Below are positions 1 to 63,356 of a stretch of DNA of 63,356 nt, piece by piece. Where the stretch lies: contig JABFXX010000301.1 of assembly GCA_013368795.1 (NCBI GenBank), forward strand, positions 1 to 63,356. The letters run 5' to 3'. Made by a program: the position numbers and the translations under genes. The notes under the pieces were generated by a model, which made no database searches, was not told the DNA's origin, and saw only the letters and a program-made list of their open reading frames with translations. Position 1 is the stretch's first letter; each line of letters opens with the position of its first letter. Source of the stretch: Kofleriaceae bacterium (GTDB lineage: Bacteria; Myxococcota_A; Polyangia; Haliangiales; Haliangiaceae).

Positions 1-778
1 CGACGGTGCCGGGCAGCGCGGCCTGCGCCTGCGCCTCGAGCGCGGCGAGCTGCTCGTCGGTGCGACCCGGATCGTGGTGAAACATCACGAGCTGCGGAAC
101 GCCGGCCGCGCGCGCGAGCTCGGCGCCCGCCTCCCACGTCGAGTGGCCCCAGCCGACCTTGCTCGGATACTCCTCGGGCGTGTACTGCGAGTCATAGATC
201 AGGATGTCCGCGCCCGCGGCGAGCTTCTTGAGCGTCGGATCGACGCACGAGAAGTGCTCGGTATCGGTCGCGTACACGATCGACTGACCCGCGTGCTCGA
301 GGCGGTAGCCGTAGACCGGATCGGGATGGTTGAGGCGAGCCATCGTGACGGTGATGCCGCCGATCTCGAAGCGATCGTTCGCGCGCAGCTCGCGCGTCGT
401 CACCGTGCCGCCGAGATCATCGAAGTCGACCGGGAAGAACGGCGCGCGAAACAGCGAGCGGATCGCCGCGTCGTGGCTCATCACGCCGTTGGGGCCGCTC
501 GCGATCTCGACGCGATGCCCCGGCACGTAGACCGGCGTGAAGAACTGCAGACCCGCGACGTGATCCCAGTGCAGGTGCGAGAGCAGGATCGTCGAGTGGC
601 GAATGCCCTGCGCCATGCGCTCGTTGCCGAGCGTGCGCAGACCGGTGCCGGCATCGAGGATGATGCGCGTATCGCCCGCAACCACCTCGACGCAGGCGGT
701 GTTCCCGCCGGCCGCCAGACCGGGCACGGCGATCGAGCCGCGGACACCCAGAAAGCGAACAGTCAGATCGTGGTTCAT
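1..778 (-). CDS. MBL-fold metallo-hydrolase (C-terminus outside window)
   Basis: Reading the minus strand from the ATG at 778 gives an open frame of 259 codons that leaves the window at base 1, so the C-terminus is missing. Residues 67-73 read SHLHWDH, the HxHxDH zinc-binding signature of the metallo-beta-lactamase fold. Later residues NHPDP (about 150), YATDTEH and a final FHHDP supply further His/Asp ligands in the order expected for this fold. No signal peptide is visible, so a cytoplasmic hydrolase is likely. The pattern resembles the phosphodiesterase/RNase Z-like branch rather than lactamases, but the substrate cannot be told. It has its own start 120 bases beyond the end of the flippase gene. 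Confidence 0.85.
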   Translation of the reverse strand, partial: MNHDLTVRFLGVRGSIAVPGLAAGGNTACVEVVAGDTRIILDAGTGLRTLGNERMAQGIRHSTILLSHLHWDHVAGLQFFTPVYVPGHRVEIASGPNGVMSHDAAIRSLFRAPFFPVDFDDLGGTVTTRELRANDRFEIGGITVTMARLNHPDPVYGYRLEHAGQSIVYATDTEHFSCVDPTLKKLAAGADILIYDSQYTPEEYPSKVGWGHSTWEAGAELARAAGVPQLVMFHHDPGRTDEQLAALEAQAQAALPGTV

Positions 779-880
779 AGCGCTGTCCTCCTCTTCTCTT
801 CGAGCGGGGGTAACAGCAGCTTCGATGCCAACGTAAGTGCGCGATACCGCTGGGAACTGTTGCTCTGGAACGATGCAGCC

Positions 881-897
881 TGCTCCAGAATGGAGCA
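881..897 (-). terminator. Hairpin just after flippase stop
   Basis: TGCTCCA, GAA, TGGAGCA form a perfect 7-bp stem with a 3-base loop, ending one base beyond the flippase stop codon. There is no clear U-run, so it may be a stability hairpin rather than a strong intrinsic terminator. Confidence 0.4.
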
Positions 898-898
898 G

Positions 899-2362
899 CT
901 AGCTCCGGCGTAGCGCTTTGACCAGGAGCTGGAGCAGATCGCGCGACGACTCGCGACACAGGACGAGTGCGGCGCAGACGTAGGCGGTCGCGCCGACGAG
1001 CACCTCGATCAAAACATAGAGCGCCGGGTGGTGGACGCCGAGTGCGACGAGCCCGTGGTGGGTGAGCCACACCGCCGATGCCATCACCGCGCATGCCGCG
1101 AGCGGCTGGATGAATCCGATCGCGAGGCGCTTCGGCGACGGACCGTGGCGCACGACCAGCGCGATGCCGCCGAGCGCGTTGAGACCGAACGCGAGACCGA
1201 CCGCGCCCGCAGCGACGTGGATCCCGAACGGCGCCATCAGCGCGATGCCGCCGACGATGAACGCGACCTTCGCGATCTCGAGGAACATCAGGCGGCCCGT
1301 CTTCTGCCCCGCCTCCATGTACGCGGACAGCACCCACGTGATCGGCCGGAACACCGACAGGCACGCGAGGATCGTCAGCAGCGGCGCGACGTCCTGCCAG
1401 TCGTTCGCGGGCAGGATCCACGCGATCAGCGGATACGCGACGAGGCCGAGCCCGATCGCGAGCGGGAAGATGACGAGCGAGAGCAGCGCGGTCGAACGCT
1501 CGAGCGCACGCGCGCGTCGCTCCCCCGGTAGCTCGGCCATCGACGGCAACAGCACGAGCGCGATCTGCTCGCCGACCTGCACCGCCGGAATGTCGGCGAG
1601 GTTGTAGGCCATGTTGTACGCGCCGAGCGGGCCGGTGCCGAAGTAGTACGAGATGGCGAGGTTGTCCCAGTAACGCGACGCCATGTGCGCCGTGCCCTGG
1701 ACGCAGAGCGGCAGGCCGAACGACAGCATGTCCTTCACGCGCGCGAGCCGCAGCTTCGTCGGGCACCACCAGCTGTTGAAGCCGGCCGCGTGGACGAGGA
1801 TCACGACGGCGACGATCGACTTCACGATGTTCGCCCACACCATCGACCACCCGCCGTAGCCGAGCGCGGCGAGCGGCAGCGCGGTTGCGGTGAACGAGAA
1901 CTCGCCGAGTGCGAGCGCGAGCCCCGACGGCCGGAAGTTCATCTGCTGCGTCAGGATGCGCTCGGGCATCGCGCCGAGCCGGCGAATGAATACCGACAGC
2001 GCCATGCCGGGCACGAATGCTGCGGCCGCGGGCGCGTCGAAGAACACGGTCAAGCGTCCGGCGAATGCGAGACAGAAGATGAACGAGACGAGCCCGAGCA
2101 CGACGTAGAAGAACGTCGCGTGCCAGACCACCTCGCGCTTGTCGGCGCCGCGTCCCTTCACGACGCTGTACTGGCCGAAGCCCCAGGTGGTGAGCCACGT
2201 CGCGGTCATCGTCAAGATGGCTGCGTCGGAGACCTCGCCGATGACTTCCGGGTCGAGGAATCGGGTGATCACGAGCGTGCCGATCACGCCCACCGCGCGG
2301 CCACCCATGCTCGAAATCACCGTCCACAGTGCGCCGCGTGCTGCCTTGTGTGCCAGTGACAT
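899..2362 (-). CDS. Polysaccharide/oligosaccharide flippase (Wzx-like, MOP superfamily)
   Basis: 487 aa, highly hydrophobic, with about 12-14 predicted membrane segments along its whole length. The start (MSLAHKAARGALWTVISS, then RFLDPEVIGEV) matches the opening of lipopolysaccharide/exopolysaccharide flippases, in which a first helix is followed by a conserved LxPxxxG-type turn. Such proteins move undecaprenyl-linked sugar units across the inner membrane. No polymerase or glycosyltransferase is adjacent, so its glycan is unknown. It is the third gene on the minus strand after greB and the phospholipase D gene, with a 66-base gap. A hairpin follows its stop. Confidence 0.85.
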   Translation of the reverse strand: MSLAHKAARGALWTVISSMGGRAVGVIGTLVITRFLDPEVIGEVSDAAILTMTATWLTTWGFGQYSVVKGRGADKREVVWHATFFYVVLGLVSFIFCLAFAGRLTVFFDAPAAAAFVPGMALSVFIRRLGAMPERILTQQMNFRPSGLALALGEFSFTATALPLAALGYGGWSMVWANIVKSIVAVVILVHAAGFNSWWCPTKLRLARVKDMLSFGLPLCVQGTAHMASRYWDNLAISYYFGTGPLGAYNMAYNLADIPAVQVGEQIALVLLPSMAELPGERRARALERSTALLSLVIFPLAIGLGLVAYPLIAWILPANDWQDVAPLLTILACLSVFRPITWVLSAYMEAGQKTGRLMFLEIAKVAFIVGGIALMAPFGIHVAAGAVGLAFGLNALGGIALVVRHGPSPKRLAIGFIQPLAACAVMASAVWLTHHGLVALGVHHPALYVLIEVLVGATAYVCAALVLCRESSRDLLQLLVKALRRS

Positions 2363-2428
2363 CGTTGTGCGGCTGCATTCGTGCAGTCCGCGTGCCGCAA
2401 AGCGCGAGCGATACGGTGTGCGCCGACG

Positions 2429-3651
2429 CTACAGCCAGCGGCGCAGCCGGAACCCGAGCCACGCGAGCGCCTTCGTCCAGAACGGGAGCTTCTTCCACGT
2501 GACGAGGTCGTACGCCTCGCAGTTCGGCACGTCCTTGTCGAACACCTCGAGCAGCTTGTCACCGACCGCAGGGTCGAGAATCTCGACGGTGACCTCGAGG
2601 TTGTTGAACCGGCTCTGCGAATCGAAGTTGTAGCTGCCGATCGTCGACCACATGCCGTCGACCGTCGCGGTCTTCGCGTGCATCATCTCGCCGCGCCAGC
2701 GCCACACCTTGATGCCGCGGCGCGCGAGGTTGCGCAGCGCGTAGAGGCTCGCCCACTCGATGAGGCGCACGTCGGAGCGGCCGGGGACGATCACCTGGAT
2801 GTCGACGCCGCGCGCGGCCGCACGCACCAGTGCGCGGCGCAGCCCACGGTCCGGCAAGAAGTACGCGTTCTCGATCCGGACGAGCTTGCGCGCTGCTTTG
2901 ATGACGTGGAGGTACGTACGGCGAAACGTCGCGCGGTTGCGCCGCCGCGTGTTCTCGAGCAGACGCACGACGCTCGGGCCCGTGCCGGTGACGCGATCGG
3001 CACGCTGCGTCGGCGGATACACCTTGCCGCCGCAGCGGATCCAGTTGCGCCGGAACAGCCGCGCCATGTCCCTCACGACCGGACCGGTGACGCGGCAGTG
3101 CATGTCGTGCCAGCCGGCGCCGCCGTCGTCGACCGACGCGTAGTCGTTCGCGATGTTGAGGCCGCCGGTGAATCCGACCTCGTCGTCGACGACGAGGATC
3201 TTGCGGTGATCGCGATGCGACAGGTTGAACTTCGCGCGCCACGGCGCGATCGGGTTGAACTCGATCACGTCGATGCCGGCGGCGCGCAGGTCCGAGACCC
3301 AGGCGCCCGACAGGCCGAACGAGCCGACCGCGTCGTAGATGAGACGGATCGTGACACCCGCGCGCGCACGCTCGACGAGCGCGAGCTTGAATCGATCGCC
3401 CGTCGAGTCCGACGCGAGGATGTACGTCTCGAGGACGATCGTCCGCTTCGCCGCGAGGATCGCGTCGAGCATTGCGCGGTACGTCTGGCCGCCGTCGCGC
3501 AGCACGGTGACCTCGTTGCCGACGCGCCACTTCATGAACGACCGCGCGTACGGCACGAGCGTCGGCGGGAGTTGCACCGCGAGCGCCGATGACGGCTGAT
3601 CCTCGATCGGCTCGGGAACCGCGTCGCCGGGGCGAGGGGCAGGGGCGGCGG

Positions 3652-3655
<4 letters not shown>
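2429..3655 (-). CDS. Phospholipase D-family protein, cardiolipin synthase-like (ClsB type)
   Basis: 408 aa from the ATG at 3655. Two HKD motifs are intact: H150-x-K152-x4-D157 (SHRDHRKILVVDD) and H326-x-K328-x4-D333 (MMHAKTATVDG), followed by GSYNFDSQS, the usual companion of the second motif. There are no N-terminal membrane helices, as in the ClsB/YbhO group and unlike ClsA. The expected reaction is condensation of phosphatidylglycerol with a second phospholipid or glycerol at the inner membrane. The start overlaps the greB stop by four bases (ATGA), so the two are probably co-translated. The longer frame upstream of 3655 is only the greB gene read in another frame. Specific substrate not shown. 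Confidence 0.85.
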
Positions 3656-4164
<509 letters not shown>

Positions 4165-4202
4165 CGCCAGCACCTTATAGCGTATGCTGCGCGCCGACAC
4201 GA

Positions 4203-5516
4203 ATGGGCATAGAGATCGTGATCGTGCTGGCCTTCATGGTCGGCAACGGATTATTCGCGGGGTCGGAAATCGCGATTCTCAGCGTCAGGACGACGCGTCT
4301 ACGCGAGTTCATCCGGCGCCGCGACAAGCGGGCCATCGCGATCAAGAGCCTGCGCGACCAGCCGGAGCGGTTCCTCGCGACCGTCCAGGTCTGCATCACG
4401 ACGTTCGGCACGTTCGCCTCGGTGTACGGCGGTGCCACGCTCGAGCCCGCGATCGCCGAGTGGCTCAAGGGCTTCGGCCTCGGCCACACGACCGCGCTCG
4501 TCCTGGTCGTGATCATGATCGTGTACTTCGAGCTCGTCATCGGCGAGCTCGTGCCGAAGTCGCTCGCGCTTCGCTACAGCGATCGCTACTCGTTCCTCAC
4601 CGCGCGGCCGCTGCAGCTCATCGCGCAGATCTTCCGGCCCGTGGTCTGGCTGCTCACGGTCTCGTCGAACCTCATCCTGCGATTCTTCGGCGACAAGACG
4701 ACGTTCTCCGAGTCGCGCCTGTCCAAGGACGAGCTGCAGCAGCTCGTCGAAGAGGCCGCGAAGACCGGGTCGGTCGATCCTCGCGCGAGCGAGATTGCAT
4801 CGCGCGCGCTCGGCTTCGGCGAGGTCACCGTCGCCGAGGTCATGGTGCCGCGCAATCGCGTCGTCGCGCTGCGCCGCGGTGCGCCACCCGACGAGGTCCA
4901 GCGCGTGATCCTCGAGGAGGGTCACAGCCGCATGCCCGTCTACGACACGTCGATCGACAACATCGTCGGCTACGTCGTCGCGCGCGACGTCCTCGCGCTG
5001 TCCTGGGAGAAGGGCCTCGTCGTCCTCGAGGACATCCTCCGCCCGCCGCACAAGGTCCCCGAGTCGACGCGCGCACTCGACCTGCTCCGCGAGCTGCAGC
5101 GCCGCCGCACCCAGATGGCGGTTGTCGTCGACGATAACGGCGGCCTGTCGGGCCTGGTCACGGCCGAGGACCTGATCGAGGAGCTCGTCGGCGACATCAT
5201 GAGCGAGGACGATGTCCCCGAGCAGTACTTCGTCCGCGAGCCTGCCGGAACGATTCTGGTTCAGGGCTGGGCCGCCGTCCGCAAGGTCAACCGCGACCTG
5301 CACCTCGACCTGCCGGTCGGCAAGGACCGGACGACCATCGCTGGCCTCTGCATGTCGCTGGCCCAGGCAATCCCGCAGGCCGGCGAACGACTGACGACCG
5401 ATAACGGGACCATCCTCGAAGTGATCGAGGCATCACCGCGGCGCGTGCGCCGAGTGCGCATCCATCCCGTAGCTGACCAGGACTCGGACGAGATGTCCGA
5501 GACCACGAGCGAGTGA
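4203..5516 (+). CDS. CNNM/CorC (UPF0053) membrane protein with CBS domains
   Basis: 437 aa. Residues 1-185 form the DUF21/CNNM transmembrane domain (starting with a hydrophobic helix and FAGSEIAILSVR, later ELVIGELVPKSLALRYSDR). Residues about 195-320 carry two CBS motifs (VMVPRNRVVAL and AVVVDDNGGLSGLVTAEDLIEELVG), and residues about 345-425 the CorC_HlyC domain (LVQGWAAVRKVNRDL). This is the full layout of proteins once called haemolysin C-like and now linked to magnesium or cobalt transport. Actual ion not known. A strong hairpin terminator follows the stop directly. Confidence 0.9.
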   Translation: MGIEIVIVLAFMVGNGLFAGSEIAILSVRTTRLREFIRRRDKRAIAIKSLRDQPERFLATVQVCITTFGTFASVYGGATLEPAIAEWLKGFGLGHTTALVLVVIMIVYFELVIGELVPKSLALRYSDRYSFLTARPLQLIAQIFRPVVWLLTVSSNLILRFFGDKTTFSESRLSKDELQQLVEEAAKTGSVDPRASEIASRALGFGEVTVAEVMVPRNRVVALRRGAPPDEVQRVILEEGHSRMPVYDTSIDNIVGYVVARDVLALSWEKGLVVLEDILRPPHKVPESTRALDLLRELQRRRTQMAVVVDDNGGLSGLVTAEDLIEELVGDIMSEDDVPEQYFVREPAGTILVQGWAAVRKVNRDLHLDLPVGKDRTTIAGLCMSLAQAIPQAGERLTTDNGTILEVIEASPRRVRRVRIHPVADQDSDEMSETTSE

Positions 5517-5541
5517 GACCGTCTCTCCCCTCGAGACGGTC
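5517..5541 (+). terminator. Intrinsic terminator after CNNM gene
   Basis: GACCGTCTC (5517-5525) pairs with GAGACGGTC (5533-5541): a 9-bp perfect stem with a 7-base loop, starting directly after the stop codon and followed by a T-rich stretch (TTGGTGCGTTTT). Confidence 0.75.
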
Positions 5542-5603
5542 TTGGTGCGTTTTACGGCACCCTCGCTCGCAACCTTCCCTCGTCGAGATCCTGTACTATT
5601 TCG

Positions 5604-7067
5604 TTGATGCCGGTCATCGCGCGCGATTCTGTCGCGTCTGACCATCTCGTATACGCCTGGCCGTTTCCGATCGGCCCGGAAGAACACGAGGTGGCCTGCG
5701 CGGAGGACGAGCTCGTGGTGATGTGTCCTGCGTGGATGGTCGGCGATCGGCTCGGCCCCGGACGGCATCGCTGGCGCACGCCGGATCCGTCGCGACCGGT
5801 GAGCGCGTACTTCGTGCTGACGGCGCCTGTCGAAGTCAGCTTCGACATGATCACGCAGTTCGTGATCCCGATGACCGGCCAGCCCGTGCGTCTGCGCGGC
5901 AGCGGCTCGCTGCAAGTGCGCTGCATGGATCCCGCGCTGCTCGTCGCGCAGTTCGTCGGCCTGCCGTTCGACGCGGTCAACGACGGGGTGCTGCGCAGCG
6001 TCTCGCGCAGCATCGAGCGCATGCTCGCGCGTCTGCTCACGCGTCGCGTGGTGATGGCGGGAATGCCGCAGGCTGTCACCGATCCACAGATGCTGCCGTC
6101 GATCATCGAGGAGCTCGTCGCCTACAACCCGGCAGCCGGCGCGGTGTTCGGGGTCGAGCTCGTGCGCTTCGGTCACCTCTCGATCCTCGCCGATGACGGC
6201 TCGCGGCCGTGGCAGCAGATGGCGCCCGTCGTCGACTACTCGAGCAATCATCACGCGCCGCATGCGAACGGCGAGTCGCGCACGCCGGCGTCGCTGCTCG
6301 AGACCGTGCGCGCGCCGCGTCCACAGACGCCGACGCTGCAGGCGCCGCCGCTGCAGCAACCGCCGAGCGTGCCGCCCGCCGCCGCACCGGCCGCGCGTCC
6401 CAAGGGCGTGTCGAACCCGCCGCCGATTCCATCGATCCCGAAGCTGCCGCGTCCGTCGACGAGCTCCGATGGTCGCAGCGAGGTCTCCGGCGAGATCGGC
6501 AGCAAGCAGAAGACGACCGCGCCCGGTCACGCGCAAGCGACGCCACCTGCCGGCGTGAACGCGGTCGCACAACCCGACCTCGCCGAGGGCACGCCGAATC
6601 CGAACCGCGCGATTCCGACGCCGGTGCCGCGCCGCGCGGCTTCCGTCGAGGTTCCGCAGTCGACCGACGAGATCACGCACCCCGGGCTCGAGATGCGCGC
6701 GAAGGGCGAGATCAACTCGTCGCGCTCGGCGACGGTCGGCGGCGAGATCGGCGGCAACAAGGTCAGCTCGACGAGCGAGAAGAAGACCTCGCCCGAGACG
6801 CCCGCACAGGAATCGCGTGGCGCGATCCTCGGCATCGGCGTGGGCCACATCGGCGCGTCGACCACGTCATCCTCGTCGAGCGGCAACGCTGCATCGGGAG
6901 AGATCGGCCAGAAGATCGCGCCCGGCCATCGCGTGCTCGTGCCCGGCCCGAACGGCCTCATGCAGTCGGCGACCGTTCGCCAGCTCCTGCAGGGCTACTA
7001 CGAGCTCGAAGTCGGTGGCTCCGGCGAGACGATCTGGGTCCCGATGAACGGCGTCGTGCCTGAATAA
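5604..7067 (+). CDS. SPFH/band 7-like protein with low-complexity linker
   Basis: 487 aa. Residues 1-205 look like the SPFH fold of the YdjI/virion-core-like group: DELVVMCPAWMVGDRLGPGRH opens it, then alternating strands and a helix (VLRSVSRSIERMLARLL), as in proteins recruited to membrane stress sites. Residues about 215-430 are Pro/Ala/Ser-rich with four degenerate copies of a GEIG motif (SGEIGSKQK, KGEINSSR, GGEIGGNK, SGEIGQK). The last 45 residues (HRVLVPGPNGLMQSATVRQL to the end) resemble a small beta-barrel (Tudor/agenet-like) module. No membrane helix is visible. The SPFH call is from pattern only; the tail and the GEIG repeats I do not recognise. Confidence 0.6.
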   Translation: MMPVIARDSVASDHLVYAWPFPIGPEEHEVACAEDELVVMCPAWMVGDRLGPGRHRWRTPDPSRPVSAYFVLTAPVEVSFDMITQFVIPMTGQPVRLRGSGSLQVRCMDPALLVAQFVGLPFDAVNDGVLRSVSRSIERMLARLLTRRVVMAGMPQAVTDPQMLPSIIEELVAYNPAAGAVFGVELVRFGHLSILADDGSRPWQQMAPVVDYSSNHHAPHANGESRTPASLLETVRAPRPQTPTLQAPPLQQPPSVPPAAAPAARPKGVSNPPPIPSIPKLPRPSTSSDGRSEVSGEIGSKQKTTAPGHAQATPPAGVNAVAQPDLAEGTPNPNRAIPTPVPRRAASVEVPQSTDEITHPGLEMRAKGEINSSRSATVGGEIGGNKVSSTSEKKTSPETPAQESRGAILGIGVGHIGASTTSSSSSGNAASGEIGQKIAPGHRVLVPGPNGLMQSATVRQLLQGYYELEVGGSGETIWVPMNGVVPE

Positions 7068-7070
7068 TCC

Positions 7071-7088
7071 GAGCCCGAGCCCGAGCCC
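7071..7088 (+). repeat. Hexanucleotide repeat (GAGCCC)3, left arm
   Basis: Three perfect tandem GAGCCC units begin three bases after the SPFH stop codon. They are the reverse complement of the longer array at 7284-7324, so the two arms can pair over about 19 bases. Confidence 0.85.
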
Positions 7089-7283
7089 GTTCTGATCTTC
7101 CTGCCGCGCCTGGACATGGCCGGCGCCGGTCCGCGACGCGCATCGACCGCAAGCGGCTGTGATCGTCTCGTCATCGCCGCGCCAGATCGCGCGCCACTCG
7201 CACGCGACCCTCGGACTCATCGAAGACCGATTCGCAGGGGCCGTCGGGGCGTGTCGTCGGACAGCTCAGCAGGCAGTACGTTC
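7089..7283. other. 195-base spacer between inverted hexamer arrays
   Basis: This lies between two convergent genes. I found no coding frame with a credible start or composition, and no RNA gene. It would form the loop if the flanking hexamer arrays pair in RNA. Confidence 0.5.
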
Positions 7284-7325
<42 letters not shown>

Positions 7326-7327
7326 GA

Positions 7328-8491
7328 TCAGCTCGACTTCTTCTTGCCCGGCAGGATGTTCATCAGCTTGCAGATGATGCCGAGCATGATCTCGTCGGCA
7401 CCGCCGCCGATCGAGAGCAGGCGCGTGTCGCGATAGGCGCGCGCCGCGACGTTGTCCCACGTGAAGCCCATGCCGCCCCAGTACTGGAGGCAGCTGTCGG
7501 CGACCTCGCGCACGAGGCGGCCCGCCTTGAGCTTGGCCATCGACGCGAGCATCGTGACGTCCTTGCCGGAGATGTACTCCTCGACGGCGCGATAGATGAG
7601 CGAGCGCAGCAGCTCGACCTCGGTCTTCATCTCCGCCATGCGGAAGTGAATGACCTGGTTGTCGATCAACGGCTGGCCGAACGTCGTGCGCTCCTTGCAG
7701 TACGCGATCGTCGCGTCGATCACGCCCTCCATGCCGCGCAGCGTGCCGACGGCACCGCACAGGCGCTCCTCCTGGAACTGCACCATCTGCATCATGAAGC
7801 CCATGCCCTCTTCGCCGATGCGGTGGCGCTGAGGAACGCGGACGTTCTCGAAGAACACGGGGCAGGTGTCGCTCGCGCGCATGCCGAGCTTGTCGATCTT
7901 CGCGCCGATCTCGACGCCCTTCGTCTTCGTCGGGATGATGACGAGCGACTTGTTCGCGTGCGGCTTGCCGTCGGCCGTGTTGACGAGCGTGCACAGCCAG
8001 TCGGCCTGCGCGGCGTTCGTGATCCACATCTTCGAGCCGTTGATCACGTAGTCGCTGCCGTCCTTCTTCGCGACGGTCTTGATCGCAGCGACGTCGGAGC
8101 CGCCCGACGCTTCGCTGACGGCGATCGATGCGATCTGCTCGCCCGCGATCACCGGCGCGAGGAACTCCTGCTTGAGCTCGTGCGCGCCCCACTTCGCGAG
8201 CGCGGGCGTCGCCATGTCGGTCAGCACGCCCCACGCCATCGGGATCGCGCCGCTCGCACACGTGCCGAGCTCCTCGGTCGCGACCATCTGATACGAGTAG
8301 TCGAGACCGAGGCCTCCGTACTGCTCGGGCTTGTTGATACCGAGGAGGCCGAGCTTGGCGGCCTTCTTCATCACCTCGTGCGCGGGGAACGCGCCTTCGC
8401 GCTCCCATGTGTCGATGTGCGGGTTGATCTCCTTCTCGACGAAGTCCCTGACGGTGCGACGCAGCTGGCCATGTTCTTCGGTGAAGCGCAT
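7328..8491 (-). CDS. Acyl-CoA dehydrogenase family protein
   Basis: 387 aa, the usual family length. Residues about 1-110 are the helical N-domain. The FAD/substrate signature IAVSEASGGSDVAAIKT lies near 130 and WITNAAQADW follows. YCKERTTFGQPLIDNQ (about 275) and QYWGGMGFTWDN (about 345) are in the C-terminal helical domain. The C-terminal motif is SIGGGADEIMLGII where many members have a Glu-containing YEGT, so the base must sit elsewhere or differ. It would oxidise an acyl-CoA to the 2-enoyl-CoA in the cytoplasm with an electron-transfer flavoprotein. Substrate chain not known. It stands alone, divergent from the peptidase gene at 8662. Confidence 0.9.
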   Translation of the reverse strand: MRFTEEHGQLRRTVRDFVEKEINPHIDTWEREGAFPAHEVMKKAAKLGLLGINKPEQYGGLGLDYSYQMVATEELGTCASGAIPMAWGVLTDMATPALAKWGAHELKQEFLAPVIAGEQIASIAVSEASGGSDVAAIKTVAKKDGSDYVINGSKMWITNAAQADWLCTLVNTADGKPHANKSLVIIPTKTKGVEIGAKIDKLGMRASDTCPVFFENVRVPQRHRIGEEGMGFMMQMVQFQEERLCGAVGTLRGMEGVIDATIAYCKERTTFGQPLIDNQVIHFRMAEMKTEVELLRSLIYRAVEEYISGKDVTMLASMAKLKAGRLVREVADSCLQYWGGMGFTWDNVAARAYRDTRLLSIGGGADEIMLGIICKLMNILPGKKKSS

Positions 8492-8544
8492 CGCCGCGAC
8501 GGTACAGGAGTTCAGTGAGGAAATGTCAGCCGTATGCTAGCTAC

Positions 8545-8597
8545 CCAAAATAAACTCAACTGTCCGCAATTCGTACACATGGGCCGGCTTATTTTGG
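8545..8597. promoter_or_regulatory. Inverted repeat in AT-rich divergent spacer
   Basis: CCAAAATAA (8545-8553) is mirrored exactly by TTATTTTGG (8589-8597), 35 bases apart, and the similarity runs a few bases further. The spacer between the acyl-CoA dehydrogenase and the peptidase gene is otherwise the most AT-rich stretch nearby. It could hold paired operator sites or divergent promoters. No factor can be named. Confidence 0.4.
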
Positions 8598-8661
8598 TTT
8601 GATCGCCAATCAACTCCCGTGTGAGCGTTAGGTCTGCGGTAGGTCCGCAAGGAAAAACGCA

Positions 8662-9318
8662 TTGCTGCCCATCATCCTCAAAGTTCGCTTGATGACGACG
8701 GCCATGGCGGGTTGGACGGCGGCGGCGTCTCCTGTTCCAGTTCCTGCTGATGCGGTCGCGACTCTCGTGGCCGCAAATACGTCATCCCCGGTACCGATTC
8801 ATTTCTACGACGAGAACGACCATCAAGAGGGAACGGTCGCGGTCTGGCGGGATGGTTCGACCGACGAGATGACGACGATCGCGCTCAAGACGATGTTCCG
8901 CTGCCGCAAGACGCACAAGCAGAAGATGCTCGCGCAGGGAACGCTCGCGATGCTTGCAGATCTCGCAGATCGCTATCCCGGCAAGACGTTCGAGTACGTG
9001 TCCGCGTATCGTGTGAGCCGCGATGAATCCGCGACCTCGCCTCACCGGCACGCGCAGGCACTCGACTTCCGGATCAGGGGCGTCAAGCTGCGTGATGTTC
9101 GCGACTACGTGTGGCGCACGTATTCGCATGTCGGCGTCGGCTGGTACCCGCAAGGCAGCACCGGCGCGTACCTCCACATCGACTCGCGACCCACGCTCAA
9201 CGACACGTCATGGACGTTCGTTCACGGGAGCAACCGGTACAACCCGTACTGGGCAGAGCTTGCACGCCGGCCCGAGCAGGTGGCGAACAAGACTCACGAG
9301 CGCAAGCCAGGCTCCTAG
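8662..9318 (+). CDS. Exported M15-like peptidase (YcbK/DUF882 family)
   Basis: 218 aa from a TTG at 8662 preceded by AAGGA (8649-8653); the ATG at 8692 is an alternative. The N-terminus is hydrophobic and Ala-rich with a likely signal peptide ending near residue 25. [13 protein letters not shown] (about 128-140) carries the His and Asp zinc ligands, and YLHIDSRP (about 172) supplies the last His of the DUF882/M15 peptidase fold; TFRCRKTHK-like residues come before them. Such proteins trim peptide cross-links of peptidoglycan in the periplasm. The start stays uncertain. Confidence 0.75.
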
Positions 9319-9369
9319 CGCAAGCGTTTCACCCGCGCGAACCATTCGCGCAATCCGGACTATTGTCGC

Positions 9370-10860
9370 GTGAGCATGGCGGCGTCACAGCAGCTTCCGA
9401 CGGCCACGCCGTGGAGCTGTCCCACGTGCGGGCGCGAGTACCCGCCCGAGTTCGCCGTGTGCCCGCTCGACGCGACTCCGCGGAGCGACGTCTCGAAGTC
9501 AGGCGATCCGCAGATCGGTGTCGTCCTCGCACGGACGTACAAGATCGTGCGGCTGCTCGGTCAGGGCGGCATGGCGCGCCAGTACGTCGCCGATCACCTG
9601 CGGATCGACGCGCAGTTCGCGGTGAAGATCATCCACGACGAGCTGTCGCGCGAGCCGAGCATGCTCGCGAGGTTCGAGCGCGAGGCGCGCGCGGCGGCGC
9701 GGATTCGCAGCGATCACGTGGTGCGCCTGGTCGACGTCTTGCGCACGCAGGACGAACGGCCGTGCATCGTCACCGAGCTGCTCGACGGCGAGGATATGCA
9801 GGCAAGGCTCGATCGCGTCGGCAAGCTGAGCGTCGCCGAGGCGATTCCGATCGTGCGCCAGATCTGCCGCGGCGTCGCGGCGGCGCATGCCGTCGGTGTC
9901 GTCCATCGCGACCTCAAGCCGTCGAACGTGTTTCTGTGCAAGCGCGAGGGTGCGCCGCTCGTGAAGATCTTCGATTTCGGCCTCGCGAAGACGGGCGAGG
10001 ACGACGACAAGCTCACGCGCACCGGCGCGGTGATGGGAACGGCCGCGTACATGCCGCCGGAGCAGGCGAGGCGCGCGACCGATGCGGGACCGCTCGCCGA
10101 CGTCTACGCGATCGGCGCGATCCTCTATCACGTGCTCGCCGGGCAGCCGCCGTACGGCAACCTGCCGCCGGTGAGCCGCTTCGCGCTGCTGCTCCACGAG
10201 GAGCCGGCGCGGCCTCGCTCGATCGAGCCGTCGATTCCCGAGGGGATCGAGTCGGTGATCCAGCGCGCGATGGCGCGCGACACGACGGCGCGCATCCAGT
10301 CGGCCCTCGATCTCGAGCGCGAGCTCGCGGTGTTCGACGACAGGCCGGCGGCGCCGGTCGCGATCGAGCGCGCCGCGACCGAGCCGGTCTACGTGCGCAA
10401 GCCGGCGGAGACGGTGCAGACGATCACGCTGCGTGCGCGGCTCGCGAGGCCGGCGGCGCTCCTCGTCGCGATCGCGTCGTGTCTCGCGGCCGGCCTGTGG
10501 CTCACCTCGATGTTCGGCTCGCTGGCCGAGCCGACGAGCCGAGGCGAACGCACGCTGCTCGCGATCATGGGCGGCGCCGCGGCCGTGGGGCTCGGCGCGC
10601 TGCACGTGCGCAGGCTGCGCGGCAAGTGGCAGAGCAGTCCCGCGGTCGGCGTCTACATCGCGCCGTTCGCGCGCGCGCTCATCTCCGGCACGATCGCGTA
10701 CGGCGCGTGCGAGATGGTGCGGCTCGGCTGGTTCTCGATCGCGCACTCGCAGCTGTTCGGCGTGCGCGTGACGCTCGTCGCCACGATCCTCGCGGCGAGC
10801 CTCGGACTTGCGTGGCGCAAGTTGGACCTTCAGACGCGACTGGGCCGGCGGATCGGCTAG
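9370..10860 (+). CDS. Ser/Thr protein kinase with Zn-ribbon-like N-terminus and membrane C-terminus
   Basis: 496 aa from GTG 9370 (ATG 9376 possible). SCPTC (16-20) and C31 in FAVCPLD look like a small zinc ribbon, though only three Cys are seen. The Hanks kinase domain spans about 55-330: GQGGM at 65-69 (P-loop), K86, HRDLKPSN at 179-186, DFG at 202-204, MPPEQ near 228. The catalytic loop has the normal Lys, unlike the two other kinases in the window. Residues about 360-480 contain about four hydrophobic segments, so the kinase is tethered to the inner membrane with a compact helical tail and no sensor domain I recognise. The next kinase gene starts 12 bases downstream. Confidence 0.9.
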
Positions 10861-10872
10861 CATCGGCCTGCC

Positions 10873-11829
10873 ATGCAGGAAGGCTCGATGATCGGTGGCC
10901 GCTACCAGCTCGTGCAGCTGGTCGCCGAGGGCGGGCTATCGACGGTGTGGCAGGGCGTCACCCGATCGAGCGAGGTGTTCGCGCGGCCGATCGCCATCAA
11001 GGTCATGAAGCGCGCATTCATGACGGTCGGCGGGCCCTACCTGTCGATGTTCCTCGAGGAGGCGCGCATCGGCGCGACGCTGCAGCACGCGAACCTCATC
11101 CAGGTGCTCGACTTCGTCGTCGAGGCGACCGCCGCGGGGCCGGTCTACTGTCTCGTCCTCGAGTGGGTCGACGGCATCGATCTCAAGTCGCTGCTGCGCG
11201 CGCACAAGGAGCAGGGCAAGCAGACCGGGTGGGGCGTCGTCGCGGCGGTCGCGCTGCGCGTGCTGCGAGGGCTCGCCGCCGCCCACGAGCGCAGGCTCGC
11301 CGACGGCACGGTGTCGCCGATCATTCATCGCGACGTGTCGCCGCAGAACATCCTGATGGCGCAGAACGGCGACGTGAAGCTCGCCGACTTCGGCATGGCA
11401 CGTGCGCGCGATCGGATCGCCGAGCACACCGATCCCGGCATCGTCAAAGGCACGCTCTCGTACATGGCGCCGGAGCTGCTCACCGGCAATCCCGCGACGC
11501 CCGCGAGCGACCTGTTCTCGCTCGCGTGCACGCTGTGGGAGGCGCTCGCTGGTCGCCGGCTGTTCGACGCGCCGACCGACCCCGAGGTGTTCGCGCTCGT
11601 GAAGCGCTGCGACGTCCCGCCGCTCGAGAAGATCCGCGAGGACCTGCCGGTCGCGCTGGCCGAGACCGTCCACCGCGCGCTCTCGGCGGATCCCGCAAAG
11701 CGCTTCCCGTCGGCGCGTGCGATGGTCCACGAGCTCAACGAGATCCTCCGCGTCGACGATTCGTGGGGCGATGCCGATGTCATCGTCGGCGATGCAGTGG
11801 CCGCGGCGCGCGCTACACCCCGAGCATGA
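10873..11829 (+). CDS. Soluble Ser/Thr protein kinase (HRDVSP type)
   Basis: 318 aa. The kinase core covers almost all of it: glycine loop AEGGLSTV (18-25), K43 in [16 protein letters not shown] at 153-161, DFGMAR near 173, and MAPELL near 199. The usual Lys two residues after HRD is replaced by Ser (S157), a variant common in myxobacterial kinases, so activity is plausible but unproven. There is no membrane segment. Its stop overlaps the gluQ start by four bases (ATGA), coupling a signalling gene to a tRNA-modifying one. Substrate unknown. Confidence 0.85.
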
Positions 11830-12749
11830 GCCGCATCGTCTCTCGCTTCGCACCGTCGACGACGGGCGAGGCCCATCCGGGCACGCTGCTGTCGGCGCTG
11901 CTCGTGTGGCTCGACGCACGCGCTCGCGACGGCCGCGCCCTGTTGCGCCTCGAGGACCTCGACACGACGCGCGTCAAGGCCGCGTGGGCGGCCCAGCTCG
12001 TCGACGCACTCGCCGAGCTCCGCATGGACTGGGACGAGACGATCGTGCAGAGCGGGCGCCGCGCCGCGCACGAGGCCGCACTCGACCAGCTCGAGCGCGA
12101 CGGCCGGCTCTATCCGTGTGCGTGCAGCCGCGCCGATCGCCAGGGCGGAAGACGCGCGCCCGATGGCGGCTGGGCCTACGCGAACACGTGCCGCGAGCGG
12201 CCGCTTCCCGCCGGCGGCTGGCGTGCCGTGCAGACGAACGTGCGCGTCCGCTTGCCCGACGAGCGCATCGGTCTCGTCGACGAGGGCGGCACCGATCTCT
12301 CGCAGACGCCGGCGATCGACATGGGTGATCCGGTCGTGCGCCGCCGCGACGGCGTGATCGCGTATCAGCTCGCGGTCGTCGTCGACGACGCCGACGCGGG
12401 CATCACCGACGTGGTCCGCGGCCGCGATATCGCGCCGAGCACGGCGACGCAGATCATGCTGCAGCGCCTGCTCGGCCTGCCGACGCCGCGCTATCGCCAT
12501 CACTTCCTCTTGCTCGAGGACTCCGGCGACAAGCTCGCGAAGCTGCACGGCTCGATTCCGTTCAACGAGCTGCGTGCGCGCCACGACCCGCGCGAGCTGT
12601 GCGGCATCCTCGCGCATGGCGCGGGCCTGCTCGAGGCGCCGCGTCCGTGCGAGCCGCGCGCGCTCGTCGCGGATTTCACCTGGTCGAAGGTGCCGACCGG
12701 CGATCGCCTCGCGACACTCGATCCCGCGCGCGGCCTCGTGATCGGCTAG
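11826..12749 (+). CDS. gluQ: Glutamyl-Q tRNA(Asp) synthetase
   Basis: 307 aa, the usual length of GluQRS (YadB), far shorter than a true glutamyl-tRNA synthetase because the anticodon-binding domain is absent. [18 protein letters not shown] (8-25) is the HIGH-type motif, [12 protein letters not shown] the KMSKS equivalent, and C98-x-C100 with Y118-x3-C122 matches the zinc site of the family. It glutamylates the queuosine of tRNA(Asp). Its start overlaps the preceding kinase. Its TAG shares bases with the stop of the convergent gene (CTAG at 12746-12749). Confidence 0.92.
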
Positions 12750-13816
12750 CGCCAGTCGTAGCCGACTTCGACGAGCAGCGCGCGATCGCGCGTGCCGGGC
12801 ACGAGCTCGGAGAAGCCCTGCTCGAAGCGCAGGCCAACGGCGACCGGAATCGACAGGATCGCGAGATCGAGATCGACGGCGCCGCCGATGCCGGCTCGCG
12901 ATACCGGCTGCATCGCCAGCGTGTCCTGGATGCGCACCTCGCCGCGCAGCGCGGCACCCGCGAGCAGCACGGCGCCGGTCGTCTCGACGAGCTTCACCGC
13001 GACGCCGGCGTTGATGCCGATCGTGTCGACGTCGCGATGGCTCCAGTCGAGGCGCGCCGCGAGGAACGCGGGACCGTCCAGCGGGCGTGCCGCGAGCCCG
13101 GCAACGCCGAACCCGACGCCGGCCTTGCCCTGATCGATCATGCCGGCCGAGAACCGCGCGCCGAGTCGCCAGCGGATCTGCGCGTCGGAGGCGCGCGTCG
13201 CGAACGGATCGTCGAGCTGCGGTCCCGCCGGGCCGACCGGGCCGAGGTACTTCTTCGGCATCACGCGCGGCAGCTTCACCGCCGGGGGAGGGCCTTCGTG
13301 CGCGCTCTGCTCGGGCGTGTCCTCGGTGAAGTCGACCACGCCGTCCTTGGTCGTCGGCTCCTTCGTTGCCGCGTTGATGATCACGCCGCCGCGGCTGTGC
13401 GGCTCGACCTTCGCGACCGACGACACGCCCTTGCCCGCGGCGAGCGCGGCGGCATCCGCGGCGACGACGACGTTGTACGTGCCGGCGCGGGTCCAGATCG
13501 TCGCCGGCGTCGTGAACGTCTCGCCCGGCAGTGCGTCGGTCTGGCCGATGAGGCCCGATGGCGTCGTGCTGATCGACAGCGCCGACAGCTCGCTCGCACG
13601 GAGCTTCTTCATCACGTCGGCGCTCGCCTTGCCGACCTCGTCGGCGAGATCCGCGGGGAGTGCGAGCTCGGTGCAGCCGTCGAGGTAGAGCGCCGCACGC
13701 GGCAGGTCGCCCTTCTTCGCGAATTCGAGCCCCGCGGCGCAGCGATCGGTGGCCGGATCTGCGTGGGCGGCTGAGACGCCGACGACCGCGAGACCGATCA
13801 CCCATACGTGCTTCAC
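12746..13816 (-). CDS. Exported protein with probable outer-membrane barrel C-terminus
   Basis: 356 aa. A signal peptide ends near AAHADPA (residue about 20). Residues about 25-75 look like a short helical repeat with two Cys. Residues about 80-125 look like a PEGA-type surface domain ([19 protein letters not shown] then [17 protein letters not shown]). A Pro/Glu-rich linker follows, then from about 205 alternating strands of an outer-membrane barrel, ending EVGYDWR. No catalytic motif. Divergent from the DUF1415 gene with 39 bases between starts. Function not known. Confidence 0.75.
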
Positions 13817-13855
13817 GACTCACTGAAGATGACACGTAGACCGTAGAATGGTTGC

Positions 13856-14488
13856 GTGACCGCGAAACTCGCCGAGGTTCGCCGACTTCTCGATCGTTAC
13901 CTGATCGAGGTCGTCGAGGAGTTCGGCCTGTGCCCGTGGGCGCGGACCGCGCGGACCGGCGGCGAGCTCGCGGTCGACGTGCTGTGGGGCCAGCCCTCGC
14001 TGCTCGACTGGGTCGAGTCGGCGCAGGCGCTGCTCGACCGGCCGCAGACGCGCGTCGCGATGGTGATCGCGCCCGAGCTCGATGCGGCGCCGCGCAAGCT
14101 GCGCGACATCCGCAACACGGTCGCGACCGCGCTCGACGGGGTCGGCATCGCCGACTTTCATCCCGACGCGGGCATGGATGCCGCGACCCCGGCGCGCCTC
14201 GTGCCCGCGCTGCGGCGCTCGCCCGATCCGCTGCTGCAGCTCGTGCCGCTCAAGCTGCTCGACAGCGTGCGCGCGACCAAGACTGTCATCGATCGCGAGG
14301 ACGTCATCAAGATCATCGCCGGCAAGATGGCGCCACCGCGCGGCGACATCGGCGACATCATCGCGTCCGACAACCACGCGCGCGTCGTCGGCGATACCGA
14401 CAACTTCGTCGCACGCATCGGGGCGATCGCCGAGGATCGCCGGCAGAGCTACGCGCGCGCGGGCATCATGATCAACACGGGCCGGTGA
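13856..14488 (+). CDS. DUF1415-family protein
   Basis: 210 aa from a GTG (the upstream ATG at 13848 hits a stop after three codons). The N-terminal EEFGLCPWARTAR matches the GLCPFA-type signature of DUF1415 proteins, and a DFHPDAG segment follows near residue 100. The C-terminal part (KIIAGKMAPPRGDIGDII) is more variable. No signal peptide; probably cytoplasmic. The family has no assigned reaction that I know of. The coding end lies inside a 20-base-period duplication (14480-14515). Confidence 0.75.
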   Translation: MTAKLAEVRRLLDRYLIEVVEEFGLCPWARTARTGGELAVDVLWGQPSLLDWVESAQALLDRPQTRVAMVIAPELDAAPRKLRDIRNTVATALDGVGIADFHPDAGMDAATPARLVPALRRSPDPLLQLVPLKLLDSVRATKTVIDREDVIKIIAGKMAPPRGDIGDIIASDNHARVVGDTDNFVARIGAIAEDRRQSYARAGIMINTGR

Positions 14489-14515
14489 CGGTCAGTACTG
14501 GCCGGTGACGGTCAG
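14480..14515. repeat. Short tandem duplication at convergent gene ends
   Basis: GGCCGGTGACGGTCAG occurs at 14480-14495 and again at 14500-14515 (20-base period). The first copy contains the DUF1415 stop and the lipoprotein stop; the second encodes the lipoprotein's last residues. A duplication appears to have reshaped both 3' ends. Confidence 0.8.
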
Positions 14516-15178
14516 GAGCAAATTGACCGTCTTGCCTGCGGCGGTGCTGATGTTCGTCGGCGCGGTGACCGAGCAATCCGCCGCCTTGATGTAGGCCGGT
14601 TGCGATTCGCCGCCGTCGTTCGCGCCCATGAAGAACGAGTACACGCCGTTGCCGTCGGGCGCATCGACCTCGACGAGCAGCTTCGATCCGGCGGGGATCG
14701 TCGCGCTGAGCGGCGCGTCGACGGTTCCGCCCGGCGTCGTCGGCGGTGGTCCGGGCGCCTCGACGACCTGCGGCACGGCGACGGTGTTGTTGGAGGCAAG
14801 GATCGTCATCGCGGCCATGTCGAGCGTGCCGCCGGTCGCGCCGGTGTACGTCCCGACGCGAACCGCGACCGTCGCACCGGGCGTGCAGTGCTCGATCTGG
14901 AACGAGACCTTCGTGACGGTGAATGCCGTCGTGATGCCGGCGGCTGCGAGATCGAACACGCGGTAGTAGCTGTTGGCGCGCGTCGTGTTGTCGGTGTTCA
15001 CCGCGCATGCGATCGAGCCCTGGGGCTTGATCGTCGGGCTCGTCGTCTGCGACAGCGTCTGCGTCGTCGGTCCCGCGTCGATCATCCGTGCGTCGATCTC
15101 GACCTTGCCGTCGACGGGCGCGTCCTGTCCCGCCGACGCGCATCCAGCCAGTACCGCAGCCAATGCGAACGCCCTCAT
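14492..15178 (-). CDS. Lipoprotein, unknown
   Basis: 228 aa. A short hydrophobic stretch ends in LAGC (lipobox, C about 13), so it is a lipoprotein. An Asp/Ala-rich linker follows, then beta-rich sequence with a few Cys and no known catalytic motif. The style (short lipobox, acidic linker, adhesive or carbohydrate-binding-like beta body) recurs in the lipoprotein upstream at 15225, 46 bases away, which probably shares its transcript. Function unknown. Confidence 0.7.
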   Translation of the reverse strand: MRAFALAAVLAGCASAGQDAPVDGKVEIDARMIDAGPTTQTLSQTTSPTIKPQGSIACAVNTDNTTRANSYYRVFDLAAAGITTAFTVTKVSFQIEHCTPGATVAVRVGTYTGATGGTLDMAAMTILASNNTVAVPQVVEAPGPPPTTPGGTVDAPLSATIPAGSKLLVEVDAPDGNGVYSFFMGANDGGESQPAYIKAADCSVTAPTNISTAAGKTVNLLLTVTGQY

Positions 15179-15224
15179 GGCGCGATCGTGCCAGATCTGC
15201 GCGGCGGCTGAAACGGCGAACCGC

Positions 15225-15923
15225 CTACTCGCAGACGGTCGCGTTCAGGTGCAGCGTGTCGAAATAGAACGACGTCGCGTTGAGCCCGTCGTTCGTGGTC
15301 GTCAGGTGGACGCGAACCGTCTGGCCCTTCATCTGCGCGAGGTTCGTGAACGGGTGATCGAGCGACGTCCAGGTCGTCGTCTTCTGAGCGTTGTCGAGCG
15401 CCTTGATGACCTCGATCGACGTGCCCGCGGTCGTCGTGATCTCCGCCTTGCCGGTGTCGTAGACGGTCGCGCCGCTCTCGCCGGTCCGCACCTCGTAGAA
15501 GCCGGTGAGGACGAGCATCGTCGTCGAGGCCGGGACCATCACATCCTGGTAGAGGCGATCGGTCGCGTTCGCCTGCGCGACGCCGCCCAGCCACGCGCGC
15601 ATCGTCGGGCTGTGCGCGGCGATGCCGCCGCCCGAGTTGTCGCCGACCAACGGATCGTTCGCGACGATCGGCACCGCGGTCCAGCCGGTTCCGGCGCCCT
15701 CGAATGTGCCGTTCATCAGCAGGTCGCGCGTCGTCACCGTGCACGGACCCGGACCGGAGTCGGGGCCGCCGGACGTCGGCGCATCCTGGGGGACGCCGCT
15801 TCCGGAGCCGGAGTCCTCGGTGCCGCCGGTACCGCTGTCGACGACGCCGACACCCTGCTCGTGGGTCTCGGCGCTGGCGCAGCCCGCGAGGGCGAGGGCG
15901 GAGAGGAAGTACTGCGGCCTCAT
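15225..15923 (-). CDS. Lipoprotein with carbohydrate-binding-like domain
   Basis: 232 aa. Lipobox LAGC at about 12-15, then an Asp/Ser/Gly-rich linker (about 20-60). LLMNGTFEGAGTGWTAVP resembles the opening strand of carbohydrate-binding beta-sandwich modules (LVxNGxFExGxxxW). The rest is beta-rich and ends with a Cys that may pair with C61. Surface-anchored binding protein is my guess; no enzymatic residues are visible. Same strand as the lipoprotein downstream. Confidence 0.7.
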   Translation of the reverse strand: MRPQYFLSALALAGCASAETHEQGVGVVDSGTGGTEDSGSGSGVPQDAPTSGGPDSGPGPCTVTTRDLLMNGTFEGAGTGWTAVPIVANDPLVGDNSGGGIAAHSPTMRAWLGGVAQANATDRLYQDVMVPASTTMLVLTGFYEVRTGESGATVYDTGKAEITTTAGTSIEVIKALDNAQKTTTWTSLDHPFTNLAQMKGQTVRVHLTTTNDGLNATSFYFDTLHLNATVCE

Positions 15924-16012
15924 CGCGGGCGATGGTGCCCCCGATGGGCCGGGGTCCGGTCAGGCCACCACTGAGACGTGCTGACCGGATCGAGACGTGG
16001 GATCCGAGGTGT

Positions 16013-16780
16013 CTAGACCGCCAGGCGCACGGCGTCGACGCTGACGTCGAAGGCCGGGCGGGCGGCGAGGCGGGCGTTGGCCGCCATCAGATCGTCGATC
16101 GTATCGATTTCAGACGCGTACATCGAACCGATGTCGACGCCGTACAGGGTCGCACCCTCGTCGATGATCTGCTGGAACGAGGCCTCGTAGTACTCGTTCA
16201 CCAGGCCCTGACCGCGGACGCGGGCGTCGAGCGCCGCGAACAGGCGCTTGGACGAGCCATGTGAAAACAGTTCGATGCCGACCGACTCGCCCATCGCCGA
16301 GCGGACGGGGACGTGCTTGCCGATCGCGAGGACGCGGTCCTCGTTGTCCGCGGTGACCTTGACCTCTTCGAGGCCGATGTCGCCGACCGAGCGGACGGCC
16401 AGGCAGTCGGGGCCACGCTCGACGAGCTCCTCGACGACCTCGAGGTCGAACACGACGTCGCCGTCGAGCAGGATGAAGGCATCGTTCTCGACGTGCGGCC
16501 GGCAGAGCAGCAGCGAGTACGCGTTGTTGGTGCTGCGGAAGTCCGGGTTCGACACGAACGTCACGTCGAGCGTCGGGAACCAGCTCGCGACCGACTCGCG
16601 AACCATGTGCTCGAGGTAGCCGGTACCGATCACGAACTGGTCGAAGCCGCAGCGAAGCAGGCTCGTGATGGTGCGACGAAGAATCGGAACACCACCGACC
16701 GGAAGCAGGGTCTTCGGGGTGTCATCCGAATAAGGACGAAGCCGCGTCGCACAACCCGCGGCAAGGATAACTGCCTTCAT
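16013..16780 (-). CDS. Sugar/polyol-phosphate nucleotidyltransferase (IPCT-like)
   Basis: 255 aa, a single NTP-transferase domain. MKAVILAAGCATRLRPYSDD with TPKTLLPVGG is the nucleotide-binding signature, and FILLDGDVVFD supplies the metal-binding Asp near residue 105. The family makes CDP-, UDP- or dTDP-activated sugars or alcohols. The divergent neighbour at 16967 is a CDP-alcohol transferase. Together they suggest the two-step route of inositol-phosphate cytidylyltransferase plus phosphoinositol transferase (as in DIPP/phosphoinositide synthesis). The substrate alcohol (inositol, choline or glycerol) cannot be read from sequence. Confidence 0.8.
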   Translation of the reverse strand: MKAVILAAGCATRLRPYSDDTPKTLLPVGGVPILRRTITSLLRCGFDQFVIGTGYLEHMVRESVASWFPTLDVTFVSNPDFRSTNNAYSLLLCRPHVENDAFILLDGDVVFDLEVVEELVERGPDCLAVRSVGDIGLEEVKVTADNEDRVLAIGKHVPVRSAMGESVGIELFSHGSSKRLFAALDARVRGQGLVNEYYEASFQQIIDEGATLYGVDIGSMYASEIDTIDDLMAANARLAARPAFDVSVDAVRLAV

Positions 16781-16806
16781 GTTGAGAAGGGCCCCTGCTG
16801 CAATTG

Positions 16807-16820
16807 GTGTGCGCGCACAC
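16807..16820. promoter_or_regulatory. 14-bp perfect palindrome between divergent genes
   Basis: GTGTGCGCGCACAC is a perfect palindrome in the 186-base spacer between the nucleotidyltransferase (minus) and the CDP-alcohol transferase (plus). It could be an operator for both. GC-rich palindromes arise by chance, so this is weak. Confidence 0.3.
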
Positions 16821-16966
16821 GTTTCGCGGACTTGAAGGCGTCAGCTGTTCAACTTTCACCACGTCAGCCACGATCGCGCCTTCGGCCTGACAACTTCCTG
16901 TCACCCGGCAACGATCCACACGACACTGGCGTGGGTGGGGCGGGGCATGTAGAAGTTGCTTCGCCC

Positions 16967-18286
16967 GTGGGTGCAGCGGCTGACCGAGAGCTCGAGGCTA
17001 TCGTGCTCGCGACCGATCCGGTATCGCGCGAGCGGATCGCCGGTCTCTCGGCGCGCGAGCGCGCGATCCGCGTGGCGAAGAGGGTGGGCGCTTCGAAGGT
17101 CACGGTCGTCGACGATCCCGCGCAGCTAGAGACGCTGACCCCGGCGAGCGCGTTGCTCGTCATTCGCGCCGACCAGCTCGTTCACACGCCATTGGTCCAG
17201 CCTCTCGTCGACCGAGAGCTGCCGCACGACGGCGTCGCGATCGCGGTCGTGCCGGAGAACCCGGCCGTCACGGATCTGACAGTCGGCTCGTACGCCGGTG
17301 CGTTCATCGCGACCGGTGCGATGGCGAAGGCGGCGGTCCATGCGCTCGCCGGCGGCGATGACACGTTCGTCGCAAGCGTCGCCGAGCCGCTGCGCGTGCC
17401 GCACGGGGCGATCGCGCGTGCACCGATTCGCACCGCCGAGGAGCGGCGTACCGCGCAACGCGTGCTGTACCGGATCCTCATCAAGCCGCAGGACAACGCG
17501 ATCACGCGCTACCTGTACCGGCCGGTGTCGTTCCCGCTGACGCGGCTCCTCGTGTGGACGCCGATCACGCCGAACCAGATCTCGTATCTCGTCGCCGCGC
17601 TCGTCGCGGTCGGCTGCTGGTTCACCGCGCATCGCTCGATGACGATGGCGCTCGTCGGCACCGTGATCGTGCTCGTCGCGAGCTACGTCGACTGCTGCGA
17701 CGGCGAGGTCGCGCGCGTGAAGCTCTTGTCGTCGAGGTTCGGCGCGTGGATCGACACGATCGTCGACGAGCTCTCGACCATCGGTTACATGGTCGCGATC
17801 GGCTGGCACTGTCACCTCTACTTCGGACCGAGGTACTTCGGCGACCTGCCGATCGATCCGTGGACGACCGCGATCGCGGTCTCGTGCGTCACGCTCGTCT
17901 GGTGCGTGTACTGTATCTACTACAACATCATCGTCGCGGTCGGCTCGGCGAACAGCCAGGACTACGTCGGCCGCTTCGAGGTCGTGCCCGGCACCCAGCC
18001 GAACTCGGTCAAGCTCGCGCCCGCAGCGGCAAAGGCGATCGCGACGAAGGAGCCACTGCCGCAGCCGCTCGAGTGGCTCGCGACCTATGCGCCGTATCTC
18101 GTGCGCCGCGACTTCATCTCATGGATTGCCGTGCTGCTCGTCGCGTTGCACTGGACGCACATCACGTTCGCCGCGTTCGTCGCCGGCGGCCTGGTGTCGT
18201 TCGTGATCCTGACGATCGACCACATCAAGCTGCGCTCGCTGCGCCGCTCGGTCGTTCGCCGCGGGATGCTGCTCGAAGCGCCCTGA
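16967..18286 (+). CDS. CDP-alcohol phosphatidyltransferase with N-terminal nucleotidyltransferase-like domain
   Basis: About 439 aa from GTG 16967; GTG 16931 and 17003 are alternatives. Residues about 1-155 look like a degenerate nucleotidyltransferase (IRVAKRVGASKVTVVDD, LLVIRADQLVHTPL). The catalytic domain starts at ITRYLYRPVSFPLTRLL and TPITPNQISYL. It carries the complete motif D242-x2-DG-x2-AR-x8-G-x3-D-x3-D (DCCDGEVARVKLLSSRFGAW, then IDTIVDE). About six membrane helices follow. Such enzymes transfer a phosphoalcohol from a CDP donor to a lipid or second alcohol in the inner membrane. Divergent from the matching nucleotidyltransferase. Exact product not known. Confidence 0.85.
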   Translation: MGAAADRELEAIVLATDPVSRERIAGLSARERAIRVAKRVGASKVTVVDDPAQLETLTPASALLVIRADQLVHTPLVQPLVDRELPHDGVAIAVVPENPAVTDLTVGSYAGAFIATGAMAKAAVHALAGGDDTFVASVAEPLRVPHGAIARAPIRTAEERRTAQRVLYRILIKPQDNAITRYLYRPVSFPLTRLLVWTPITPNQISYLVAALVAVGCWFTAHRSMTMALVGTVIVLVASYVDCCDGEVARVKLLSSRFGAWIDTIVDELSTIGYMVAIGWHCHLYFGPRYFGDLPIDPWTTAIAVSCVTLVWCVYCIYYNIIVAVGSANSQDYVGRFEVVPGTQPNSVKLAPAAAKAIATKEPLPQPLEWLATYAPYLVRRDFISWIAVLLVALHWTHITFAAFVAGGLVSFVILTIDHIKLRSLRRSVVRRGMLLEAP

Positions 18287-19435
18287 TCACTCGTTGTCCG
18301 GGCCTGAATCGGGCGGCGGGATCTTCGCGCGCGCGTTCGGCACCGCGACGAGCCACGCGTCCTCGCCGTCCTTCGTCTCGGCGATGCCCCACAGCCGGCC
18401 CGCGCGATCGACCGCCGCGGTCTCGCGATCGGCGGTCCACGGACGCAGTGGTGAAAGTCTACCGCGCGCGTACGTGTAGATGGCGTTGCCGATGATCACG
18501 CGCGGCAGTGGGCCCGCGAGGAGCCGCGCGTCGTGCGCGTCCTCGAGCCCGGGCGGGTTCTTCACCGGGTGCCACTCCTCCTCGCCGAACTTCTTCCACA
18601 GCACGCCGTTGTAACCGGCGCTGAGCGCGTAGTCGCCGTAGAGCTCGACCTGGCCGACGCTGCCGAGGCTGTCGCGCTCGACGATGCCGTCTTCGATGCG
18701 CAGCCAGAACACCGGATCGCTCATGCAGTCGGCGGTCGTCAGCGCGAGGTGGATCGTGCCGTCAGCGTCCTGGCGGCCGGTCGCCGTCGACGTCTCCCAG
18801 TAATCGATCAGCTCGCGAAACCACCACGACTGACCGAGGTCGGGGCTGACCGCCATGCGCGACTTCCACGTGGCCTCGTCGCCGACGATCAACGCGATGA
18901 CATCGGGACCGCCGCCGACGAGCGCAGCGGGCGCGTCGTTGTCGGTGCGCATGCCGGGGACCTCGCGCCACGTCTCGCGCGTGCCGTCGCGAACGCCGAC
19001 CTTGCCGGCGCGCAGCACGATCGGATGACCGAAGCAGTCGAACGTGACGTCGCGAACGTCGCCAGGACCATCGAGCACCTGCGCGAACGTCAGGCCGCCA
19101 TCGAGCGACACGTGCACGCGCTCGTTGCTCCACGCCGCGATCCAGCCGGCGTTCGTCAGCGACGTCGTCACGTGGCTCACGCCGTGCGGTAGCTCGTGCT
19201 TGCGCGGAATCTGCGCCGCATCGGTGCGTGGCGGTGGACAGCTCGCGCGCGCGACGGTCTGCGTGACGGGGGCGGTGTCGACCGGTGGCGGTGGAACGAT
19301 CGGCGCCGGCGTGATCTGGATCGATATAGGGATTGTGGTGAACGCCGTTGGCGCGGCCGGAGCGCTCGTCGTGGCGAATTGCCGCACGATGACCACCAGC
19401 AACAGGCTCCACAACACGAAGAAGCGCGGCGACAT
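18287..19435 (-). CDS. Membrane-anchored/exported beta-propeller-like protein (BNR-like)
   Basis: 382 aa from ATG 19435, where a clear hydrophobic helix (FFVLWSLLLVVIV) begins. After a Pro/Thr-rich linker, residues about 90-380 contain repeated SxDGGxxW-type turns (VHVSLDGGLTFAQVL, MAVSPDLGQSWWF) as in BNR/sialidase-like propellers. I see no catalytic Asp/Arg set, so sialidase activity is not claimed. A few Cys could form disulphides. The long in-frame extension upstream reads through the next gene's antisense and is not real. Function unknown. Confidence 0.7.
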   Translation of the reverse strand: MSPRFFVLWSLLLVVIVRQFATTSAPAAPTAFTTIPISIQITPAPIVPPPPVDTAPVTQTVARASCPPPRTDAAQIPRKHELPHGVSHVTTSLTNAGWIAAWSNERVHVSLDGGLTFAQVLDGPGDVRDVTFDCFGHPIVLRAGKVGVRDGTRETWREVPGMRTDNDAPAALVGGGPDVIALIVGDEATWKSRMAVSPDLGQSWWFRELIDYWETSTATGRQDADGTIHLALTTADCMSDPVFWLRIEDGIVERDSLGSVGQVELYGDYALSAGYNGVLWKKFGEEEWHPVKNPPGLEDAHDARLLAGPLPRVIIGNAIYTYARGRLSPLRPWTADRETAAVDRAGRLWGIAETKDGEDAWLVAVPNARAKIPPPDSGPDNE

Positions 19436-19494
19436 AGGTCGCGGAACGCAGACCTCACCCCCGTTATTCCGTGTGATGGAACGGGTTCGTTGAC

Positions 19495-19875
19495 ATGTCG
19501 CGGGAGCGGGGCTCAAATGTCGTCGTGCTGCTGCGCCGTATCGCGACCGCCGCCTCGACGATCGTCGTGGCGATCGTGCTCGCGGTGTTCGTGCCGGTGG
19601 CGCAGCTGCAGATCGTCGCCGAGGCGCCGCCCTGCTGCTGTCCGAACCCGAAGAAGTGCAAGTGCCCCGATCACAAGCGGGGCGAGTCGGGTCCGTCGAC
19701 GATGCGGGCGTGCAAGCAGGCGCCCGAGGCGGCCGTGCAGGCGCAGCTCCCCGTGTTCGTTCCGCCGGCCGTCGCCATCGCAAGCGCGCCGGCTCGCATC
19801 CTCGGCGAGGCGCACGTCGCGCTCGCCGATCCGCATCCCGCACCGGCACCCCGGCGACCCGACGCACCGTCGTAA
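19495..19875 (+). CDS. Small membrane protein with Cys-rich metal-binding-like segment
   Basis: 126 aa. One hydrophobic segment (IVVAIVLAVFVPVAQLQIV, about 22-42) is followed at once by CCCPNPKKCKCPDHK (about 47-61): five Cys and a His within 15 residues, then an Ala/Pro-rich tail. This looks like a membrane-anchored metal ligand. I know of no named family. It opens the run of exported small proteins at 19.5-23.2 kb and is divergent from the propeller gene (59 bases between starts). Confidence 0.6.
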   Translation: MSRERGSNVVVLLRRIATAASTIVVAIVLAVFVPVAQLQIVAEAPPCCCPNPKKCKCPDHKRGESGPSTMRACKQAPEAAVQAQLPVFVPPAVAIASAPARILGEAHVALADPHPAPAPRRPDAPS

Positions 19876-19935
19876 CGAGCTCGAACGTCCACACGTTCGT
19901 TTCGTTTCGATCACTTCTCATTCGAGGAGCGCGTC

Positions 19936-20256
19936 ATGCGTTTCGCTATTTCCGTTTGTTTGTGCCTTGCTGCGTTTGCAGTCACCGCCTGCGACGACCA
20001 CGACCACGACGAGCCCGAGCCGTTCGATACGTTCCAGCAGTGCTTCGACGATCACCACACTGAAGAGGCGTTGCCGACTCAGCAGGCGATCGTCATATGC
20101 TGCCTGGAGCACCCGATCGCGGGTGTCACCGAGGTCTGTGGCGCCGATGCCGCATCGTGCATGACCTACCTCGCGACGAATCTCTCGACGTCGAGCGCGA
20201 CGTCGGCGGAGGTCACGGCCGCATGTACCGACTACGCGACCCAGCTTCACATGTAG
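19936..20256 (+). CDS. Small Cys/His-rich lipoprotein
   Basis: 106 aa. Signal with lipobox AVTAC, mature part starting CDDHDHDEPEPF. Besides the lipid Cys it has six more Cys (QQCFDDHH, ICCLEHP, EVCG, ASCM, AACTD) and several early His/Asp, suggesting disulphides plus a metal site. No family recognised. Eight bases before the next gene, likely one transcript. Confidence 0.65.
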   Translation: MRFAISVCLCLAAFAVTACDDHDHDEPEPFDTFQQCFDDHHTEEALPTQQAIVICCLEHPIAGVTEVCGADAASCMTYLATNLSTSSATSAEVTAACTDYATQLHM

Positions 20257-20264
20257 CTCGTACG

Positions 20265-21053
20265 ATGTACGTGCGGTTGTTCATCTGCGTTCTCGTCGGC
20301 ACGACCTCGGTCGCGTACGCCCAGCATCACCACGGCATGGAACATCACCATGCTGAGGGTGAGGGCGAGGCGGAGGCCGATCGATCGGCGTTCGGCGCGG
20401 ACGTCGCGCTCGTCGCGGCATCGTTCGAGACGATGACGTACGTCGGCAACTACCAGGGCGTCATCCCGGCGCTCCGGTGGGCCTACGCGCGGTTCGGCGT
20501 CGGCGCGAACGTGTCGATGTACAGGCTCGAGAAGAACGGCGCCGCCGTGTGGGGCGCCGGTGATGCGATGGTCCACGGCCAGGTGACACTCGTCGGCGGA
20601 GAGCACGCGCAGGCGGGCATCGTCGCGGGCGTCTCGGCGCCGCTCGGCAACGAGACATCGGGGCTCAGCATGGGCCACGTCATGCTCATGCCGGCCGCGT
20701 TCGGGTCATGGACCTCGGGCCGCATCACGCTCGCCGGCACCGCCGGTTACGGGCGTTCACTCGGCAACATGAGCGGCCACGACCACGGCCTGTGGCCGCT
20801 CGTCGAGCCGATGAACATGTCCGAGGTGTCGTGGAGTGCCGGTGGCGACTACGCGATCGTGCCGAACGTGCGCGCGGGGCTCCGTGCGTCGGGCGGCATC
20901 CCGGTCCTCGAGCCCGGGCGCAACCGCGTCGTCGGTGCGGCGCGCGTCGCGTGGCGGACCGGGCCCGTCGAGAACGCGGCGGAGCTGCAGGCAGGACTGG
21001 CGGGAGATCCTTTCACCGTGAGGGGCGTGGTCTCGACCGCGCTGAGCTTCTGA
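20265..21053 (+). CDS. Outer-membrane barrel-like protein with His-rich N-terminus
   Basis: 262 aa from ATG 20265. A signal peptide ends at VAYAQ; the mature protein begins HHHGMEHHHAEGEGEAEAD, a His/Glu-rich metal-binding-like tail. The rest is alternating strands rich in Gly and aromatics and ends VVSTALSF; a C-terminal Phe is typical of outer-membrane barrels. Internal MSGHDHG and PMNMSEVS segments are Met/His-rich, as in copper proteins. It overlaps the heme lipoprotein gene by one base (TGATG). Probably metal-related, but the function is inferred. Confidence 0.65.
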   Translation: MYVRLFICVLVGTTSVAYAQHHHGMEHHHAEGEGEAEADRSAFGADVALVAASFETMTYVGNYQGVIPALRWAYARFGVGANVSMYRLEKNGAAVWGAGDAMVHGQVTLVGGEHAQAGIVAGVSAPLGNETSGLSMGHVMLMPAAFGSWTSGRITLAGTAGYGRSLGNMSGHDHGLWPLVEPMNMSEVSWSAGGDYAIVPNVRAGLRASGGIPVLEPGRNRVVGAARVAWRTGPVENAAELQAGLAGDPFTVRGVVSTALSF

Positions 21054-21502
21054 TGAAACACATCCCACTCGTCCTCCTGCTTCTCTGCGCGTGCAGCGGC
21101 GGCGACCCGACGCCGACCGGCACGGTGTGCCCGGATCCCGACCCCATGACGCTCACGTACGACAACTTCGGCCGCGAGTTCATGACGAAGTACTGCACGT
21201 GGTGCCACGACAGCTCGCTGCCGCGCAGCAAACGCAACGGCGCGCCGCTGTACCACGACTTCGACACGCTGCTCGGCGTGCTGCAGGTGCCCGATCATAT
21301 CGACGAAGAAACCGGCATCGGTCCCGATGCCACGAACCGGTTCATGCCTCCCGATCGCTGTCCCAGCGAGCTCGGCGGGGTAGCGAACACCAATTGCGCG
21401 AAGCCCACCGACGAGGAGCGAAAGCAGCTCGCCGAGTGGATCGCGTGTGAACGAAACCGTCCCCACAACTTCAACGTCGACGCTGGCGTCGACGCTCCGT
21501 AG
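21053..21502 (+). CDS. One-heme c-type lipoprotein, paralogue A
   Basis: 149 aa. Lipobox LLCAC with Cys about residue 14. YCTWCHDS (about 47-54) is a CxxCH heme-c motif and RFMPPD offers a distal Met. It shares with the genes at 22792 and 40522 the frame LTYxxFG-x2-FMTxYCTxCH, GAPxxHDFDT, MPPD and ERKxLAEWIAC. This copy has a 15-residue insert with two extra Cys before the last block. One-heme lipoproteins of this kind would carry electrons in the periplasm. Partner unknown. Confidence 0.75.
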   Translation: MKHIPLVLLLLCACSGGDPTPTGTVCPDPDPMTLTYDNFGREFMTKYCTWCHDSSLPRSKRNGAPLYHDFDTLLGVLQVPDHIDEETGIGPDATNRFMPPDRCPSELGGVANTNCAKPTDEERKQLAEWIACERNRPHNFNVDAGVDAP

Positions 21503-21513
21503 GAGTCTTGTCT

Positions 21514-22182
21514 ATGAAGAAGTCGCTTTTCATCGTCGCCGCTCTCGCAGCACCTGCCGCTGCGCATCCCCATATCGACAGCGGCCCGGCCGTCTCTGCG
21601 ACCGGTGGCCAGATCGTCCAGTTCGGTGTCAGCCACGGCTGCTCGGGCAAGGACACCGTCAAGATCACGATCAACATCCCGACCGGCATCTCCGGCGTGC
21701 GCGGTCTCTACAGCCCGTTCGGCGCACCGACGGTGACCAAGAACGGAACGAACGTCACGTCGGTCACGTGGGAGAAGGCCACGTTCGAGGCCGGCGACAA
21801 CACGTATCCCGAGTTCGCGCTGCGGCTCACCGTTGCCGACGTGCCGTTCACGTCGATCCCGTTCACTATCGTGCAGACCTGCCGCGATGCGACGGGTGAC
21901 ACGGTCGCGACGTGGGATCAGCCCGACGACTCGACGGGCAACGCGGCGCCTCGTCTGCTCGTCGTGCCGCCGCACGCCGGTGGCTGGAACAAGTACACCG
22001 TGCCGGTCGCGCTCACGCAGGACCAGGTGCAGCAGTTCTTCGCGAGCTCGCAGATCGTGTGGCGCGGTACCGCCGCCTACACGCCGAACGCGGCGGTCGC
22101 TGGCCTCATTGCCGTCACGCCGGGTGTCACGCCGCTCACCGATGGCCTCGCCGCCGGTGACGAGATCTGGGTGAAGTACTGA
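21514..22182 (+). CDS. YcnI/DUF1775-like copper-binding exported protein
   Basis: 222 aa from ATG 21514, with AGGAG 8 bases upstream (21501-21505), which rules out the TTG at 21508. A signal peptide ends AAPAAAH; the mature protein begins HPHIDSGPAV, the N-terminal His arrangement known to hold copper in YcnI. TGGQIVQFGVSHGCSGKDTV, and WEKATFEAGDNTYPEFALRL later, fit the DUF1775 beta-sandwich; two Cys pairs are possible. It is the strongest copper marker in the region. It ends in TGATG overlap with the next gene. Confidence 0.85.
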   Translation: MKKSLFIVAALAAPAAAHPHIDSGPAVSATGGQIVQFGVSHGCSGKDTVKITINIPTGISGVRGLYSPFGAPTVTKNGTNVTSVTWEKATFEAGDNTYPEFALRLTVADVPFTSIPFTIVQTCRDATGDTVATWDQPDDSTGNAAPRLLVVPPHAGGWNKYTVPVALTQDQVQQFFASSQIVWRGTAAYTPNAAVAGLIAVTPGVTPLTDGLAAGDEIWVKY

Positions 22183-22382
22183 TGCGGCGCCTCGCTTTCG
22201 TCCTCTTGCTCGCCGGCGCGTGCGGCGACAACCACAAAGGCGACCCCGCGCGCGACGACGCCGGTGCCGACGCGTCGGGACCGCAGGAGCTGAAGCACTG
22301 CCTCGATTCGGCCGAGACGATCGCGCGTCCGCCTGGCAATGTACTGCCATGCGACCTGCTGCCACCGGGGTTCGGCGAATGA
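22182..22382 (+). CDS. Very small lipoprotein
   Basis: 66 aa with lipobox LAGAC (about 11-15) and an Asp/Ala-rich body with two more Cys (KHCLDS, LPCDLL). It overlaps both neighbours (TGATG upstream, ATGA downstream), so it is real and co-translated. No family seen. Confidence 0.65.
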   Translation: MRRLAFVLLLAGACGDNHKGDPARDDAGADASGPQELKHCLDSAETIARPPGNVLPCDLLPPGFGE

Positions 22383-22810
22383 AGCGCGCACTCCTCTTCG
22401 CCGCGGTTCTCGCCGGGTGCGGCGACGACGCCCCCACGACGATCGACGCAGCCCCTGCTGCCGACGGCAACATGATCGATGCGGCGCCGCCTCGCGAGCT
22501 CATCAGCGAGACGCGAAATCTGGCGGTCGGCGAGCTCGCCGAGGGCATCATGACCGGCGGTCCCGACGACCTCGCGCTGATCCACCTCGAGGCGCCGGTC
22601 AGCGAGATGGACTGGAACATCCACGGCCATCCCGACGGCACGACGGTCGTCGTCTACGAGGAGCTCAACAAGATGACGGTCGACTACCCGTACACCCCGA
22701 GCGCGCAGGGCGACTGGTTCCTGCTCGTTCGCAACAGCGGGCCGACGAACATGGCCGTGAAGATCCAGGTCGGCCTCTACGGGAACATGCAATGGCAATG
22801 GCAAGAGTAG
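22379..22810 (+). CDS. Lipoprotein with beta-sandwich body
   Basis: 143 aa from ATG 22379. Lipobox LAGC (12-15), acidic linker to about 45, then strands with a striking DWNIHGHPDGTTVVVYEEL and WFLLVRNSGPTNMAVKIQV. The His-x-His within the first of these may bind metal. The strand order is reminiscent of GOLD/Emp24-type sandwiches, but that is only resemblance. It overlaps the following heme lipoprotein by 19 bases. Linked to the YcnI gene by overlaps on both sides of the small lipoprotein. Function unknown. Confidence 0.65.
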   Translation: MKRALLFAAVLAGCGDDAPTTIDAAPAADGNMIDAAPPRELISETRNLAVGELAEGIMTGGPDDLALIHLEAPVSEMDWNIHGHPDGTTVVVYEELNKMTVDYPYTPSAQGDWFLLVRNSGPTNMAVKIQVGLYGNMQWQWQE

Positions 22811-23193
22811 CTGTCCTCGCGCTCCTCGCGCTCGCCGCCTGCGGGCCGGACTCCGTGTTCGGCCCTCCGACGGAGTCGACGTGCCCACAGGGCTCGACGC
22901 TGACGTACGAGAACTTCGGCAAGGGGTTCATGACCCAGTACTGCACGAGGTGTCACTCGAGCGAGCTCGTGGGTGTCGATCGCCATGGCGCGCCGTCGTT
23001 CCATGACTTCGACACGCTGTTCGGCATCAAGGCGGTCGCCGATCACGTGGACGAGACGACCGCATCGGGGCCGGCTTCGACGAACACGGGCATGCCGCCG
23101 GACGGTCCGTTCCCGACCCTCGAGGAGCGCAAGCAGCTCGGCGAGTGGATCGCGTGCGGCATGCCGTCCGACGGCAGCCAGAACGCTCGCTGA
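22792..23193 (+). CDS. One-heme c-type lipoprotein, paralogue B
   Basis: 133 aa from ATG 22792 (22798 also possible). Lipobox LAAC near residue 17. YCTRCHSSEL (about 50) is the heme-c CxxCH, and GMPPD (about 103) provides a Met. Closest to the copy at 40522: both have YCTRCHSS, the GAPxFHDFDT block and the ERKxLxEWIACG ending, and both lack the Cys insert of copy A. Last gene of the 19.5-23.2 kb run. The periplasmic electron-carrier role is inferred. Confidence 0.75.
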   Translation: MAMARVAVLALLALAACGPDSVFGPPTESTCPQGSTLTYENFGKGFMTQYCTRCHSSELVGVDRHGAPSFHDFDTLFGIKAVADHVDETTASGPASTNTGMPPDGPFPTLEERKQLGEWIACGMPSDGSQNAR

Positions 23194-23292
23194 TTGCGGT
23201 CAGTTAGAGGTGTGACCTCGACTGCTCGGTCGTTCACACGATGACAGCACGATGTAGAGCGAGCCGGCAAGCGCAGGCATTATCGTCGGCGC

Positions 23293-24648
23293 ATGAAGTT
23301 GGCTCTCGTTACCGGCAGTCTGGCCTTGCTCGTCTCGAACAGCGCTCTCGCACGGCCTCGTGTCGATGCGTCCGGGCGTCTCATCCGCGACGCGCATAGC
23401 TGCGGCACGACGCGCATTCCCGCGCCGGTCACGCTCGCGACGCCGTTCGCCTCGCCGGGCACGCGCACGATCTATCTCAACCGCAACGGCGGCACGTACA
23501 ACATCACGAACGCCGCGACCGACGCGGCAACCAACACCGCCAACGTGATCGCGGCGGGCGACGGCCGCTCGCACATGAACGCCGTGATCCCGCCGCTCGA
23601 GTCGACGTTCGACTGGCCGTACATCGTCGAGTGCGTGAAGAAGCAGTACAAGCCGTACAACGTCATCATCACGGAGACCGAGCCGGCGTCTGGCAGCTAC
23701 GTCGAGGCCGTCGTCGGTGGCAACGGAGCCAGCACCGGGTGGAGCGCGAGCTCCGGCATCCTCGGCGTCGCGTCGGCCGACAACTTCTGCGGCGTGACCG
23801 AGAAGGGCATCGCGTTCAGCTTCTCGACCAATCACCGCGGGATCCAGAAGCCCAACGACGAGCTGTGTGCGACCGTCGCGCACGAGATCGGCCACCTGCT
23901 CGCGCTCGAGCACGAGATCTCCGCGCCTGACACGATGTCGTACGTGCCGTTCGCGTCGGCCGGGCAGAAGAGCTTCACGAACGCCAACTCGCAATGCGGC
24001 ACCGACGCGCAGAACACGAACAGCTGCAGCTGTCAGACGACGGGCACCGGCCAGGTCACGAGCTCCGGGATGCGCCTCACGCAGTTCATCGGGCTGCGGC
24101 CGATGGAGACGATGCCGCCGACGCTCGACATCACGTCTCCGGGCGATGACAGCAGGGTGAGGCCGACGTTCGCGGTGACCGCGAACGCCGCCGACGAGAC
24201 CGCGATGGAGCAGGTCGCGGTCTTCCTGGGCGGCATGAACGTCGGCGCGAGCACGACCCCGCAAGGAACGGTCTACACGATCCCGCTGGCGAACGTCGCG
24301 GAGGGCTCGTACACGCTCGAGGTTCAGGCGATCGATCTCGCCGGCAACGTCACCAAGCGGCAGCGTGCGATCACCGTCGCGCTCGGTACGCTCGGCGAGA
24401 CCTGCGCGACGAACGAGGAGTGCAGCGGCAAGGTCTGTGCGGAGGACTCCGACGGCGCCTACTGCACGCAAGTGTGCGACGCCGAGAACGCGTGTCCCGA
24501 CGACTCCGAGTGCAAGAGCGCGGGCACGGTGAGCGTCTGCGTTCCGGATAGCGGCGGATGCTCGGCCGGCGGCGCAGGCAACGGGGGAGCGCTCGTGCTC
24601 CTCCTCGGTGCGCTCGTCTCGAGGCTGCCGCGTCGTCGACGTGGCTAA
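23293..24648 (+). CDS. Secreted zincin metalloprotease with MYXO-CTERM-like tail
   Basis: 451 aa. Signal peptide to about 20. HEIGHLLALEH at 197-207 is the extended HExxHxxxxxH zinc motif, and DTMSY (about 213) is the Met-turn, as in matrixin-like proteases. Residues about 275-360 form an Ig-like/FnIII-like domain (TLDITSPGDDSRV on), then a Cys-rich region with eight Cys (about 370-420). The end GGCSAGGAGN, a hydrophobic stretch (ALVLLLGALV) and RRRRG is a sorting-signal layout like MYXO-CTERM, implying anchoring on the outer surface. It shares its stop bases with the convergent RND gene (CTAA at 24645-24648). Confidence 0.85.
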   Translation: MKLALVTGSLALLVSNSALARPRVDASGRLIRDAHSCGTTRIPAPVTLATPFASPGTRTIYLNRNGGTYNITNAATDAATNTANVIAAGDGRSHMNAVIPPLESTFDWPYIVECVKKQYKPYNVIITETEPASGSYVEAVVGGNGASTGWSASSGILGVASADNFCGVTEKGIAFSFSTNHRGIQKPNDELCATVAHEIGHLLALEHEISAPDTMSYVPFASAGQKSFTNANSQCGTDAQNTNSCSCQTTGTGQVTSSGMRLTQFIGLRPMETMPPTLDITSPGDDSRVRPTFAVTANAADETAMEQVAVFLGGMNVGASTTPQGTVYTIPLANVAEGSYTLEVQAIDLAGNVTKRQRAITVALGTLGETCATNEECSGKVCAEDSDGAYCTQVCDAENACPDDSECKSAGTVSVCVPDSGGCSAGGAGNGGALVLLLGALVSRLPRRRRG

Positions 24649-27600
24649 GTCGCGCGCGGCCGAGCGAGACGCCCGTAGAGGGCCGGGATCACGATCATGT
24701 TGAGCGCGGTGGAGGAGACGAGACCGCCGAGGATCACGACCGCCATCGGCGCCTGGAGCTCGTTGCCAGGCTCGCCGCCGGCGAGCACGAGGGGGACGAG
24801 GCCGAGGCCGGCGCACAGCGCTGTCATCAGCACCGGTGACAGGCGCTCCATCGAGCCGCGGAACACGGCTTCATCGAACGGCGCGTTCTCGACCGTGCGC
24901 AGGTGTTCGTAGTGCGAGATCAGCATGATCCCGTTGCGCGTCGCGATGCCGAACAGCGTCACGAACCCGACCAGCGACGCGATGCTGATGATGCCGCTTC
25001 CGAAGTAGATCGCGATCACGCCACCGATCAGTGCGAGCGGTAGGTTGACCATGATCAGGAGCGCGTTGCGTAGCGACCGGAACGAGAGGTAGAGCAGGGC
25101 GAGGATGCCAGCCACGACGACCAGGCCCAGCAGCATCAGCGTGCGCGATGCAGACTGCTCGCTCTCGAACTGGCCGCCGTACACGACGTAGTAGCCGGGT
25201 GGGAGCCTCACCTTCGATTCGATGCCGCTTCGGATGTCGTCAATGACACTGCGTAGGTCGCGTTCCCCGACGTTTGCCGATACGACGACCTTTCGTTGCA
25301 CGTTCTCGCGCGAGATCGTGTTCGGCCCGACATCCTCGCGGATCGTCGCGAGCATCTTCAGCGGCACGCGCACGCCCGTTGGCGTGTCGACGACCGTGTT
25401 ACGGATCGCGTCGAGATCCGCGCGCTGGTCGTCGCGATAGCGCACGATCACGTCGTAGGTGCGCTGCTGCTCGAGGACCTGCGTCACCTTCTTCCCCGCG
25501 TATGCCGTCTCGATGACCTCGGCGAGCGCGCCGCTGCGCAGGCCGTAGCGCGCGATCGCTTCGCGATCGAACGAGATCGCGAGCTGTGGGATGTCGACCT
25601 GCTGCTCGATGGAGAGATCGACGACGCCAGAGACGTCGCTCATCACCTGCTTGATCTGCTCGGCGGTCGTGCGGAGCTCGCTCAGGTCGTCGCCGAAGAT
25701 CTTGATCGCGATGCTCGCGCGCGTGCCCGACAGCATGTGATCGATCCGGTGCGCGATCGGACCACCGATCGTGCACACGACGCCAGGGACGGTCGTGAGC
25801 TGGCGGCGCAGGGCTGCGAGGAAGTCTTCTTTCGACCGGTCGGCGAGCTTCAAGCGCACGTCGATCTCCGCCGCATTGACGTCCTGCGCGTGCTCGTCGA
25901 GCTCGGCTCGCCCCGTGCGTCGCGCCGTCGAGACGACCTCGGGGAATGACCGCAGTACCTCTTCGACGCGGCGACCGAGCTTGTCGGATTCCTCGAGTGA
26001 TGTGCCCGGCAGCGTGACGGCGCTGACCGTCAACGCGCCCTCGTTGAATTCCGGGAGGAACGTGCGGCCGAGGAACGGCACGATCGCGATCGTGGCGGCG
26101 AGGAGCGCGACGGCGCCGATGCCGACGGTGCCGGGCCGCCTCACCGCGAACCTCAGCGCGGGTGCGTACACGCGTTTGAGATGGCGGACGACGAACGGAT
26201 CTCCGTGTGTCTTGTCGCCGACCCGGCGCAGCACGTACGAGCAGAGCGCGGGCGTCAGCGTCAGCGCGACGACGAGCGACGCGCCGATCGCGACCAGGTA
26301 CGCGAAGCCGAGGGGCCGAAGCAACCGACCCTCGACACCCGAGAGGAAGAAGATCGGGATGAAGACGAGCATCACGATCAGCGTCGCGAACACGATCGAT
26401 CCGCGGACCTCGCGCGATGCTTCATAGATCACGTCGTCCGGTTTGCGGCGTTCGGATTCGGGACGCGCGCCGTTCTCGCGGAGACGACGGAACACGTTCT
26501 CGACGTCGATGATCGCGTCGTCGACGAGCGCGCCGATCGCGATCGTCATGCCACCGAGCGTCATCGTGTTGATCGTGATGCCAAACGCGCTCATCGCGAG
26601 GATGGCGACGAGCAGCGACAGGGGCAGCGACGCGAGCGAGATCAGCGTCGTGCGGACGTTGAACAGAAAGATGAACAGGATGACCGCGACGAGGATCGCG
26701 CCGTCGCGGAGCGCGGTCGACACGTTGCTGACTGCGGCTTCGATGAAGTCGGCTTGCCGTGCCTTGTTGCGCTCGATGATGACGCCCTCGGGCAGCGTCG
26801 ACTGGATCGCGTCGAGCTCCGCGTCGATTCGCTTCGTCAGCTCGAGCGTGTTCACGGCCGGCTGCTTCGTGATGCCGAGTACGACCGCGGGCAGCGCGTT
26901 CGACGAGCCCTCGCCGCGTTTCATCGCGGGCCCGACGCTGACGTTCGCGACCTGACCGACGAGGATCGGCACACCGTTGCGTGCGCTCACGACCACGTTG
27001 CGCAGATCGTCGAGCGAGCCGACCCGGCCGACCGCACGGATCAGCGACTCCTGCGCACCGTGGACGTAGAACCCACCGGTCGAGTTCTGGTTCGATTCTT
27101 CGAGCGCCCTGGTGACTTCGTCGAGGGTGACCTCGAACGCGCGCAGCCGTTCGGGATCGAGCTGGATCTGGTACTGGCGGACGGAGCCGCCGATCGGTAC
27201 GACCTGGGCGACGCCCGGGATCGCGAGCAGCCGGCGACGGACGGTCCAGTCTGCAGCTTCACGCACGACCATCGGATCGATGCCGTCGCCACGGAGCGCG
27301 ATGAAGAGCACCTCGCCCATGACCGAAGCGATCGGCGCGAGCGTCGGTGCTGGAACATCCGGCGGCAGATGTCCGCCGACGAGCTGCAGCTTCTCGTTGA
27401 CGATCTGACGAGCGACGTAGATGTCGGTCCCCCAGTCGAACTCGACCCAGACGATCGAGATGCCGATACCCGACGACGAGCGCACGCGGCGCACGCCGGT
27501 CGCTCCGTTCACCGAGGACTCGATCGGAATCGTGACCAGCGATTCGACCTCCTGGGGCGCGAGACCGTGCGCTTCGGTAACGACGGTGACCGTCGGCGCC

Positions 27601-27734
27601 GTGAGATCCGGGAACACGTCGACCGGCATCTTCAGGGTCGTCCACGAGCCGTAGCCGACGAGCAGGACCGCCGAGATCACGACCGCGAGGCGGTTCGCGA
27701 TCGACCAGCGAATGATTCGATCCATCAGGTGCAT
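24645..27734 (-). CDS. Heavy-metal RND efflux pump, inner-membrane subunit (CusA/HME type)
   Basis: About 1029 aa from ATG 27734 (27725 also possible). Twelve membrane helices with two large periplasmic domains in the RND order. The HME-type helix-4 motif reads AIGALVDDAIIDVEN, the AIGAxVDxAIxxxEN style of CusA, not the DFG style of the second pump. PDLTAPTVTVVTEAHGLAPQ and the closing GIATRNGIMLISHYEHLRT are family hallmarks. It would pump metal ions from cytoplasm or periplasm through the TolC partner using proton flow. Last gene of the BlaI-M56-C-B-A set. Metal not fixed by sequence. Confidence 0.9.
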   Translation of the reverse strand: MHLMDRIIRWSIANRLAVVISAVLLVGYGSWTTLKMPVDVFPDLTAPTVTVVTEAHGLAPQEVESLVTIPIESSVNGATGVRRVRSSSGIGISIVWVEFDWGTDIYVARQIVNEKLQLVGGHLPPDVPAPTLAPIASVMGEVLFIALRGDGIDPMVVREAADWTVRRRLLAIPGVAQVVPIGGSVRQYQIQLDPERLRAFEVTLDEVTRALEESNQNSTGGFYVHGAQESLIRAVGRVGSLDDLRNVVVSARNGVPILVGQVANVSVGPAMKRGEGSSNALPAVVLGITKQPAVNTLELTKRIDAELDAIQSTLPEGVIIERNKARQADFIEAAVSNVSTALRDGAILVAVILFIFLFNVRTTLISLASLPLSLLVAILAMSAFGITINTMTLGGMTIAIGALVDDAIIDVENVFRRLRENGARPESERRKPDDVIYEASREVRGSIVFATLIVMLVFIPIFFLSGVEGRLLRPLGFAYLVAIGASLVVALTLTPALCSYVLRRVGDKTHGDPFVVRHLKRVYAPALRFAVRRPGTVGIGAVALLAATIAIVPFLGRTFLPEFNEGALTVSAVTLPGTSLEESDKLGRRVEEVLRSFPEVVSTARRTGRAELDEHAQDVNAAEIDVRLKLADRSKEDFLAALRRQLTTVPGVVCTIGGPIAHRIDHMLSGTRASIAIKIFGDDLSELRTTAEQIKQVMSDVSGVVDLSIEQQVDIPQLAISFDREAIARYGLRSGALAEVIETAYAGKKVTQVLEQQRTYDVIVRYRDDQRADLDAIRNTVVDTPTGVRVPLKMLATIREDVGPNTISRENVQRKVVVSANVGERDLRSVIDDIRSGIESKVRLPPGYYVVYGGQFESEQSASRTLMLLGLVVVAGILALLYLSFRSLRNALLIMVNLPLALIGGVIAIYFGSGIISIASLVGFVTLFGIATRNGIMLISHYEHLRTVENAPFDEAVFRGSMERLSPVLMTALCAGLGLVPLVLAGGEPGNELQAPMAVVILGGLVSSTALNMIVIPALYGRLARPRAT

Positions 27735-27736
27735 GG

Positions 27737-29287
27737 CTAGTGCACGTGCCCGTGTGCGGGGACCGAGCCGGCGGAGGACTGCAGCTTGATCTCGTAGGCA
27801 CCTTTGGTAACGACGTGCTCGCCGGCCTTCACGCCATCGAGTACCTCGACCCAACCGTTCGCGCGAATGCCGAGCCGCACCGGCCGCCGCTCGAACGACT
27901 CGCCTTCGATCATGACGAACACGATCGACTTGCCGGCATCGTCGACGATCGCTGAATCGGGGACGGCGAGCGCCTTCTTCGGTGGTCCCGTCGCGATCAC
28001 CGCCTTGGCGAAGTTGCCGATGCGCAGGTGACCGGCAGCGTTATCGACCTCGAAGATGACCGGCGTCGTGCGCGTCTTCGGATCGATCACGCGACCGATC
28101 GTGACGAGCTTGCCGTTGCTGTCGTCGATCGTGAATGGCCGCGGATAGCCCTCGATCGTGAACCACGCCGCGTGCGCACCCTCGACGCGCGGCAGATCCG
28201 GCTCGAACACGTTCGCGACGAGCCAGACCTTCCCGAGGTCGACAACGCGGAACATCGACTGACCTTCCTCGACGCTTTCACCGGATCCGACATCGACCGA
28301 AACGAGCGTGCCGTCGATCGGTGCACGGACCTGGAAGACCCGGCCGTCGCCACGGCCCGACGCGCCGACGTCGAACTGCGCGAGCCGGCCCTTCGTCCCG
28401 CTCACGCGCGCTTCGGCCACCTGCACGCGGGTGCGTGCTTCCTCGACCGCCTTCGCCGGCGCGGCCTGATCTGCGACGAGGCGTTCGGCACGCGCGAGCG
28501 CATTGCGTGCCGCCTCGAGCTCGGCCTGGGCGGCAGCGGCGTCTGCGGCCATCGTCGCGCGATCGCCGAGCGCGCCGACGCGCGGCGAGATCGTCGCGAG
28601 CAGCTGGCCCTTGGCGGTCGGCATGCCGAGCAATGGAACCGGCTCGGCAAGTGACACGCGACCACCGGCGGGTGCGCCGAGTCGCGCCTCGCGACCTGCG
28701 ACGGGCCGGATCTCCGCGCTCGCGCGCACGCCGTCCTGGAGGTCGCGCTCGACGACCGCGACGGTGGCGAAGTCGGTCTTCCACTGCTGCTCCTTGAGGA
28801 ACGCGATGCGGCCGGGTGGCTCGGGTTCGTCGCCCAATGCCTTGCGGGCAGCCGCTTCGTCCGGGAAGACCTCGCATGCGCCCACCGTGAAGGATTGCGT
28901 GACCTGCGCGCTCTCGACGTCCATCGAGAGCGTGCACGCGCCAGCTTTCGTCGGCGTGAGCTTCGGCCGGAAGATGCCCGGGTTGGTCGGCGCGTCGACG
29001 TTGCCGGAGAGTGCCGTACCGTCGCCGTAACGCAGCATCAGCGTGACGCTACCGGCGGTCACCGCCTTGAACGTCGGCATCTCCGTGACGTGCGCGGCGA
29101 ACGCGGTCTCGCGGCCGACGACGAGCGGCTTGTATTCCATGAAGAGCTCGACGCGATCCGCCCACACGGTGACCGACTGCCCCGGGAGCTCGTCGGGCTG
29201 CTTGTCGGGATGATCGTGGTGATCGCCTTCACCGGGGCTGCCGCCGCGGCATGCGACGAGGAGGAGAACGAGCAATGCGCGTCTCAT
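27737..29287 (-). CDS. RND periplasmic adaptor (CusB/CzcB-like) lipoprotein
   Basis: 516 aa from ATG 29287. A lipobox-like LLVAC (about 11) is followed by GDHHDHPDKQPDEL, a His/Asp-rich start, and the protein ends AHGHVH; both ends could bind metal. Residues about 30-140 form an extra N-domain. Residues about 170-220 hold the first beta-barrel/lipoyl half, a coiled-coil hairpin follows (AADAAAAQAELEAARNALAR region, about 270-320), then the second lipoyl half (IDGTLVSVDVGSGESVEEGQ). It links pump to TolC. Two bases before the pump gene; overlaps the TolC gene upstream by four bases. Confidence 0.88.
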   Translation of the reverse strand: MRRALLVLLLVACRGGSPGEGDHHDHPDKQPDELPGQSVTVWADRVELFMEYKPLVVGRETAFAAHVTEMPTFKAVTAGSVTLMLRYGDGTALSGNVDAPTNPGIFRPKLTPTKAGACTLSMDVESAQVTQSFTVGACEVFPDEAAARKALGDEPEPPGRIAFLKEQQWKTDFATVAVVERDLQDGVRASAEIRPVAGREARLGAPAGGRVSLAEPVPLLGMPTAKGQLLATISPRVGALGDRATMAADAAAAQAELEAARNALARAERLVADQAAPAKAVEEARTRVQVAEARVSGTKGRLAQFDVGASGRGDGRVFQVRAPIDGTLVSVDVGSGESVEEGQSMFRVVDLGKVWLVANVFEPDLPRVEGAHAAWFTIEGYPRPFTIDDSNGKLVTIGRVIDPKTRTTPVIFEVDNAAGHLRIGNFAKAVIATGPPKKALAVPDSAIVDDAGKSIVFVMIEGESFERRPVRLGIRANGWVEVLDGVKAGEHVVTKGAYEIKLQSSAGSVPAHGHVH

Positions 29288-30501
29288 GGACGTCTCCCGA
29301 GTGCGAGCCAGAGGTCGAGCTCGGCGAGGCTCGCGTCGCGCCGCAGCTCCAATTCGCGCAGGCGCGCATCGCGCGCGCTCCGATATGCATCGAGCAACTC
29401 GACGATGCTGCCGCCGCCTTCGCGGTAGCCGGTCTCGGCGCTGCGCAGGAGCTGGTCGAGCCGCGCGAGCTGCGTCGACTGGAATACCCTGGCCTGCTCG
29501 ATCCGCGCGGCGAACGTCTCGTGCGCGGTGCGGATCGCGTTCGGTACGTCGCGTTCGAGCAACCTGGCATCGGCCGTTGCAGCGCGACGTGTAGCGTCCG
29601 CGCGTGCGCGGGCTGCAGCGCCTTGACCCGTGATCGGCAGATTCAAGGACAGTCCGGCGACGTAGCCATATCCGCGTTCGGTCTCGAGTTGCTGTGACAT
29701 CGCGCCGCCGGTGAGCTCGAAGATCGGGACCCACGAGCGGTTCGCGGCCTTCCGCTCATCGGTAGCCGCCTCGATGCGCAGCTTCGCCGCGCGATAGTCA
29801 CCGCGACGAGCGAGCGCATTCACGCCGAGTGCCTCGACATCCGGCGCATTGCCGAGTGCGAGCTCGCCGGCGGCGTCGACGCGCGATCCGACGCGGCCGA
29901 GCAAGGTCGCGAGCCTTCGCTGGGATGCGCGGAGCTCGACCGTCGCCGACGTGATCGCATCGTCGTAGTTGCCGAGCTCGAGCTCGAGGCGCTGTCGATC
30001 GTAGCCAGAGGCTTCGCCGGCCTTCGCCCGCTTCGAGACGATGTCGACGGCGCGCACGAGTGCCAGCCGCTCGTTCGTCATCAACTCGATGCGCAGGCGC
30101 TGATACGCGGTCTCGCGGAACACGCGCAGCCCTTCGACCACCACCTGGAGACGGCCGAGGTCGCCCTGCGCTTGCGTCGCCCGCACCTCCGCTCGTGCTG
30201 CGTCTACGCGAAGGCCGCGACGACCCGACAGGTCAAGCGGGAGAACAACGCGTAGATAGTCCGTATCGAGCCCACCGCTCGAGGGAAACACGTGCTCGCG
30301 ATCGGCGACGATGCGCGGCTCGGGCCGGATCTCGGCGGACTTGACGTGCGCATGTGCGGCATCGACCTCGGCGGCGAGTCGCTCGACACGCGGGTCGCTG
30401 GACTCGAGCGATTTGATCAATGTCGCTTCGTCGACAACCTCCGCCCGAGCGACGCTTGGCAGCGTCGACGCTACTATCAGCGGTAGTAGATGAAGTCGCA
30501 T
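29284..30501 (-). CDS. TolC-family outer-membrane channel (CusC/CzcC-like)
   Basis: 405 aa from ATG 30501, which gives a good signal peptide (MRLHLLPLIVASTLPSVARA). Two repeats of long helices (SLESSDPRVERLAAEVDAAH, and FAARIEQARVFQSTQLARLD) with strand pairs between them make the channel layout. Codons 5-10 hold two CTA Leu codons and an ATA Ile codon, rare choices in a GC-rich gene. They are explained by the BlaI-type dyad that overlaps them (30471-30489). 29-base gap to the M56 gene; overlaps the adaptor by four bases. Confidence 0.88.
   Translation of the reverse strand: MRLHLLPLIVASTLPSVARAEVVDEATLIKSLESSDPRVERLAAEVDAAHAHVKSAEIRPEPRIVADREHVFPSSGGLDTDYLRVVLPLDLSGRRGLRVDAARAEVRATQAQGDLGRLQVVVEGLRVFRETAYQRLRIELMTNERLALVRAVDIVSKRAKAGEASGYDRQRLELELGNYDDAITSATVELRASQRRLATLLGRVGSRVDAAGELALGNAPDVEALGVNALARRGDYRAAKLRIEAATDERKAANRSWVPIFELTGGAMSQQLETERGYGYVAGLSLNLPITGQGAAARARADATRRAATADARLLERDVPNAIRTAHETFAARIEQARVFQSTQLARLDQLLRSAETGYREGGGSIVELLDAYRSARDARLRELELRRDASLAELDLWLALGRRP
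30471..30489. promoter_or_regulatory. Second BlaI/CopY-type dyad, inside TolC gene start
   Basis: CTACTA (30471-30476), seven bases, TAGTAG (30484-30489). Same arms and spacing as the dyad at 31876-31896. It falls on codons 5-10 of the TolC gene and forces rare codons there. It may act as an internal operator or roadblock for the CBA genes. Confidence 0.65.
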
Positions 30502-30530
30502 GAATATGAACCTCGTGGCGCGGGCAGCGA

Positions 30531-31472
30531 TCAGCCGAGCAGCGTCTCTAGCGCGTGGTGGAGCTGGGACGCGAGTAGCGTCGTGGCGACGATCGCGGCG
30601 CCGGCGAGCATCCATACCCGCCAGCCGAGTCGCGTACCCATCGGCGCGCCGGAGAGCACGGCGCGGACGCGATGCTCCAGGGTGGCGGCGCCCGGCATGA
30701 AGCTGCCTGGCAATGCTTGCAGGTGCCCTGCGCGGCACATCTGCACCAGAGCACTGGCCACGGTCGCTGGTGCGGTCGCGCGTGCGGCGTATGCATCGCA
30801 CAGGCGCTCGCTCGCATCTGCCCACTGCATATGCAGCCAGCTACCGGCGAGTGGCGCTGCCACCGTCGACGCGAGCTCGACGACGGTGCTCATCCACAGA
30901 TCGCCAGAGTCGGCGTGCGCCTGCTCGTGCGCGAACACCGCATCGCGCTCCTCGTCTGATAGTGCGTCCCATGCACGCGAGGACATATAGACCTCGGGCC
31001 TGCGCCAACCAGCGACGAAGCAGAACACGCGATCGGAACGGGCGATTCGTACGCGGTCCCCGAGATCGGAGACGCGACGGACCTGCGCGACAGCGCGCCG
31101 CGCACGTTCGCGCCGCCAGGCGACGATGGCGATCCGCAGCACGAACGTGATCGTGGAAGCAGCCGCGAGCGCGACGGCCCATGGCCGCTCGAGCCAGGCG
31201 GCGCCGTGTACGAGGCAGAAGTGAGCGTGGTGGTGATGCCCGATGCAGTGATCGACGCTACCCGATCCGATCGCTGCGATGACGCCGACGATCGTCACGG
31301 CGAGCACGATCGGCGCGAGGAGCGCCCAGGCCGCAGCACTTCGCTCCGCAGCGGGGCCACGGGCGCGCAGCCGCTCCGCCGTCAGCGCAAACCATCCCGT
31401 CGCGATCAGCGAGAACGCGGTCACGAGGACGACCGCGAGCACACCGAATCCGACGAGGCTGCCAGGGCTCAT
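30531..31472 (-). CDS. M56-family membrane protease (BlaR1/MecR1-like) with His/Cys metal-sensor-like loop
   Basis: 313 aa. HEQAH at 182-186 and E222 in SERLCDAYA make the gluzincin zinc site of M56. Membrane segments lie near 6-30, 48-70, 95-118 and 284-303. Between helices 2 and 3 the loop D74-H-C-I-G-H-H-H-H-A-H-F-C-L-V-H89 has six His and two Cys in 16 residues. There is no penicillin-binding sensor domain, unlike BlaR1. My inference: it senses metal and cleaves the BlaI-type repressor encoded just upstream (ATGA overlap). Known for the family: ligand binding outside triggers proteolysis inside. Confidence 0.85.
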   Translation of the reverse strand: MSPGSLVGFGVLAVVLVTAFSLIATGWFALTAERLRARGPAAERSAAAWALLAPIVLAVTIVGVIAAIGSGSVDHCIGHHHHAHFCLVHGAAWLERPWAVALAAASTITFVLRIAIVAWRRERARRAVAQVRRVSDLGDRVRIARSDRVFCFVAGWRRPEVYMSSRAWDALSDEERDAVFAHEQAHADSGDLWMSTVVELASTVAAPLAGSWLHMQWADASERLCDAYAARATAPATVASALVQMCRAGHLQALPGSFMPGAATLEHRVRAVLSGAPMGTRLGWRVWMLAGAAIVATTLLASQLHHALETLLG

Positions 31473-31855
31473 TTGCGTCTCTTGTGCTCTGCGATCAACC
31501 GCTCGAGCTGCGCGAGGTTGCCCTCATCGACCTTCGCCGCAACGTCGACGAACGCCGCGAGCACCGGGGCTGCACCGTCCTCGAACATCGGTCCGAGCGC
31601 TGCTTCCACCACGCGGCGCTGATACTCGGTGCGATCCATGGCGGGCACGTACAGGAAGGCATTGCCTTCCTTCGTGCGCGCGAGGAGCCCCTTCTTGTGG
31701 AGGCGATCGAGCGTGGTCATCACGGTCGTGTACGCGAGCTTGGTTCGCTTCAGCCGCGCGCAGACGTCGCGAACCGACAGCGGGCTCTCGTCCCACAAGA
31801 TCGACATCAGGCGCTCTTCGAGCTCGCCGAGTGCGCGCATCGCCCGCAAGGCCAT
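31469..31855 (-). CDS. BlaI/MecI/CopY-family repressor
   Basis: 128 aa. The N-terminal winged helix is clear: LGELEERLMSILWDESPLSV, then TTVMTTLDRLHKKGLLARTKEGNAFLY, the family's recognition helix and wing. The C-terminal half (residues about 75-125) is helical for dimerisation, with the usual cut region in the middle. Members bind a dyad over the promoter and are inactivated by protease (BlaR1) or, in CopY, by copper. Here both possibilities fit: M56 is the next gene. The CopY Cys pair is absent, so protease control is more likely. The gene may be nearly leaderless. Confidence 0.88.
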   Translation of the reverse strand: MALRAMRALGELEERLMSILWDESPLSVRDVCARLKRTKLAYTTVMTTLDRLHKKGLLARTKEGNAFLYVPAMDRTEYQRRVVEAALGPMFEDGAAPVLAAFVDVAAKVDEGNLAQLERLIAEHKRRK

Positions 31856-31860
31856 GTCTG

Positions 31861-31896
31861 TTGCTAGCCTGCTGTCCTACTACAGTCAATAGTAGG
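31861..31896 (-). promoter_or_regulatory. Repressor promoter with overlapping operator dyad
   Basis: Minus-strand -35 TTGACT (31889-31884) and -10 TAGCAA (31866-31861) are separated by exactly 17 bases. The dyad CCTACTA (31876-31882), N7, TAGTAGG (31890-31896) straddles the -35, the standard place for BlaI-type repression. The start codon at 31855 is so close to the -10 that the mRNA would be leaderless. The same dyad lies 21 bases before the permease gene at 31918, so both directions are probably controlled. Confidence 0.75.
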
Positions 31897-31917
31897 TGGC
31901 AGTGGCATACTGAAGCC

Positions 31918-32964
31918 ATGCCGCGCAGTCCGCTCGCCACCGGCGTCCTGCTCGCCGCGCTCGCGGCGGTGGCGTTCGGTGTCGCGACGCCGCTCGTCGC
32001 GTGGGCCGGTCGCGATGTCGGCCCGCTGTCGACGGCAGCGCTGCTCTATCTCGGTGCTTCGCTGATGGCGCTCGTCCTCGATCGCGCGATTCGCCGCGAC
32101 GAGGCCAAGCTTCGACGCAGCGACACACCGCGCCTGATCGCGATCGCGGTTGCCGGCGGCGCGATCGCACCGACGCTGCTCGCGTGGGGCCTCCAGCGCG
32201 CGGGTGCAACCGCTGGTTCGCTACTCCTCAACCTCGAGGCGGTGTTCACGGTCCTGCTCGCGCGGGCGTTCTTCCACGAACCGATCGGCCGTCGCGTCGC
32301 GGTGGCCGTCGCGTGCATGGCGGCCGGTGGAGCCGCGCTGACGCTGGACTCGTCGAGCGCCGGCAGCTTCGGCCTGCTCGGCGTGCTCGCGGTCGCTGGT
32401 GCGACGGCAGCGTGGGCGCTCGACAACACGCTCACGCGACCACTCGCCGAGCGCGATCCGTTCCAGATCATCCTCGCGAAGGGCGTGCTCGGCGCGAGCC
32501 TGACCGGTGTCCTCGCGATCGCGCGGGGCGAGCCGATGCCACCGATCGAGCACGCGGCCGTGCTCCTCGCGTGCGGTGCGACGGGCTATGGCGCGAGCCT
32601 TTACCTGTACATGCTCGCGCAGCGCCGCATCGGCGCGGGCCGTACCGGCTCGGTGTTCGCGCTCGCTCCGTTCATCGGCGCGGCGCTCGCGTGGGGGCTC
32701 GGCGATCGACATGCCGGAGCATTCGGACTTGCCGCCGCTGGCCTGTTCGCGCTCGGCGTCTACCTGCACGTCAGCGAACGCCACGGTCATCGTCACGTTC
32801 ACGAGCCGATCGAGCACGAGCACATGCATCGTCACGACGACGAGCACCACACGCACGTGCACGTGCCGCCGTTCGTCGGCGAGCATTCACACGTGCATCG
32901 TCACGACCATCTCGAACACGACCACGCCCACGCTCCCGATATCCATCACGCTCATCGACACTAG
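31918..32964 (+). CDS. EamA/DMT-type permease with long His-rich C-terminal tail
   Basis: 348 aa. Two EamA repeats with about ten membrane helices (residues 1-285) such as LLNLEAVFTVLLARAFFHEP in the first repeat. From about residue 290 the tail is ERHGHRHVHEPIEHEHMHRH, then more HxH and DH runs to the end: about 20 His in 58 residues. Such tails bind zinc, nickel or copper. Divergent from the BlaI gene with the operator dyad between, so likely part of the same regulon. The exporter role for metal or a metal chelate is inferred. ATG 31918 is the only sensible start. Confidence 0.85.
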   Translation: MPRSPLATGVLLAALAAVAFGVATPLVAWAGRDVGPLSTAALLYLGASLMALVLDRAIRRDEAKLRRSDTPRLIAIAVAGGAIAPTLLAWGLQRAGATAGSLLLNLEAVFTVLLARAFFHEPIGRRVAVAVACMAAGGAALTLDSSSAGSFGLLGVLAVAGATAAWALDNTLTRPLAERDPFQIILAKGVLGASLTGVLAIARGEPMPPIEHAAVLLACGATGYGASLYLYMLAQRRIGAGRTGSVFALAPFIGAALAWGLGDRHAGAFGLAAAGLFALGVYLHVSERHGHRHVHEPIEHEHMHRHDDEHHTHVHVPPFVGEHSHVHRHDHLEHDHAHAPDIHHAHRH

Positions 32965-32976
32965 TACGGAGCGGTG

Positions 32977-33297
32977 CTAGCGCGTGCCCTCGTCGATCAT
33001 CTCTTCGTGGCGCTCGATCACCTTCCCGCTCTCGGAGATCTCGATCTCGTGTTCCTTACCGTTCGAGATCATGTCGACCTCGTACTTGGTCACGCCGTGT
33101 TCGGTCTCCTTCTTGATCTTTTCGATCTGCTTGCCTTGGGCCTCGCGCTCCACGGTCGCCTTCACCGCCGCCGGCAACTCTTCCATCTTCACCAGTTGGT
33201 GCTGATGGCTCTCCTCGTTCTTCTCTTGGCCATATGCCGTCGTGGCCACCATCGGCGTCGCGAGCGCATAAGCCAGGATCCATTTCGAGTAATTCAT
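32977..33297 (-). CDS. Small exported PepSY-like protein
   Basis: 106 aa. Signal peptide ends TTAYGQ; a short EESHQHQ follows. Residues about 40-100 carry the PepSY-type pattern LPAAVKATVEREAQGKQIEK, KYEVDMISNGKEHEIEISE and GKVI. These small domains occur near two-component and metal genes and may inhibit proteases or bind metal. Here the gene is convergent with the permease and divergent from the DUF1259 gene. Low conservation of composition; Lys/Glu-rich. Confidence 0.75.
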   Translation of the reverse strand: MNYSKWILAYALATPMVATTAYGQEKNEESHQHQLVKMEELPAAVKATVEREAQGKQIEKIKKETEHGVTKYEVDMISNGKEHEIEISESGKVIERHEEMIDEGTR

Positions 33298-33398
33298 GAT
33301 TGTTCTCCGCCCCTCGAGCGAAGCATCGAGTGTGCCACCAGGTAACGGACGCTTGCTCCCGGAGCTTCGAGTAGGGTTTGTTCGCGAAAGGAGTCACC

Positions 33399-34355
33399 AT
33401 GCGCGCGCGATGGGCGGTCGTTCTGCTGATGGCAGTGGGGTGCACGAAACAAGGGGCGTCGTCGCGAGAGACGCGAGCCGCGGACCCGCCGGCTCCAGCG
33501 GCGCCGCCAAAGCCGGCGCCACCGCCGAGCGCGCCCGGCCTCGACACGGCTCGCATCGAGAAGCTCACCGGCGCCAAAGGCACGCTGAGCGAGAAGGACG
33601 GCGTGTTCAAGGTGTCGGTGCCGCGCAAGGATCTCGCGGTGAGGATCGGCGGTGTGAAGATGACACCGCCGATGGGGCTCACGGCGTGGGCGGCGTTTCA
33701 GAAGATGGGCGACCACGCGATGGTGATGGGCGATATCGTGCTCACCGAAGATCAGGTCAACCCGGTGATGAGCGCGGCGCTCGATAGCGGGCTCGAGGTG
33801 ACCGCGCTCCACAATCACTTCTTGTGGGACAACCCGAAGGTCATGTTCATGCACATCGGTGGCATGGCTGACGAGACGACCCTCGCCACCGCCGTCGGCA
33901 AGGTGTTCGCGAAGCTTCACGCGACCGAGGGGGGCAAGGGCGAAGCGCCGCCGAAGCTCGCGATCGATCCGGCGAAGAGCAAGCTCGATGCCGCGAAGCT
34001 CGACGCGGTCTTTGGCCAGAAGGGCGACTACAAGGACGGCGTGTACAAGGCGACGTTTGGCCGCACCACGACGATGCACGGTGTCGAGGTAGGCAACGCG
34101 ATGGGCGTCAACACGTGGGCCGCGTTCGCGGGTACGGATGCTGCGGCGGTCGTCGACGGTGACTTCGCGATGCTCGAGTCCGAGCTCCAGAACGTGCTGA
34201 AGACGCTGCGCAAGGCCAACATCCAGATCGTGGCCATTCACCAGCACATGACCGGCGAGCAGCCGCGGATCATGTTCCTCCACTTCTGGGGGACCGGAAG
34301 GCCGGAGGAGCTCGCGGGCGGTATCAAGGCGGCCCTGGACACCCAGTCCAAGTAG
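33399..34355 (+). CDS. Exported protein with two DUF1259 (LppY/LpqO-like) domains
   Basis: 318 aa from ATG 33399, with AAAGGAG 6 bases upstream. Lipobox-like VGC at about 14, then a Pro/Ala linker. Two copies of the DUF1259 domain: residues about 47-165 with ALHNHFLWDNPKVMFMHIGG, and about 195-310 with AIHQHMTGEQPRIMFLHFWG. The HNH/HQH and MFxHx groups could form a metal site. The family has no firm function; secretion and the metal neighbourhood suggest metal binding. Next gene starts 20 bases downstream. Confidence 0.85.
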   Translation: MRARWAVVLLMAVGCTKQGASSRETRAADPPAPAAPPKPAPPPSAPGLDTARIEKLTGAKGTLSEKDGVFKVSVPRKDLAVRIGGVKMTPPMGLTAWAAFQKMGDHAMVMGDIVLTEDQVNPVMSAALDSGLEVTALHNHFLWDNPKVMFMHIGGMADETTLATAVGKVFAKLHATEGGKGEAPPKLAIDPAKSKLDAAKLDAVFGQKGDYKDGVYKATFGRTTTMHGVEVGNAMGVNTWAAFAGTDAAAVVDGDFAMLESELQNVLKTLRKANIQIVAIHQHMTGEQPRIMFLHFWGTGRPEELAGGIKAALDTQSK

Positions 34356-34375
34356 CGGCGCGACGAGGGCGCTCG

Positions 34376-34389
34376 CTTGACACGTCAAG
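34376..34389. promoter_or_regulatory. CTTGAC-N2-GTCAAG dyad with -35-like TTGACA
   Basis: CTTGAC (34376-34381), AC, GTCAAG (34384-34389), containing TTGACA; a weak TAAAGC lies 16 bases on. It could be the promoter/operator of the second efflux operon. If so, the start of the small gene is the GTG at 34416, not the TTG at 34377. Confidence 0.35.
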
Positions 34390-34733
34390 TGGGCCACAGT
34401 AAAGCCTGTAAAGGCGTGCGAGTTCTGGTCGCGATCGTGCTGCTGCTCACCGTGACCCCGGGAATGACCGAGGTCGCCGAGGCGGCAGTGCATCTCGTCC
34501 TCCACGGCGACTTCCAGCACGATGGTGACGGTCACGAGCAGGGATGCGACGAGCATTCATGCACCGTCCTCGCCCATCACTGCGGTTGTCACTCCGCGAT
34601 GTCGGCGCAAACGTCGACCAAGGTGGCGTACTCGGATCAGCTCCGAGGCATCACCAGGAGCGAGCTCCGACGCGCCACGACGGCATTTGGCCGCGTGAGC
34701 GAGCCGCCGCCGCTGCGGCCACCGATCCGTTGA
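34377..34733 (+). CDS. Small exported His/Cys-rich protein at head of CBA operon (CzcI-like position)
   Basis: 118 aa from TTG 34377, or 105 aa from GTG 34416. One hydrophobic signal (VLVAIVLLLTVTPGM) then HGDFQHDGDGHEQGCDEHSC and AHHCGCHSAM: seven His and four Cys, a periplasmic metal-binding tract. It resembles the small proteins before czcC in other bacteria (CzcI) by place and composition only. Start not settled because the TTG overlaps a promoter-like dyad. Followed 122 bases later by the TolC-type gene. Confidence 0.6.
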   Translation: MTRQVGHSKACKGVRVLVAIVLLLTVTPGMTEVAEAAVHLVLHGDFQHDGDGHEQGCDEHSCTVLAHHCGCHSAMSAQTSTKVAYSDQLRGITRSELRRATTAFGRVSEPPPLRPPIR

Positions 34734-34855
34734 TTCGATCGTGACATCGCGACACTGCGGTCCATTGCGGCCGCAGTGCGCTCGTTGCATCGCGCGGTGA
34801 ACGACCTCCGTCCGGAGGCCGTACATCGCCACTCACATCGAATCGACGGAGACAC

Positions 34856-36094
34856 ATGTCTCGCCAGTGGCCCGCGCTCGCCGCGGTTCTCTCTCTGACA
34901 CTTTCATCTCAGCTCGCGTCTGCACGTCCGATCACACTCACCGAAGCACTCTCCCTCGCCGATCGCAGTCCCGCGCTCACGGCGGCGGAAGCACAGGTCG
35001 ACGCGGCACGAGGCAGCCTCGAGCAATCCGAGATCTACCCCTACAATCCCGTCCTCGGCGGCAGCTTCGGGCCTGCGCGGTCCCGGGGCATGACGTTCTA
35101 CGACTACGACGTCGGACTCAGCCAGACGATCGAGCTCGGCGGTAAGCGCCGTGCCCGCGTGTCCGCTGCCGCCGCAGAACGCGATGCGGCGGTGCAGACG
35201 CTCGCCTGGACCAAGGCCGTGCTCCACGCCGAGGTCCGCCGAGCCTTTCAGGAGGTGCTCGTCGCTCAGTCGCGCGTGACGGTGGCGACCGAAGCCGAGA
35301 CGTTCGCGCGCGAGCTGAGAGAGGCCGCGCTGGAACGCCTTCGACTCGGCGCTGCGACGCAGACCGAGGTGAACGTCGCGATCGCGAACCTCGGGCGATC
35401 GATCGTCGCGAAGCGGACTGCCGATCGCGACCTGATCCTCGCGCAGCGTGCATTCGGCGATGCGATGGGCGTCGTCGGAACCGGGCTGGAGCCGGTCGGT
35501 GCGTTGCCGACGTTTCCGGTCGCGCCTTCCGACGAGAAGATGCTCGTCGACGAGGCGATCTCGACGCGTCCCGATCTCATCGCGGCATACCGCACGCGGG
35601 CGGCTCGCTCCGCTGCGGTCGACCTCGCCGATGCACAGGCTGTCCCCGATCCCCAGCTCTCCGTCAGCTGGGTCCGGTCAGCCGTCGAGGATTCGAGCTC
35701 GATCGTCGTCGGCGCGCAGATCGCGCTGCCGCTGGTGAACCGGAACCAGGGGAATCGGCATGCGGCTCGTGCGGCTCTCAAGCGCGCGACCATCGAGCGC
35801 GACGCCGCTCGGCTCGCCATCGAACGTGACGTGCGCACCACGCGCCGTCGCTACCAGGCCGCCAGCGAGGCGGTCGCTGCATTCGATCAACAGGTCGTCG
35901 GCAAGCTCGGCGAGAACCTCAAGCTCGCCCGCGAGATGCTCGCGGCCGGAAAGCTCGGGCTCCTCGAGCTCAACACGGTTCGACGTGACCTCGTCGAATC
36001 TCAGCTCTCGTATCTCGATGCGATTGGAGAGGCAGTCGAAGCGCGCGCAGCGCTCGAGCGGGCACTCGGTCGTTCGTTGGAGGTGATGCCGTGA
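34856..36094 (+). CDS. TolC-family channel of second RND system (CzcC-like)
   Basis: 412 aa. Signal peptide ends LASARP. The repeats (LTEALSLADRSPALTAAEAQ, and RLAIERDVRTTRRRYQAASE) and GLSQTIELGGKRRARVSAAA, with LRLGAATQTEVNVAIANLGR later, fit CzcC. The gene ends in an ATGA overlap with the adaptor. Compared with the first TolC (29284) it is clearly a different subfamily, so the two CBA sets did not arise by a recent duplication. Confidence 0.9.
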   Translation: MSRQWPALAAVLSLTLSSQLASARPITLTEALSLADRSPALTAAEAQVDAARGSLEQSEIYPYNPVLGGSFGPARSRGMTFYDYDVGLSQTIELGGKRRARVSAAAAERDAAVQTLAWTKAVLHAEVRRAFQEVLVAQSRVTVATEAETFARELREAALERLRLGAATQTEVNVAIANLGRSIVAKRTADRDLILAQRAFGDAMGVVGTGLEPVGALPTFPVAPSDEKMLVDEAISTRPDLIAAYRTRAARSAAVDLADAQAVPDPQLSVSWVRSAVEDSSSIVVGAQIALPLVNRNQGNRHAARAALKRATIERDAARLAIERDVRTTRRRYQAASEAVAAFDQQVVGKLGENLKLAREMLAAGKLGLLELNTVRRDLVESQLSYLDAIGEAVEARAALERALGRSLEVMP

Positions 36095-37299
36095 AATCCA
36101 TCCTGATCATTTTCTCGCTGCTGGCGGCATGCAAGAGCGGCGACAAGGCGTCGGCATCGCTCGCCGCGGGCGACAAGGGACATGGCGAAACCGGCGAAGC
36201 CCACGAGGCAGAGGGGCATGCCGAAGGTGGAGTGACGGTTCATCTGACGCCCGAGCAGATCAAGTCCGCCAGCATCCAGCTCGCCACCGTCGAGACGCGC
36301 AAGGAGACGGCGGTCCTCGAGGCGAACGGTCAGATCGCGGCCGCGGACGATCGCCAGGCTCGGATCGGCGTGCGCGTTCCCGGACGCGTCACCGCGATCA
36401 AGGCAGCGGTCGGCGACACCGTCAAGAAGGGCCAGACGCTCGCCGTCGTCGAGTCGCCCGAGCTCGGTCGCGCGAAGTCGGACTACGTGTCGGCGGCGGC
36501 GGCAGCACGCCTTGCCAAGGAGAACGCCACCCGCGAGAAGCAGCTCTTCGAGCGAAGCATCAGTGCGGAGGTCGAGTGGCGCAAGGCAGAGGCCGAGTCG
36601 GTGCGCACGGAGGCCGAGCTCCAGGCAGCGGAGAACCGCCTCCACGCTCTCGGTGTCGGCGACGACGCGCTGCCCGACAAGGTCGCTCACTTCGGTTCGT
36701 CGCTCACGGCGGCTTCGCCGATCGCCGGTGTGATCGTCGACCGCGACGTGACGCTCGGCGAGATGGTGAACCCCGAGAAGACGCTGTTCCACGTCATGGA
36801 CCTGTCGCAGGTCTGGCTCATCGTCGACGTGTTCGAGCGCGATGTCTCGCAGGTCGCGCTGAAACAGAAGGTGAAGGTCCAGGTCACGGCGTACAAGGAG
36901 GAGGCGTTCGAAGGCGAGGTCAGCTACATCGGCGCCGTCGTCGAGCCGCGCAGTCGCGCCGTGAAGGTGCGGATCGCGCTGCCGAATGCAGAGGGCCGCC
37001 TCAAACCCGGCATGTTCGCGCGTGTCTCGCTGTCCGACACGAAGGGCACCGAACACGAGCACCTGTTTGTTCCCGTCGAGGCCGTGCAGCGCACCGACAA
37101 GGGACCGATCGTGTTCGTGCCCGGCGACAAGCCAGGAGAATTTGCCGCGCGTTCCGTCAAGACGGGCCACGAGGCCGGCAACAGCGTCGCGATCGAGACG
37201 GGCCTCAGCGCTGGCGACCAGGTCGTCGTCGCGGGCTCGTTCATCCTGAAGTCAGAGCTCAACAAGGAGTCGCTCGGCGAGGGCGGCCACTCCGATTAG
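36091..37299 (+). CDS. RND periplasmic adaptor of second system (CzcB-like)
   Basis: 402 aa. Lipobox LLAAC (about 8-12), then a His/Glu tract (GHGETGEAHEAEGHAEGG). The barrel/lipoyl halves (VRVPGRVTAIKAAVGDTVKK, ASPIAGVIVDRDVTLGEMVN) and a short hairpin (KSDYVSAAAAARLAKENATR) follow; AGMFARV-type strands near the end. Shorter than the first adaptor because it lacks the extra N-domain. Known role: passes metal from the pump to the channel. Ten bases before the pump gene. Confidence 0.9.
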   Translation: MKSILIIFSLLAACKSGDKASASLAAGDKGHGETGEAHEAEGHAEGGVTVHLTPEQIKSASIQLATVETRKETAVLEANGQIAAADDRQARIGVRVPGRVTAIKAAVGDTVKKGQTLAVVESPELGRAKSDYVSAAAAARLAKENATREKQLFERSISAEVEWRKAEAESVRTEAELQAAENRLHALGVGDDALPDKVAHFGSSLTAASPIAGVIVDRDVTLGEMVNPEKTLFHVMDLSQVWLIVDVFERDVSQVALKQKVKVQVTAYKEEAFEGEVSYIGAVVEPRSRAVKVRIALPNAEGRLKPGMFARVSLSDTKGTEHEHLFVPVEAVQRTDKGPIVFVPGDKPGEFAARSVKTGHEAGNSVAIETGLSAGDQVVVAGSFILKSELNKESLGEGGHSD

Positions 37300-37309
37300 G
37301 GAGACGACC

Positions 37310-40300
37310 ATGCTCGAAAAGATCATTCGCTGGTCGGTCGCCAACCGCATCATCGTCATCATCCTGTCGCTCGTTCTCGTCGCCGGTGGAATCGTGGCGA
37401 TGCAGCGGCTTCCGATCGACGCGGTTCCCGACGTGACCAATGTCCAGGTCCAGGTTCTGACCAAGGCGCCCGCGCTCGGGCCGGAGGAGGTCGAGAAGTT
37501 CATCACGACGCCCGTCGAGCTCTCGATGAGCGGCCTGCCGGGCCTCGAGGAGGTCCGCTCGACGTCGAAGTTCGGGCTGTCGGCCGTGACCGTCGTGTTC
37601 GAGGACGGCACGGACATCTACTTCGCGCGGCAGCTGATCAACGAACGCCTGCAGCAGGCGCGTGAAGCGATTCCACAAGGCTATGGCGAGCCCGAGATGG
37701 GACCGATCTCGACCGGCCTCGGCGAGATCTACCAGTTCGAGGTTCGCAACGCTCCCGTCGACGAATCGATCGCCGGCGAGCATCCGGCGAAGAAGTCGCC
37801 GATGGAGCTGCGCTCGATCCTGGAATGGGAGATCGCGCCGCGCCTCCGCACGGTGGCTGGTGTCATCGAGGTCAACGCGTTCGGTGGCGAGCTCAAGACG
37901 TACGAGGTCCAGGTCCGTCCCGACGATCTGACGCGGCACGACATCGCGGTCGACGACGTCATGAAGGCGCTCGAACGCAATAACGCGAACGCCGGTGGCG
38001 CGTACATCGAGCGCGCCGGCGAGCAGTTCCTCGTGCGCGGTGAGGGCCTGGTCTCCACGCTCGAGGACATCGGTGACATCGTCGTCACCAACGATGCCGA
38101 CGGCACGCCGATCTTCATCCGCAACATCGCGGACGTGAAGTTCGCACCGATGGTTCGCCAGGGCGCGGTGACGCGCGATGGCCGCGGCGAGGTCGTGACC
38201 GGCATCGCGATGATGTTGATGGGAGCGAACTCGCGAAAGGTCGTCACCGATCTCAAGGCGGAGGTCGAGAGACTGCGCCCGAGCCTCGCGAAGATGGGCG
38301 TGGTGATCGACACGTTCTACGACCGCACGGCGCTCGTGAACAAGACGATCCACACGGTCTCGAAGAGCCTCATCGAAGGTGGCCTCCTCGTCATCGTCAT
38401 CCTGTTCCTGATGCTGCGGAACCTGCGCGCGGGTCTGGTTGTCGCGAGCGTGATCCCGCTGGCGATGCTGTTCGCATTCATCGGCATGACCCGACTCGAC
38501 GTGTCCGGAAACCTCATGTCGCTCGGTGCGCTCGACTTCGGGCTCATCGTCGACGGCGCGGTGATCCTGATCGAGAACTCGATCCGGCTCATCGCCGAGA
38601 AGTCACATCATCTCGGCAGACCGCTCACACCTGGCGAACGCGCCGAGACCGTCGTCGAAGCCTCGGCCGAAGTCCGGCGCGCGACGCTGTTCGGCGTGAT
38701 CATCATCTCGATCGTCTACCTGCCGATCCTCGCGCTCGTCGGGATCGAGGGGAAGATGTTCAGGCCGATGGCGATGACGGTCCTGCTCGCGCTGACCGGA
38801 TCGATGATCCTGGCGTTCACGTTCGTTCCGGCGCTCGCGTCGATGGTGCTGCCGAGGCGTATGGCCGAGAAGGACAGCGTCATCGTCGCAGCCGCGCGCA
38901 AGGGCTTCGAGCCGGCGCTCCGGCGCACGATGCGCCATCCGGTGATCACGGCGATCATCGCGGTCGTCGCGCTCGCGGGCACCGGCATCGTCGCGACGCG
39001 GCTCGGCGCCGAGTTCGTACCAACGCTCGACGAAGGCGCCATCGCGCTCCAGGCATGGCGCCCGCCGAGCGTGTCGCTCGAGGAGTCCGTCCGCCAGACC
39101 ACCGAGATGGAGAAGGTCCTCGAGGAGTTTCCCGAGGTCGTCACGGTCGTCTCGAAGACAGGCCGTGCAGAGATCGCGACGGACCCGATGGGCGTCGAGG
39201 TCTCGGACGTGTTCGTGATGCTCCGGCCGCACGAGGAATGGACGACCGCGGGCGATCGCGAAGCGCTGGTCGCCAAGATCGACGAACGTCTGAAGGCGCG
39301 CTTGCCCGGCACGATGTTCAGCTATTCGCAGCCGATCCAGCTTCGCGTCGACGAGCTCATCTCGGGCGTTCGTTCCGAGGTCGCCGTGAAGGTGTTCGGC
39401 GATGACCTCGAAACCTTGAATCGCGTCGCCGCCAAGGTCGTGGCGGTGCTGTCGAAGGTTCCAGGCGCCGCCGAGGTGAAGGCCGAGCAGACCGCAGGCT
39501 TGCCGGTCCTCCGGGTCCTGATCGATCGCCGCGCGATCGCTCGCTACGGGCTCAACGCGGGTGACGTCCTCGATGTCATCTCGACGCTGGGTGGTCGCCA
39601 GGTCGGCGTCGTGCTCGAGGGATCGAAGCGCTACGCTCTGCAAGTTCGCTTCGCCCCGGAGGCGCGGACGAGCGTCGACGCCGTCAAGCGGCTACTCGTG
39701 CGAGCCCCGAACGGCGAGCGGGTTCCGCTCGAGCAGGTCGCCGACGTGGTGATCGAGGACGGCCCCGCTCAGATCAGTCACGAGCAGGGCAGGCGCCGCG
39801 TGACGATCGAGCTCAATGTCCGCGGCCGAGACCTCGCCTCGTTCGTCTCCGACGCCCAGGCCAAGCTGCTGGCCGCGGACGTGGTGCCGGCCGGCTACTT
39901 CGTCGAGTGGGGCGGCCAGTTCGAGAACCTGGCGGCTGCGAGCAAACGCCTCCTCATCGTCGTTCCGCTCGCGCTGGCGCTCATCCTGGTGCTGCTCTAC
40001 ATGAGCTTCAACTCGATCGCGCTCGGACTCCTCATCTACCTCAACGTGCCGTTCGCGATCATCGGCGGCATCCTCGCGCTCGCGATCCGAGGCCTGCCGC
40101 TCTCGATCTCGGCGGGCGTCGGGTTCATCGCGCTGTTCGGTGTCGCGGTCCTCAACGGCCTCGTGCTGATGGGCTCCGTACAGCATCGACGAGCCAGTGG
40201 TGTCCCGGCCGCGCGCGCCGCGTACGAGATCGCGCAGCTCCGGCTTCGGCCCGTGCTGATGACGGCCCTGGTCGCGTCGCTCGGCTTCGTGCCGATGGCG

Positions 40301-40495
40301 ATCGCGCGTGGTGCCGGTGCGGAGGTGCAGCGACCGCTCGCGACCGTCGTGATCGGCGGCATCCTGACGTCGACGGTGTTGACGCTGCTGGTGCTGCCGA
40401 CCGTGTACGCGTGGCTATTCGGACGGCGCGAGCTCGGTGGCCGCGCCCATCACATCGGCACGCTCGGCCCCGGGCAAAAGGAAGACGAGTCGTGA
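37310..40495 (+). CDS. czcA: Heavy-metal RND pump, CzcA family
   Basis: 1061 aa. Starts MLEKIIRWSVANRIIVIILS and has RLPIDAVPDVTNVQVQVLTK, both typical of CzcA. The helix-4 motif is DFGLIVDGAVILIEN, close to the DFGxxxDGAxxxxEN set of pumps for divalent zinc, cobalt and cadmium, and different from the first pump's AIGALVDDAIIDVEN. RVDELISGVRSEVAVKVFGDD and FIALFGVAVLNGLVLMGSVQ complete the picture. Metal call is from motif class, not tested. The heme lipoprotein at 40522 follows by 26 bases and is likely co-transcribed. Confidence 0.92.
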   Translation: MLEKIIRWSVANRIIVIILSLVLVAGGIVAMQRLPIDAVPDVTNVQVQVLTKAPALGPEEVEKFITTPVELSMSGLPGLEEVRSTSKFGLSAVTVVFEDGTDIYFARQLINERLQQAREAIPQGYGEPEMGPISTGLGEIYQFEVRNAPVDESIAGEHPAKKSPMELRSILEWEIAPRLRTVAGVIEVNAFGGELKTYEVQVRPDDLTRHDIAVDDVMKALERNNANAGGAYIERAGEQFLVRGEGLVSTLEDIGDIVVTNDADGTPIFIRNIADVKFAPMVRQGAVTRDGRGEVVTGIAMMLMGANSRKVVTDLKAEVERLRPSLAKMGVVIDTFYDRTALVNKTIHTVSKSLIEGGLLVIVILFLMLRNLRAGLVVASVIPLAMLFAFIGMTRLDVSGNLMSLGALDFGLIVDGAVILIENSIRLIAEKSHHLGRPLTPGERAETVVEASAEVRRATLFGVIIISIVYLPILALVGIEGKMFRPMAMTVLLALTGSMILAFTFVPALASMVLPRRMAEKDSVIVAAARKGFEPALRRTMRHPVITAIIAVVALAGTGIVATRLGAEFVPTLDEGAIALQAWRPPSVSLEESVRQTTEMEKVLEEFPEVVTVVSKTGRAEIATDPMGVEVSDVFVMLRPHEEWTTAGDREALVAKIDERLKARLPGTMFSYSQPIQLRVDELISGVRSEVAVKVFGDDLETLNRVAAKVVAVLSKVPGAAEVKAEQTAGLPVLRVLIDRRAIARYGLNAGDVLDVISTLGGRQVGVVLEGSKRYALQVRFAPEARTSVDAVKRLLVRAPNGERVPLEQVADVVIEDGPAQISHEQGRRRVTIELNVRGRDLASFVSDAQAKLLAADVVPAGYFVEWGGQFENLAAASKRLLIVVPLALALILVLLYMSFNSIALGLLIYLNVPFAIIGGILALAIRGLPLSISAGVGFIALFGVAVLNGLVLMGSVQHRRASGVPAARAAYEIAQLRLRPVLMTALVASLGFVPMAIARGAGAEVQRPLATVVIGGILTSTVLTLLVLPTVYAWLFGRRELGGRAHHIGTLGPGQKEDES

Positions 40496-40521
40496 GGAAC
40501 CCAGACAGTAGGAGAACTTCG

Positions 40522-40941
40522 ATGGCCGTTCGATTCAGCATTCACAAGGTCGTGCTCGCATCCTCGTTGCTGGTCTTCGCGATGGGCCACGGTGGCGGAG
40601 GTTGCTGTAGTGACGAGGCTGAAGAGGTGCTCGGACCTTCCACCGAGACGCAGTGCCCGCCGACCTCGACGCTGACGTACGCGAGCTTCGGCCAGCCGTT
40701 CATGACGAGCTACTGCACGCGGTGTCACTCGTCGACGCTGACCGGAGCCGACCGGATGGGCGCGCCTGCGTTTCACGACTTCGACACGCAGATCGGGATC
40801 CAGCAGGTCGCGGATCACGTCGATCAGGTCGCCGGATCCGGGCCCGCGGCGACGAACGAGTCGATGCCGCCCGACGGCGCGAAGCCGACCCTCGACGAGC
40901 GCAAGAAGCTCGCCGAGTGGATCGCGTGCGGAGCACCGTGA
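40522..40941 (+). CDS. One-heme c-type lipoprotein-like protein, paralogue C
   Basis: 139 aa from ATG 40522, with AGGAG at 40510-40514. The signal (VVLASSLLVFAMGHGGGGCC) ends with a Cys pair where a lipobox would be. YCTRCHSSTL (about 58) is the heme-c motif; SMPPD (about 115) gives Met. Same frame as the genes at 21053 and 22792. It is the last gene of the czc operon, so a one-heme carrier travels with a metal pump, 17-19 kb from its two relatives. Confidence 0.75.
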   Translation: MAVRFSIHKVVLASSLLVFAMGHGGGGCCSDEAEEVLGPSTETQCPPTSTLTYASFGQPFMTSYCTRCHSSTLTGADRMGAPAFHDFDTQIGIQQVADHVDQVAGSGPAATNESMPPDGAKPTLDERKKLAEWIACGAP

Positions 40942-40961
40942 TGCGGAAGCCGTGAGGGGCA

Positions 40962-42380
40962 CTAGCCCTTGACGACGCCGAGCGGGACGAGGCGCGCGAC
41001 CTTCTTCGCGAGGCCCGCGCCGGCGACGACGTCGACGACGCGATCGATGTCCTTGTAGGCCTCGGGCGCCTCCTCGGCGAGCTCGGCGTTCGACGGGCAG
41101 CGGACCGTGATGCCGTGCGCCTCGAGCTCCTTGCGCAGCGCGTGTCCCGCGACCTGGCGCTTCGCCGCGCCGCGCGACAGGACGCGTCCCGCGCCGTGGC
41201 ACACGCTCGCGTACGAGCGCGTCTCTGCCTCGTCGGTGCCGACGAGCACGTACGACGCGGTGCCCATGCTGCCCGGGATGAACACCGGCTGACCGACATC
41301 ACGGTAGCGCTCGGGGGTCTCCGGGTTCGCGGGACCGAACGCGCGCGTCGCGCCCTTGCGATGCACGCACAGCTCGCGATCGCCGTGGCGCTCGATCTTC
41401 GCCGTGTTGTGGCCGACGTCGTAGATCAGGCGGAGACTCGCGTGCGCGTGCCGCTGGAACACGCCACGCACGCGGTGCGCGATCAGCTGGCGATTCGCAA
41501 ACGCGAAGTTCGCGGCCGCGCGCATGGCCGCGAGGTAGCGCTGGCCCTCGGGGGACGACAGCGGCGCGCACGCGAGCTGGCGATCGGGTAGCACGATGCC
41601 GTAGCGCGCCTGCGCGGCGTCCATGAGGCGGAGGAAGTCGGTGCAGACCTGGTGGCCGAGGCCGCGCGAGCCGGTGTGAATGAGGACGGTGACCTGGCCT
41701 TCGCGCAGGCCGAGCCGATCGGCGAGCCTCGTGTCGAACACGGTCTCGACCGCGCCGACCTCGACGAAGTGGTTGCCACCGCCGAGCGTGCCGAGCTGAT
41801 CGGCGCCGCGCTGGTACGCGCGCTCGCTGACCGCGTGAGGATCGGCGCCGTCGAGGCAGCCGCCCGACTCGATGACGTCGAGGTCCTCGGTCACGCCCCA
41901 GCCGAGGTGAGTGACGGCCTCGCGCGCGCCGCCGGCGAGGACGCGTGCGAGTGCGGCGTGCTCGAGCGAGACGCGGCCGCCGTGGCCGTAGCCGCTCGGG
42001 ATCGTCCGGCTGATGTCGTGGACGATGCGCTCGGCGAGCGGCTGGAACGTCTCGCGATCGAGGTCGCTCGCGAGCAGGCGCACGCCGCAGTTGATGTCGA
42101 AGCCGATGCCGCCCGGCGAGATCGCACCGTCGGGCAGGCGCGTCGCGGCGACGCCACCGACGGGGAACCCGTAGCCCTCGTGCATGTCGGGCATGCCGTA
42201 GACAGGACCGTCGATGCCGGGCAGCGACCGCACGTTCGATAGCTGCTGCAGGCTGTGGTCGCGCGAGATCGCCGCGATCAACGCGTCGTCGGCGAACACG
42301 TGCGCCGGCAGCGGCGCCGCGGCAATGTCATCGACGAGCTCGAATTCGAATGGCGTGATGGATTCGGCATGAAGGCTCAT
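40962..42380 (-). CDS. rtcB: RNA-splicing ligase RtcB
   Basis: 472 aa from ATG 42380. Signatures: GMPDMHEGYGFPVGGVAA, SPGGIGFDINCGVRLLASD (metal/GTP site), LGGGNHFVEV, HTGSRGLGHQ and CHGAGRVLSR, whose His is the guanylylated residue. Joins RNA 2',3'-cyclic phosphate or 3'-phosphate ends to 5'-OH ends using GTP and manganese. Preceded by archease with only two bases between. No RtcA or RtcR regulator visible here. Confidence 0.95.
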   Translation of the reverse strand: MSLHAESITPFEFELVDDIAAAPLPAHVFADDALIAAISRDHSLQQLSNVRSLPGIDGPVYGMPDMHEGYGFPVGGVAATRLPDGAISPGGIGFDINCGVRLLASDLDRETFQPLAERIVHDISRTIPSGYGHGGRVSLEHAALARVLAGGAREAVTHLGWGVTEDLDVIESGGCLDGADPHAVSERAYQRGADQLGTLGGGNHFVEVGAVETVFDTRLADRLGLREGQVTVLIHTGSRGLGHQVCTDFLRLMDAAQARYGIVLPDRQLACAPLSSPEGQRYLAAMRAAANFAFANRQLIAHRVRGVFQRHAHASLRLIYDVGHNTAKIERHGDRELCVHRKGATRAFGPANPETPERYRDVGQPVFIPGSMGTASYVLVGTDEAETRSYASVCHGAGRVLSRGAAKRQVAGHALRKELEAHGITVRCPSNAELAEEAPEAYKDIDRVVDVVAGAGLAKKVARLVPLGVVKG

Positions 42381-42382
42381 GG

Positions 42383-42787
42383 TCAAACATCCAGGATCAG
42401 CGTCGCGTGCGTTCCTCGGGGATCCGACGTGACATGCAGGCCGTGCATCGTCGCGGCCTTCACCGCGGTGCGCGTCTCGGCGAACGGCATGCCGCGGATG
42501 CACGCGTCGAGGCTCGTCGGGGTGAGCTCGTTGATCGCGACGTCGCGATAGAGCAGGTGATCGATCTCGGTGCGCGCGACGAGCTCGTTCACCCACGCGA
42601 CGAGCAGTGCCTCGAAGTCGCGGCCGGTGACGGCGACGCGTTGCCACTCGCCGGCCGCCTGGTCCGCGGGCGTTCCGAGCAGCTCGGCGAGCGCGCGCGT
42701 TGCTTCGGCGAACAGCTCGGCCGGGTTGCCGGCGTCGAGGCGCAGCTGGACTTCGCCGGTGTGTGGTTCGAATGCGTGCGACGCCAT
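42383..42787 (-). CDS. Archease-like protein
   Basis: 134 aa from ATG 42787; an in-frame ATG at 42853 exists but would almost meet the neighbouring start. FEPHTGEVQLRLDAGNPAEL replaces the usual EHTADIGIRA opening, and LLVAWVNELVARTEIDHLLY plus HGLHV near the end match archease. Known role: primes RtcB turnover with GTP and metal. Directly upstream of rtcB on the same strand. The divergence from the canonical start (HTG rather than HTAD) is worth noting. Confidence 0.85.
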   Translation of the reverse strand: MASHAFEPHTGEVQLRLDAGNPAELFAEATRALAELLGTPADQAAGEWQRVAVTGRDFEALLVAWVNELVARTEIDHLLYRDVAINELTPTSLDACIRGMPFAETRTAVKAATMHGLHVTSDPRGTHATLILDV

Positions 42788-42864
42788 CGCACGAACATCG
42801 GTGCGAAGGTCGTGCCTCGTGCGGACGCGGTGGCCGTGGCGTGCGCGATGCATCGCGATCGCTC

Positions 42865-43170
42865 ATGGCCACTGCCACCGCTGATGAGATCGGAGAGCTG
42901 CTGGAAGATCGCGCCGACGAGACGATCGTCGATCGGATCGCGAACACCGGGGCGAGCATGGACGAGATCGCCGAGGCCATGGAGGACCTGGACTACGAGC
43001 GACGCTTCGGAGAAACGCGCGAGCCCTCGTCGCCGCGGGTCGAGGAGGTCCGCGCCATCCTCGAGGAGGTGTCCGGGCCTGAGGACCTCGAGGACGTGCA
43101 GGACGAGGACGAGGAGGACGAGGGTCTCACCGTCGTCGAGATCGACGAGCTCGGTCACGAGCCTCCGTGA
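42865..43170 (+). CDS. Small acidic protein, unknown
   Basis: 101 aa, about 30 % Asp plus Glu with few basic residues. DEIGELLEDRADETIVDRIA and SMDEIAEAMEDLDYERRFG predict helices; the C-terminal DVQDEDEEDEG is a strongly acidic stretch. No signal peptide. Divergent from archease with 77 bases between starts. No family recognised; real because of its start context and codon pattern. Confidence 0.55.
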   Translation: MATATADEIGELLEDRADETIVDRIANTGASMDEIAEAMEDLDYERRFGETREPSSPRVEEVRAILEEVSGPEDLEDVQDEDEEDEGLTVVEIDELGHEPP

Positions 43171-43201
43171 CGTGCAGCGGATTCTGAGTGCGAGCTTCTC
43201 G

Positions 43202-44623
43202 CTAGAGCAGGATGCCGGTCAGCAAGAGCTTCGCGACGGTGAAGTAGATGACGATGCCGCTGACATCGACGAGCGTCGCGACGAGCGGCGCCGACGCGTT
43301 CGCGGGATCCGCGCCGAGCTTGCGCAAGAGGAACGGCAGCATCGAACCGGCGAGCGTCCCCCACATGACGCAGCCTGTGACCGCGAACGCGACGGTGATG
43401 CCGACCCACAGATAGTGTTCGCCGTAGCGACCGGCGACGCCCCAGAGCAGCACGCGCACGGCAGCGCACGTGCCGAGGATCGCGCCGAGCGCGAAGCCGA
43501 TCACGAGCTCGCGGCGGAGGACGCGCCAGAAGTCGGCGGCGCGCACGTGGCCGAGTGCCATCGCGCGCACGATCAGCGTCGACGCCTGCGAGCCCGAATT
43601 GCCGCCGCTCGAGATGATGAGCGGAATGAACAACGCGAGCAGCGGGATCAGCGAGCTCTGGAAGAATCCGAGCGCGGTTGCGGTCAGCATCTCGCCGAGC
43701 AGCAGGATCGTCAGCCAGCGCGCGCGCTTCTTGATCATCTCGATGCGCGTGTTCTCGAGATAGGGCAGGTCGAGCGCGTCCATACCGCCGATCTTCTGGG
43801 CGTCCTCGGTCGCCTCCTCCTGGACGACATCGACGACGTCGTCGATGGTGACGATACCTTTCATCTTGTTGTCGCGATCGACGACCGGGATGACGTTGAA
43901 GCCGGTCTCGGAGAACACGCGCGCGACCGACTCCTGATCCATCTCGTCGGTGACGCGCTGGACCTCGGTCTCCATCAGCGACGCGATCGTCGCCGACGGC
44001 GGCGCGGTGAGCAGGTCGCGGAACGAGACCACGCCGTGCAGGTGCTGCTCGGCATCGAGCACGTAGGCGACGTAGATGGTCTCGACGCGATCGCGGGCCT
44101 GGCGGCGGAGGTAGCTGATCGCCTCGTCGGCGGTCATCTGCGGGCGCAGCCGTGCGAACCGAGGCGACATGAGGCCGCCGGCCTCGTCCTCGGCGTACGC
44201 GAGCAGCGCGATGACCTCGCGGCGCACCGGCACGTCGAGCAGCGCGAGCAGCTCGTCGCGATGATCGGCGCCGGCCGCCTGGATCACGTCGGCGACGTCG
44301 TCGGGCTCGAGCAGGCGCATCCACTGCCGGCGCTGACCCTGCGGGAGGGCGACGAGCAGGCGCGCCTCGTCGAGCGCGGGCAGGTTGATGAAGAAGTCCT
44401 CGGCGGACTCGCGATCGAGGACGAGCAGACCCTCGAGCCGCTCGTCCATCCCGAGGAGCGGCCACGCATCGCGGAGCTCCTCGGGCGTCAGCTCCTCCTC
44501 GTCGACGGGCGCCTCGCCCGCGAGGTCGACCAGCTCGATGACATCCGAGTCTTCCCGGGTCTCGGCGAGCGACCGGATCTGCGCGGCGACATCGCGCTCT
44601 TCCTCGGTCGGTAGCTCGGTCAT
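43202..44623 (-). CDS. mgtE: Magnesium transporter MgtE
   Basis: 473 aa from ATG 44623. N-terminal MgtE_N helices (residues about 10-150), a CBS pair (about 155-275; VVSFRDLLTAPPSATIASLM and IPVVDRDNKMKGIVTIDDVV), then five membrane helices. PLIISSGGNSGSQASTLIVRA-type sequence with the GGNxGxQ signature lies in the pore. Known role: magnesium channel gated by the CBS domains. I looked for an M-box upstream and saw none. Divergent from the response regulator. Confidence 0.95.
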   Translation of the reverse strand: MTELPTEEERDVAAQIRSLAETREDSDVIELVDLAGEAPVDEEELTPEELRDAWPLLGMDERLEGLLVLDRESAEDFFINLPALDEARLLVALPQGQRRQWMRLLEPDDVADVIQAAGADHRDELLALLDVPVRREVIALLAYAEDEAGGLMSPRFARLRPQMTADEAISYLRRQARDRVETIYVAYVLDAEQHLHGVVSFRDLLTAPPSATIASLMETEVQRVTDEMDQESVARVFSETGFNVIPVVDRDNKMKGIVTIDDVVDVVQEEATEDAQKIGGMDALDLPYLENTRIEMIKKRARWLTILLLGEMLTATALGFFQSSLIPLLALFIPLIISSGGNSGSQASTLIVRAMALGHVRAADFWRVLRRELVIGFALGAILGTCAAVRVLLWGVAGRYGEHYLWVGITVAFAVTGCVMWGTLAGSMLPFLLRKLGADPANASAPLVATLVDVSGIVIYFTVAKLLLTGILL

Positions 44624-44767
44624 CGCAGACACCGTGGGCGAACCGCGCTGCCTCGTAAAGGCGTGATCTCGACGGGAATCACCGTCGAGGCAGGTTGCTC
44701 CGACCACGTACGGGAACCCCGGCAAAGTGCCGTGACAATCAGGGAGGCCGATCCGGGCGCGTGTGCC

Positions 44768-46060
44768 ATGCTCCCGCCCATGCAGCCCGCGGAGCAGGAG
44801 ACTCCCGATCCTTCAGCCTCGTGGTCTGCGCTCGTCGTCGACGACGACCCGGGTGTCCGGCAATCCGTGCGCCTCTGTCTCGAGGCGGACGGCGGACGCG
44901 TGCTCGGCGTCGGGAGCACGAAGGCGGCGCTCGAGGCGCTCGAGCGAGGTCGGTTCGACGTGATCTTGCTCGACCTCTGGCTCGGGCGCGACAGCGGGCT
45001 CACCGCGATCCCGCAGATGCTCGCCGCGCGACCGAACGTCGGCATCATCGTCATCACCGCGTACGCGAGCTTCGAGACCGCCGTCGAGGCGATGCGGCTC
45101 GGCGCGGTCGACTACTTGCCCAAGCCGTTCACACCCGAGCAGGTGAGGTTTGCGACGAGGCGCGTGGTCGCCGCCGAGCGCATGCGCCGCCGCATCGCCG
45201 AGCTCGAGCAGCGCGCGCTCGCCGAGGGGGACGACTTCTTCGCGACCGAGAGCCCTCGCTACCGGACGTTCCTCCAGCAGGTCCAGCGCGCGGCGCGGGC
45301 AGATGCCGTGGTGCTCCTGCGCGGCGAGAGCGGCACCGGCAAGAACGTGCTCGCGCGCTACCTCGTCTCGCAAGGGCCGCGCGCCGAGCGGCCGTTCGTG
45401 ATGGTGCGCGGCGGCGATGGCGACTCGCTCGCCGCGAAGCTCGACGAGGCGGCCGGCGGCACGCTCTATCTCGACGAGATCGGCGAGCTGTCGCTCGACG
45501 CGCAGAACAGGCTGCTCGCGTGGCTCGGCGACGAGCGTCATGCCGAGGTCCGGATCGTCGCGTCGACGAACCGCTCGCTCGAGGACGAGGTTCGCGCGGG
45601 TCGCTTCCGCGAGGATCTGCAGTACCGGCTCGAGGTCATCCCGCTGACGCTGCCGCCGCTGCGTGAACGCATCGAGGACATCGTGCCGCTCGCGCGCCAC
45701 TACCTGGCGCTCTATCGGCGCCAGCAGGGCAGGCCGACGCTCGAGCTGTCGGCGCGCGCCATCGACGCGCTCGTCGCCGAGAAGTGGCCGGGCAACCTGC
45801 GCCAGCTGCGCAACGCGATCGAGCGCGCGGTGATCCTCGCGCCCGGTCACGAGCTCGAGCCCGAGGATCTCGGACTCGCCGGACTCGAGGCGCGCGCGAA
45901 GGTGCCGATCCTCGGCAGCGACGTGACGATCGAGCAGCTCGAGATCGAGCACATCGCGCGCGTGATCGCGCGGGCGCCGTCGCTCGAGGCCGCGGCAAAG
46001 ATCCTCGGCATCGATCCGACGACGCTGCAGCGCAAGCGCAAACGCTACGGATTGTCCTGA
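44768..46060 (+). CDS. NtrC-family response regulator lacking GAFTGA
   Basis: 430 aa from ATG 44768. Receiver domain 20-135 with D69 (LLDLWLG) and Lys119 (LPKPF). AAA+ domain about 155-370: GESGTGK at 186-192, DEIGE at 236-240, STNRSL near 266. Between FVMVRGG (210-216) and DEAAGGTLYLDEIG the loop with GAFTGA, used to contact sigma-54, is missing (about 25 residues shorter than normal). C-terminal Fis-type helix-turn-helix (LEAAAKILGIDPTTLQRKRK). It overlaps the next gene (TGATG). Probably does not act as an ordinary sigma-54 activator. Confidence 0.88.
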   Translation: MLPPMQPAEQETPDPSASWSALVVDDDPGVRQSVRLCLEADGGRVLGVGSTKAALEALERGRFDVILLDLWLGRDSGLTAIPQMLAARPNVGIIVITAYASFETAVEAMRLGAVDYLPKPFTPEQVRFATRRVVAAERMRRRIAELEQRALAEGDDFFATESPRYRTFLQQVQRAARADAVVLLRGESGTGKNVLARYLVSQGPRAERPFVMVRGGDGDSLAAKLDEAAGGTLYLDEIGELSLDAQNRLLAWLGDERHAEVRIVASTNRSLEDEVRAGRFREDLQYRLEVIPLTLPPLRERIEDIVPLARHYLALYRRQQGRPTLELSARAIDALVAEKWPGNLRQLRNAIERAVILAPGHELEPEDLGLAGLEARAKVPILGSDVTIEQLEIEHIARVIARAPSLEAAAKILGIDPTTLQRKRKRYGLS

Positions 46061-47943
46061 TGCGCAGCCTGCGCGCGCGGTTCGTCGTCGCGAGCCTCGT
46101 GATCCTCGTCGCGACGCTCGTCACCGGACTGTGGGGCGCGATCATGTTCGTCCGGCTCGGCAACGTTGTCGATCGCACGCTCGCCGATCGGCAGTCGATG
46201 ATCGATCTGACGGCACGGATGACGACGGCGCTCGAGCGCGAGGACGACGCGTTGCTCGTCGCGGTCGCGGGCGATGCGCGACGCGCGCGCAGCGAGCTGT
46301 CGTCGGAGCGCCGGACATTCGACGAGGCATTCGACAAGTTCAGCTCGCTCGCCCCCGCCGACGAGCGCGCGATCGCGAGCGAGCTGCACAGCGACGTCAC
46401 GACCTACCGCGAGCACGGCGATGCGCTGCTCGCCGCGATGAGCGGCGTGACCGCGCAGACGGCACGCGACCGCTACCACGCGGAGGTGAACCCGGCCCTG
46501 CGCCGGGCGGTCGCTGCCGCCGGCTCGCTGCGCGAGCGCAGCTTTCAGAGCATGAAGGACGCCGGTGTCGCGGCGCGCGACGAGGCTTCCCGCGGCACGC
46601 GGATCGTCGCGATCGTCTCGCTCGTCGCGCTCGGCATCGCGATGTCCGTCGCGCTCCTGCTCGCGCGCAGCGTGCTGCGGCCGATCCGCGCGTTGACGTC
46701 GTCGGTCGAGGCGATGCGGCGCGGCGACTTCGGGACGCGGGTCGCGCGAGGTGCGCCCGACGAGATCGGCAAGCTCACCGATGGGTTCAACCGGATGGCC
46801 GAGAGCCTCGCCGCGTTCCAGAGCTCGAACCTCGGCGAGGTGATCCGAGCGAAGGAGACGCTCGAGGCGACGATCGGCGCGCTCCCCGATCCGGTGATCG
46901 TGATCGATCCCGCCGGCCTCGTCGCATCGATGAACCCGCTCGCGCGCGAGGTGCTCGGCAAGACGAACAGCGGCGACGTCCTCGTCGAGGAGGGCCAGTC
47001 GTACTCGCGCCTGCCGAAGAGCGCCGCCGACCAGATCGGCGCCGCCCTCGACGGCACCGCGCCGCGCAGGCCCGATCTCGCAGATGCATTCGTCGTCGAG
47101 AATGGCGAGCGGCGCACGTTCCTGCCGACCGCCGTGCCGATCCCGTTCGCCGACGGTCCGGCCGGCGCGGTCGCGACGCTCCACGACGTCACCGAGTTCG
47201 TGCGCGTCGATACGCTGCGCAGCGAGCTGATCGCCGTCGCCTCGCACGAGCTGAAGACGCCGCTGACGACGCTGCGCCTGAATCTGCTCTTGCTCGGCGA
47301 GGAAGCGCGCCGGCTCTCGCCGCGGCACGCCGAGATCCTCGCGATGGCGGTCCAGGGCTGCGAGGAGCTGTCGCGCACGATCGAACGCCTGCTCGACCTG
47401 ACGCGGATCGAGGCGGGCCGCCTGCACCTCGCGATGGAGCGCGTCGAGCTCACGCGCGTCGTCGACGAGGTCGTCACCGCGCTCCAGCTGCGGGCCGCGG
47501 ACTCCGAGCTCTCGATCGACGTCATCCGCAATGCCACGGACGCCTACGTGCGCGGCGATCCGATGCGGCTCGGCGTCGTCGTGTCCAATCTCATGACGAA
47601 CGCGATCAAGTACACGCCGAGCGGCGGTCGCATCACGATCGCGCTGTCGCGCGCCGGCGGCAACGTCGACCTCGTCGTCAGCGACACCGGTCCCGGCGTG
47701 CCCGCCGACTTGCGCGAGCGCGTGTTCGAGAAGTTCTTCCGCGTCGCGCACGTCCGTCCAGGCGACGGCAACGAGCCGGCGGGCGCGGGCATCGGCCTCT
47801 ACGTGTGCCGGCAGATCGTCGAGGCGCACGGCGGCACGATTCGCTGCGAGGACGTCGCGGCGGGCGCGCGCTTCATCGTGTCGCTCCCGGAAGACGCGGC
47901 TGCCGAGCCCGACGACGTCGTCCGGGCAGATCGCCGCGCGTAG
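46060..47943 (+). CDS. Sensor histidine kinase, KinB-like
   Basis: 627 aa. TM1 about 9-31, a helical periplasmic domain (about 32-180) rich in Arg/Glu, TM2 about 185-207, HAMP (RSVLRPIRALTSSVEAMRRG), PAS (about 275-385; TIGALPDPVIVIDPAGLVAS), then HisKA with H396 (ASHELKTPLTTLRL) and an HATPase domain with N and G boxes (NLMTNAIKYTPSGG, DTGPGVP, GAGIGLYVCRQIV). Layout and helical sensor fit KinB. Pairs with the response regulator by TGATG overlap. Signal unknown. Confidence 0.9.
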   Translation: MRSLRARFVVASLVILVATLVTGLWGAIMFVRLGNVVDRTLADRQSMIDLTARMTTALEREDDALLVAVAGDARRARSELSSERRTFDEAFDKFSSLAPADERAIASELHSDVTTYREHGDALLAAMSGVTAQTARDRYHAEVNPALRRAVAAAGSLRERSFQSMKDAGVAARDEASRGTRIVAIVSLVALGIAMSVALLLARSVLRPIRALTSSVEAMRRGDFGTRVARGAPDEIGKLTDGFNRMAESLAAFQSSNLGEVIRAKETLEATIGALPDPVIVIDPAGLVASMNPLAREVLGKTNSGDVLVEEGQSYSRLPKSAADQIGAALDGTAPRRPDLADAFVVENGERRTFLPTAVPIPFADGPAGAVATLHDVTEFVRVDTLRSELIAVASHELKTPLTTLRLNLLLLGEEARRLSPRHAEILAMAVQGCEELSRTIERLLDLTRIEAGRLHLAMERVELTRVVDEVVTALQLRAADSELSIDVIRNATDAYVRGDPMRLGVVVSNLMTNAIKYTPSGGRITIALSRAGGNVDLVVSDTGPGVPADLRERVFEKFFRVAHVRPGDGNEPAGAGIGLYVCRQIVEAHGGTIRCEDVAAGARFIVSLPEDAAAEPDDVVRADRRA

Positions 47944-48014
47944 ACGCCGCGCGCTCGGCAAGTTGCCGTGACGTGGCGCGCGACCGTCACGCGACGCCGT
48001 GGCGAGATGAAGCC

Positions 48015-48863
48015 GTGGCGGCCGATCCGGCGTTCCTGTCCCAGATCCAGCTGTTCGCCCAGCTCGACGACGACGAGCGCAACGTGCTCGCGCAGGCGAT
48101 GCACGAACGCGCGCTCGGCGCGAAGGAGTGCCTGTTCCGCGCCGGCGAGCCGGGCGACTCGATGTTCATCGTCCAGTCCGGCGCCGTCGAGCTCTCGGTC
48201 AAGGACACCGCCGGTCAGAAGATCGTGCTCCACACCGCGAAGCCCGGCGACTTCTTCGGTGAGCTGTCGCTGCTCGACGGTGGCTCGCGCACCGCGACCG
48301 CGCTCGCCGAGGAGACGACGCACCTGTTCGTGCTCGATCGCGACGACCTGCTGCTCCTGTTCCGCAAGCGCCCGGAGGCCGCGCTCGACATGCTCGCCGC
48401 GATGGGACGCATGACGCGCAAGGCGAACGCGCTGCTCCGCGAGCGCGTCGTCAAGAACGTCAACGAGGAGGTTTCCGTCGACCGCGGCGGCATCGTGCTG
48501 CGCGTCGCCGACTGGGTCGCGAACTTCTCGGGCAGCATCACGTTCCTCGTGCTCCACGTCGGCATCTTCACGGCGTGGATCGTGCTCAACATGGGCATCC
48601 TGCCGTTCGGCGACTTCGACGCGTATCCGTTCGGCCTGCTGACGATGGCCGTCTCGCTCGAGGCGATCATCCTGTCGACGCTGCTCTTGTTCAGCTCGAA
48701 CCGGCAGGCCGCGCGCGACCGCATCCGCAGCGACATCGAGTACGAGGTCAACCTCAAGGCCGAGCTCGAGGTCGCCCACCTGCACGAGAAGACCGATCGC
48801 CTCCACGAGGAGATGCTCGACCGGTTCGCGCGGCTCGAGCGGGCCGTTGCCGCTCGGCGTTGA
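48015..48863 (+). CDS. Cyclic-nucleotide-binding domain fused to DUF1003
   Basis: 282 aa from a GTG at 48015. Residues about 10-125 are a cNMP-binding barrel (FRAGEPGDSMFIVQSGAVEL, GDFFGELSLLDGGSRTATAL), with the Glu of FGELS and the Arg of SRTAT that contact the nucleotide. Residues about 150-265 are DUF1003 with two membrane helices and a Arg/Glu-rich coiled tail (RDRIRSDIEYEVNLKAELEV). A membrane protein switched by cAMP/cGMP or similar seems likely; its output is unknown. 71 bases after the kinase, possibly co-transcribed. Confidence 0.85.
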   Translation: MAADPAFLSQIQLFAQLDDDERNVLAQAMHERALGAKECLFRAGEPGDSMFIVQSGAVELSVKDTAGQKIVLHTAKPGDFFGELSLLDGGSRTATALAEETTHLFVLDRDDLLLLFRKRPEAALDMLAAMGRMTRKANALLRERVVKNVNEEVSVDRGGIVLRVADWVANFSGSITFLVLHVGIFTAWIVLNMGILPFGDFDAYPFGLLTMAVSLEAIILSTLLLFSSNRQAARDRIRSDIEYEVNLKAELEVAHLHEKTDRLHEEMLDRFARLERAVAARR

Positions 48864-48873
48864 CAGCTCGTAA

Positions 48874-48908
48874 CCCCTCGGCAGCGGCTACCGCGGTTGC
48901 ACGAGGGG
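48874..48908 (+). terminator. Hairpin after DUF1003 gene
   Basis: CCCCTCG (48874-48880) pairs with CGAGGGG (48902-48908) across a 21-base loop that can fold further (GCAGCGG/CCGCGGTTGC). A second small stem, CCCGGC-AC-GCCGGG, follows at 48938-48951. No U-run. Terminator role is likely but not certain. Confidence 0.45.
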
Positions 48909-48968
48909 CTAGATCGCCGAAACAAGACGCGGGCTTGCCCGGCACGCCGGGTGAAATAGCGCGCGGCC

Positions 48969-49178
48969 ATGTCCAAGCCCGCTCTCGCCCCCATCGCCCC
49001 CGAGGACCTCGTCGCGGTCCACGGCGGCGTCCAGTCCAGCGACGACCAGCTGAAGAACGCGATCACGAAGATCCAGACGGACCTGAAAGACGCGGTCACG
49101 GCCCAGAAGAACCAGCCCAACCCGCTCCAGCAGATGATGCCGGTGCTGATGGCGGCCAAGCTCTCGGGCCGAATCTAG
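48969..49178 (+). CDS. Small peptide with double-glycine leader motif
   Basis: 69 aa. APEDLVAVHGGVQ gives D13(-8), L14(-7), V17(-4), G19(-2), G20(-1): the leader cleaved by C39 peptidase/ABC transporters. The predicted 49-residue core (from VQSSDDQL) is amphipathic, Cys-free, with MMPVLMAAKL near the end. Such peptides are bacteriocins or signals, but no C39 transporter is in the window. The gene has its own spacer, and its TAG overlaps the convergent permease stop (CTAG). Confidence 0.6.
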   Translation: MSKPALAPIAPEDLVAVHGGVQSSDDQLKNAITKIQTDLKDAVTAQKNQPNPLQQMMPVLMAAKLSGRI

Positions 49179-49849
49179 GCGACGAGCGGAACGGCCCACA
49201 CGACGCCGCACGCACACGACGCGAAGCCCGTCGTGATCGCCAGCCAGCGCCGCATGCCGTGACCTCGCGCGATTCGTTGCAGCGCTGCCCCGGCGACGCC
49301 GGTCGCGACCGCCATGCCGGCGATCGACCCGGCGCCGAACAGCACCATGTAGACGATGCGCGCGAGGTTATCCGGCAACTCGGCGAACGCGAGCGCGGTG
49401 AGCGCACCGCTGCCGGCGAGGCCGTGGACGATTCCGATCGTGAGCGGCCGCCACGCGATCGCCCGGTCGCCGACGTGCACGTGCGCTCCCGCTCCGCGGT
49501 GTGCGTGCTCGACGCCGCCGTGGCGGTGCGTGCCGGCATCGCCGTCGGCGTTGCGCAGCCCGCGAACCATCGCCCGCAGGCCGAGAATCACGAGCATCGC
49601 GGCGACCGCGAGCTCGAACCCGACGCTCACGCGCGCCGGCAACGCCCCGTCGATCAAGACGAGCGCGATCCCGACGCCGAGCAGCGCGATCGTGTGGCCG
49701 AGTCCCCATAGCAGGCCGAGCATCGTCGCGCCGCGCGGGTTCTTCGCGTCGGCGACGAGCGTCGACACCGCGGCAAGATGGTCCGGCTCGAACGCGTGGC
49801 GCGCGCCGACGAGCAGACCGAACGAGATCGCCGCCGTGCTGGCCAGCAC
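49175..49849 (-). CDS. Nickel/cobalt-type permease (NicO/UreH-like)
   Basis: 224 aa, six membrane helices. RHAFEPDHLAAV (about 17-28) is a variant of the HAxDxDH metal signature of nickel-cobalt transporters (Glu in place of the first Asp). A His-rich loop (GTHRHGGVEHAHRGAGAHVH, about 105-125) precedes the second half, which has GIVHGLAGSGALTAL. Family members carry nickel, cobalt or sulphur compounds. No urease or hydrogenase genes are near, so substrate is open. Two bases from the parvulin gene upstream. Confidence 0.8.
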   Translation of the reverse strand: MLASTAAISFGLLVGARHAFEPDHLAAVSTLVADAKNPRGATMLGLLWGLGHTIALLGVGIALVLIDGALPARVSVGFELAVAAMLVILGLRAMVRGLRNADGDAGTHRHGGVEHAHRGAGAHVHVGDRAIAWRPLTIGIVHGLAGSGALTALAFAELPDNLARIVYMVLFGAGSIAGMAVATGVAGAALQRIARGHGMRRWLAITTGFASCACGVVWAVPLVA

Positions 49850-49851
49850 GG

Positions 49852-50337
49852 CTATTCGGTTCGCTTCATGATGTGAAAGCCGAAGTCCGACTGCACGACG
49901 CCGACCTCGCCGACGTTCAGCCGCAGGCCGAGCTGCTTGAACTCGATCACGAGCTGCGCATCCGGCGACACCGTGTACGCGCGCCCCGACGATGCGCTGC
50001 CCGGATCCTCCGAGTGCTGCTTCATCAGCATCGCGAAATCCGCTCCCGCCTTGATCTGCGTCATCAGCGACTTCACGAGCGCCTCTGCCTCCGCCTTCGT
50101 GCGCTTCTGCGCGCGCTCGTCGTGGGCAGCGTCGAGGTCCTTCCAGCCGATCAGGATGTGCTGGATCTGCGCGGTGTTCGCGACGGGCTCGCGCGCGAGG
50201 ATGTCACTCGACACCACGTCGGAGCCCTGTGCGACGGGCTCGGGCGCGTTCATCCGGTTGTTCATGCTCGGTCCGCCGCGCGAGCCGGGACCGCAAGCGG
50301 CCACCGCGAGGAGCGCGAGTACTACCAGGCGAATCAT
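49852..50337 (-). CDS. Lipoprotein parvulin-type peptidyl-prolyl isomerase
   Basis: 161 aa. Lipobox AVAAC at about 12-16. From about residue 55 the rotamase fold of PpiC/parvulin: IQHILIGWKD, ADFAMLMKQHSEDPGSASSG, GEVGVVQSDFGFHIMKRTE. Known role: folding of exported proteins at the envelope. Overlaps the KirBac gene by four bases (ATGA) and sits two bases before the nickel-type permease, so the three are one operon. Confidence 0.88.
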   Translation of the reverse strand: MIRLVVLALLAVAACGPGSRGGPSMNNRMNAPEPVAQGSDVVSSDILAREPVANTAQIQHILIGWKDLDAAHDERAQKRTKAEAEALVKSLMTQIKAGADFAMLMKQHSEDPGSASSGRAYTVSPDAQLVIEFKQLGLRLNVGEVGVVQSDFGFHIMKRTE

Positions 50338-51236
50338 GCGGCGACGCTAACACGCGCGTCGGGTACCAGCACGTCGAACTTGGTCAGGTCGAGCAGCAGA
50401 TCGCCGTTCGGCAGCGGCGTGATCGTGTCGGCGAAGTGGTGGCCGAACACGATGTCCTTGTCACCGTACTGGTGAAGCGTGTGAATCGTCTGCATCGTCA
50501 CGTCATCGAGCCCCGTGAGTGATACCTCGATCTCGCACTCCGCCTTCGCGAGCGCCGCGCCATCCTTGCCATGGAACGGGCTGGTCTCGTCGATCACGTG
50601 CATCACGAGCCAGCCGCGCCGGAGTCCCGACATCCGCTCGCGCACCAGCTTCAGGTCGTGCATCTTGTAGAACGGCCGCCCTTCCGCCGTCACCGTCGCG
50701 AATGCGGCAGTCACCGAGACATGCGCGTCGACGATCACGTTCGACCGCTGGTTGCCGCACCGGAAGATCAGCGTCTGCTGGCCCTCGTGGCGCGTGATCA
50801 CGCAGTTCTTCGTGAACGCGATCCGCCCGGTCGCGCGCGCGAACTTCGTGAACACGAGGCCGGTCGCGAGCGCCGTCACCAGCACGCCGAAGATCGCCTC
50901 GACGATCATCACGATCTGCGCCGCCTTCGACACCGGATGCATGACGCCGTACCCGATCGTCGCCATCGTCTGGACGCTGAACGAGAACATGTCGAAGTAC
51001 GAGTCGTGGCCCGCGCCCTCGACGCCGCCGACCGCCATGTACACGCACGCGAACGCGACATTCGCGAGCAGCAGCGCGATCGCGATCAGCGCCAGCGACG
51101 CCGACCAGCGCAGCCGCAGAAACGTGTGATAGGCGTCGCGCAGCACCGCGCGCTCGGCGCCGACGAGCCAGAACGAGTACCCGCCGGCCGTCGGGATACG
51201 CCGGGCGCCCGGCGGCACGTCAGGGGGTGCGGACAT
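50334..51236 (-). CDS. KirBac-type inward-rectifier potassium channel
   Basis: 300 aa from ATG 51236. TM1 about 46-70, pore helix and selectivity filter TIGYG (93-97), TM2 about 102-125, then a C-terminal beta-rich cytoplasmic domain (about 130-290; CVITRHEGQQTLIFRCGNQR). This is the whole Kir layout, tetrameric in the inner membrane. Longer upstream frame is not supported. The 25-base spacer to the divergent small gene at 51262 is tight. Ligand control unknown. Confidence 0.9.
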   Translation of the reverse strand: MSAPPDVPPGARRIPTAGGYSFWLVGAERAVLRDAYHTFLRLRWSASLALIAIALLLANVAFACVYMAVGGVEGAGHDSYFDMFSFSVQTMATIGYGVMHPVSKAAQIVMIVEAIFGVLVTALATGLVFTKFARATGRIAFTKNCVITRHEGQQTLIFRCGNQRSNVIVDAHVSVTAAFATVTAEGRPFYKMHDLKLVRERMSGLRRGWLVMHVIDETSPFHGKDGAALAKAECEIEVSLTGLDDVTMQTIHTLHQYGDKDIVFGHHFADTITPLPNGDLLLDLTKFDVLVPDARVSVAA

Positions 51237-51261
51237 ACGGCCCCTACTGTATAAGACGCCG

Positions 51262-51588
51262 ATGGCCGACGACGTCACCCTGCAGCAGCTTGTCGATGCG
51301 CTGCCGCCCCGCATCTGGTACCTGACCTCGAACGGCCAGGACATGTGGTGTCGCCGGCCCTACGGGTTTCTCTTCTCGACCGGGCAGTCCGCCGAGGAGT
51401 TCGCGAAGGCGATGGGGACGGGCGAGGAGCTGTTCGCGGTCGGCCTCGACGTTGGAAATCTGATCAGCGACGAGATGCTCGACGGCCTGCGCAACACCGC
51501 GGTCACGCGCCTGTTCATCGACCCGGCGATCGATCCCGCGACCGGCGACGTCCACGGCAAGATCCTGCGGCTCTCGCCGCTGACCTAG
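51262..51588 (+). CDS. Small conserved-looking protein, unknown
   Basis: 108 aa, no signal peptide. LQQLVDALPPRIWYLTSNGQ then FLFSTGQSAEEFAKAMGTGE and DEMLDGLRNTAVTRLFIDPA look like one compact alpha/beta domain. No family recognised. Divergent from KirBac; its stop overlaps the helicase stop (CTAG at 51585-51588). Confidence 0.6.
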   Translation: MADDVTLQQLVDALPPRIWYLTSNGQDMWCRRPYGFLFSTGQSAEEFAKAMGTGEELFAVGLDVGNLISDEMLDGLRNTAVTRLFIDPAIDPATGDVHGKILRLSPLT

Positions 51589-54479
51589 CTCAGCAGTGCG
51601 AGCAGGTCGTCGCGGGTGATCGACGCCGCGCCGCCGGCCTCGCTGAGCGCTGCATCGGCGAGCTTGCGCTTGCGGTCCTGTAGCTCGAGGATGCGCTCCT
51701 CGACGGTGTCGCGCGCGACCATGCGATAGACCATCACCGGCTTGTCCTGGCCGATGCGATGCGTACGGTCGGCGGCCTGATCCTCGACGGCGGGGTTCCA
51801 CCACGGATCGACGAGGAACACGTGGTCTGCCGCGGTGAGGTTGAGACCGGTGCCGCCCGCCTTGAGCGAGAGCAGCATGACCGGCGGACCGGTGTCGGCC
51901 TGGAACTCGTTGACGACGGCACCGCGATCGACGGTCGAGCCGTCGAGGCGCACGAACTTGGTGTCGGAGGCGTGCAGGTGCGGCTCGATGAGATCGAGCA
52001 GCGACGTCCACTGCGAGAACACGAGCGCGCGGTGACCGTCGGCGACGGCATCGGCGAGAGCCTCCATCAGGCGCTCGAGCTTCGACGAGGACTGCGGAGT
52101 CGCCGCGCCGCGCATGCCGTTCGGCAGCAGCGCCTGGTGACATGCGGCCTGGCGGAGGCGGAGCAGGGCCTCGAGCGCGGCCATCACGCCGCCGCCGGAC
52201 TCGAGGAGCTTCACGATCTCGCGCTGGGTCGCGGCGCGGATCGCGTCGTAGGTCGTGCGCTCGGTCTCGTCGAGCTCGACGTACATGATCGCGTCGGTGC
52301 GCGGCGGCAGCTCGGTTGCGACCTCGCGCTTCATGCGGCGGAGCACGAACGGACGGATGCGCTCGCGCAGGCGTGCGGCGGCGCCGGCATCGCCGAGGTT
52401 GATCGGCTCGGCCCAGCGCTCCTGGAAGTCGGCGCGGCCGCCGAGCAGGCCAGGGTTCGTGAAGTGGAGCTGCGACCACAGCTCGTCGAGGCGGTTCTCG
52501 ACGGGCGTACCGGAGAGCGTGACGCGCCAGTTGCCCTTGAGCTTGTAGGCCGCGCGCGCGACCTGTGAGTCGGGGTTCTTGATCGTCTGCGACTCGTCGA
52601 GGATGACGGTGTCCCACGTGACGCCGGCGAGGACATCGACGTCGTTGCGGAGGATCGGATACGAGGTGAGGACGATGTCCGCGGTCGTGTCGAGCGCGCG
52701 CCGCGTGCCCGCGTAGGTCGCGACCTTGAGGTCGGGACGGAACTTCTGGACCTCGGCGAGCCAGTTGAAGAGGACGGACTTCGGGCTGACGACGAGCGTC
52801 TTGCCCTTGGCGGCGGCGAGCGCCTGGATCGTCTTGCCGAGACCCATGTCGTCGGCGAGGACGCAGCCGAGGCCGGCCTCGCGACAGAACGCGAGCCAGT
52901 CGACACCGCGCTGCTGGTACGGGCGCAGCTCGCCGTTGAAGCCCTTCGGCAGGTTCGAGGCGCGGATGCCCTCGAAGCCCTCGAGCAGCGGGCGCAGGCG
53001 ATCGAGCTCGGGCGGCGGCGGCTGATCGAGATCCTCGGCGAGGCGCGCGAGATCGGGCAGCGCGTAGATCGGGACCTTGCGATCGGACGTGCGCGACGCG
53101 AGCAGATCGGCGAGGCGCTCGCCGTGCTTGTCGAACCACTCCATCGGCACGCGGCCCCAGCCGCCGCCTTGCAGCGGGACGACGTCGATGCCGGCTTGCC
53201 AGGCGCGCAGTGCAGCGCCGACGGAGGCGGCGCGGCCGCCGGTGCCCTCGAGGTCGACGTCGAGCCGATCGCCGTCGATGATCAGGCGGATGTCGAGCGG
53301 TACGGCCTTCGCGTTTGCCTGGGCCGCGGCCTTCGCGTCGCTGCGCAGCCAGGAGCCGAGGCCCTGCTGCATCTGGAACGCCTCGCGGCCGGTCAGCTCG
53401 ACGCGGCGGCCCGGGACGAGGTTCAGCTCGTCGCGCAGGCGATGGACGAGTCGGCGCTCGGCGTCCTCGTCACGGATCGGCAGCGTGCCGCCGAGATGGA
53501 CGAGCGAGCGGCCGTCGACGCGCGCGCGAGGAGGGTCGCCGTAGACGAGCGTCGGCATGACGACGAGCTTGTCGCCGTCCTGTTCGACATCGAGCTGCAT
53601 GCGCGGCTGCTCTTTGGTGCCGACCTGCGGCAGCGCGGTCGCGCGAACATCGACGGAGATCCGCTGGGCGAGCGCCGGCAGCGTCTTGCCCATGAGCTCG
53701 GGGATCGCAGCGCGAGGGACCTCGAACGTCTGCGGCAGCTTCTCGAAGCGCGTGCCGCCGAGATCGATCGCGCCGATCGGGCGAAGGAAGTCGTCGGTCG
53801 TGCGCGCGACACCGACGGCGACGACGTCGCGCACGATCGCGTCGCGCATGATGCGAACGCGCACGCCGTCGGAGGTGTCCTCGACGACCGCACGCGGCAG
53901 CACGGGCTCGCCGCTCGTCTTGATCGGGTCGCCTCGCCAGCGGACGTCGCGCGCGTCGGCGAGGATCTCGAGCAGGCGATCGACCTTCTCGCCGCTGACG
54001 ACGCTGCGCGCGCCGAGGATCTGATCGGCGAGCAGATCGGCCTCGATCGTCGCGATGTGCGAGGCCTTGCCCGTGCCGACGAGCGACAGCAGCGACTGCG
54101 TGAGCGGCTGGTTGTTGCCGTCGCGGACGAGCATGCGCTCGACCTTCACGCCGCCCGGATCGGGCTCGAGCATGTAGCGAATCGGTGCGCCGGCACTCGC
54201 GCTCTTCGGCAGCGCGCCTCCAGCTTTTTCGGTCGCGAGGACGGCGGCGACGACGTGCGAGCACACCGCCTCCTTGCTCGTGCAGTTGCACTGCCACTCG
54301 CCGTTGACCGGGTCGAGTACGACCTCGAACGGCGTGGGCCGACCGGGTACCCTGACCTCGAGCTCGATCTCGTCCCCCGAGCGGCCCCGACCCGACACGC
54401 GACCATCCCGCGCGAGTGTGACGCCCTGCGACCAGGTGCGTTCGGTCGCTTCTTCCTTCACTGCTTCTCGGAGACTCAT
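51585..54479 (-). CDS. SNF2-family DNA helicase/ATPase with SWIM zinc finger
   Basis: 964 aa from ATG 54479. SWIM finger C64-x-C66...C73-x-H75 (WQCNCTSKEAVCSH). Helicase core from about 520: LRPYQQRGVDWLAF, DDMGLGKT (about 545-552), LTSYPIL, DESQ in motif II (not DEAH), SGTPVENR, FSQWTSLLDL, LKAGGTGLNL and DRTHRIGQ. Residues about 100-510 are an extended domain typical of bacterial HepA/RapA-like SNF2 proteins. Acts on DNA-protein complexes or RNA polymerase; not specified. Single gene, divergent from the sigma factor. Confidence 0.92.
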   Translation of the reverse strand: MSLREAVKEEATERTWSQGVTLARDGRVSGRGRSGDEIELEVRVPGRPTPFEVVLDPVNGEWQCNCTSKEAVCSHVVAAVLATEKAGGALPKSASAGAPIRYMLEPDPGGVKVERMLVRDGNNQPLTQSLLSLVGTGKASHIATIEADLLADQILGARSVVSGEKVDRLLEILADARDVRWRGDPIKTSGEPVLPRAVVEDTSDGVRVRIMRDAIVRDVVAVGVARTTDDFLRPIGAIDLGGTRFEKLPQTFEVPRAAIPELMGKTLPALAQRISVDVRATALPQVGTKEQPRMQLDVEQDGDKLVVMPTLVYGDPPRARVDGRSLVHLGGTLPIRDEDAERRLVHRLRDELNLVPGRRVELTGREAFQMQQGLGSWLRSDAKAAAQANAKAVPLDIRLIIDGDRLDVDLEGTGGRAASVGAALRAWQAGIDVVPLQGGGWGRVPMEWFDKHGERLADLLASRTSDRKVPIYALPDLARLAEDLDQPPPPELDRLRPLLEGFEGIRASNLPKGFNGELRPYQQRGVDWLAFCREAGLGCVLADDMGLGKTIQALAAAKGKTLVVSPKSVLFNWLAEVQKFRPDLKVATYAGTRRALDTTADIVLTSYPILRNDVDVLAGVTWDTVILDESQTIKNPDSQVARAAYKLKGNWRVTLSGTPVENRLDELWSQLHFTNPGLLGGRADFQERWAEPINLGDAGAAARLRERIRPFVLRRMKREVATELPPRTDAIMYVELDETERTTYDAIRAATQREIVKLLESGGGVMAALEALLRLRQAACHQALLPNGMRGAATPQSSSKLERLMEALADAVADGHRALVFSQWTSLLDLIEPHLHASDTKFVRLDGSTVDRGAVVNEFQADTGPPVMLLSLKAGGTGLNLTAADHVFLVDPWWNPAVEDQAADRTHRIGQDKPVMVYRMVARDTVEERILELQDRKRKLADAALSEAGGAASITRDDLLALLS

Positions 54480-54550
54480 CGAACAGCCGTAGAGCCGCTT
54501 TATAGCCGCCAACCACGCAAAGCCAAAGGCTGTGGTACGGTCGCGAGCGC

Positions 54551-55096
54551 ATGGACAGGGGCGACGACGCCGACGACATCGCGCTCGTCGCCGCGATGGC
54601 GGAGGGCGACCGGGGTGCGCTCGCCCGGCTCTACGAACGTCACGCGGGAGTCCTGCTGGCGGTCGCGCTGCGTATCGTCCGAGAGCGCCGCGAGGCCGAG
54701 GATCTACTACACGACGTGCTGCTCGAAGCCTGGAAACATGCAAAGGATTTCGATCCGAAGCGCGGTCGCGTTCGTACCTGGTTGACGATTCGTATGCGGT
54801 CGCGCGCCCTCGACCTCCAGAAGTCCGCCCGCGTGTCCCGCAACGCCGGTGATGCCGGGCTCGAGACCGTGGTCGACGAGGGCGAGCGCACGAGCCCGGA
54901 TCACGCCCGCGTCCGCACGGCCCTGGCCGAGCTCGGCGAGGACCAGCGCAAGGTCGTCGAGCTCGCCTACTTCGACGGACTTTCGTGCTCGGAGATCGCG
55001 GCGAAGATCGCGGTGCCGATCGGCACGGTGAAGTCGCGCCTGGCCGCCGGGCTCAAGCGACTGCGCGACGGGCTCGCCGGCGGAGGTGCGCGATGA
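54551..55096 (+). CDS. ECF-type RNA polymerase sigma factor
   Basis: 181 aa. Region 2 about 15-85 (RLYERHAGVLLAVALRIVRE, EAEDLLHDVLLEAW), a short linker, region 4 about 115-170 (ELAYFDGLSCSEIAAKIAVP, IGTVKSRLAAGLKRLRDG). No extra domains. Pairs with the next gene (ATGA overlap), a ChrR-like anti-sigma protein with a cupin domain. That architecture is typical of ECF sigmas for singlet oxygen or organic peroxide stress. Upstream sequence of 71 bases is shared with the helicase gene. Confidence 0.92.
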   Translation: MDRGDDADDIALVAAMAEGDRGALARLYERHAGVLLAVALRIVRERREAEDLLHDVLLEAWKHAKDFDPKRGRVRTWLTIRMRSRALDLQKSARVSRNAGDAGLETVVDEGERTSPDHARVRTALAELGEDQRKVVELAYFDGLSCSEIAAKIAVPIGTVKSRLAAGLKRLRDGLAGGGAR

Positions 55097-55686
55097 GCGA
55101 CATCCGCGAGCTGCTCCCGCTCTACGCGCTCGGTCTCCTCGAGCCCGCCGAGGCCGCCGAGGTCGAGCGCGCCATCGCAGCCGATCGCTCGCTCGCCGAC
55201 GAGCTCGACGCCTACGACTCGCTCGTCACGCCGGTCGAGCCATCGCCCGACGTGAAGGCGCGCCTCATGGCGTCGGCAGGGGGTGGCAGATTCGAGCGGT
55301 TCGCGAGCCGCATGGCATCGCTGTTCGATGTCACGATCGAGCGCGCGCGCGAGCTGCTCGGCCTCACCGAGCGCGATGCGTCGTGGGAGCGTCCGATCCC
55401 GGGGATCAGCTTGATCCATTTCGCTGGCGGACCGGCGTGTAGTGCAGCCGACTGCGGTTTCGTGCGCATCGCACCTGGCTGTACGTTTCCGTGGCACATG
55501 CACCGAGGCGAGGAGGTGAACCTCATCCTCTCCGGAACGGTGCGCGATCATTCAGGCAAGCTGCTTGGACCCGGCGACGAGCTGGTCCAACCGACAGGCA
55601 GCCAACACGATCTGACCGCTGGTGACGAAGAGGTGATCTACGTAGCCCGCGCGTTCGATGGCATCGAAGTCAGCCCGCCCCGATAG
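55093..55686 (+). CDS. ChrR-like anti-sigma factor with cupin domain
   Basis: 197 aa from ATG 55093. Residues 1-95 form a helical anti-sigma part (MSDIRELLPLYALGLLEPAE) that lacks the HxxxCxxC zinc motif. The C-terminal cupin has both motifs complete: GCTFPWHMHRGEEVNLILSG (about 139-158) and GDELVQPTGSQH (about 166-180), a metal site of three His and one Glu. In ChrR the cupin senses the stress signal. Here the missing zinc motif suggests a different binding mode to the sigma factor. Confidence 0.85.
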   Translation: MSDIRELLPLYALGLLEPAEAAEVERAIAADRSLADELDAYDSLVTPVEPSPDVKARLMASAGGGRFERFASRMASLFDVTIERARELLGLTERDASWERPIPGISLIHFAGGPACSAADCGFVRIAPGCTFPWHMHRGEEVNLILSGTVRDHSGKLLGPGDELVQPTGSQHDLTAGDEEVIYVARAFDGIEVSPPR

Positions 55687-55717
55687 CGAAAAACGGCGCC
55701 GCGCGTACTATGGGAGC

Positions 55718-56014
55718 ATGGCGATCGATGCAGGTCTCCGCGTGGTCGGGACGATCCTGACCATCGAGCTGCACACGCTCGTTGCTCGCTTCGAGCACAT
55801 CACGAGTCGCCAGGTGGCGAAGATCCAGCTCGATATCGAGCGCGCGGTCGATGAAGAAGGCGAAGAGCTCGACGTGCACAACCTCGCCGATCTTCACTTC
55901 CAGGGACCGGCCGAGCTCGTGCCGCGATTCTCTGCCGGCGATCGCGTGCAGATCGTGACGAGCCCCGAGTCGAGCCTGCAGATCTCGAGCATTCGCCCGG
56001 CGCCGCTGTCCTAG
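55718..56014 (+). CDS. Small unknown protein
   Basis: 98 aa from ATG 55718. An in-frame ATG at 55658 would overlap the preceding gene by 29 bases. LRVVGTILTIELHTLVARFE, HITSRQVAKIQLDIERAVDE and HFQGPAELVPRFSAGDRVQI suggest an alpha-beta layout with an OB-like end. No signal peptide and no named family. TAG is shared with the LysE stop (CTAG at 56011-56014). Confidence 0.55.
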   Translation: MAIDAGLRVVGTILTIELHTLVARFEHITSRQVAKIQLDIERAVDEEGEELDVHNLADLHFQGPAELVPRFSAGDRVQIVTSPESSLQISSIRPAPLS

Positions 56015-56613
56015 ACCAGGGCGCGGACGAGACCGACGACGGCGAGCGCGGCGAGCAGCACGAGCGCGACGTTCGTCAGCACGCGCGTCACGCGATGCTC
56101 GCGCGGAAGCCTCGCGATGAACCGTGCGAGCGCGGTGAACCACAACGCCGAGCCGATGCCGACGCCGGCTGCGACCACGAACGCGGCGGCGCGAGGGATC
56201 GTCGGCCACACCGCGCCGGCGACGGCGATCCATGCAGCGAGCGGTGCCGGATTCGGCAGCGTGAGCAGGAGCCCGGTGACGATGCCGTAGCGGCGCGGCA
56301 CCGTCGGCGCGGGCCGCGATCGCATGCGCCACGCGATCGCCGCGTAGGTGCCGACGACGATCGCCGCGACGATCGACAGCGCGCGCGTCGCGTCGGGATA
56401 GCGAGTGAGGACGTGGCCGACCGAGGCGAACGCGATCGCCGAGTGCACCGTGTCCGCGAGCGCGCCGCCGATGCCGATGCCGATCGCGAACCGCGTGCGG
56501 CCGTGCGTCGCCGCGTCGACGATCGCGACATTGACGACGCCGAGCGGCATGCCCGTGACGACGCCGAGCGACAATCCGAGCCCGGCGGCAGCCGCCAGGT
56601 CGGAGACGGTCAC
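56011..56613 (-). CDS. LysE-family translocator
   Basis: 200 aa from a GTG at 56613 that overlaps the kinase stop (GTGA). Six membrane helices. GMPLGVVNVAIVDAATHGRT (about 21-40) and GIVTGLLLTLPNPAPLAAWI (about 115) are the two conserved stretches of LysE/RhtB exporters. Exports an amino acid or similar small molecule across the inner membrane. Translated with the kinase gene upstream, an unusual pairing. Confidence 0.82.
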   Translation of the reverse strand: MTVSDLAAAAGLGLSLGVVTGMPLGVVNVAIVDAATHGRTRFAIGIGIGGALADTVHSAIAFASVGHVLTRYPDATRALSIVAAIVVGTYAAIAWRMRSRPAPTVPRRYGIVTGLLLTLPNPAPLAAWIAVAGAVWPTIPRAAAFVVAAGVGIGSALWFTALARFIARLPREHRVTRVLTNVALVLLAALAVVGLVRALV

Positions 56614-58334
56614 CACTCGATCGTTTCTTGTTCGGTGTCGCGGCCGCCGATGATCGTGATCATGAACTCGCGCGCCCGCTTGCCCTTGGTCACGGCCTTG
56701 ACCTTGTGCGGGCCGGGCGACAGCGGCAGGCGCTTCATCGGCGTCTCGCCGTAGCGCACGTTGTCGACGTAGATCGTCGTCTTCGCGGTCGCGTCGATCG
56801 TGAAGAAGCCGAACTTCGAGAGCGCGACGATGTCGTCCTTGTCGAGCTGGTCCTTCGCGTCGGGTGGCGCGACCGGGGCGACGCGCTTCACCGACGCGTC
56901 GGCCGGCGCGGGCGCGACGACCCTCGTCTCCTCGCCGGTGCTCGTCGCGCGCGTGAACATGAAGATGCCGACGCCGAGCACCGCGATCGCGACGAGCGCG
57001 ATGCCGATGTTGCGCAGCGACTTCAGGCGGTGTGACGACAAGAGGTCGGTGCCGCCCTCGGCCATCCACACGTCGGCGCCGACGTTCTCGCTGAGATCGA
57101 GCACGTTCTCGAGATCGGGCGCCGTGACCCTGCCGGTCTGCGGCTGCTGGACGATCATCGACGGCACACCGGACTCGCCGGTGCCCGGTACGCCGAGCGA
57201 GCCCGTCGGGCGTTTCGCGCGCACCGGCGTCGAGTGATGCATCTCGCCGCTCGTCGCCGCCTGCACGACGCGCTGCGGGATCGGCGGCGGCGTCGCGCGC
57301 GGCACGGCGGAGGGGCCGATCGAGATCGGCGCCGCATTTGGATCATCGGCGGCGCGCAGGATCTCGTCGCGCGATGCCATCTCGTCGGAGAAGTCGGTGA
57401 ACAGCAGGCGCGCGAGCTCGGCCGGCGATGCCGGACCACCGAGCGTCGCGACCGAGTTCTTGATCGCGTTGCCGAATCCCTGCGCGGTGTCGAACCGTCC
57501 CGCGGGATCGCGAGCCATCGCCTGGACGAGCGCGGCGCGCATGCCGGGCGGCATGTCGGGCCGGCGATCGCGGATATCCGGGATCGCCTCCTCGGTGATC
57601 GCCTTGAACGTCAGGAAGTCGGAGTCGCGATGGAACAGCCGCTTGATCGCGAGCATCTCGTACATGACGACGCCGAGCGCGAAGATGTCGCTGCGGCGAT
57701 CGAGCGGCTTGCCGAGGATCTGCTCGGGGCTCATGTACGCGTTCTTGCCCTTGACCGTGCCGGTGCGCGTCCGCGAGTTCGCGCCGCGCGCCTTCGCGAT
57801 GCCGAAGTCGAGCAGCTTCACGGTGCCGTCGGAGGTCACCATGATGTTCGGCGGCGAGACGTCGCGATGGACGACGCCGAGCAACGCGCCCGTACCGTCG
57901 CGCGCTTCGTGCGCCGAGTGCAGGCCCTCGCACGCCTGACAGATGATGCCGGCGACGATGCGGTAGTCGAGCATCTTCGATGCCTTCGACAGCTTCGTCA
58001 TCATGCGCGACAGCGGTACCCCGTGCAGGTACTCCATCGCGATGAACCACGTGCCGCCGAACTGGCCGAACGAGAGCACGTTGCAGACGTTCCGATGGAC
58101 GAGCTTGGACGCGAGGTCCGCCTCATCCCGGAACATCGTCACGAAGTGATCGTCTTCGGCGAGGTGCGGAAGGATCCGCTTGAGGACCATGAGGTCCTTG
58201 GATCCGATCGGCGACGACGACGGACGCGCGAGATAGATCTCGGCCATGCCGCCGGTCGCGAGTTTCGCGAGCAGCTGATAGCTCCCGAAATCACGAGCGT
58301 CGCGCGGGACGAGTGTCCCCGCCGGAATCGTCAC
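56610..58334 (-). CDS. Membrane Ser/Thr protein kinase with PEGA domain (HRDVSP type)
   Basis: 574 aa. Kinase about 18-285: LATGGMAEIYLAR, K52, HRDVSPPN at 156-163, DFGIAK at 176-181, MSPEQ near 201. As in the kinase at 10873, Ser replaces Lys after HRDV. A Pro-rich linker (about 330-410), one membrane helix (442-461) and a PEGA domain (about 508-565; FFTIDATAKTTIYVDNVRYG) place a sensor outside the membrane. A TATAAT box ends about 7 bases before the start codon, so the mRNA may be leaderless. Overlaps the LysE gene downstream. Confidence 0.9.
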   Translation of the reverse strand: MTIPAGTLVPRDARDFGSYQLLAKLATGGMAEIYLARPSSSPIGSKDLMVLKRILPHLAEDDHFVTMFRDEADLASKLVHRNVCNVLSFGQFGGTWFIAMEYLHGVPLSRMMTKLSKASKMLDYRIVAGIICQACEGLHSAHEARDGTGALLGVVHRDVSPPNIMVTSDGTVKLLDFGIAKARGANSRTRTGTVKGKNAYMSPEQILGKPLDRRSDIFALGVVMYEMLAIKRLFHRDSDFLTFKAITEEAIPDIRDRRPDMPPGMRAALVQAMARDPAGRFDTAQGFGNAIKNSVATLGGPASPAELARLLFTDFSDEMASRDEILRAADDPNAAPISIGPSAVPRATPPPIPQRVVQAATSGEMHHSTPVRAKRPTGSLGVPGTGESGVPSMIVQQPQTGRVTAPDLENVLDLSENVGADVWMAEGGTDLLSSHRLKSLRNIGIALVAIAVLGVGIFMFTRATSTGEETRVVAPAPADASVKRVAPVAPPDAKDQLDKDDIVALSKFGFFTIDATAKTTIYVDNVRYGETPMKRLPLSPGPHKVKAVTKGKRAREFMITIIGGRDTEQETIEW

Positions 58335-58340
58335 GTGACA

Positions 58341-58346
58341 ATTATA
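58341..58346 (-). promoter_or_regulatory. -10 box for kinase gene, leaderless start
   Basis: On the minus strand this reads TATAAT, a perfect -10, ending 7 bases before the kinase ATG at 58334. No good -35 is seen. The rest of the 198-base spacer (58335-58532) between the kinase and the desaturase has no other feature I can support. Confidence 0.5.
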
Positions 58347-58532
58347 GCCCGAGGAATATCCCGGATTTAAAGGCCTACCTGGCGAAACTCAGTCGGGTCC
58401 CCGGCGCCCCGGGGAGACATTTACCGACACGGCACGGCTCGTCAGGATCAGGTCACGTTCCCTGCAGAACCGTGCTGCAAAGCTGCACCAACCCTGACGG
58501 CACGTACGGCCCGTAGGCTGCACGCTGGGCCC

Positions 58533-59420
58533 ATGCAGTCAGCCGACTACACGGGTGAACAGGCGGATCGCCCGCGCTGGGTCGAGAACATCCCCTTCTG
58601 GGGTGTTCATGTAGCCGCAGTCGTAGGGGCTATCCTGGCCGGCTGGAGCTGGGCGGCGCTGGCATGGCTGGTCGGCAGCTACGCGGTTCGCATGTTTGCG
58701 ATCACCGCCGGGTACCACCGCTATTTCTCGCACCGCACGTTCAAGACGAGCCGCGCGTTCCAGTTCGTGCTCGCGGTCCTCGGGATCACCGCGCTCCAGC
58801 AGGGCCCGCTGTGGTGGGCCGCCCATCACCGGCGCCACCACAAGTACAGCGACATGCCCCAGGACATCCACTCGCCCCGCCAGCGCGGGTTCGTGTGGTC
58901 GCACATGCAGTGGATCCTCGCGAAGCGCCACCAGGCGACCGACTACGATCGCATCAAGGACTTCGCGAAGTACCCCGAGCTGCGCTTCCTCAACAACCAC
59001 GATCTCGGGCTCGCGGTCGCGTCCGCCGTCCTGCTGTTCCTGATCGGTGGCAGCACCGCGCTCGTCTGGGGCTTCTTCGTCCCCGTCGTCGTCGCGTGGC
59101 ACATCACGTTCTGCATCAACTCGCTCGCGCACGTGTGGGGCTCGCGTCGCTACAAGACGACCGACGACTCGCGCAACAACGCGCTCCTCGCGCTGCTCAC
59201 GTTCGGCGAGGGCTGGCACAACAACCACCACCACTATCAGCGCAGCGCACGCCAGGGCTTCTACTGGTGGGAGATCGATGTCAGCTGGTACGCGCTGAAG
59301 CTGCTCGAGAAGCTACGCATCGTGTGGGACGTCGAGGGCGTGCCGCGCCACGTCCGCGACCAGGTCGAGGCGCCCGAGCGCACGCGCGTCCGCGAGGTCG
59401 AGGTCAAGGCAGCGGCGTAA
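58533..59420 (+). CDS. Acyl-CoA/acyl-lipid delta-9-type desaturase
   Basis: 295 aa. The three histidine boxes of membrane desaturases are present: H62-RYFS-H67, H98-H-R-R-H-H103, and HNNHHH near 229-234. Four membrane helices lie between them. Introduces a double bond in a fatty acyl chain with oxygen and an electron donor, probably to control membrane fluidity. Length and box spacing match the bacterial stearoyl-CoA desaturase type. It stands alone, divergent from the kinase. Confidence 0.93.
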   Translation: MQSADYTGEQADRPRWVENIPFWGVHVAAVVGAILAGWSWAALAWLVGSYAVRMFAITAGYHRYFSHRTFKTSRAFQFVLAVLGITALQQGPLWWAAHHRRHHKYSDMPQDIHSPRQRGFVWSHMQWILAKRHQATDYDRIKDFAKYPELRFLNNHDLGLAVASAVLLFLIGGSTALVWGFFVPVVVAWHITFCINSLAHVWGSRRYKTTDDSRNNALLALLTFGEGWHNNHHHYQRSARQGFYWWEIDVSWYALKLLEKLRIVWDVEGVPRHVRDQVEAPERTRVREVEVKAAA

Positions 59421-59512
59421 CCCGTCGGCCCAGCTCGACATAGGGATCGCTGGTCGGTCGTTTCTGGGCAACACTTCGTGGGACGGCGGCAACAAGGGGC
59501 ACGAGGTGCCCC

Positions 59513-59980
59513 ATGTCCCGAGTCCACGCAATTGCTCTCATCCTTGCCGTCGCCGCGTGCGGCGGATCCTCACCGGAGCCCGAGAAGCCGTCGCCGCAGC
59601 CAGCCGCGCGTACCGCCGCGGATATTGTTCCGATGTGCCAGCGCATTTTCGCGCGCAAAGCGGCATGCGCCGATGACTATCTGCCCGCGCTACTCGACCT
59701 GCGCGTCGAGCTGAACATGCCGCCGGGCATCGGCGACGAGGTCAAGACCCAGGGCCGCGACGCGGTGCTGGCGATAGCCCACACCGAACTGGCGCGCGAC
59801 ACCGAGCCCGCGAAGGTCGACGCGGTCTGCGAGACGGCGGCCACGAAGGCGAGGAACGCGCCCGAGCGTGCCGAGCAGTTGCTCGAGCAAGGCGGCCGGT
59901 GCGAGGCGGCCACGGATTGCAAGGCGTTCGCGGTCTGTGCGGTCGCCATGGACCGCGGCTTCATCGCCGGCCCGCGCTGA
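59513..59980 (+). CDS. Lipoprotein, Cys-rich, unknown
   Basis: 155 aa. Lipobox AVAAC near 13-17. The rest is helical (AADIVPMCQRIFARKAACAD) with six Cys in the mature part after the lipid Cys (PMCQ, AACAD, VCETA, RCEAA, DCKAF, VCAV), suggesting disulphides as in small cysteine-rich myxobacterial lipoproteins. Function unknown. Two bases separate its stop from the convergent gene's stop. Confidence 0.7.
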   Translation: MSRVHAIALILAVAACGGSSPEPEKPSPQPAARTAADIVPMCQRIFARKAACADDYLPALLDLRVELNMPPGIGDEVKTQGRDAVLAIAHTELARDTEPAKVDAVCETAATKARNAPERAEQLLEQGGRCEAATDCKAFAVCAVAMDRGFIAGPR

Positions 59981-59982
59981 CT

Positions 59983-61074
59983 CTACGTCGCGACCGGCGG
60001 CGCCTTGACGATGTAGTCGAAGTAGTCGCTCGGCTCGCCCTTCTTGCCGTCCATCGCTGCACGCGCGACGTTGAACATCTCGCGCGCGGTGACGTAGTGC
60101 AGCTTGTCGCCGCGCTGCTTGTAGCGCTGCAGCGCCTGGTGCATCTCGCGGCCGTCGTTGCCGAGGAGGGACGCGGCGGTCTTCTCGATCGCGCCGTGCG
60201 TGTGGACCTTGACGAAGATCCACTCGGGGCGGCCCTCGACGTGGATGCCTTGCTCGACCCACGTGTCGACGCGCTGGGCGGTCGGCGGATCGTTGCCGGT
60301 GAGCGCGCCGTTCTCGAGGCGGATGCCGAGCGTGCCCTTGCGCGCGAACGCGAGGGGGCCGGTGATCATGAGGAGACGATCGTCGTAGGCGGCGCCGACC
60401 TTCGCGCGCTCGCCCTGCTCGTAGCTGCGGCGCTTGGTGAGGTCACCGACGGGCCAGTAGATCTGGTTGACCTTGTCGGGCTGACACGGGTCGGGCGCGG
60501 ACGGGAACGTGAGGTCGACGTAGCAGCCGAGCTGGTGGAGCATCACGAGCTCGTCGTCGACGCCGCACCATTTGCCGTCGGGACGACCGTTCGCGAGGCT
60601 CCAGTTACCGTGGATGAACGCCCACTGATAGCCGCCGTCCTTTCGCGATAGATGGCCGTGCTGGGCGAAGGTGTCGAGGTGCTCCTGGATGCGCGGCGCG
60701 AGCGTGTGCGCGGTGTCGCCGTCGTGATGGAGATGGAACTCGACCTCGCCGAAGCCGGCGCGCACGAGCTTTGCGAGCTGGTCGAGGTAGTGCGGCTTGT
60801 ACTCCTCGCCGGGAAAGAACCAACCGTGTCGAGGAGGGCGGCCGTCGCTATCTCTGAACTCACCCAGCGAGGGATAGCGGTCGGCCCAGACGTCGACGCG
60901 AGCGCGCGCAACGTCGTCGGGAGCGCGACCCCAATGGGGTTCGTAGTGATCGCACAGCGCGAACAGGATGTGCCGTTGTCCACCAGGCTGTGGCGTGCGC
61001 GCACGGCGCACGAGGTGCCGTGCGTAATCGGGCAGCCATTGGTGGAGGTTCTTTTTACGGAGACGTGTCAGCAC
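59983..61074 (-). CDS. Polysaccharide deacetylase-like protein
   Basis: 363 aa from GTG 61074. FALCDHYEPHWG near 37-48, EVEFHLHHDGDTAHTL near 112-127 and FIHGNWSLANGR near 152-163 place Asp/His groups as in the NodB-homology barrel (metal triad), and THGAIEKT near 310 provides the last conserved His. Not a clear match to a named deacetylase. No signal peptide. Divergent from a tandem pair of PaaK-like genes, which suggests a surface-polysaccharide or lipid-linked role. Confidence 0.6.
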   Translation of the reverse strand: MLTRLRKKNLHQWLPDYARHLVRRARTPQPGGQRHILFALCDHYEPHWGRAPDDVARARVDVWADRYPSLGEFRDSDGRPPRHGWFFPGEEYKPHYLDQLAKLVRAGFGEVEFHLHHDGDTAHTLAPRIQEHLDTFAQHGHLSRKDGGYQWAFIHGNWSLANGRPDGKWCGVDDELVMLHQLGCYVDLTFPSAPDPCQPDKVNQIYWPVGDLTKRRSYEQGERAKVGAAYDDRLLMITGPLAFARKGTLGIRLENGALTGNDPPTAQRVDTWVEQGIHVEGRPEWIFVKVHTHGAIEKTAASLLGNDGREMHQALQRYKQRGDKLHYVTAREMFNVARAAMDGKKGEPSDYFDYIVKAPPVAT

Positions 61075-61104
61075 GTGGCCTCGATGTTAAACAAAGACGT
61101 CGTT

Positions 61105-62481
61105 ATGGATCTCTACGGTCCGCTGCTCGCAAAGGCGCTTTTCCCTGCATTCGAGGCTGCGCGCGGTCGACCGACGGTGCCTCTTCTCCGGTACCTGCAA
61201 GGGACCGAGCGCTGGTCGCTCCAGGCGCTTCGCGATTTGCAGACCGGCATGCTGCGGCGTCTCTTGCGGCATGCATACCAACACACCGCGTATTACCGCG
61301 AAGCGATGGACGAGCGTGGGTTGCGGCCGGAGGACTTCGAATCCGTCGACGATATCGCGCGAATGCCGCTACTGGATCGCGACACCGTGCGGGCCACGAT
61401 GGATTCTCGCCTCGCGGGCGCACCGCCGGGTGTCGCGATCAAGAAGTCGACGAGCGGTACGACGGGCGAGCCCGTTGTCGTGAAGTACAACCACGAGTCG
61501 CGGCACTGGCGCGATGCGACGCGCATGCGCGGGTATGGCTGGGCCGGCTGGCAACTCGGCCAGCGCACGATGCACTACTGGGGTTTTGGGCCGCCGGCGA
61601 AGACGTGGACGCATCGCAAGAAGATCGCGCTCGATCGGATGATCAAGCGCGACCTGTTCGTCGACTGCACGCCACGCGGCGAGGAGGCATTGCGCGCCGC
61701 CGTCGACATGCTGCGCCGGTTCGAGCCGCAGGCGATGGTCGCGTACTCGGCCGGTGCGGCGGCGCTCGCGCACTTCATCAACGAGAACAAGCTGCGCACG
61801 TGGAAGAAGTCGTTCCCCGTGCTCGTCGGCGCCGAGCGATTGTGGCCGCACGATCGCACCGCGATCGAGGAGGCGTTCGGCCCCGCGTTCGAGACGTACG
61901 GCTGCCGCGAGGTGATGCTGATGTCGTCCGAGTGCGAAGCGCACGCGGGCATGCACACGTCGATGGAGACGATGATCGTCGAGATCCTCGTTCGCGACGC
62001 CGATGGCACGATGCGCGCGGCGAAGCCGGGCGAGACCGGCGAGGTCGTGATCACCGATCTCCACAACCTCGCGTGCCCGATGATCCGCTACGTCAACGGT
62101 GACCTCGCGGTCGCGCACGAAGCGCAGGTTTGCTCGTGCGGACGCGCGCTGACGAAGATCGGTCCGGTCGAAGGACGCACGACGGAGACGCTGCGCGATG
62201 GCCGCGGAAATGCAGTCGGTGGCCTCGTATTCAACATCCTCTTCGGCGTCATGGAGCAGGTCGCGAAGAAGTTCCAGGTCGTGCAGAGGCTCGACGGCAG
62301 CGTCGTCATGAAGGTCGTGCCGACGGTGGGCGTGCAGCTGCCCGTCGAGAACAGCAAAGCGATTCACGCGTTCGCGGACAAGTATCTGCCCGGGGCGCCG
62401 TTCGAGATCGAATACGTCGAGGACATCCCACTGACGGCGGCGGGGAAGCGTAAAGTGGTAGTCGTGGAGCGTCCCGCATGA
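61105..62481 (+). CDS. PaaK-like adenylate-forming enzyme, copy 1
   Basis: 458 aa from ATG 61105 (ATG 61084 possible); the tandem relative starts at the matching residue (MSDLYGQLL against MDLYGPLL), which favours 61105. IKKSTSGTTGEPVVV is the ATP-binding motif of the adenylate-forming superfamily; YGCREVMLMSSECEAHAG and IRYVNGDLAV follow, as in phenylacetate-CoA ligase relatives such as CapK. AAGKRKVVV near the end is the C-terminal domain Lys motif. Activates a carboxylic acid as acyl-AMP, substrate unknown. Overlaps the second copy (ATGA). Confidence 0.82.
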   Translation: MDLYGPLLAKALFPAFEAARGRPTVPLLRYLQGTERWSLQALRDLQTGMLRRLLRHAYQHTAYYREAMDERGLRPEDFESVDDIARMPLLDRDTVRATMDSRLAGAPPGVAIKKSTSGTTGEPVVVKYNHESRHWRDATRMRGYGWAGWQLGQRTMHYWGFGPPAKTWTHRKKIALDRMIKRDLFVDCTPRGEEALRAAVDMLRRFEPQAMVAYSAGAAALAHFINENKLRTWKKSFPVLVGAERLWPHDRTAIEEAFGPAFETYGCREVMLMSSECEAHAGMHTSMETMIVEILVRDADGTMRAAKPGETGEVVITDLHNLACPMIRYVNGDLAVAHEAQVCSCGRALTKIGPVEGRTTETLRDGRGNAVGGLVFNILFGVMEQVAKKFQVVQRLDGSVVMKVVPTVGVQLPVENSKAIHAFADKYLPGAPFEIEYVEDIPLTAAGKRKVVVVERPA

Positions 62482-63356
62482 GCGATCTGTACGGTCAGCT
62501 CCTGTCGAAGACGCTGTTTCCGGCGTTCGAGGCGGCGCGGGGCCGGCCGACCGTTCCGCTGCTCCGTTATCTCGCCGAGACGCAGATGTGGTCACCGGGC
62601 CAGCTGCGCGAGCTTCAGACCGGCCTGTTGCGCCGGCTGCTTCGCCACGCCTATCGCCACACGACCTACTACCGGCGCGTGATGGACGAGCGTGGCCTTC
62701 GCGCCGAGGACATCATGTCGCCGGCGGACCTCGCGAAGCTGCCGCTGCTCGATCGGCCGACGCTGCGCGCGACGATGATCGATCGCACCGCGAACGCGCC
62801 GCCGACCGCGGTGATCCGCAAGGTGACGAGCGGCTCGAGCGGTCAGCCCGTCGAGGTGCTCTACAACGCCGAGTCGCGGCACTGGCGCGACGCGATCCGC
62901 ATGCGCGGCTATGGCTGGGGCGGCTACCAGCTCGGCAACCGCACGCTGCACTACTGGGGCTTCGTGCCGATGTCGACGACGACATGGTGGAAGCGCAGCA
63001 AGGTCATCGTCGATCGCTTGTTCAAGCGCGACCTGTTCATCGACTGCACGCCGCGCGGCGAAGAAGCGCTGATGCACGTCGTCGAGCAGATCCGCGAGTT
63101 CAAGCCGCAGTCGATCATCGCGTATGCGAGCGGCGCCGGCGCGCTCGCGCGGTTCGTCAACGATCGCGGCCTGCGCGACTGGGACAACATCCCGGTGCTG
63201 ACCGGCGCCGAGGGTCTGTTGCCGCACGACCGCGTCGAGATCGACAAGGCGTTCGGTGCCGCATTCGACACGTACGGCTGCCGCGAGGTGATGCTGATGG
63301 CGTCGGAGTGCGAGGCGCACGACGGCCTGCACACGTCGATGGAGAACATGATCGTC
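62478..63356 (+). CDS. PaaK-like adenylate-forming enzyme, copy 2 (runs off window)
   Basis: 293 codons visible before the window ends. RKVTSGSSGQPVEVLYN corresponds to the ATP motif of copy 1 (Thr-Thr replaced by Ser-Ser), and DTYGCREVMLMASECEAHDG to its later motif. Identity to copy 1 is high along the whole visible length by eye, but several blocks differ, so the two enzymes probably use different acids. Start overlaps the first copy by four bases. The C-terminal Lys domain lies beyond the window. Confidence 0.82.
   Translation, partial: MSDLYGQLLSKTLFPAFEAARGRPTVPLLRYLAETQMWSPGQLRELQTGLLRRLLRHAYRHTTYYRRVMDERGLRAEDIMSPADLAKLPLLDRPTLRATMIDRTANAPPTAVIRKVTSGSSGQPVEVLYNAESRHWRDAIRMRGYGWGGYQLGNRTLHYWGFVPMSTTTWWKRSKVIVDRLFKRDLFIDCTPRGEEALMHVVEQIREFKPQSIIAYASGAGALARFVNDRGLRDWDNIPVLTGAEGLLPHDRVEIDKAFGAAFDTYGCREVMLMASECEAHDGLHTSMENMIV

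Follow-up and report, generated by a model that had tools for sequence, protein, structure and literature searches.

The operon blaI-M56-OMF-MFP-RND found in the window, which is the whole 63,356-nt stretch of DNA analyzed from a Kofleriaceae bacterium, probably constitutes a self-contained metal-resistance switch of the BlaR1 type, a reading to which we assign a probability of roughly three in four. The metal-sensing role proposed for a Cys/His loop of its membrane protease is well supported, albeit indirectly. The fold of this protease, the order of the genes, the conservation of the loop and the positions of the operators were all established computationally.

The protease, P0001 (30531-31472, minus strand), is a BlaR1-type M56 membrane zinc protease of 313 aa with an ATG start, identified by Pfam (PF05569, Peptidase_M56; 32.2 bits against a cut-off of 31) and by its AlphaFold2 model. 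Its M56 domain contains a gluzincin site, HExxH followed by E, formed by the motif HEQAH at residues 182-186 (30915-30929, minus strand) with E222 as the third ligand and then D226, all of which are invariant or nearly so in homologues. The model, built with 49 family members, reached a pLDDT of 92.8 and a pTM of 0.89 and has the membrane and protease fold of BlaR1, with the protease domain between TM3 and TM4. The closest structures are those of Staphylococcus aureus BlaR1 solved by cryo-EM (8exs; Z 14.2, 228 aligned residues), and the runner-up family is ZMPSTE24 (Z 10.5). Because BlaR1 is the top structural match, we do not claim the fold as new. P0001 stops at residue 313, only 14 residues past the last membrane helix, and therefore has no penicillin-binding domain; indeed, the C-terminal sensor domain was absent from both its sequence and its AlphaFold2 model. 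These data agree with the sequence-only reading, which had described a BlaR1-type M56 protease that is paired with BlaI and lacks a penicillin-binding domain; the pairing is further supported by a 4-bp overlap between blaI and the M56 gene.

In the model, residues 72-90 form the loop that joins helices 40-71 and 97-134, and the confidence is lowest in this loop (mean pLDDT 68 over residues 71-80). In BlaR1, the L2 loop between TM2 and TM3 and all sequence beyond TM4 lie outside. Since P0001 was mapped onto this known topology, its Cys/His loop (72-90) and its HHxxE tail (301-313) are both predicted to be periplasmic; by that mapping, the loop would correspond to the outside L2 loop and the tail would occupy the place of the BlaR1 sensor domain. 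The putative metal-ligand cluster itself, DHCIGHHHHAHFCLVH, covers residues 74-89 (31206-31253, minus strand) and is backed by its invariance in homologues and by a pattern scan. It contains two Cys (76 and 86) and seven His (75, 79, 80, 81, 82, 84 and 89), so that the His/Cys cluster and the two Cys noticed earlier between TM2 and TM3 stand, whereas the earlier count of six His does not. In its densest stretch of 16 residues, P0001 has 9 His/Cys, whereas no more than 8, and that only once, were reached in 20,000 shuffled sequences. The C-terminal tail HHALETLLG (H305, H306 and E309; 30534-30560, minus strand) was singled out by its conservation as a candidate for the other half of the ligand site.

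Conservation was examined in 26 diverse homologues with a mean column identity of 39%, the relatives being drawn from the same phylum. The loop columns H75, C76, H82, H84, C86 and H89 (P0001 numbering) are invariant in this set, as are H182, E183, H186, E222, D226, R268, H305 and E309, with H306 nearly so; the residues of loop and tail match those of the catalytic site in their invariance. A homology search of genome contigs with P0001 alone returned no related loci, and a DNA pattern for the loop succeeded instead. Scanned over 84,980 species genomes, the pattern D-H-C-x2-H-x2-H-x-H-x-C-x2-H yielded 67 matches, every one of which is an M56 homologue (67/67) with an adjacent BlaI gene (67/67), against an estimated chance expectation, derived from the pattern's information content, of less than one match. 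The loop of P0001 is conserved far beyond chance. Moreover, 49 proteins selected by the loop alone all share H305 and E309, and more than 90% of them keep H306; because HHxxE lay outside the search pattern, its retention provides independent support for a joint loop-tail site. The hosts belong to Myxococcota (including Archangium lansinium, Corallococcus and Pyxidicoccus fallax), Acidobacteriota (Holophagae) and Pseudomonadota, the last with Zeta-, Gamma- and Betaproteobacteria (Mariprofundus, Thiocapsa marina and Massilia), in addition to one MAG labelled Riflebacteria. By its own criterion, the sequence-only reading would have been refuted by close relatives that have the operon but not the loop; all close relatives were found to have the loop. 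In one clade (loci L039, L074, L075, L078 and L124), the tail changes from HHxxE to H[ATS]xxE and the loop has an additional His immediately before the conserved HLC, which looks like ligand compensation.

The partner of P0001 is P0002, a BlaI/MecI/CopY-family repressor of 128 aa (31469-31855, minus strand; Penicillinase_R, 100.4 bits), and a BlaI gene adjoins the M56 gene in all 40 contexts gathered by homology. The LAAFVD segment of P0002, aligned to VLNFVE of MecI, is strongly conserved, with F102 present in 92 of the 108 neighboring BlaI proteins; it aligns to the N101-F102 bond of MecI, the known cleavage site.

On the same strand, the protease gene is followed by the genes of an RND system, namely a TolC-type outer-membrane factor (OMF; 29284-30501; OEP, 91.5 bits), a CusB/HlyD-type periplasmic adaptor (MFP) with a His-rich N-terminus (27737-29287; HlyD_D23, 83.7 bits; TIGR01730, 155 bits) and a CusA/CzcA-family heavy-metal pump with the motif AIGALVDDAIIDVEN (24645-27734), all on the minus strand. 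The pump passed the curated cut-off for HME-RND membership, with 871.6 bits against 701.45 for TIGR00914. Among the 71 loci whose downstream sequence extends for 1.5 kb or more, 64 have OMF, MFP or RND genes there in the same orientation, and a heavy-metal RND pump follows in 35 of the 38 loci with 5 kb or more. This synteny and the two predicted operators described below support the earlier proposal that the target operon is a heavy-metal RND efflux set. CDF and HupE/UreJ transporters are neighbors in some relatives. Divergent from blaI is a gene for an EamA/DMT transporter (31918-32964, plus strand; EamA, 99 bits), the tail of which carries 25 His among its last 75 residues; this exporter is possibly a second target of the operator O1 and is likely a member of the regulon. 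The window also contains a second heavy-metal RND operon (OMF, MFP and a CzcA-type pump with DFGLIVDGAVILIEN) at 34856-40495, 3 kb from the first, which has neither M56/BlaI genes nor a CTACTA dyad. Between the two RND operons, at 32977-34733, lie genes for a PepSY-like small protein, a DUF1259 protein and a small His/Cys-containing protein (34377-34733).

Two operators are predicted for this system. O1 (31876-31896, unstranded), CCTACTA-n7-TAGTAGG with the full sequence CCTACTA-TTGACTG-TAGTAGG, is located 20 bp 5' of the blaI start codon, in the 62-bp gap separating blaI from the divergent EamA gene, and covers a -35-like TTGAC element. A sigma-70 promoter scan at O1 gave nothing above threshold, so that it is conservation alone that suggests the -35 reading of TTGAC. 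O2 (30470-30490, unstranded), CTACTA-n7-TAGTAG with the same arms as O1, lies 41 bp past the M56 stop, within codons 4-11 of the OMF gene. The presence of two predicted operators with the same dyad, one outside and one inside the target gene, is a new finding. When O1-like dyads were scored in non-redundant blaI upstream regions by a weight matrix, with the 99% level in shuffled sequence as the threshold, 69 of the 90 regions, on which the matrix had also been trained, contained a dyad above threshold; given this training, independent operator tests weigh more. A second dyad with the same arms was found at the M56/OMF junction of 42 of 57 relatives (estimated chance number, 0.4), and 40 of these 42 dyads are situated within 9-48 nt of a start codon of the gene that follows. 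Arm sequences vary among lineages (CTACTA/TAGTAG, AAACCGA/TCGGTTT or TCCGA/TCGGA) but are palindromic throughout; the gammaproteobacterial plasmids likewise have an O1/O2 pair with perfect arms and differing spacers.

The distribution of exact sites was examined in whole genomes. In the 9.8-Mb source genome, O1 and O2 are the only occurrences of the exact dyad, and among 36 related genomes the dyad was present in six, all of which have the protease gene, and absent from the other 30. For the AAACCGA type, one or two exact sites were detected in 9 of 11 further genomes; in the three of these that were reached by homology, the exact sites are at the system itself, and in the remaining ones the site sequences are mostly identical to O1/O2 sequences of the loci examined. 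In addition, residues 40-43, 46, 47 and 50 in the recognition helix of BlaI are among the best trackers of the operator arm class, which backs the BlaI-operator pairing, as support rather than proof because the two arm classes partly follow clades. Extra dyads with the same arms beyond O1 and O2 occur at -2570 (L104), +166 (L055) and -1416 (L066), and are possibly further targets or a third operator.

Several relatives depart from this arrangement. M56-BlaI-RND operons of Shewanella, Pseudoalteromonas, Glaciecola and a Salmonella IncC plasmid share the gene order, dual operators and HHxxE tail of the window system, but differ in having a His-only loop, a DFG...DGA pump and an added HupE/UreJ gene. 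One such His-only system with its pump (L015, NZ_CP100354.1) is carried on an IncC conjugative plasmid of Salmonella from pork, a close relative of Shewanella plasmids. The RND pumps encoded next to Cys/His-loop proteases have the motif A[IVL]GxxVDDAIxxVEN, with minor departures from it. Where the protease lacks the Cys/His motif (the L049/L050/L053 type and the plasmid HWHH...WH type), the neighboring pump is instead of the DFG...DG[AS] type. This association between RND type and loop type covers only two clades. The motif-less groups occupy two distinct positions in the M56 tree, with weak support for their placement; if the placement is right, the association arose at least twice. In another clade (L056, L059, L060 and L068, with L098 and L085 as copies of L059 and L060), no RND genes lie downstream; instead, in the four loci examined, a TonB-dependent receptor with the motif RSHxHGQGxxDL adjoins the M56/BlaI pair, and the operator pair was not found there. 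This arrangement hints at regulated metal uptake.

Clusters of Cys and His frequently bind zinc in a structural role, and the loop might accordingly serve as a site of this kind or as a brace on the periplasmic face, with the true trigger being, for example, envelope stress or a peptide. The TonB-receptor clade, which keeps the same loop beside another target, fits this explanation. However, BlaI is predicted from the gene contexts and operators to control metal-efflux genes in nearly all loci, and a change of pump type is accompanied by a change of the loop, so we consider a purely structural role unlikely. The loop has exactly two invariant Cys on the oxidizing side of the membrane, as would be expected if a C76-C86 disulphide opened or closed upon oxidation with the His residues being secondary. 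For a disulphide, however, the four further invariant His and the HHxxE tail would be superfluous, and the gammaproteobacterial His-only loop (HWHH...WH) shares the operators and the operon; a redox switch therefore appears quite improbable.

BlaI could also sense the metal itself in the manner of CopY, a member of the same repressor family, leaving M56 as an accessory; P0002 does score 45.9 bits against CopY_TcrY, below the cut-off of 122. Nevertheless, the CopY metal site CxCx4CxC was found in none of the 108 neighboring BlaI proteins, 65 of which are free of Cys (P0002 has one), and the protease is always retained. The repressor is thus not a CopY-like sensor and sensing must lie elsewhere, which makes metal sensing by BlaI alone very unlikely indeed. 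Metal sensing by the loop of the protease remains our preferred reading. As to which metal is sensed, we favor, with low certainty, a divalent transition ion (Zn, Cd, Co or Ni) over Cu+ or Ag+. The residues of the window pump aligned to the CusA methionine triad (M573/M623/M672) are not Met, which does not by itself identify the metal.

From this evidence we infer a course of events that includes metal binding, activation, BlaI cleavage and a roadblock at O2. Without metal, BlaI would occupy O1 at the blaI promoter and O2 at the start of the OMF gene and keep the efflux genes off. The Cys/His loop that joins TM2 to TM3, probably in concert with the HHxxE tail that follows TM4, would then capture excess periplasmic metal, and the metal-bound loop and tail would substitute for the lactam-acylated sensor domain of BlaR1. 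Binding would shift TM2-TM4 and activate the cytoplasmic zinc-protease site, and the active M56 protease would remove BlaI from O1 and O2, likely by a cut near A101-F102. The pump genes, and probably also the divergent His-tailed EamA exporter, would be expressed until the periplasmic metal drops. O2 may act as a roadblock that permits low-level production of the regulatory pair with the pump genes silent; alternatively, it may mark an internal promoter or take part in O1-O2 looping.

Metal resistance in Gram-negative bacteria is usually ascribed to two-component systems, MerR regulators and sigma factors. Most likely, the system described here is a widespread new version of the switch best known from penicillin resistance, present in soil and marine bacteria of several phyla. 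If so, irreversible proteolytic control would be a common alternative in Myxococcota and Acidobacteriota, and the BlaR1 chassis would be able to take a new sensor through one changed loop and one tail. Being small and tractable, the system would lend itself to the study of transmembrane signal transfer by BlaR1-type proteases; its His-only form is also present on mobile plasmids.

The window system has a precedent in PetP/PetR of Synechocystis (slr0241/slr0240), in which a copper-activated BlaR-family protease degrades a BlaI-family regulator (PMC7896320, PMC13421787). The claim from the sequence-only reading that no metal-triggered BlaR1 relative is known thus falls; on the other hand, PetP/PetR demonstrates that a metal can trigger an M56/BlaI-type pair (PMC13421787). 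BlaR homologues with an unknown role have also been reported in other marine bacteria (PMC10141476). The two systems are alike in having a BlaR-family membrane protease, a metal trigger (copper there, proposed here) and a BlaI-family target. They differ in that PetP/PetR acts on plastocyanin and cytochrome c6 and PetR also activates, whereas the target here is efflux: the predicted operators lie at the regulator and efflux genes and not at plastocyanin or cytochrome c6 genes. The dual operators and the defined loop and tail further distinguish the window system, with PetP compared by description only. We consider it reasonably probable that the loci represent a cross-phylum, metal-gated BlaR1-type family distinct from PetP/PetR, in which a composite of the Cys/His L2 loop and HHxxE would replace the lactam sensor and a second operator, lying inside the first efflux gene among its signal-peptide codons, would form a roadblock between regulatory and pump genes. 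A search of a limited literature collection for M56/BlaI pairs beside RND pumps did not find the system described.

The staphylococcal BlaR1/BlaI and MecR1/MecI systems share with the window system the M56 fold and topology, a BlaI/MecI partner, adjacent genes and dyad operators. In contrast to them, a Cys/His L2 loop and a short tail stand here in place of a lactam-acylated sensor domain, and both the metal-efflux target and the second operator inside the target gene are features of the present system. CopY/TcrY belong to the same repressor family and likewise have metal-resistance targets, but CopY itself binds the metal via CxCx4CxC, a site absent here. Finally, CusRS and CzcRS, which act with CusCBA and CzcCBA, also couple periplasmic metal sensing, as proposed for the window system, to the control of an HME-RND pump, but they do so through a histidine kinase and a response regulator rather than a protease and a repressor.
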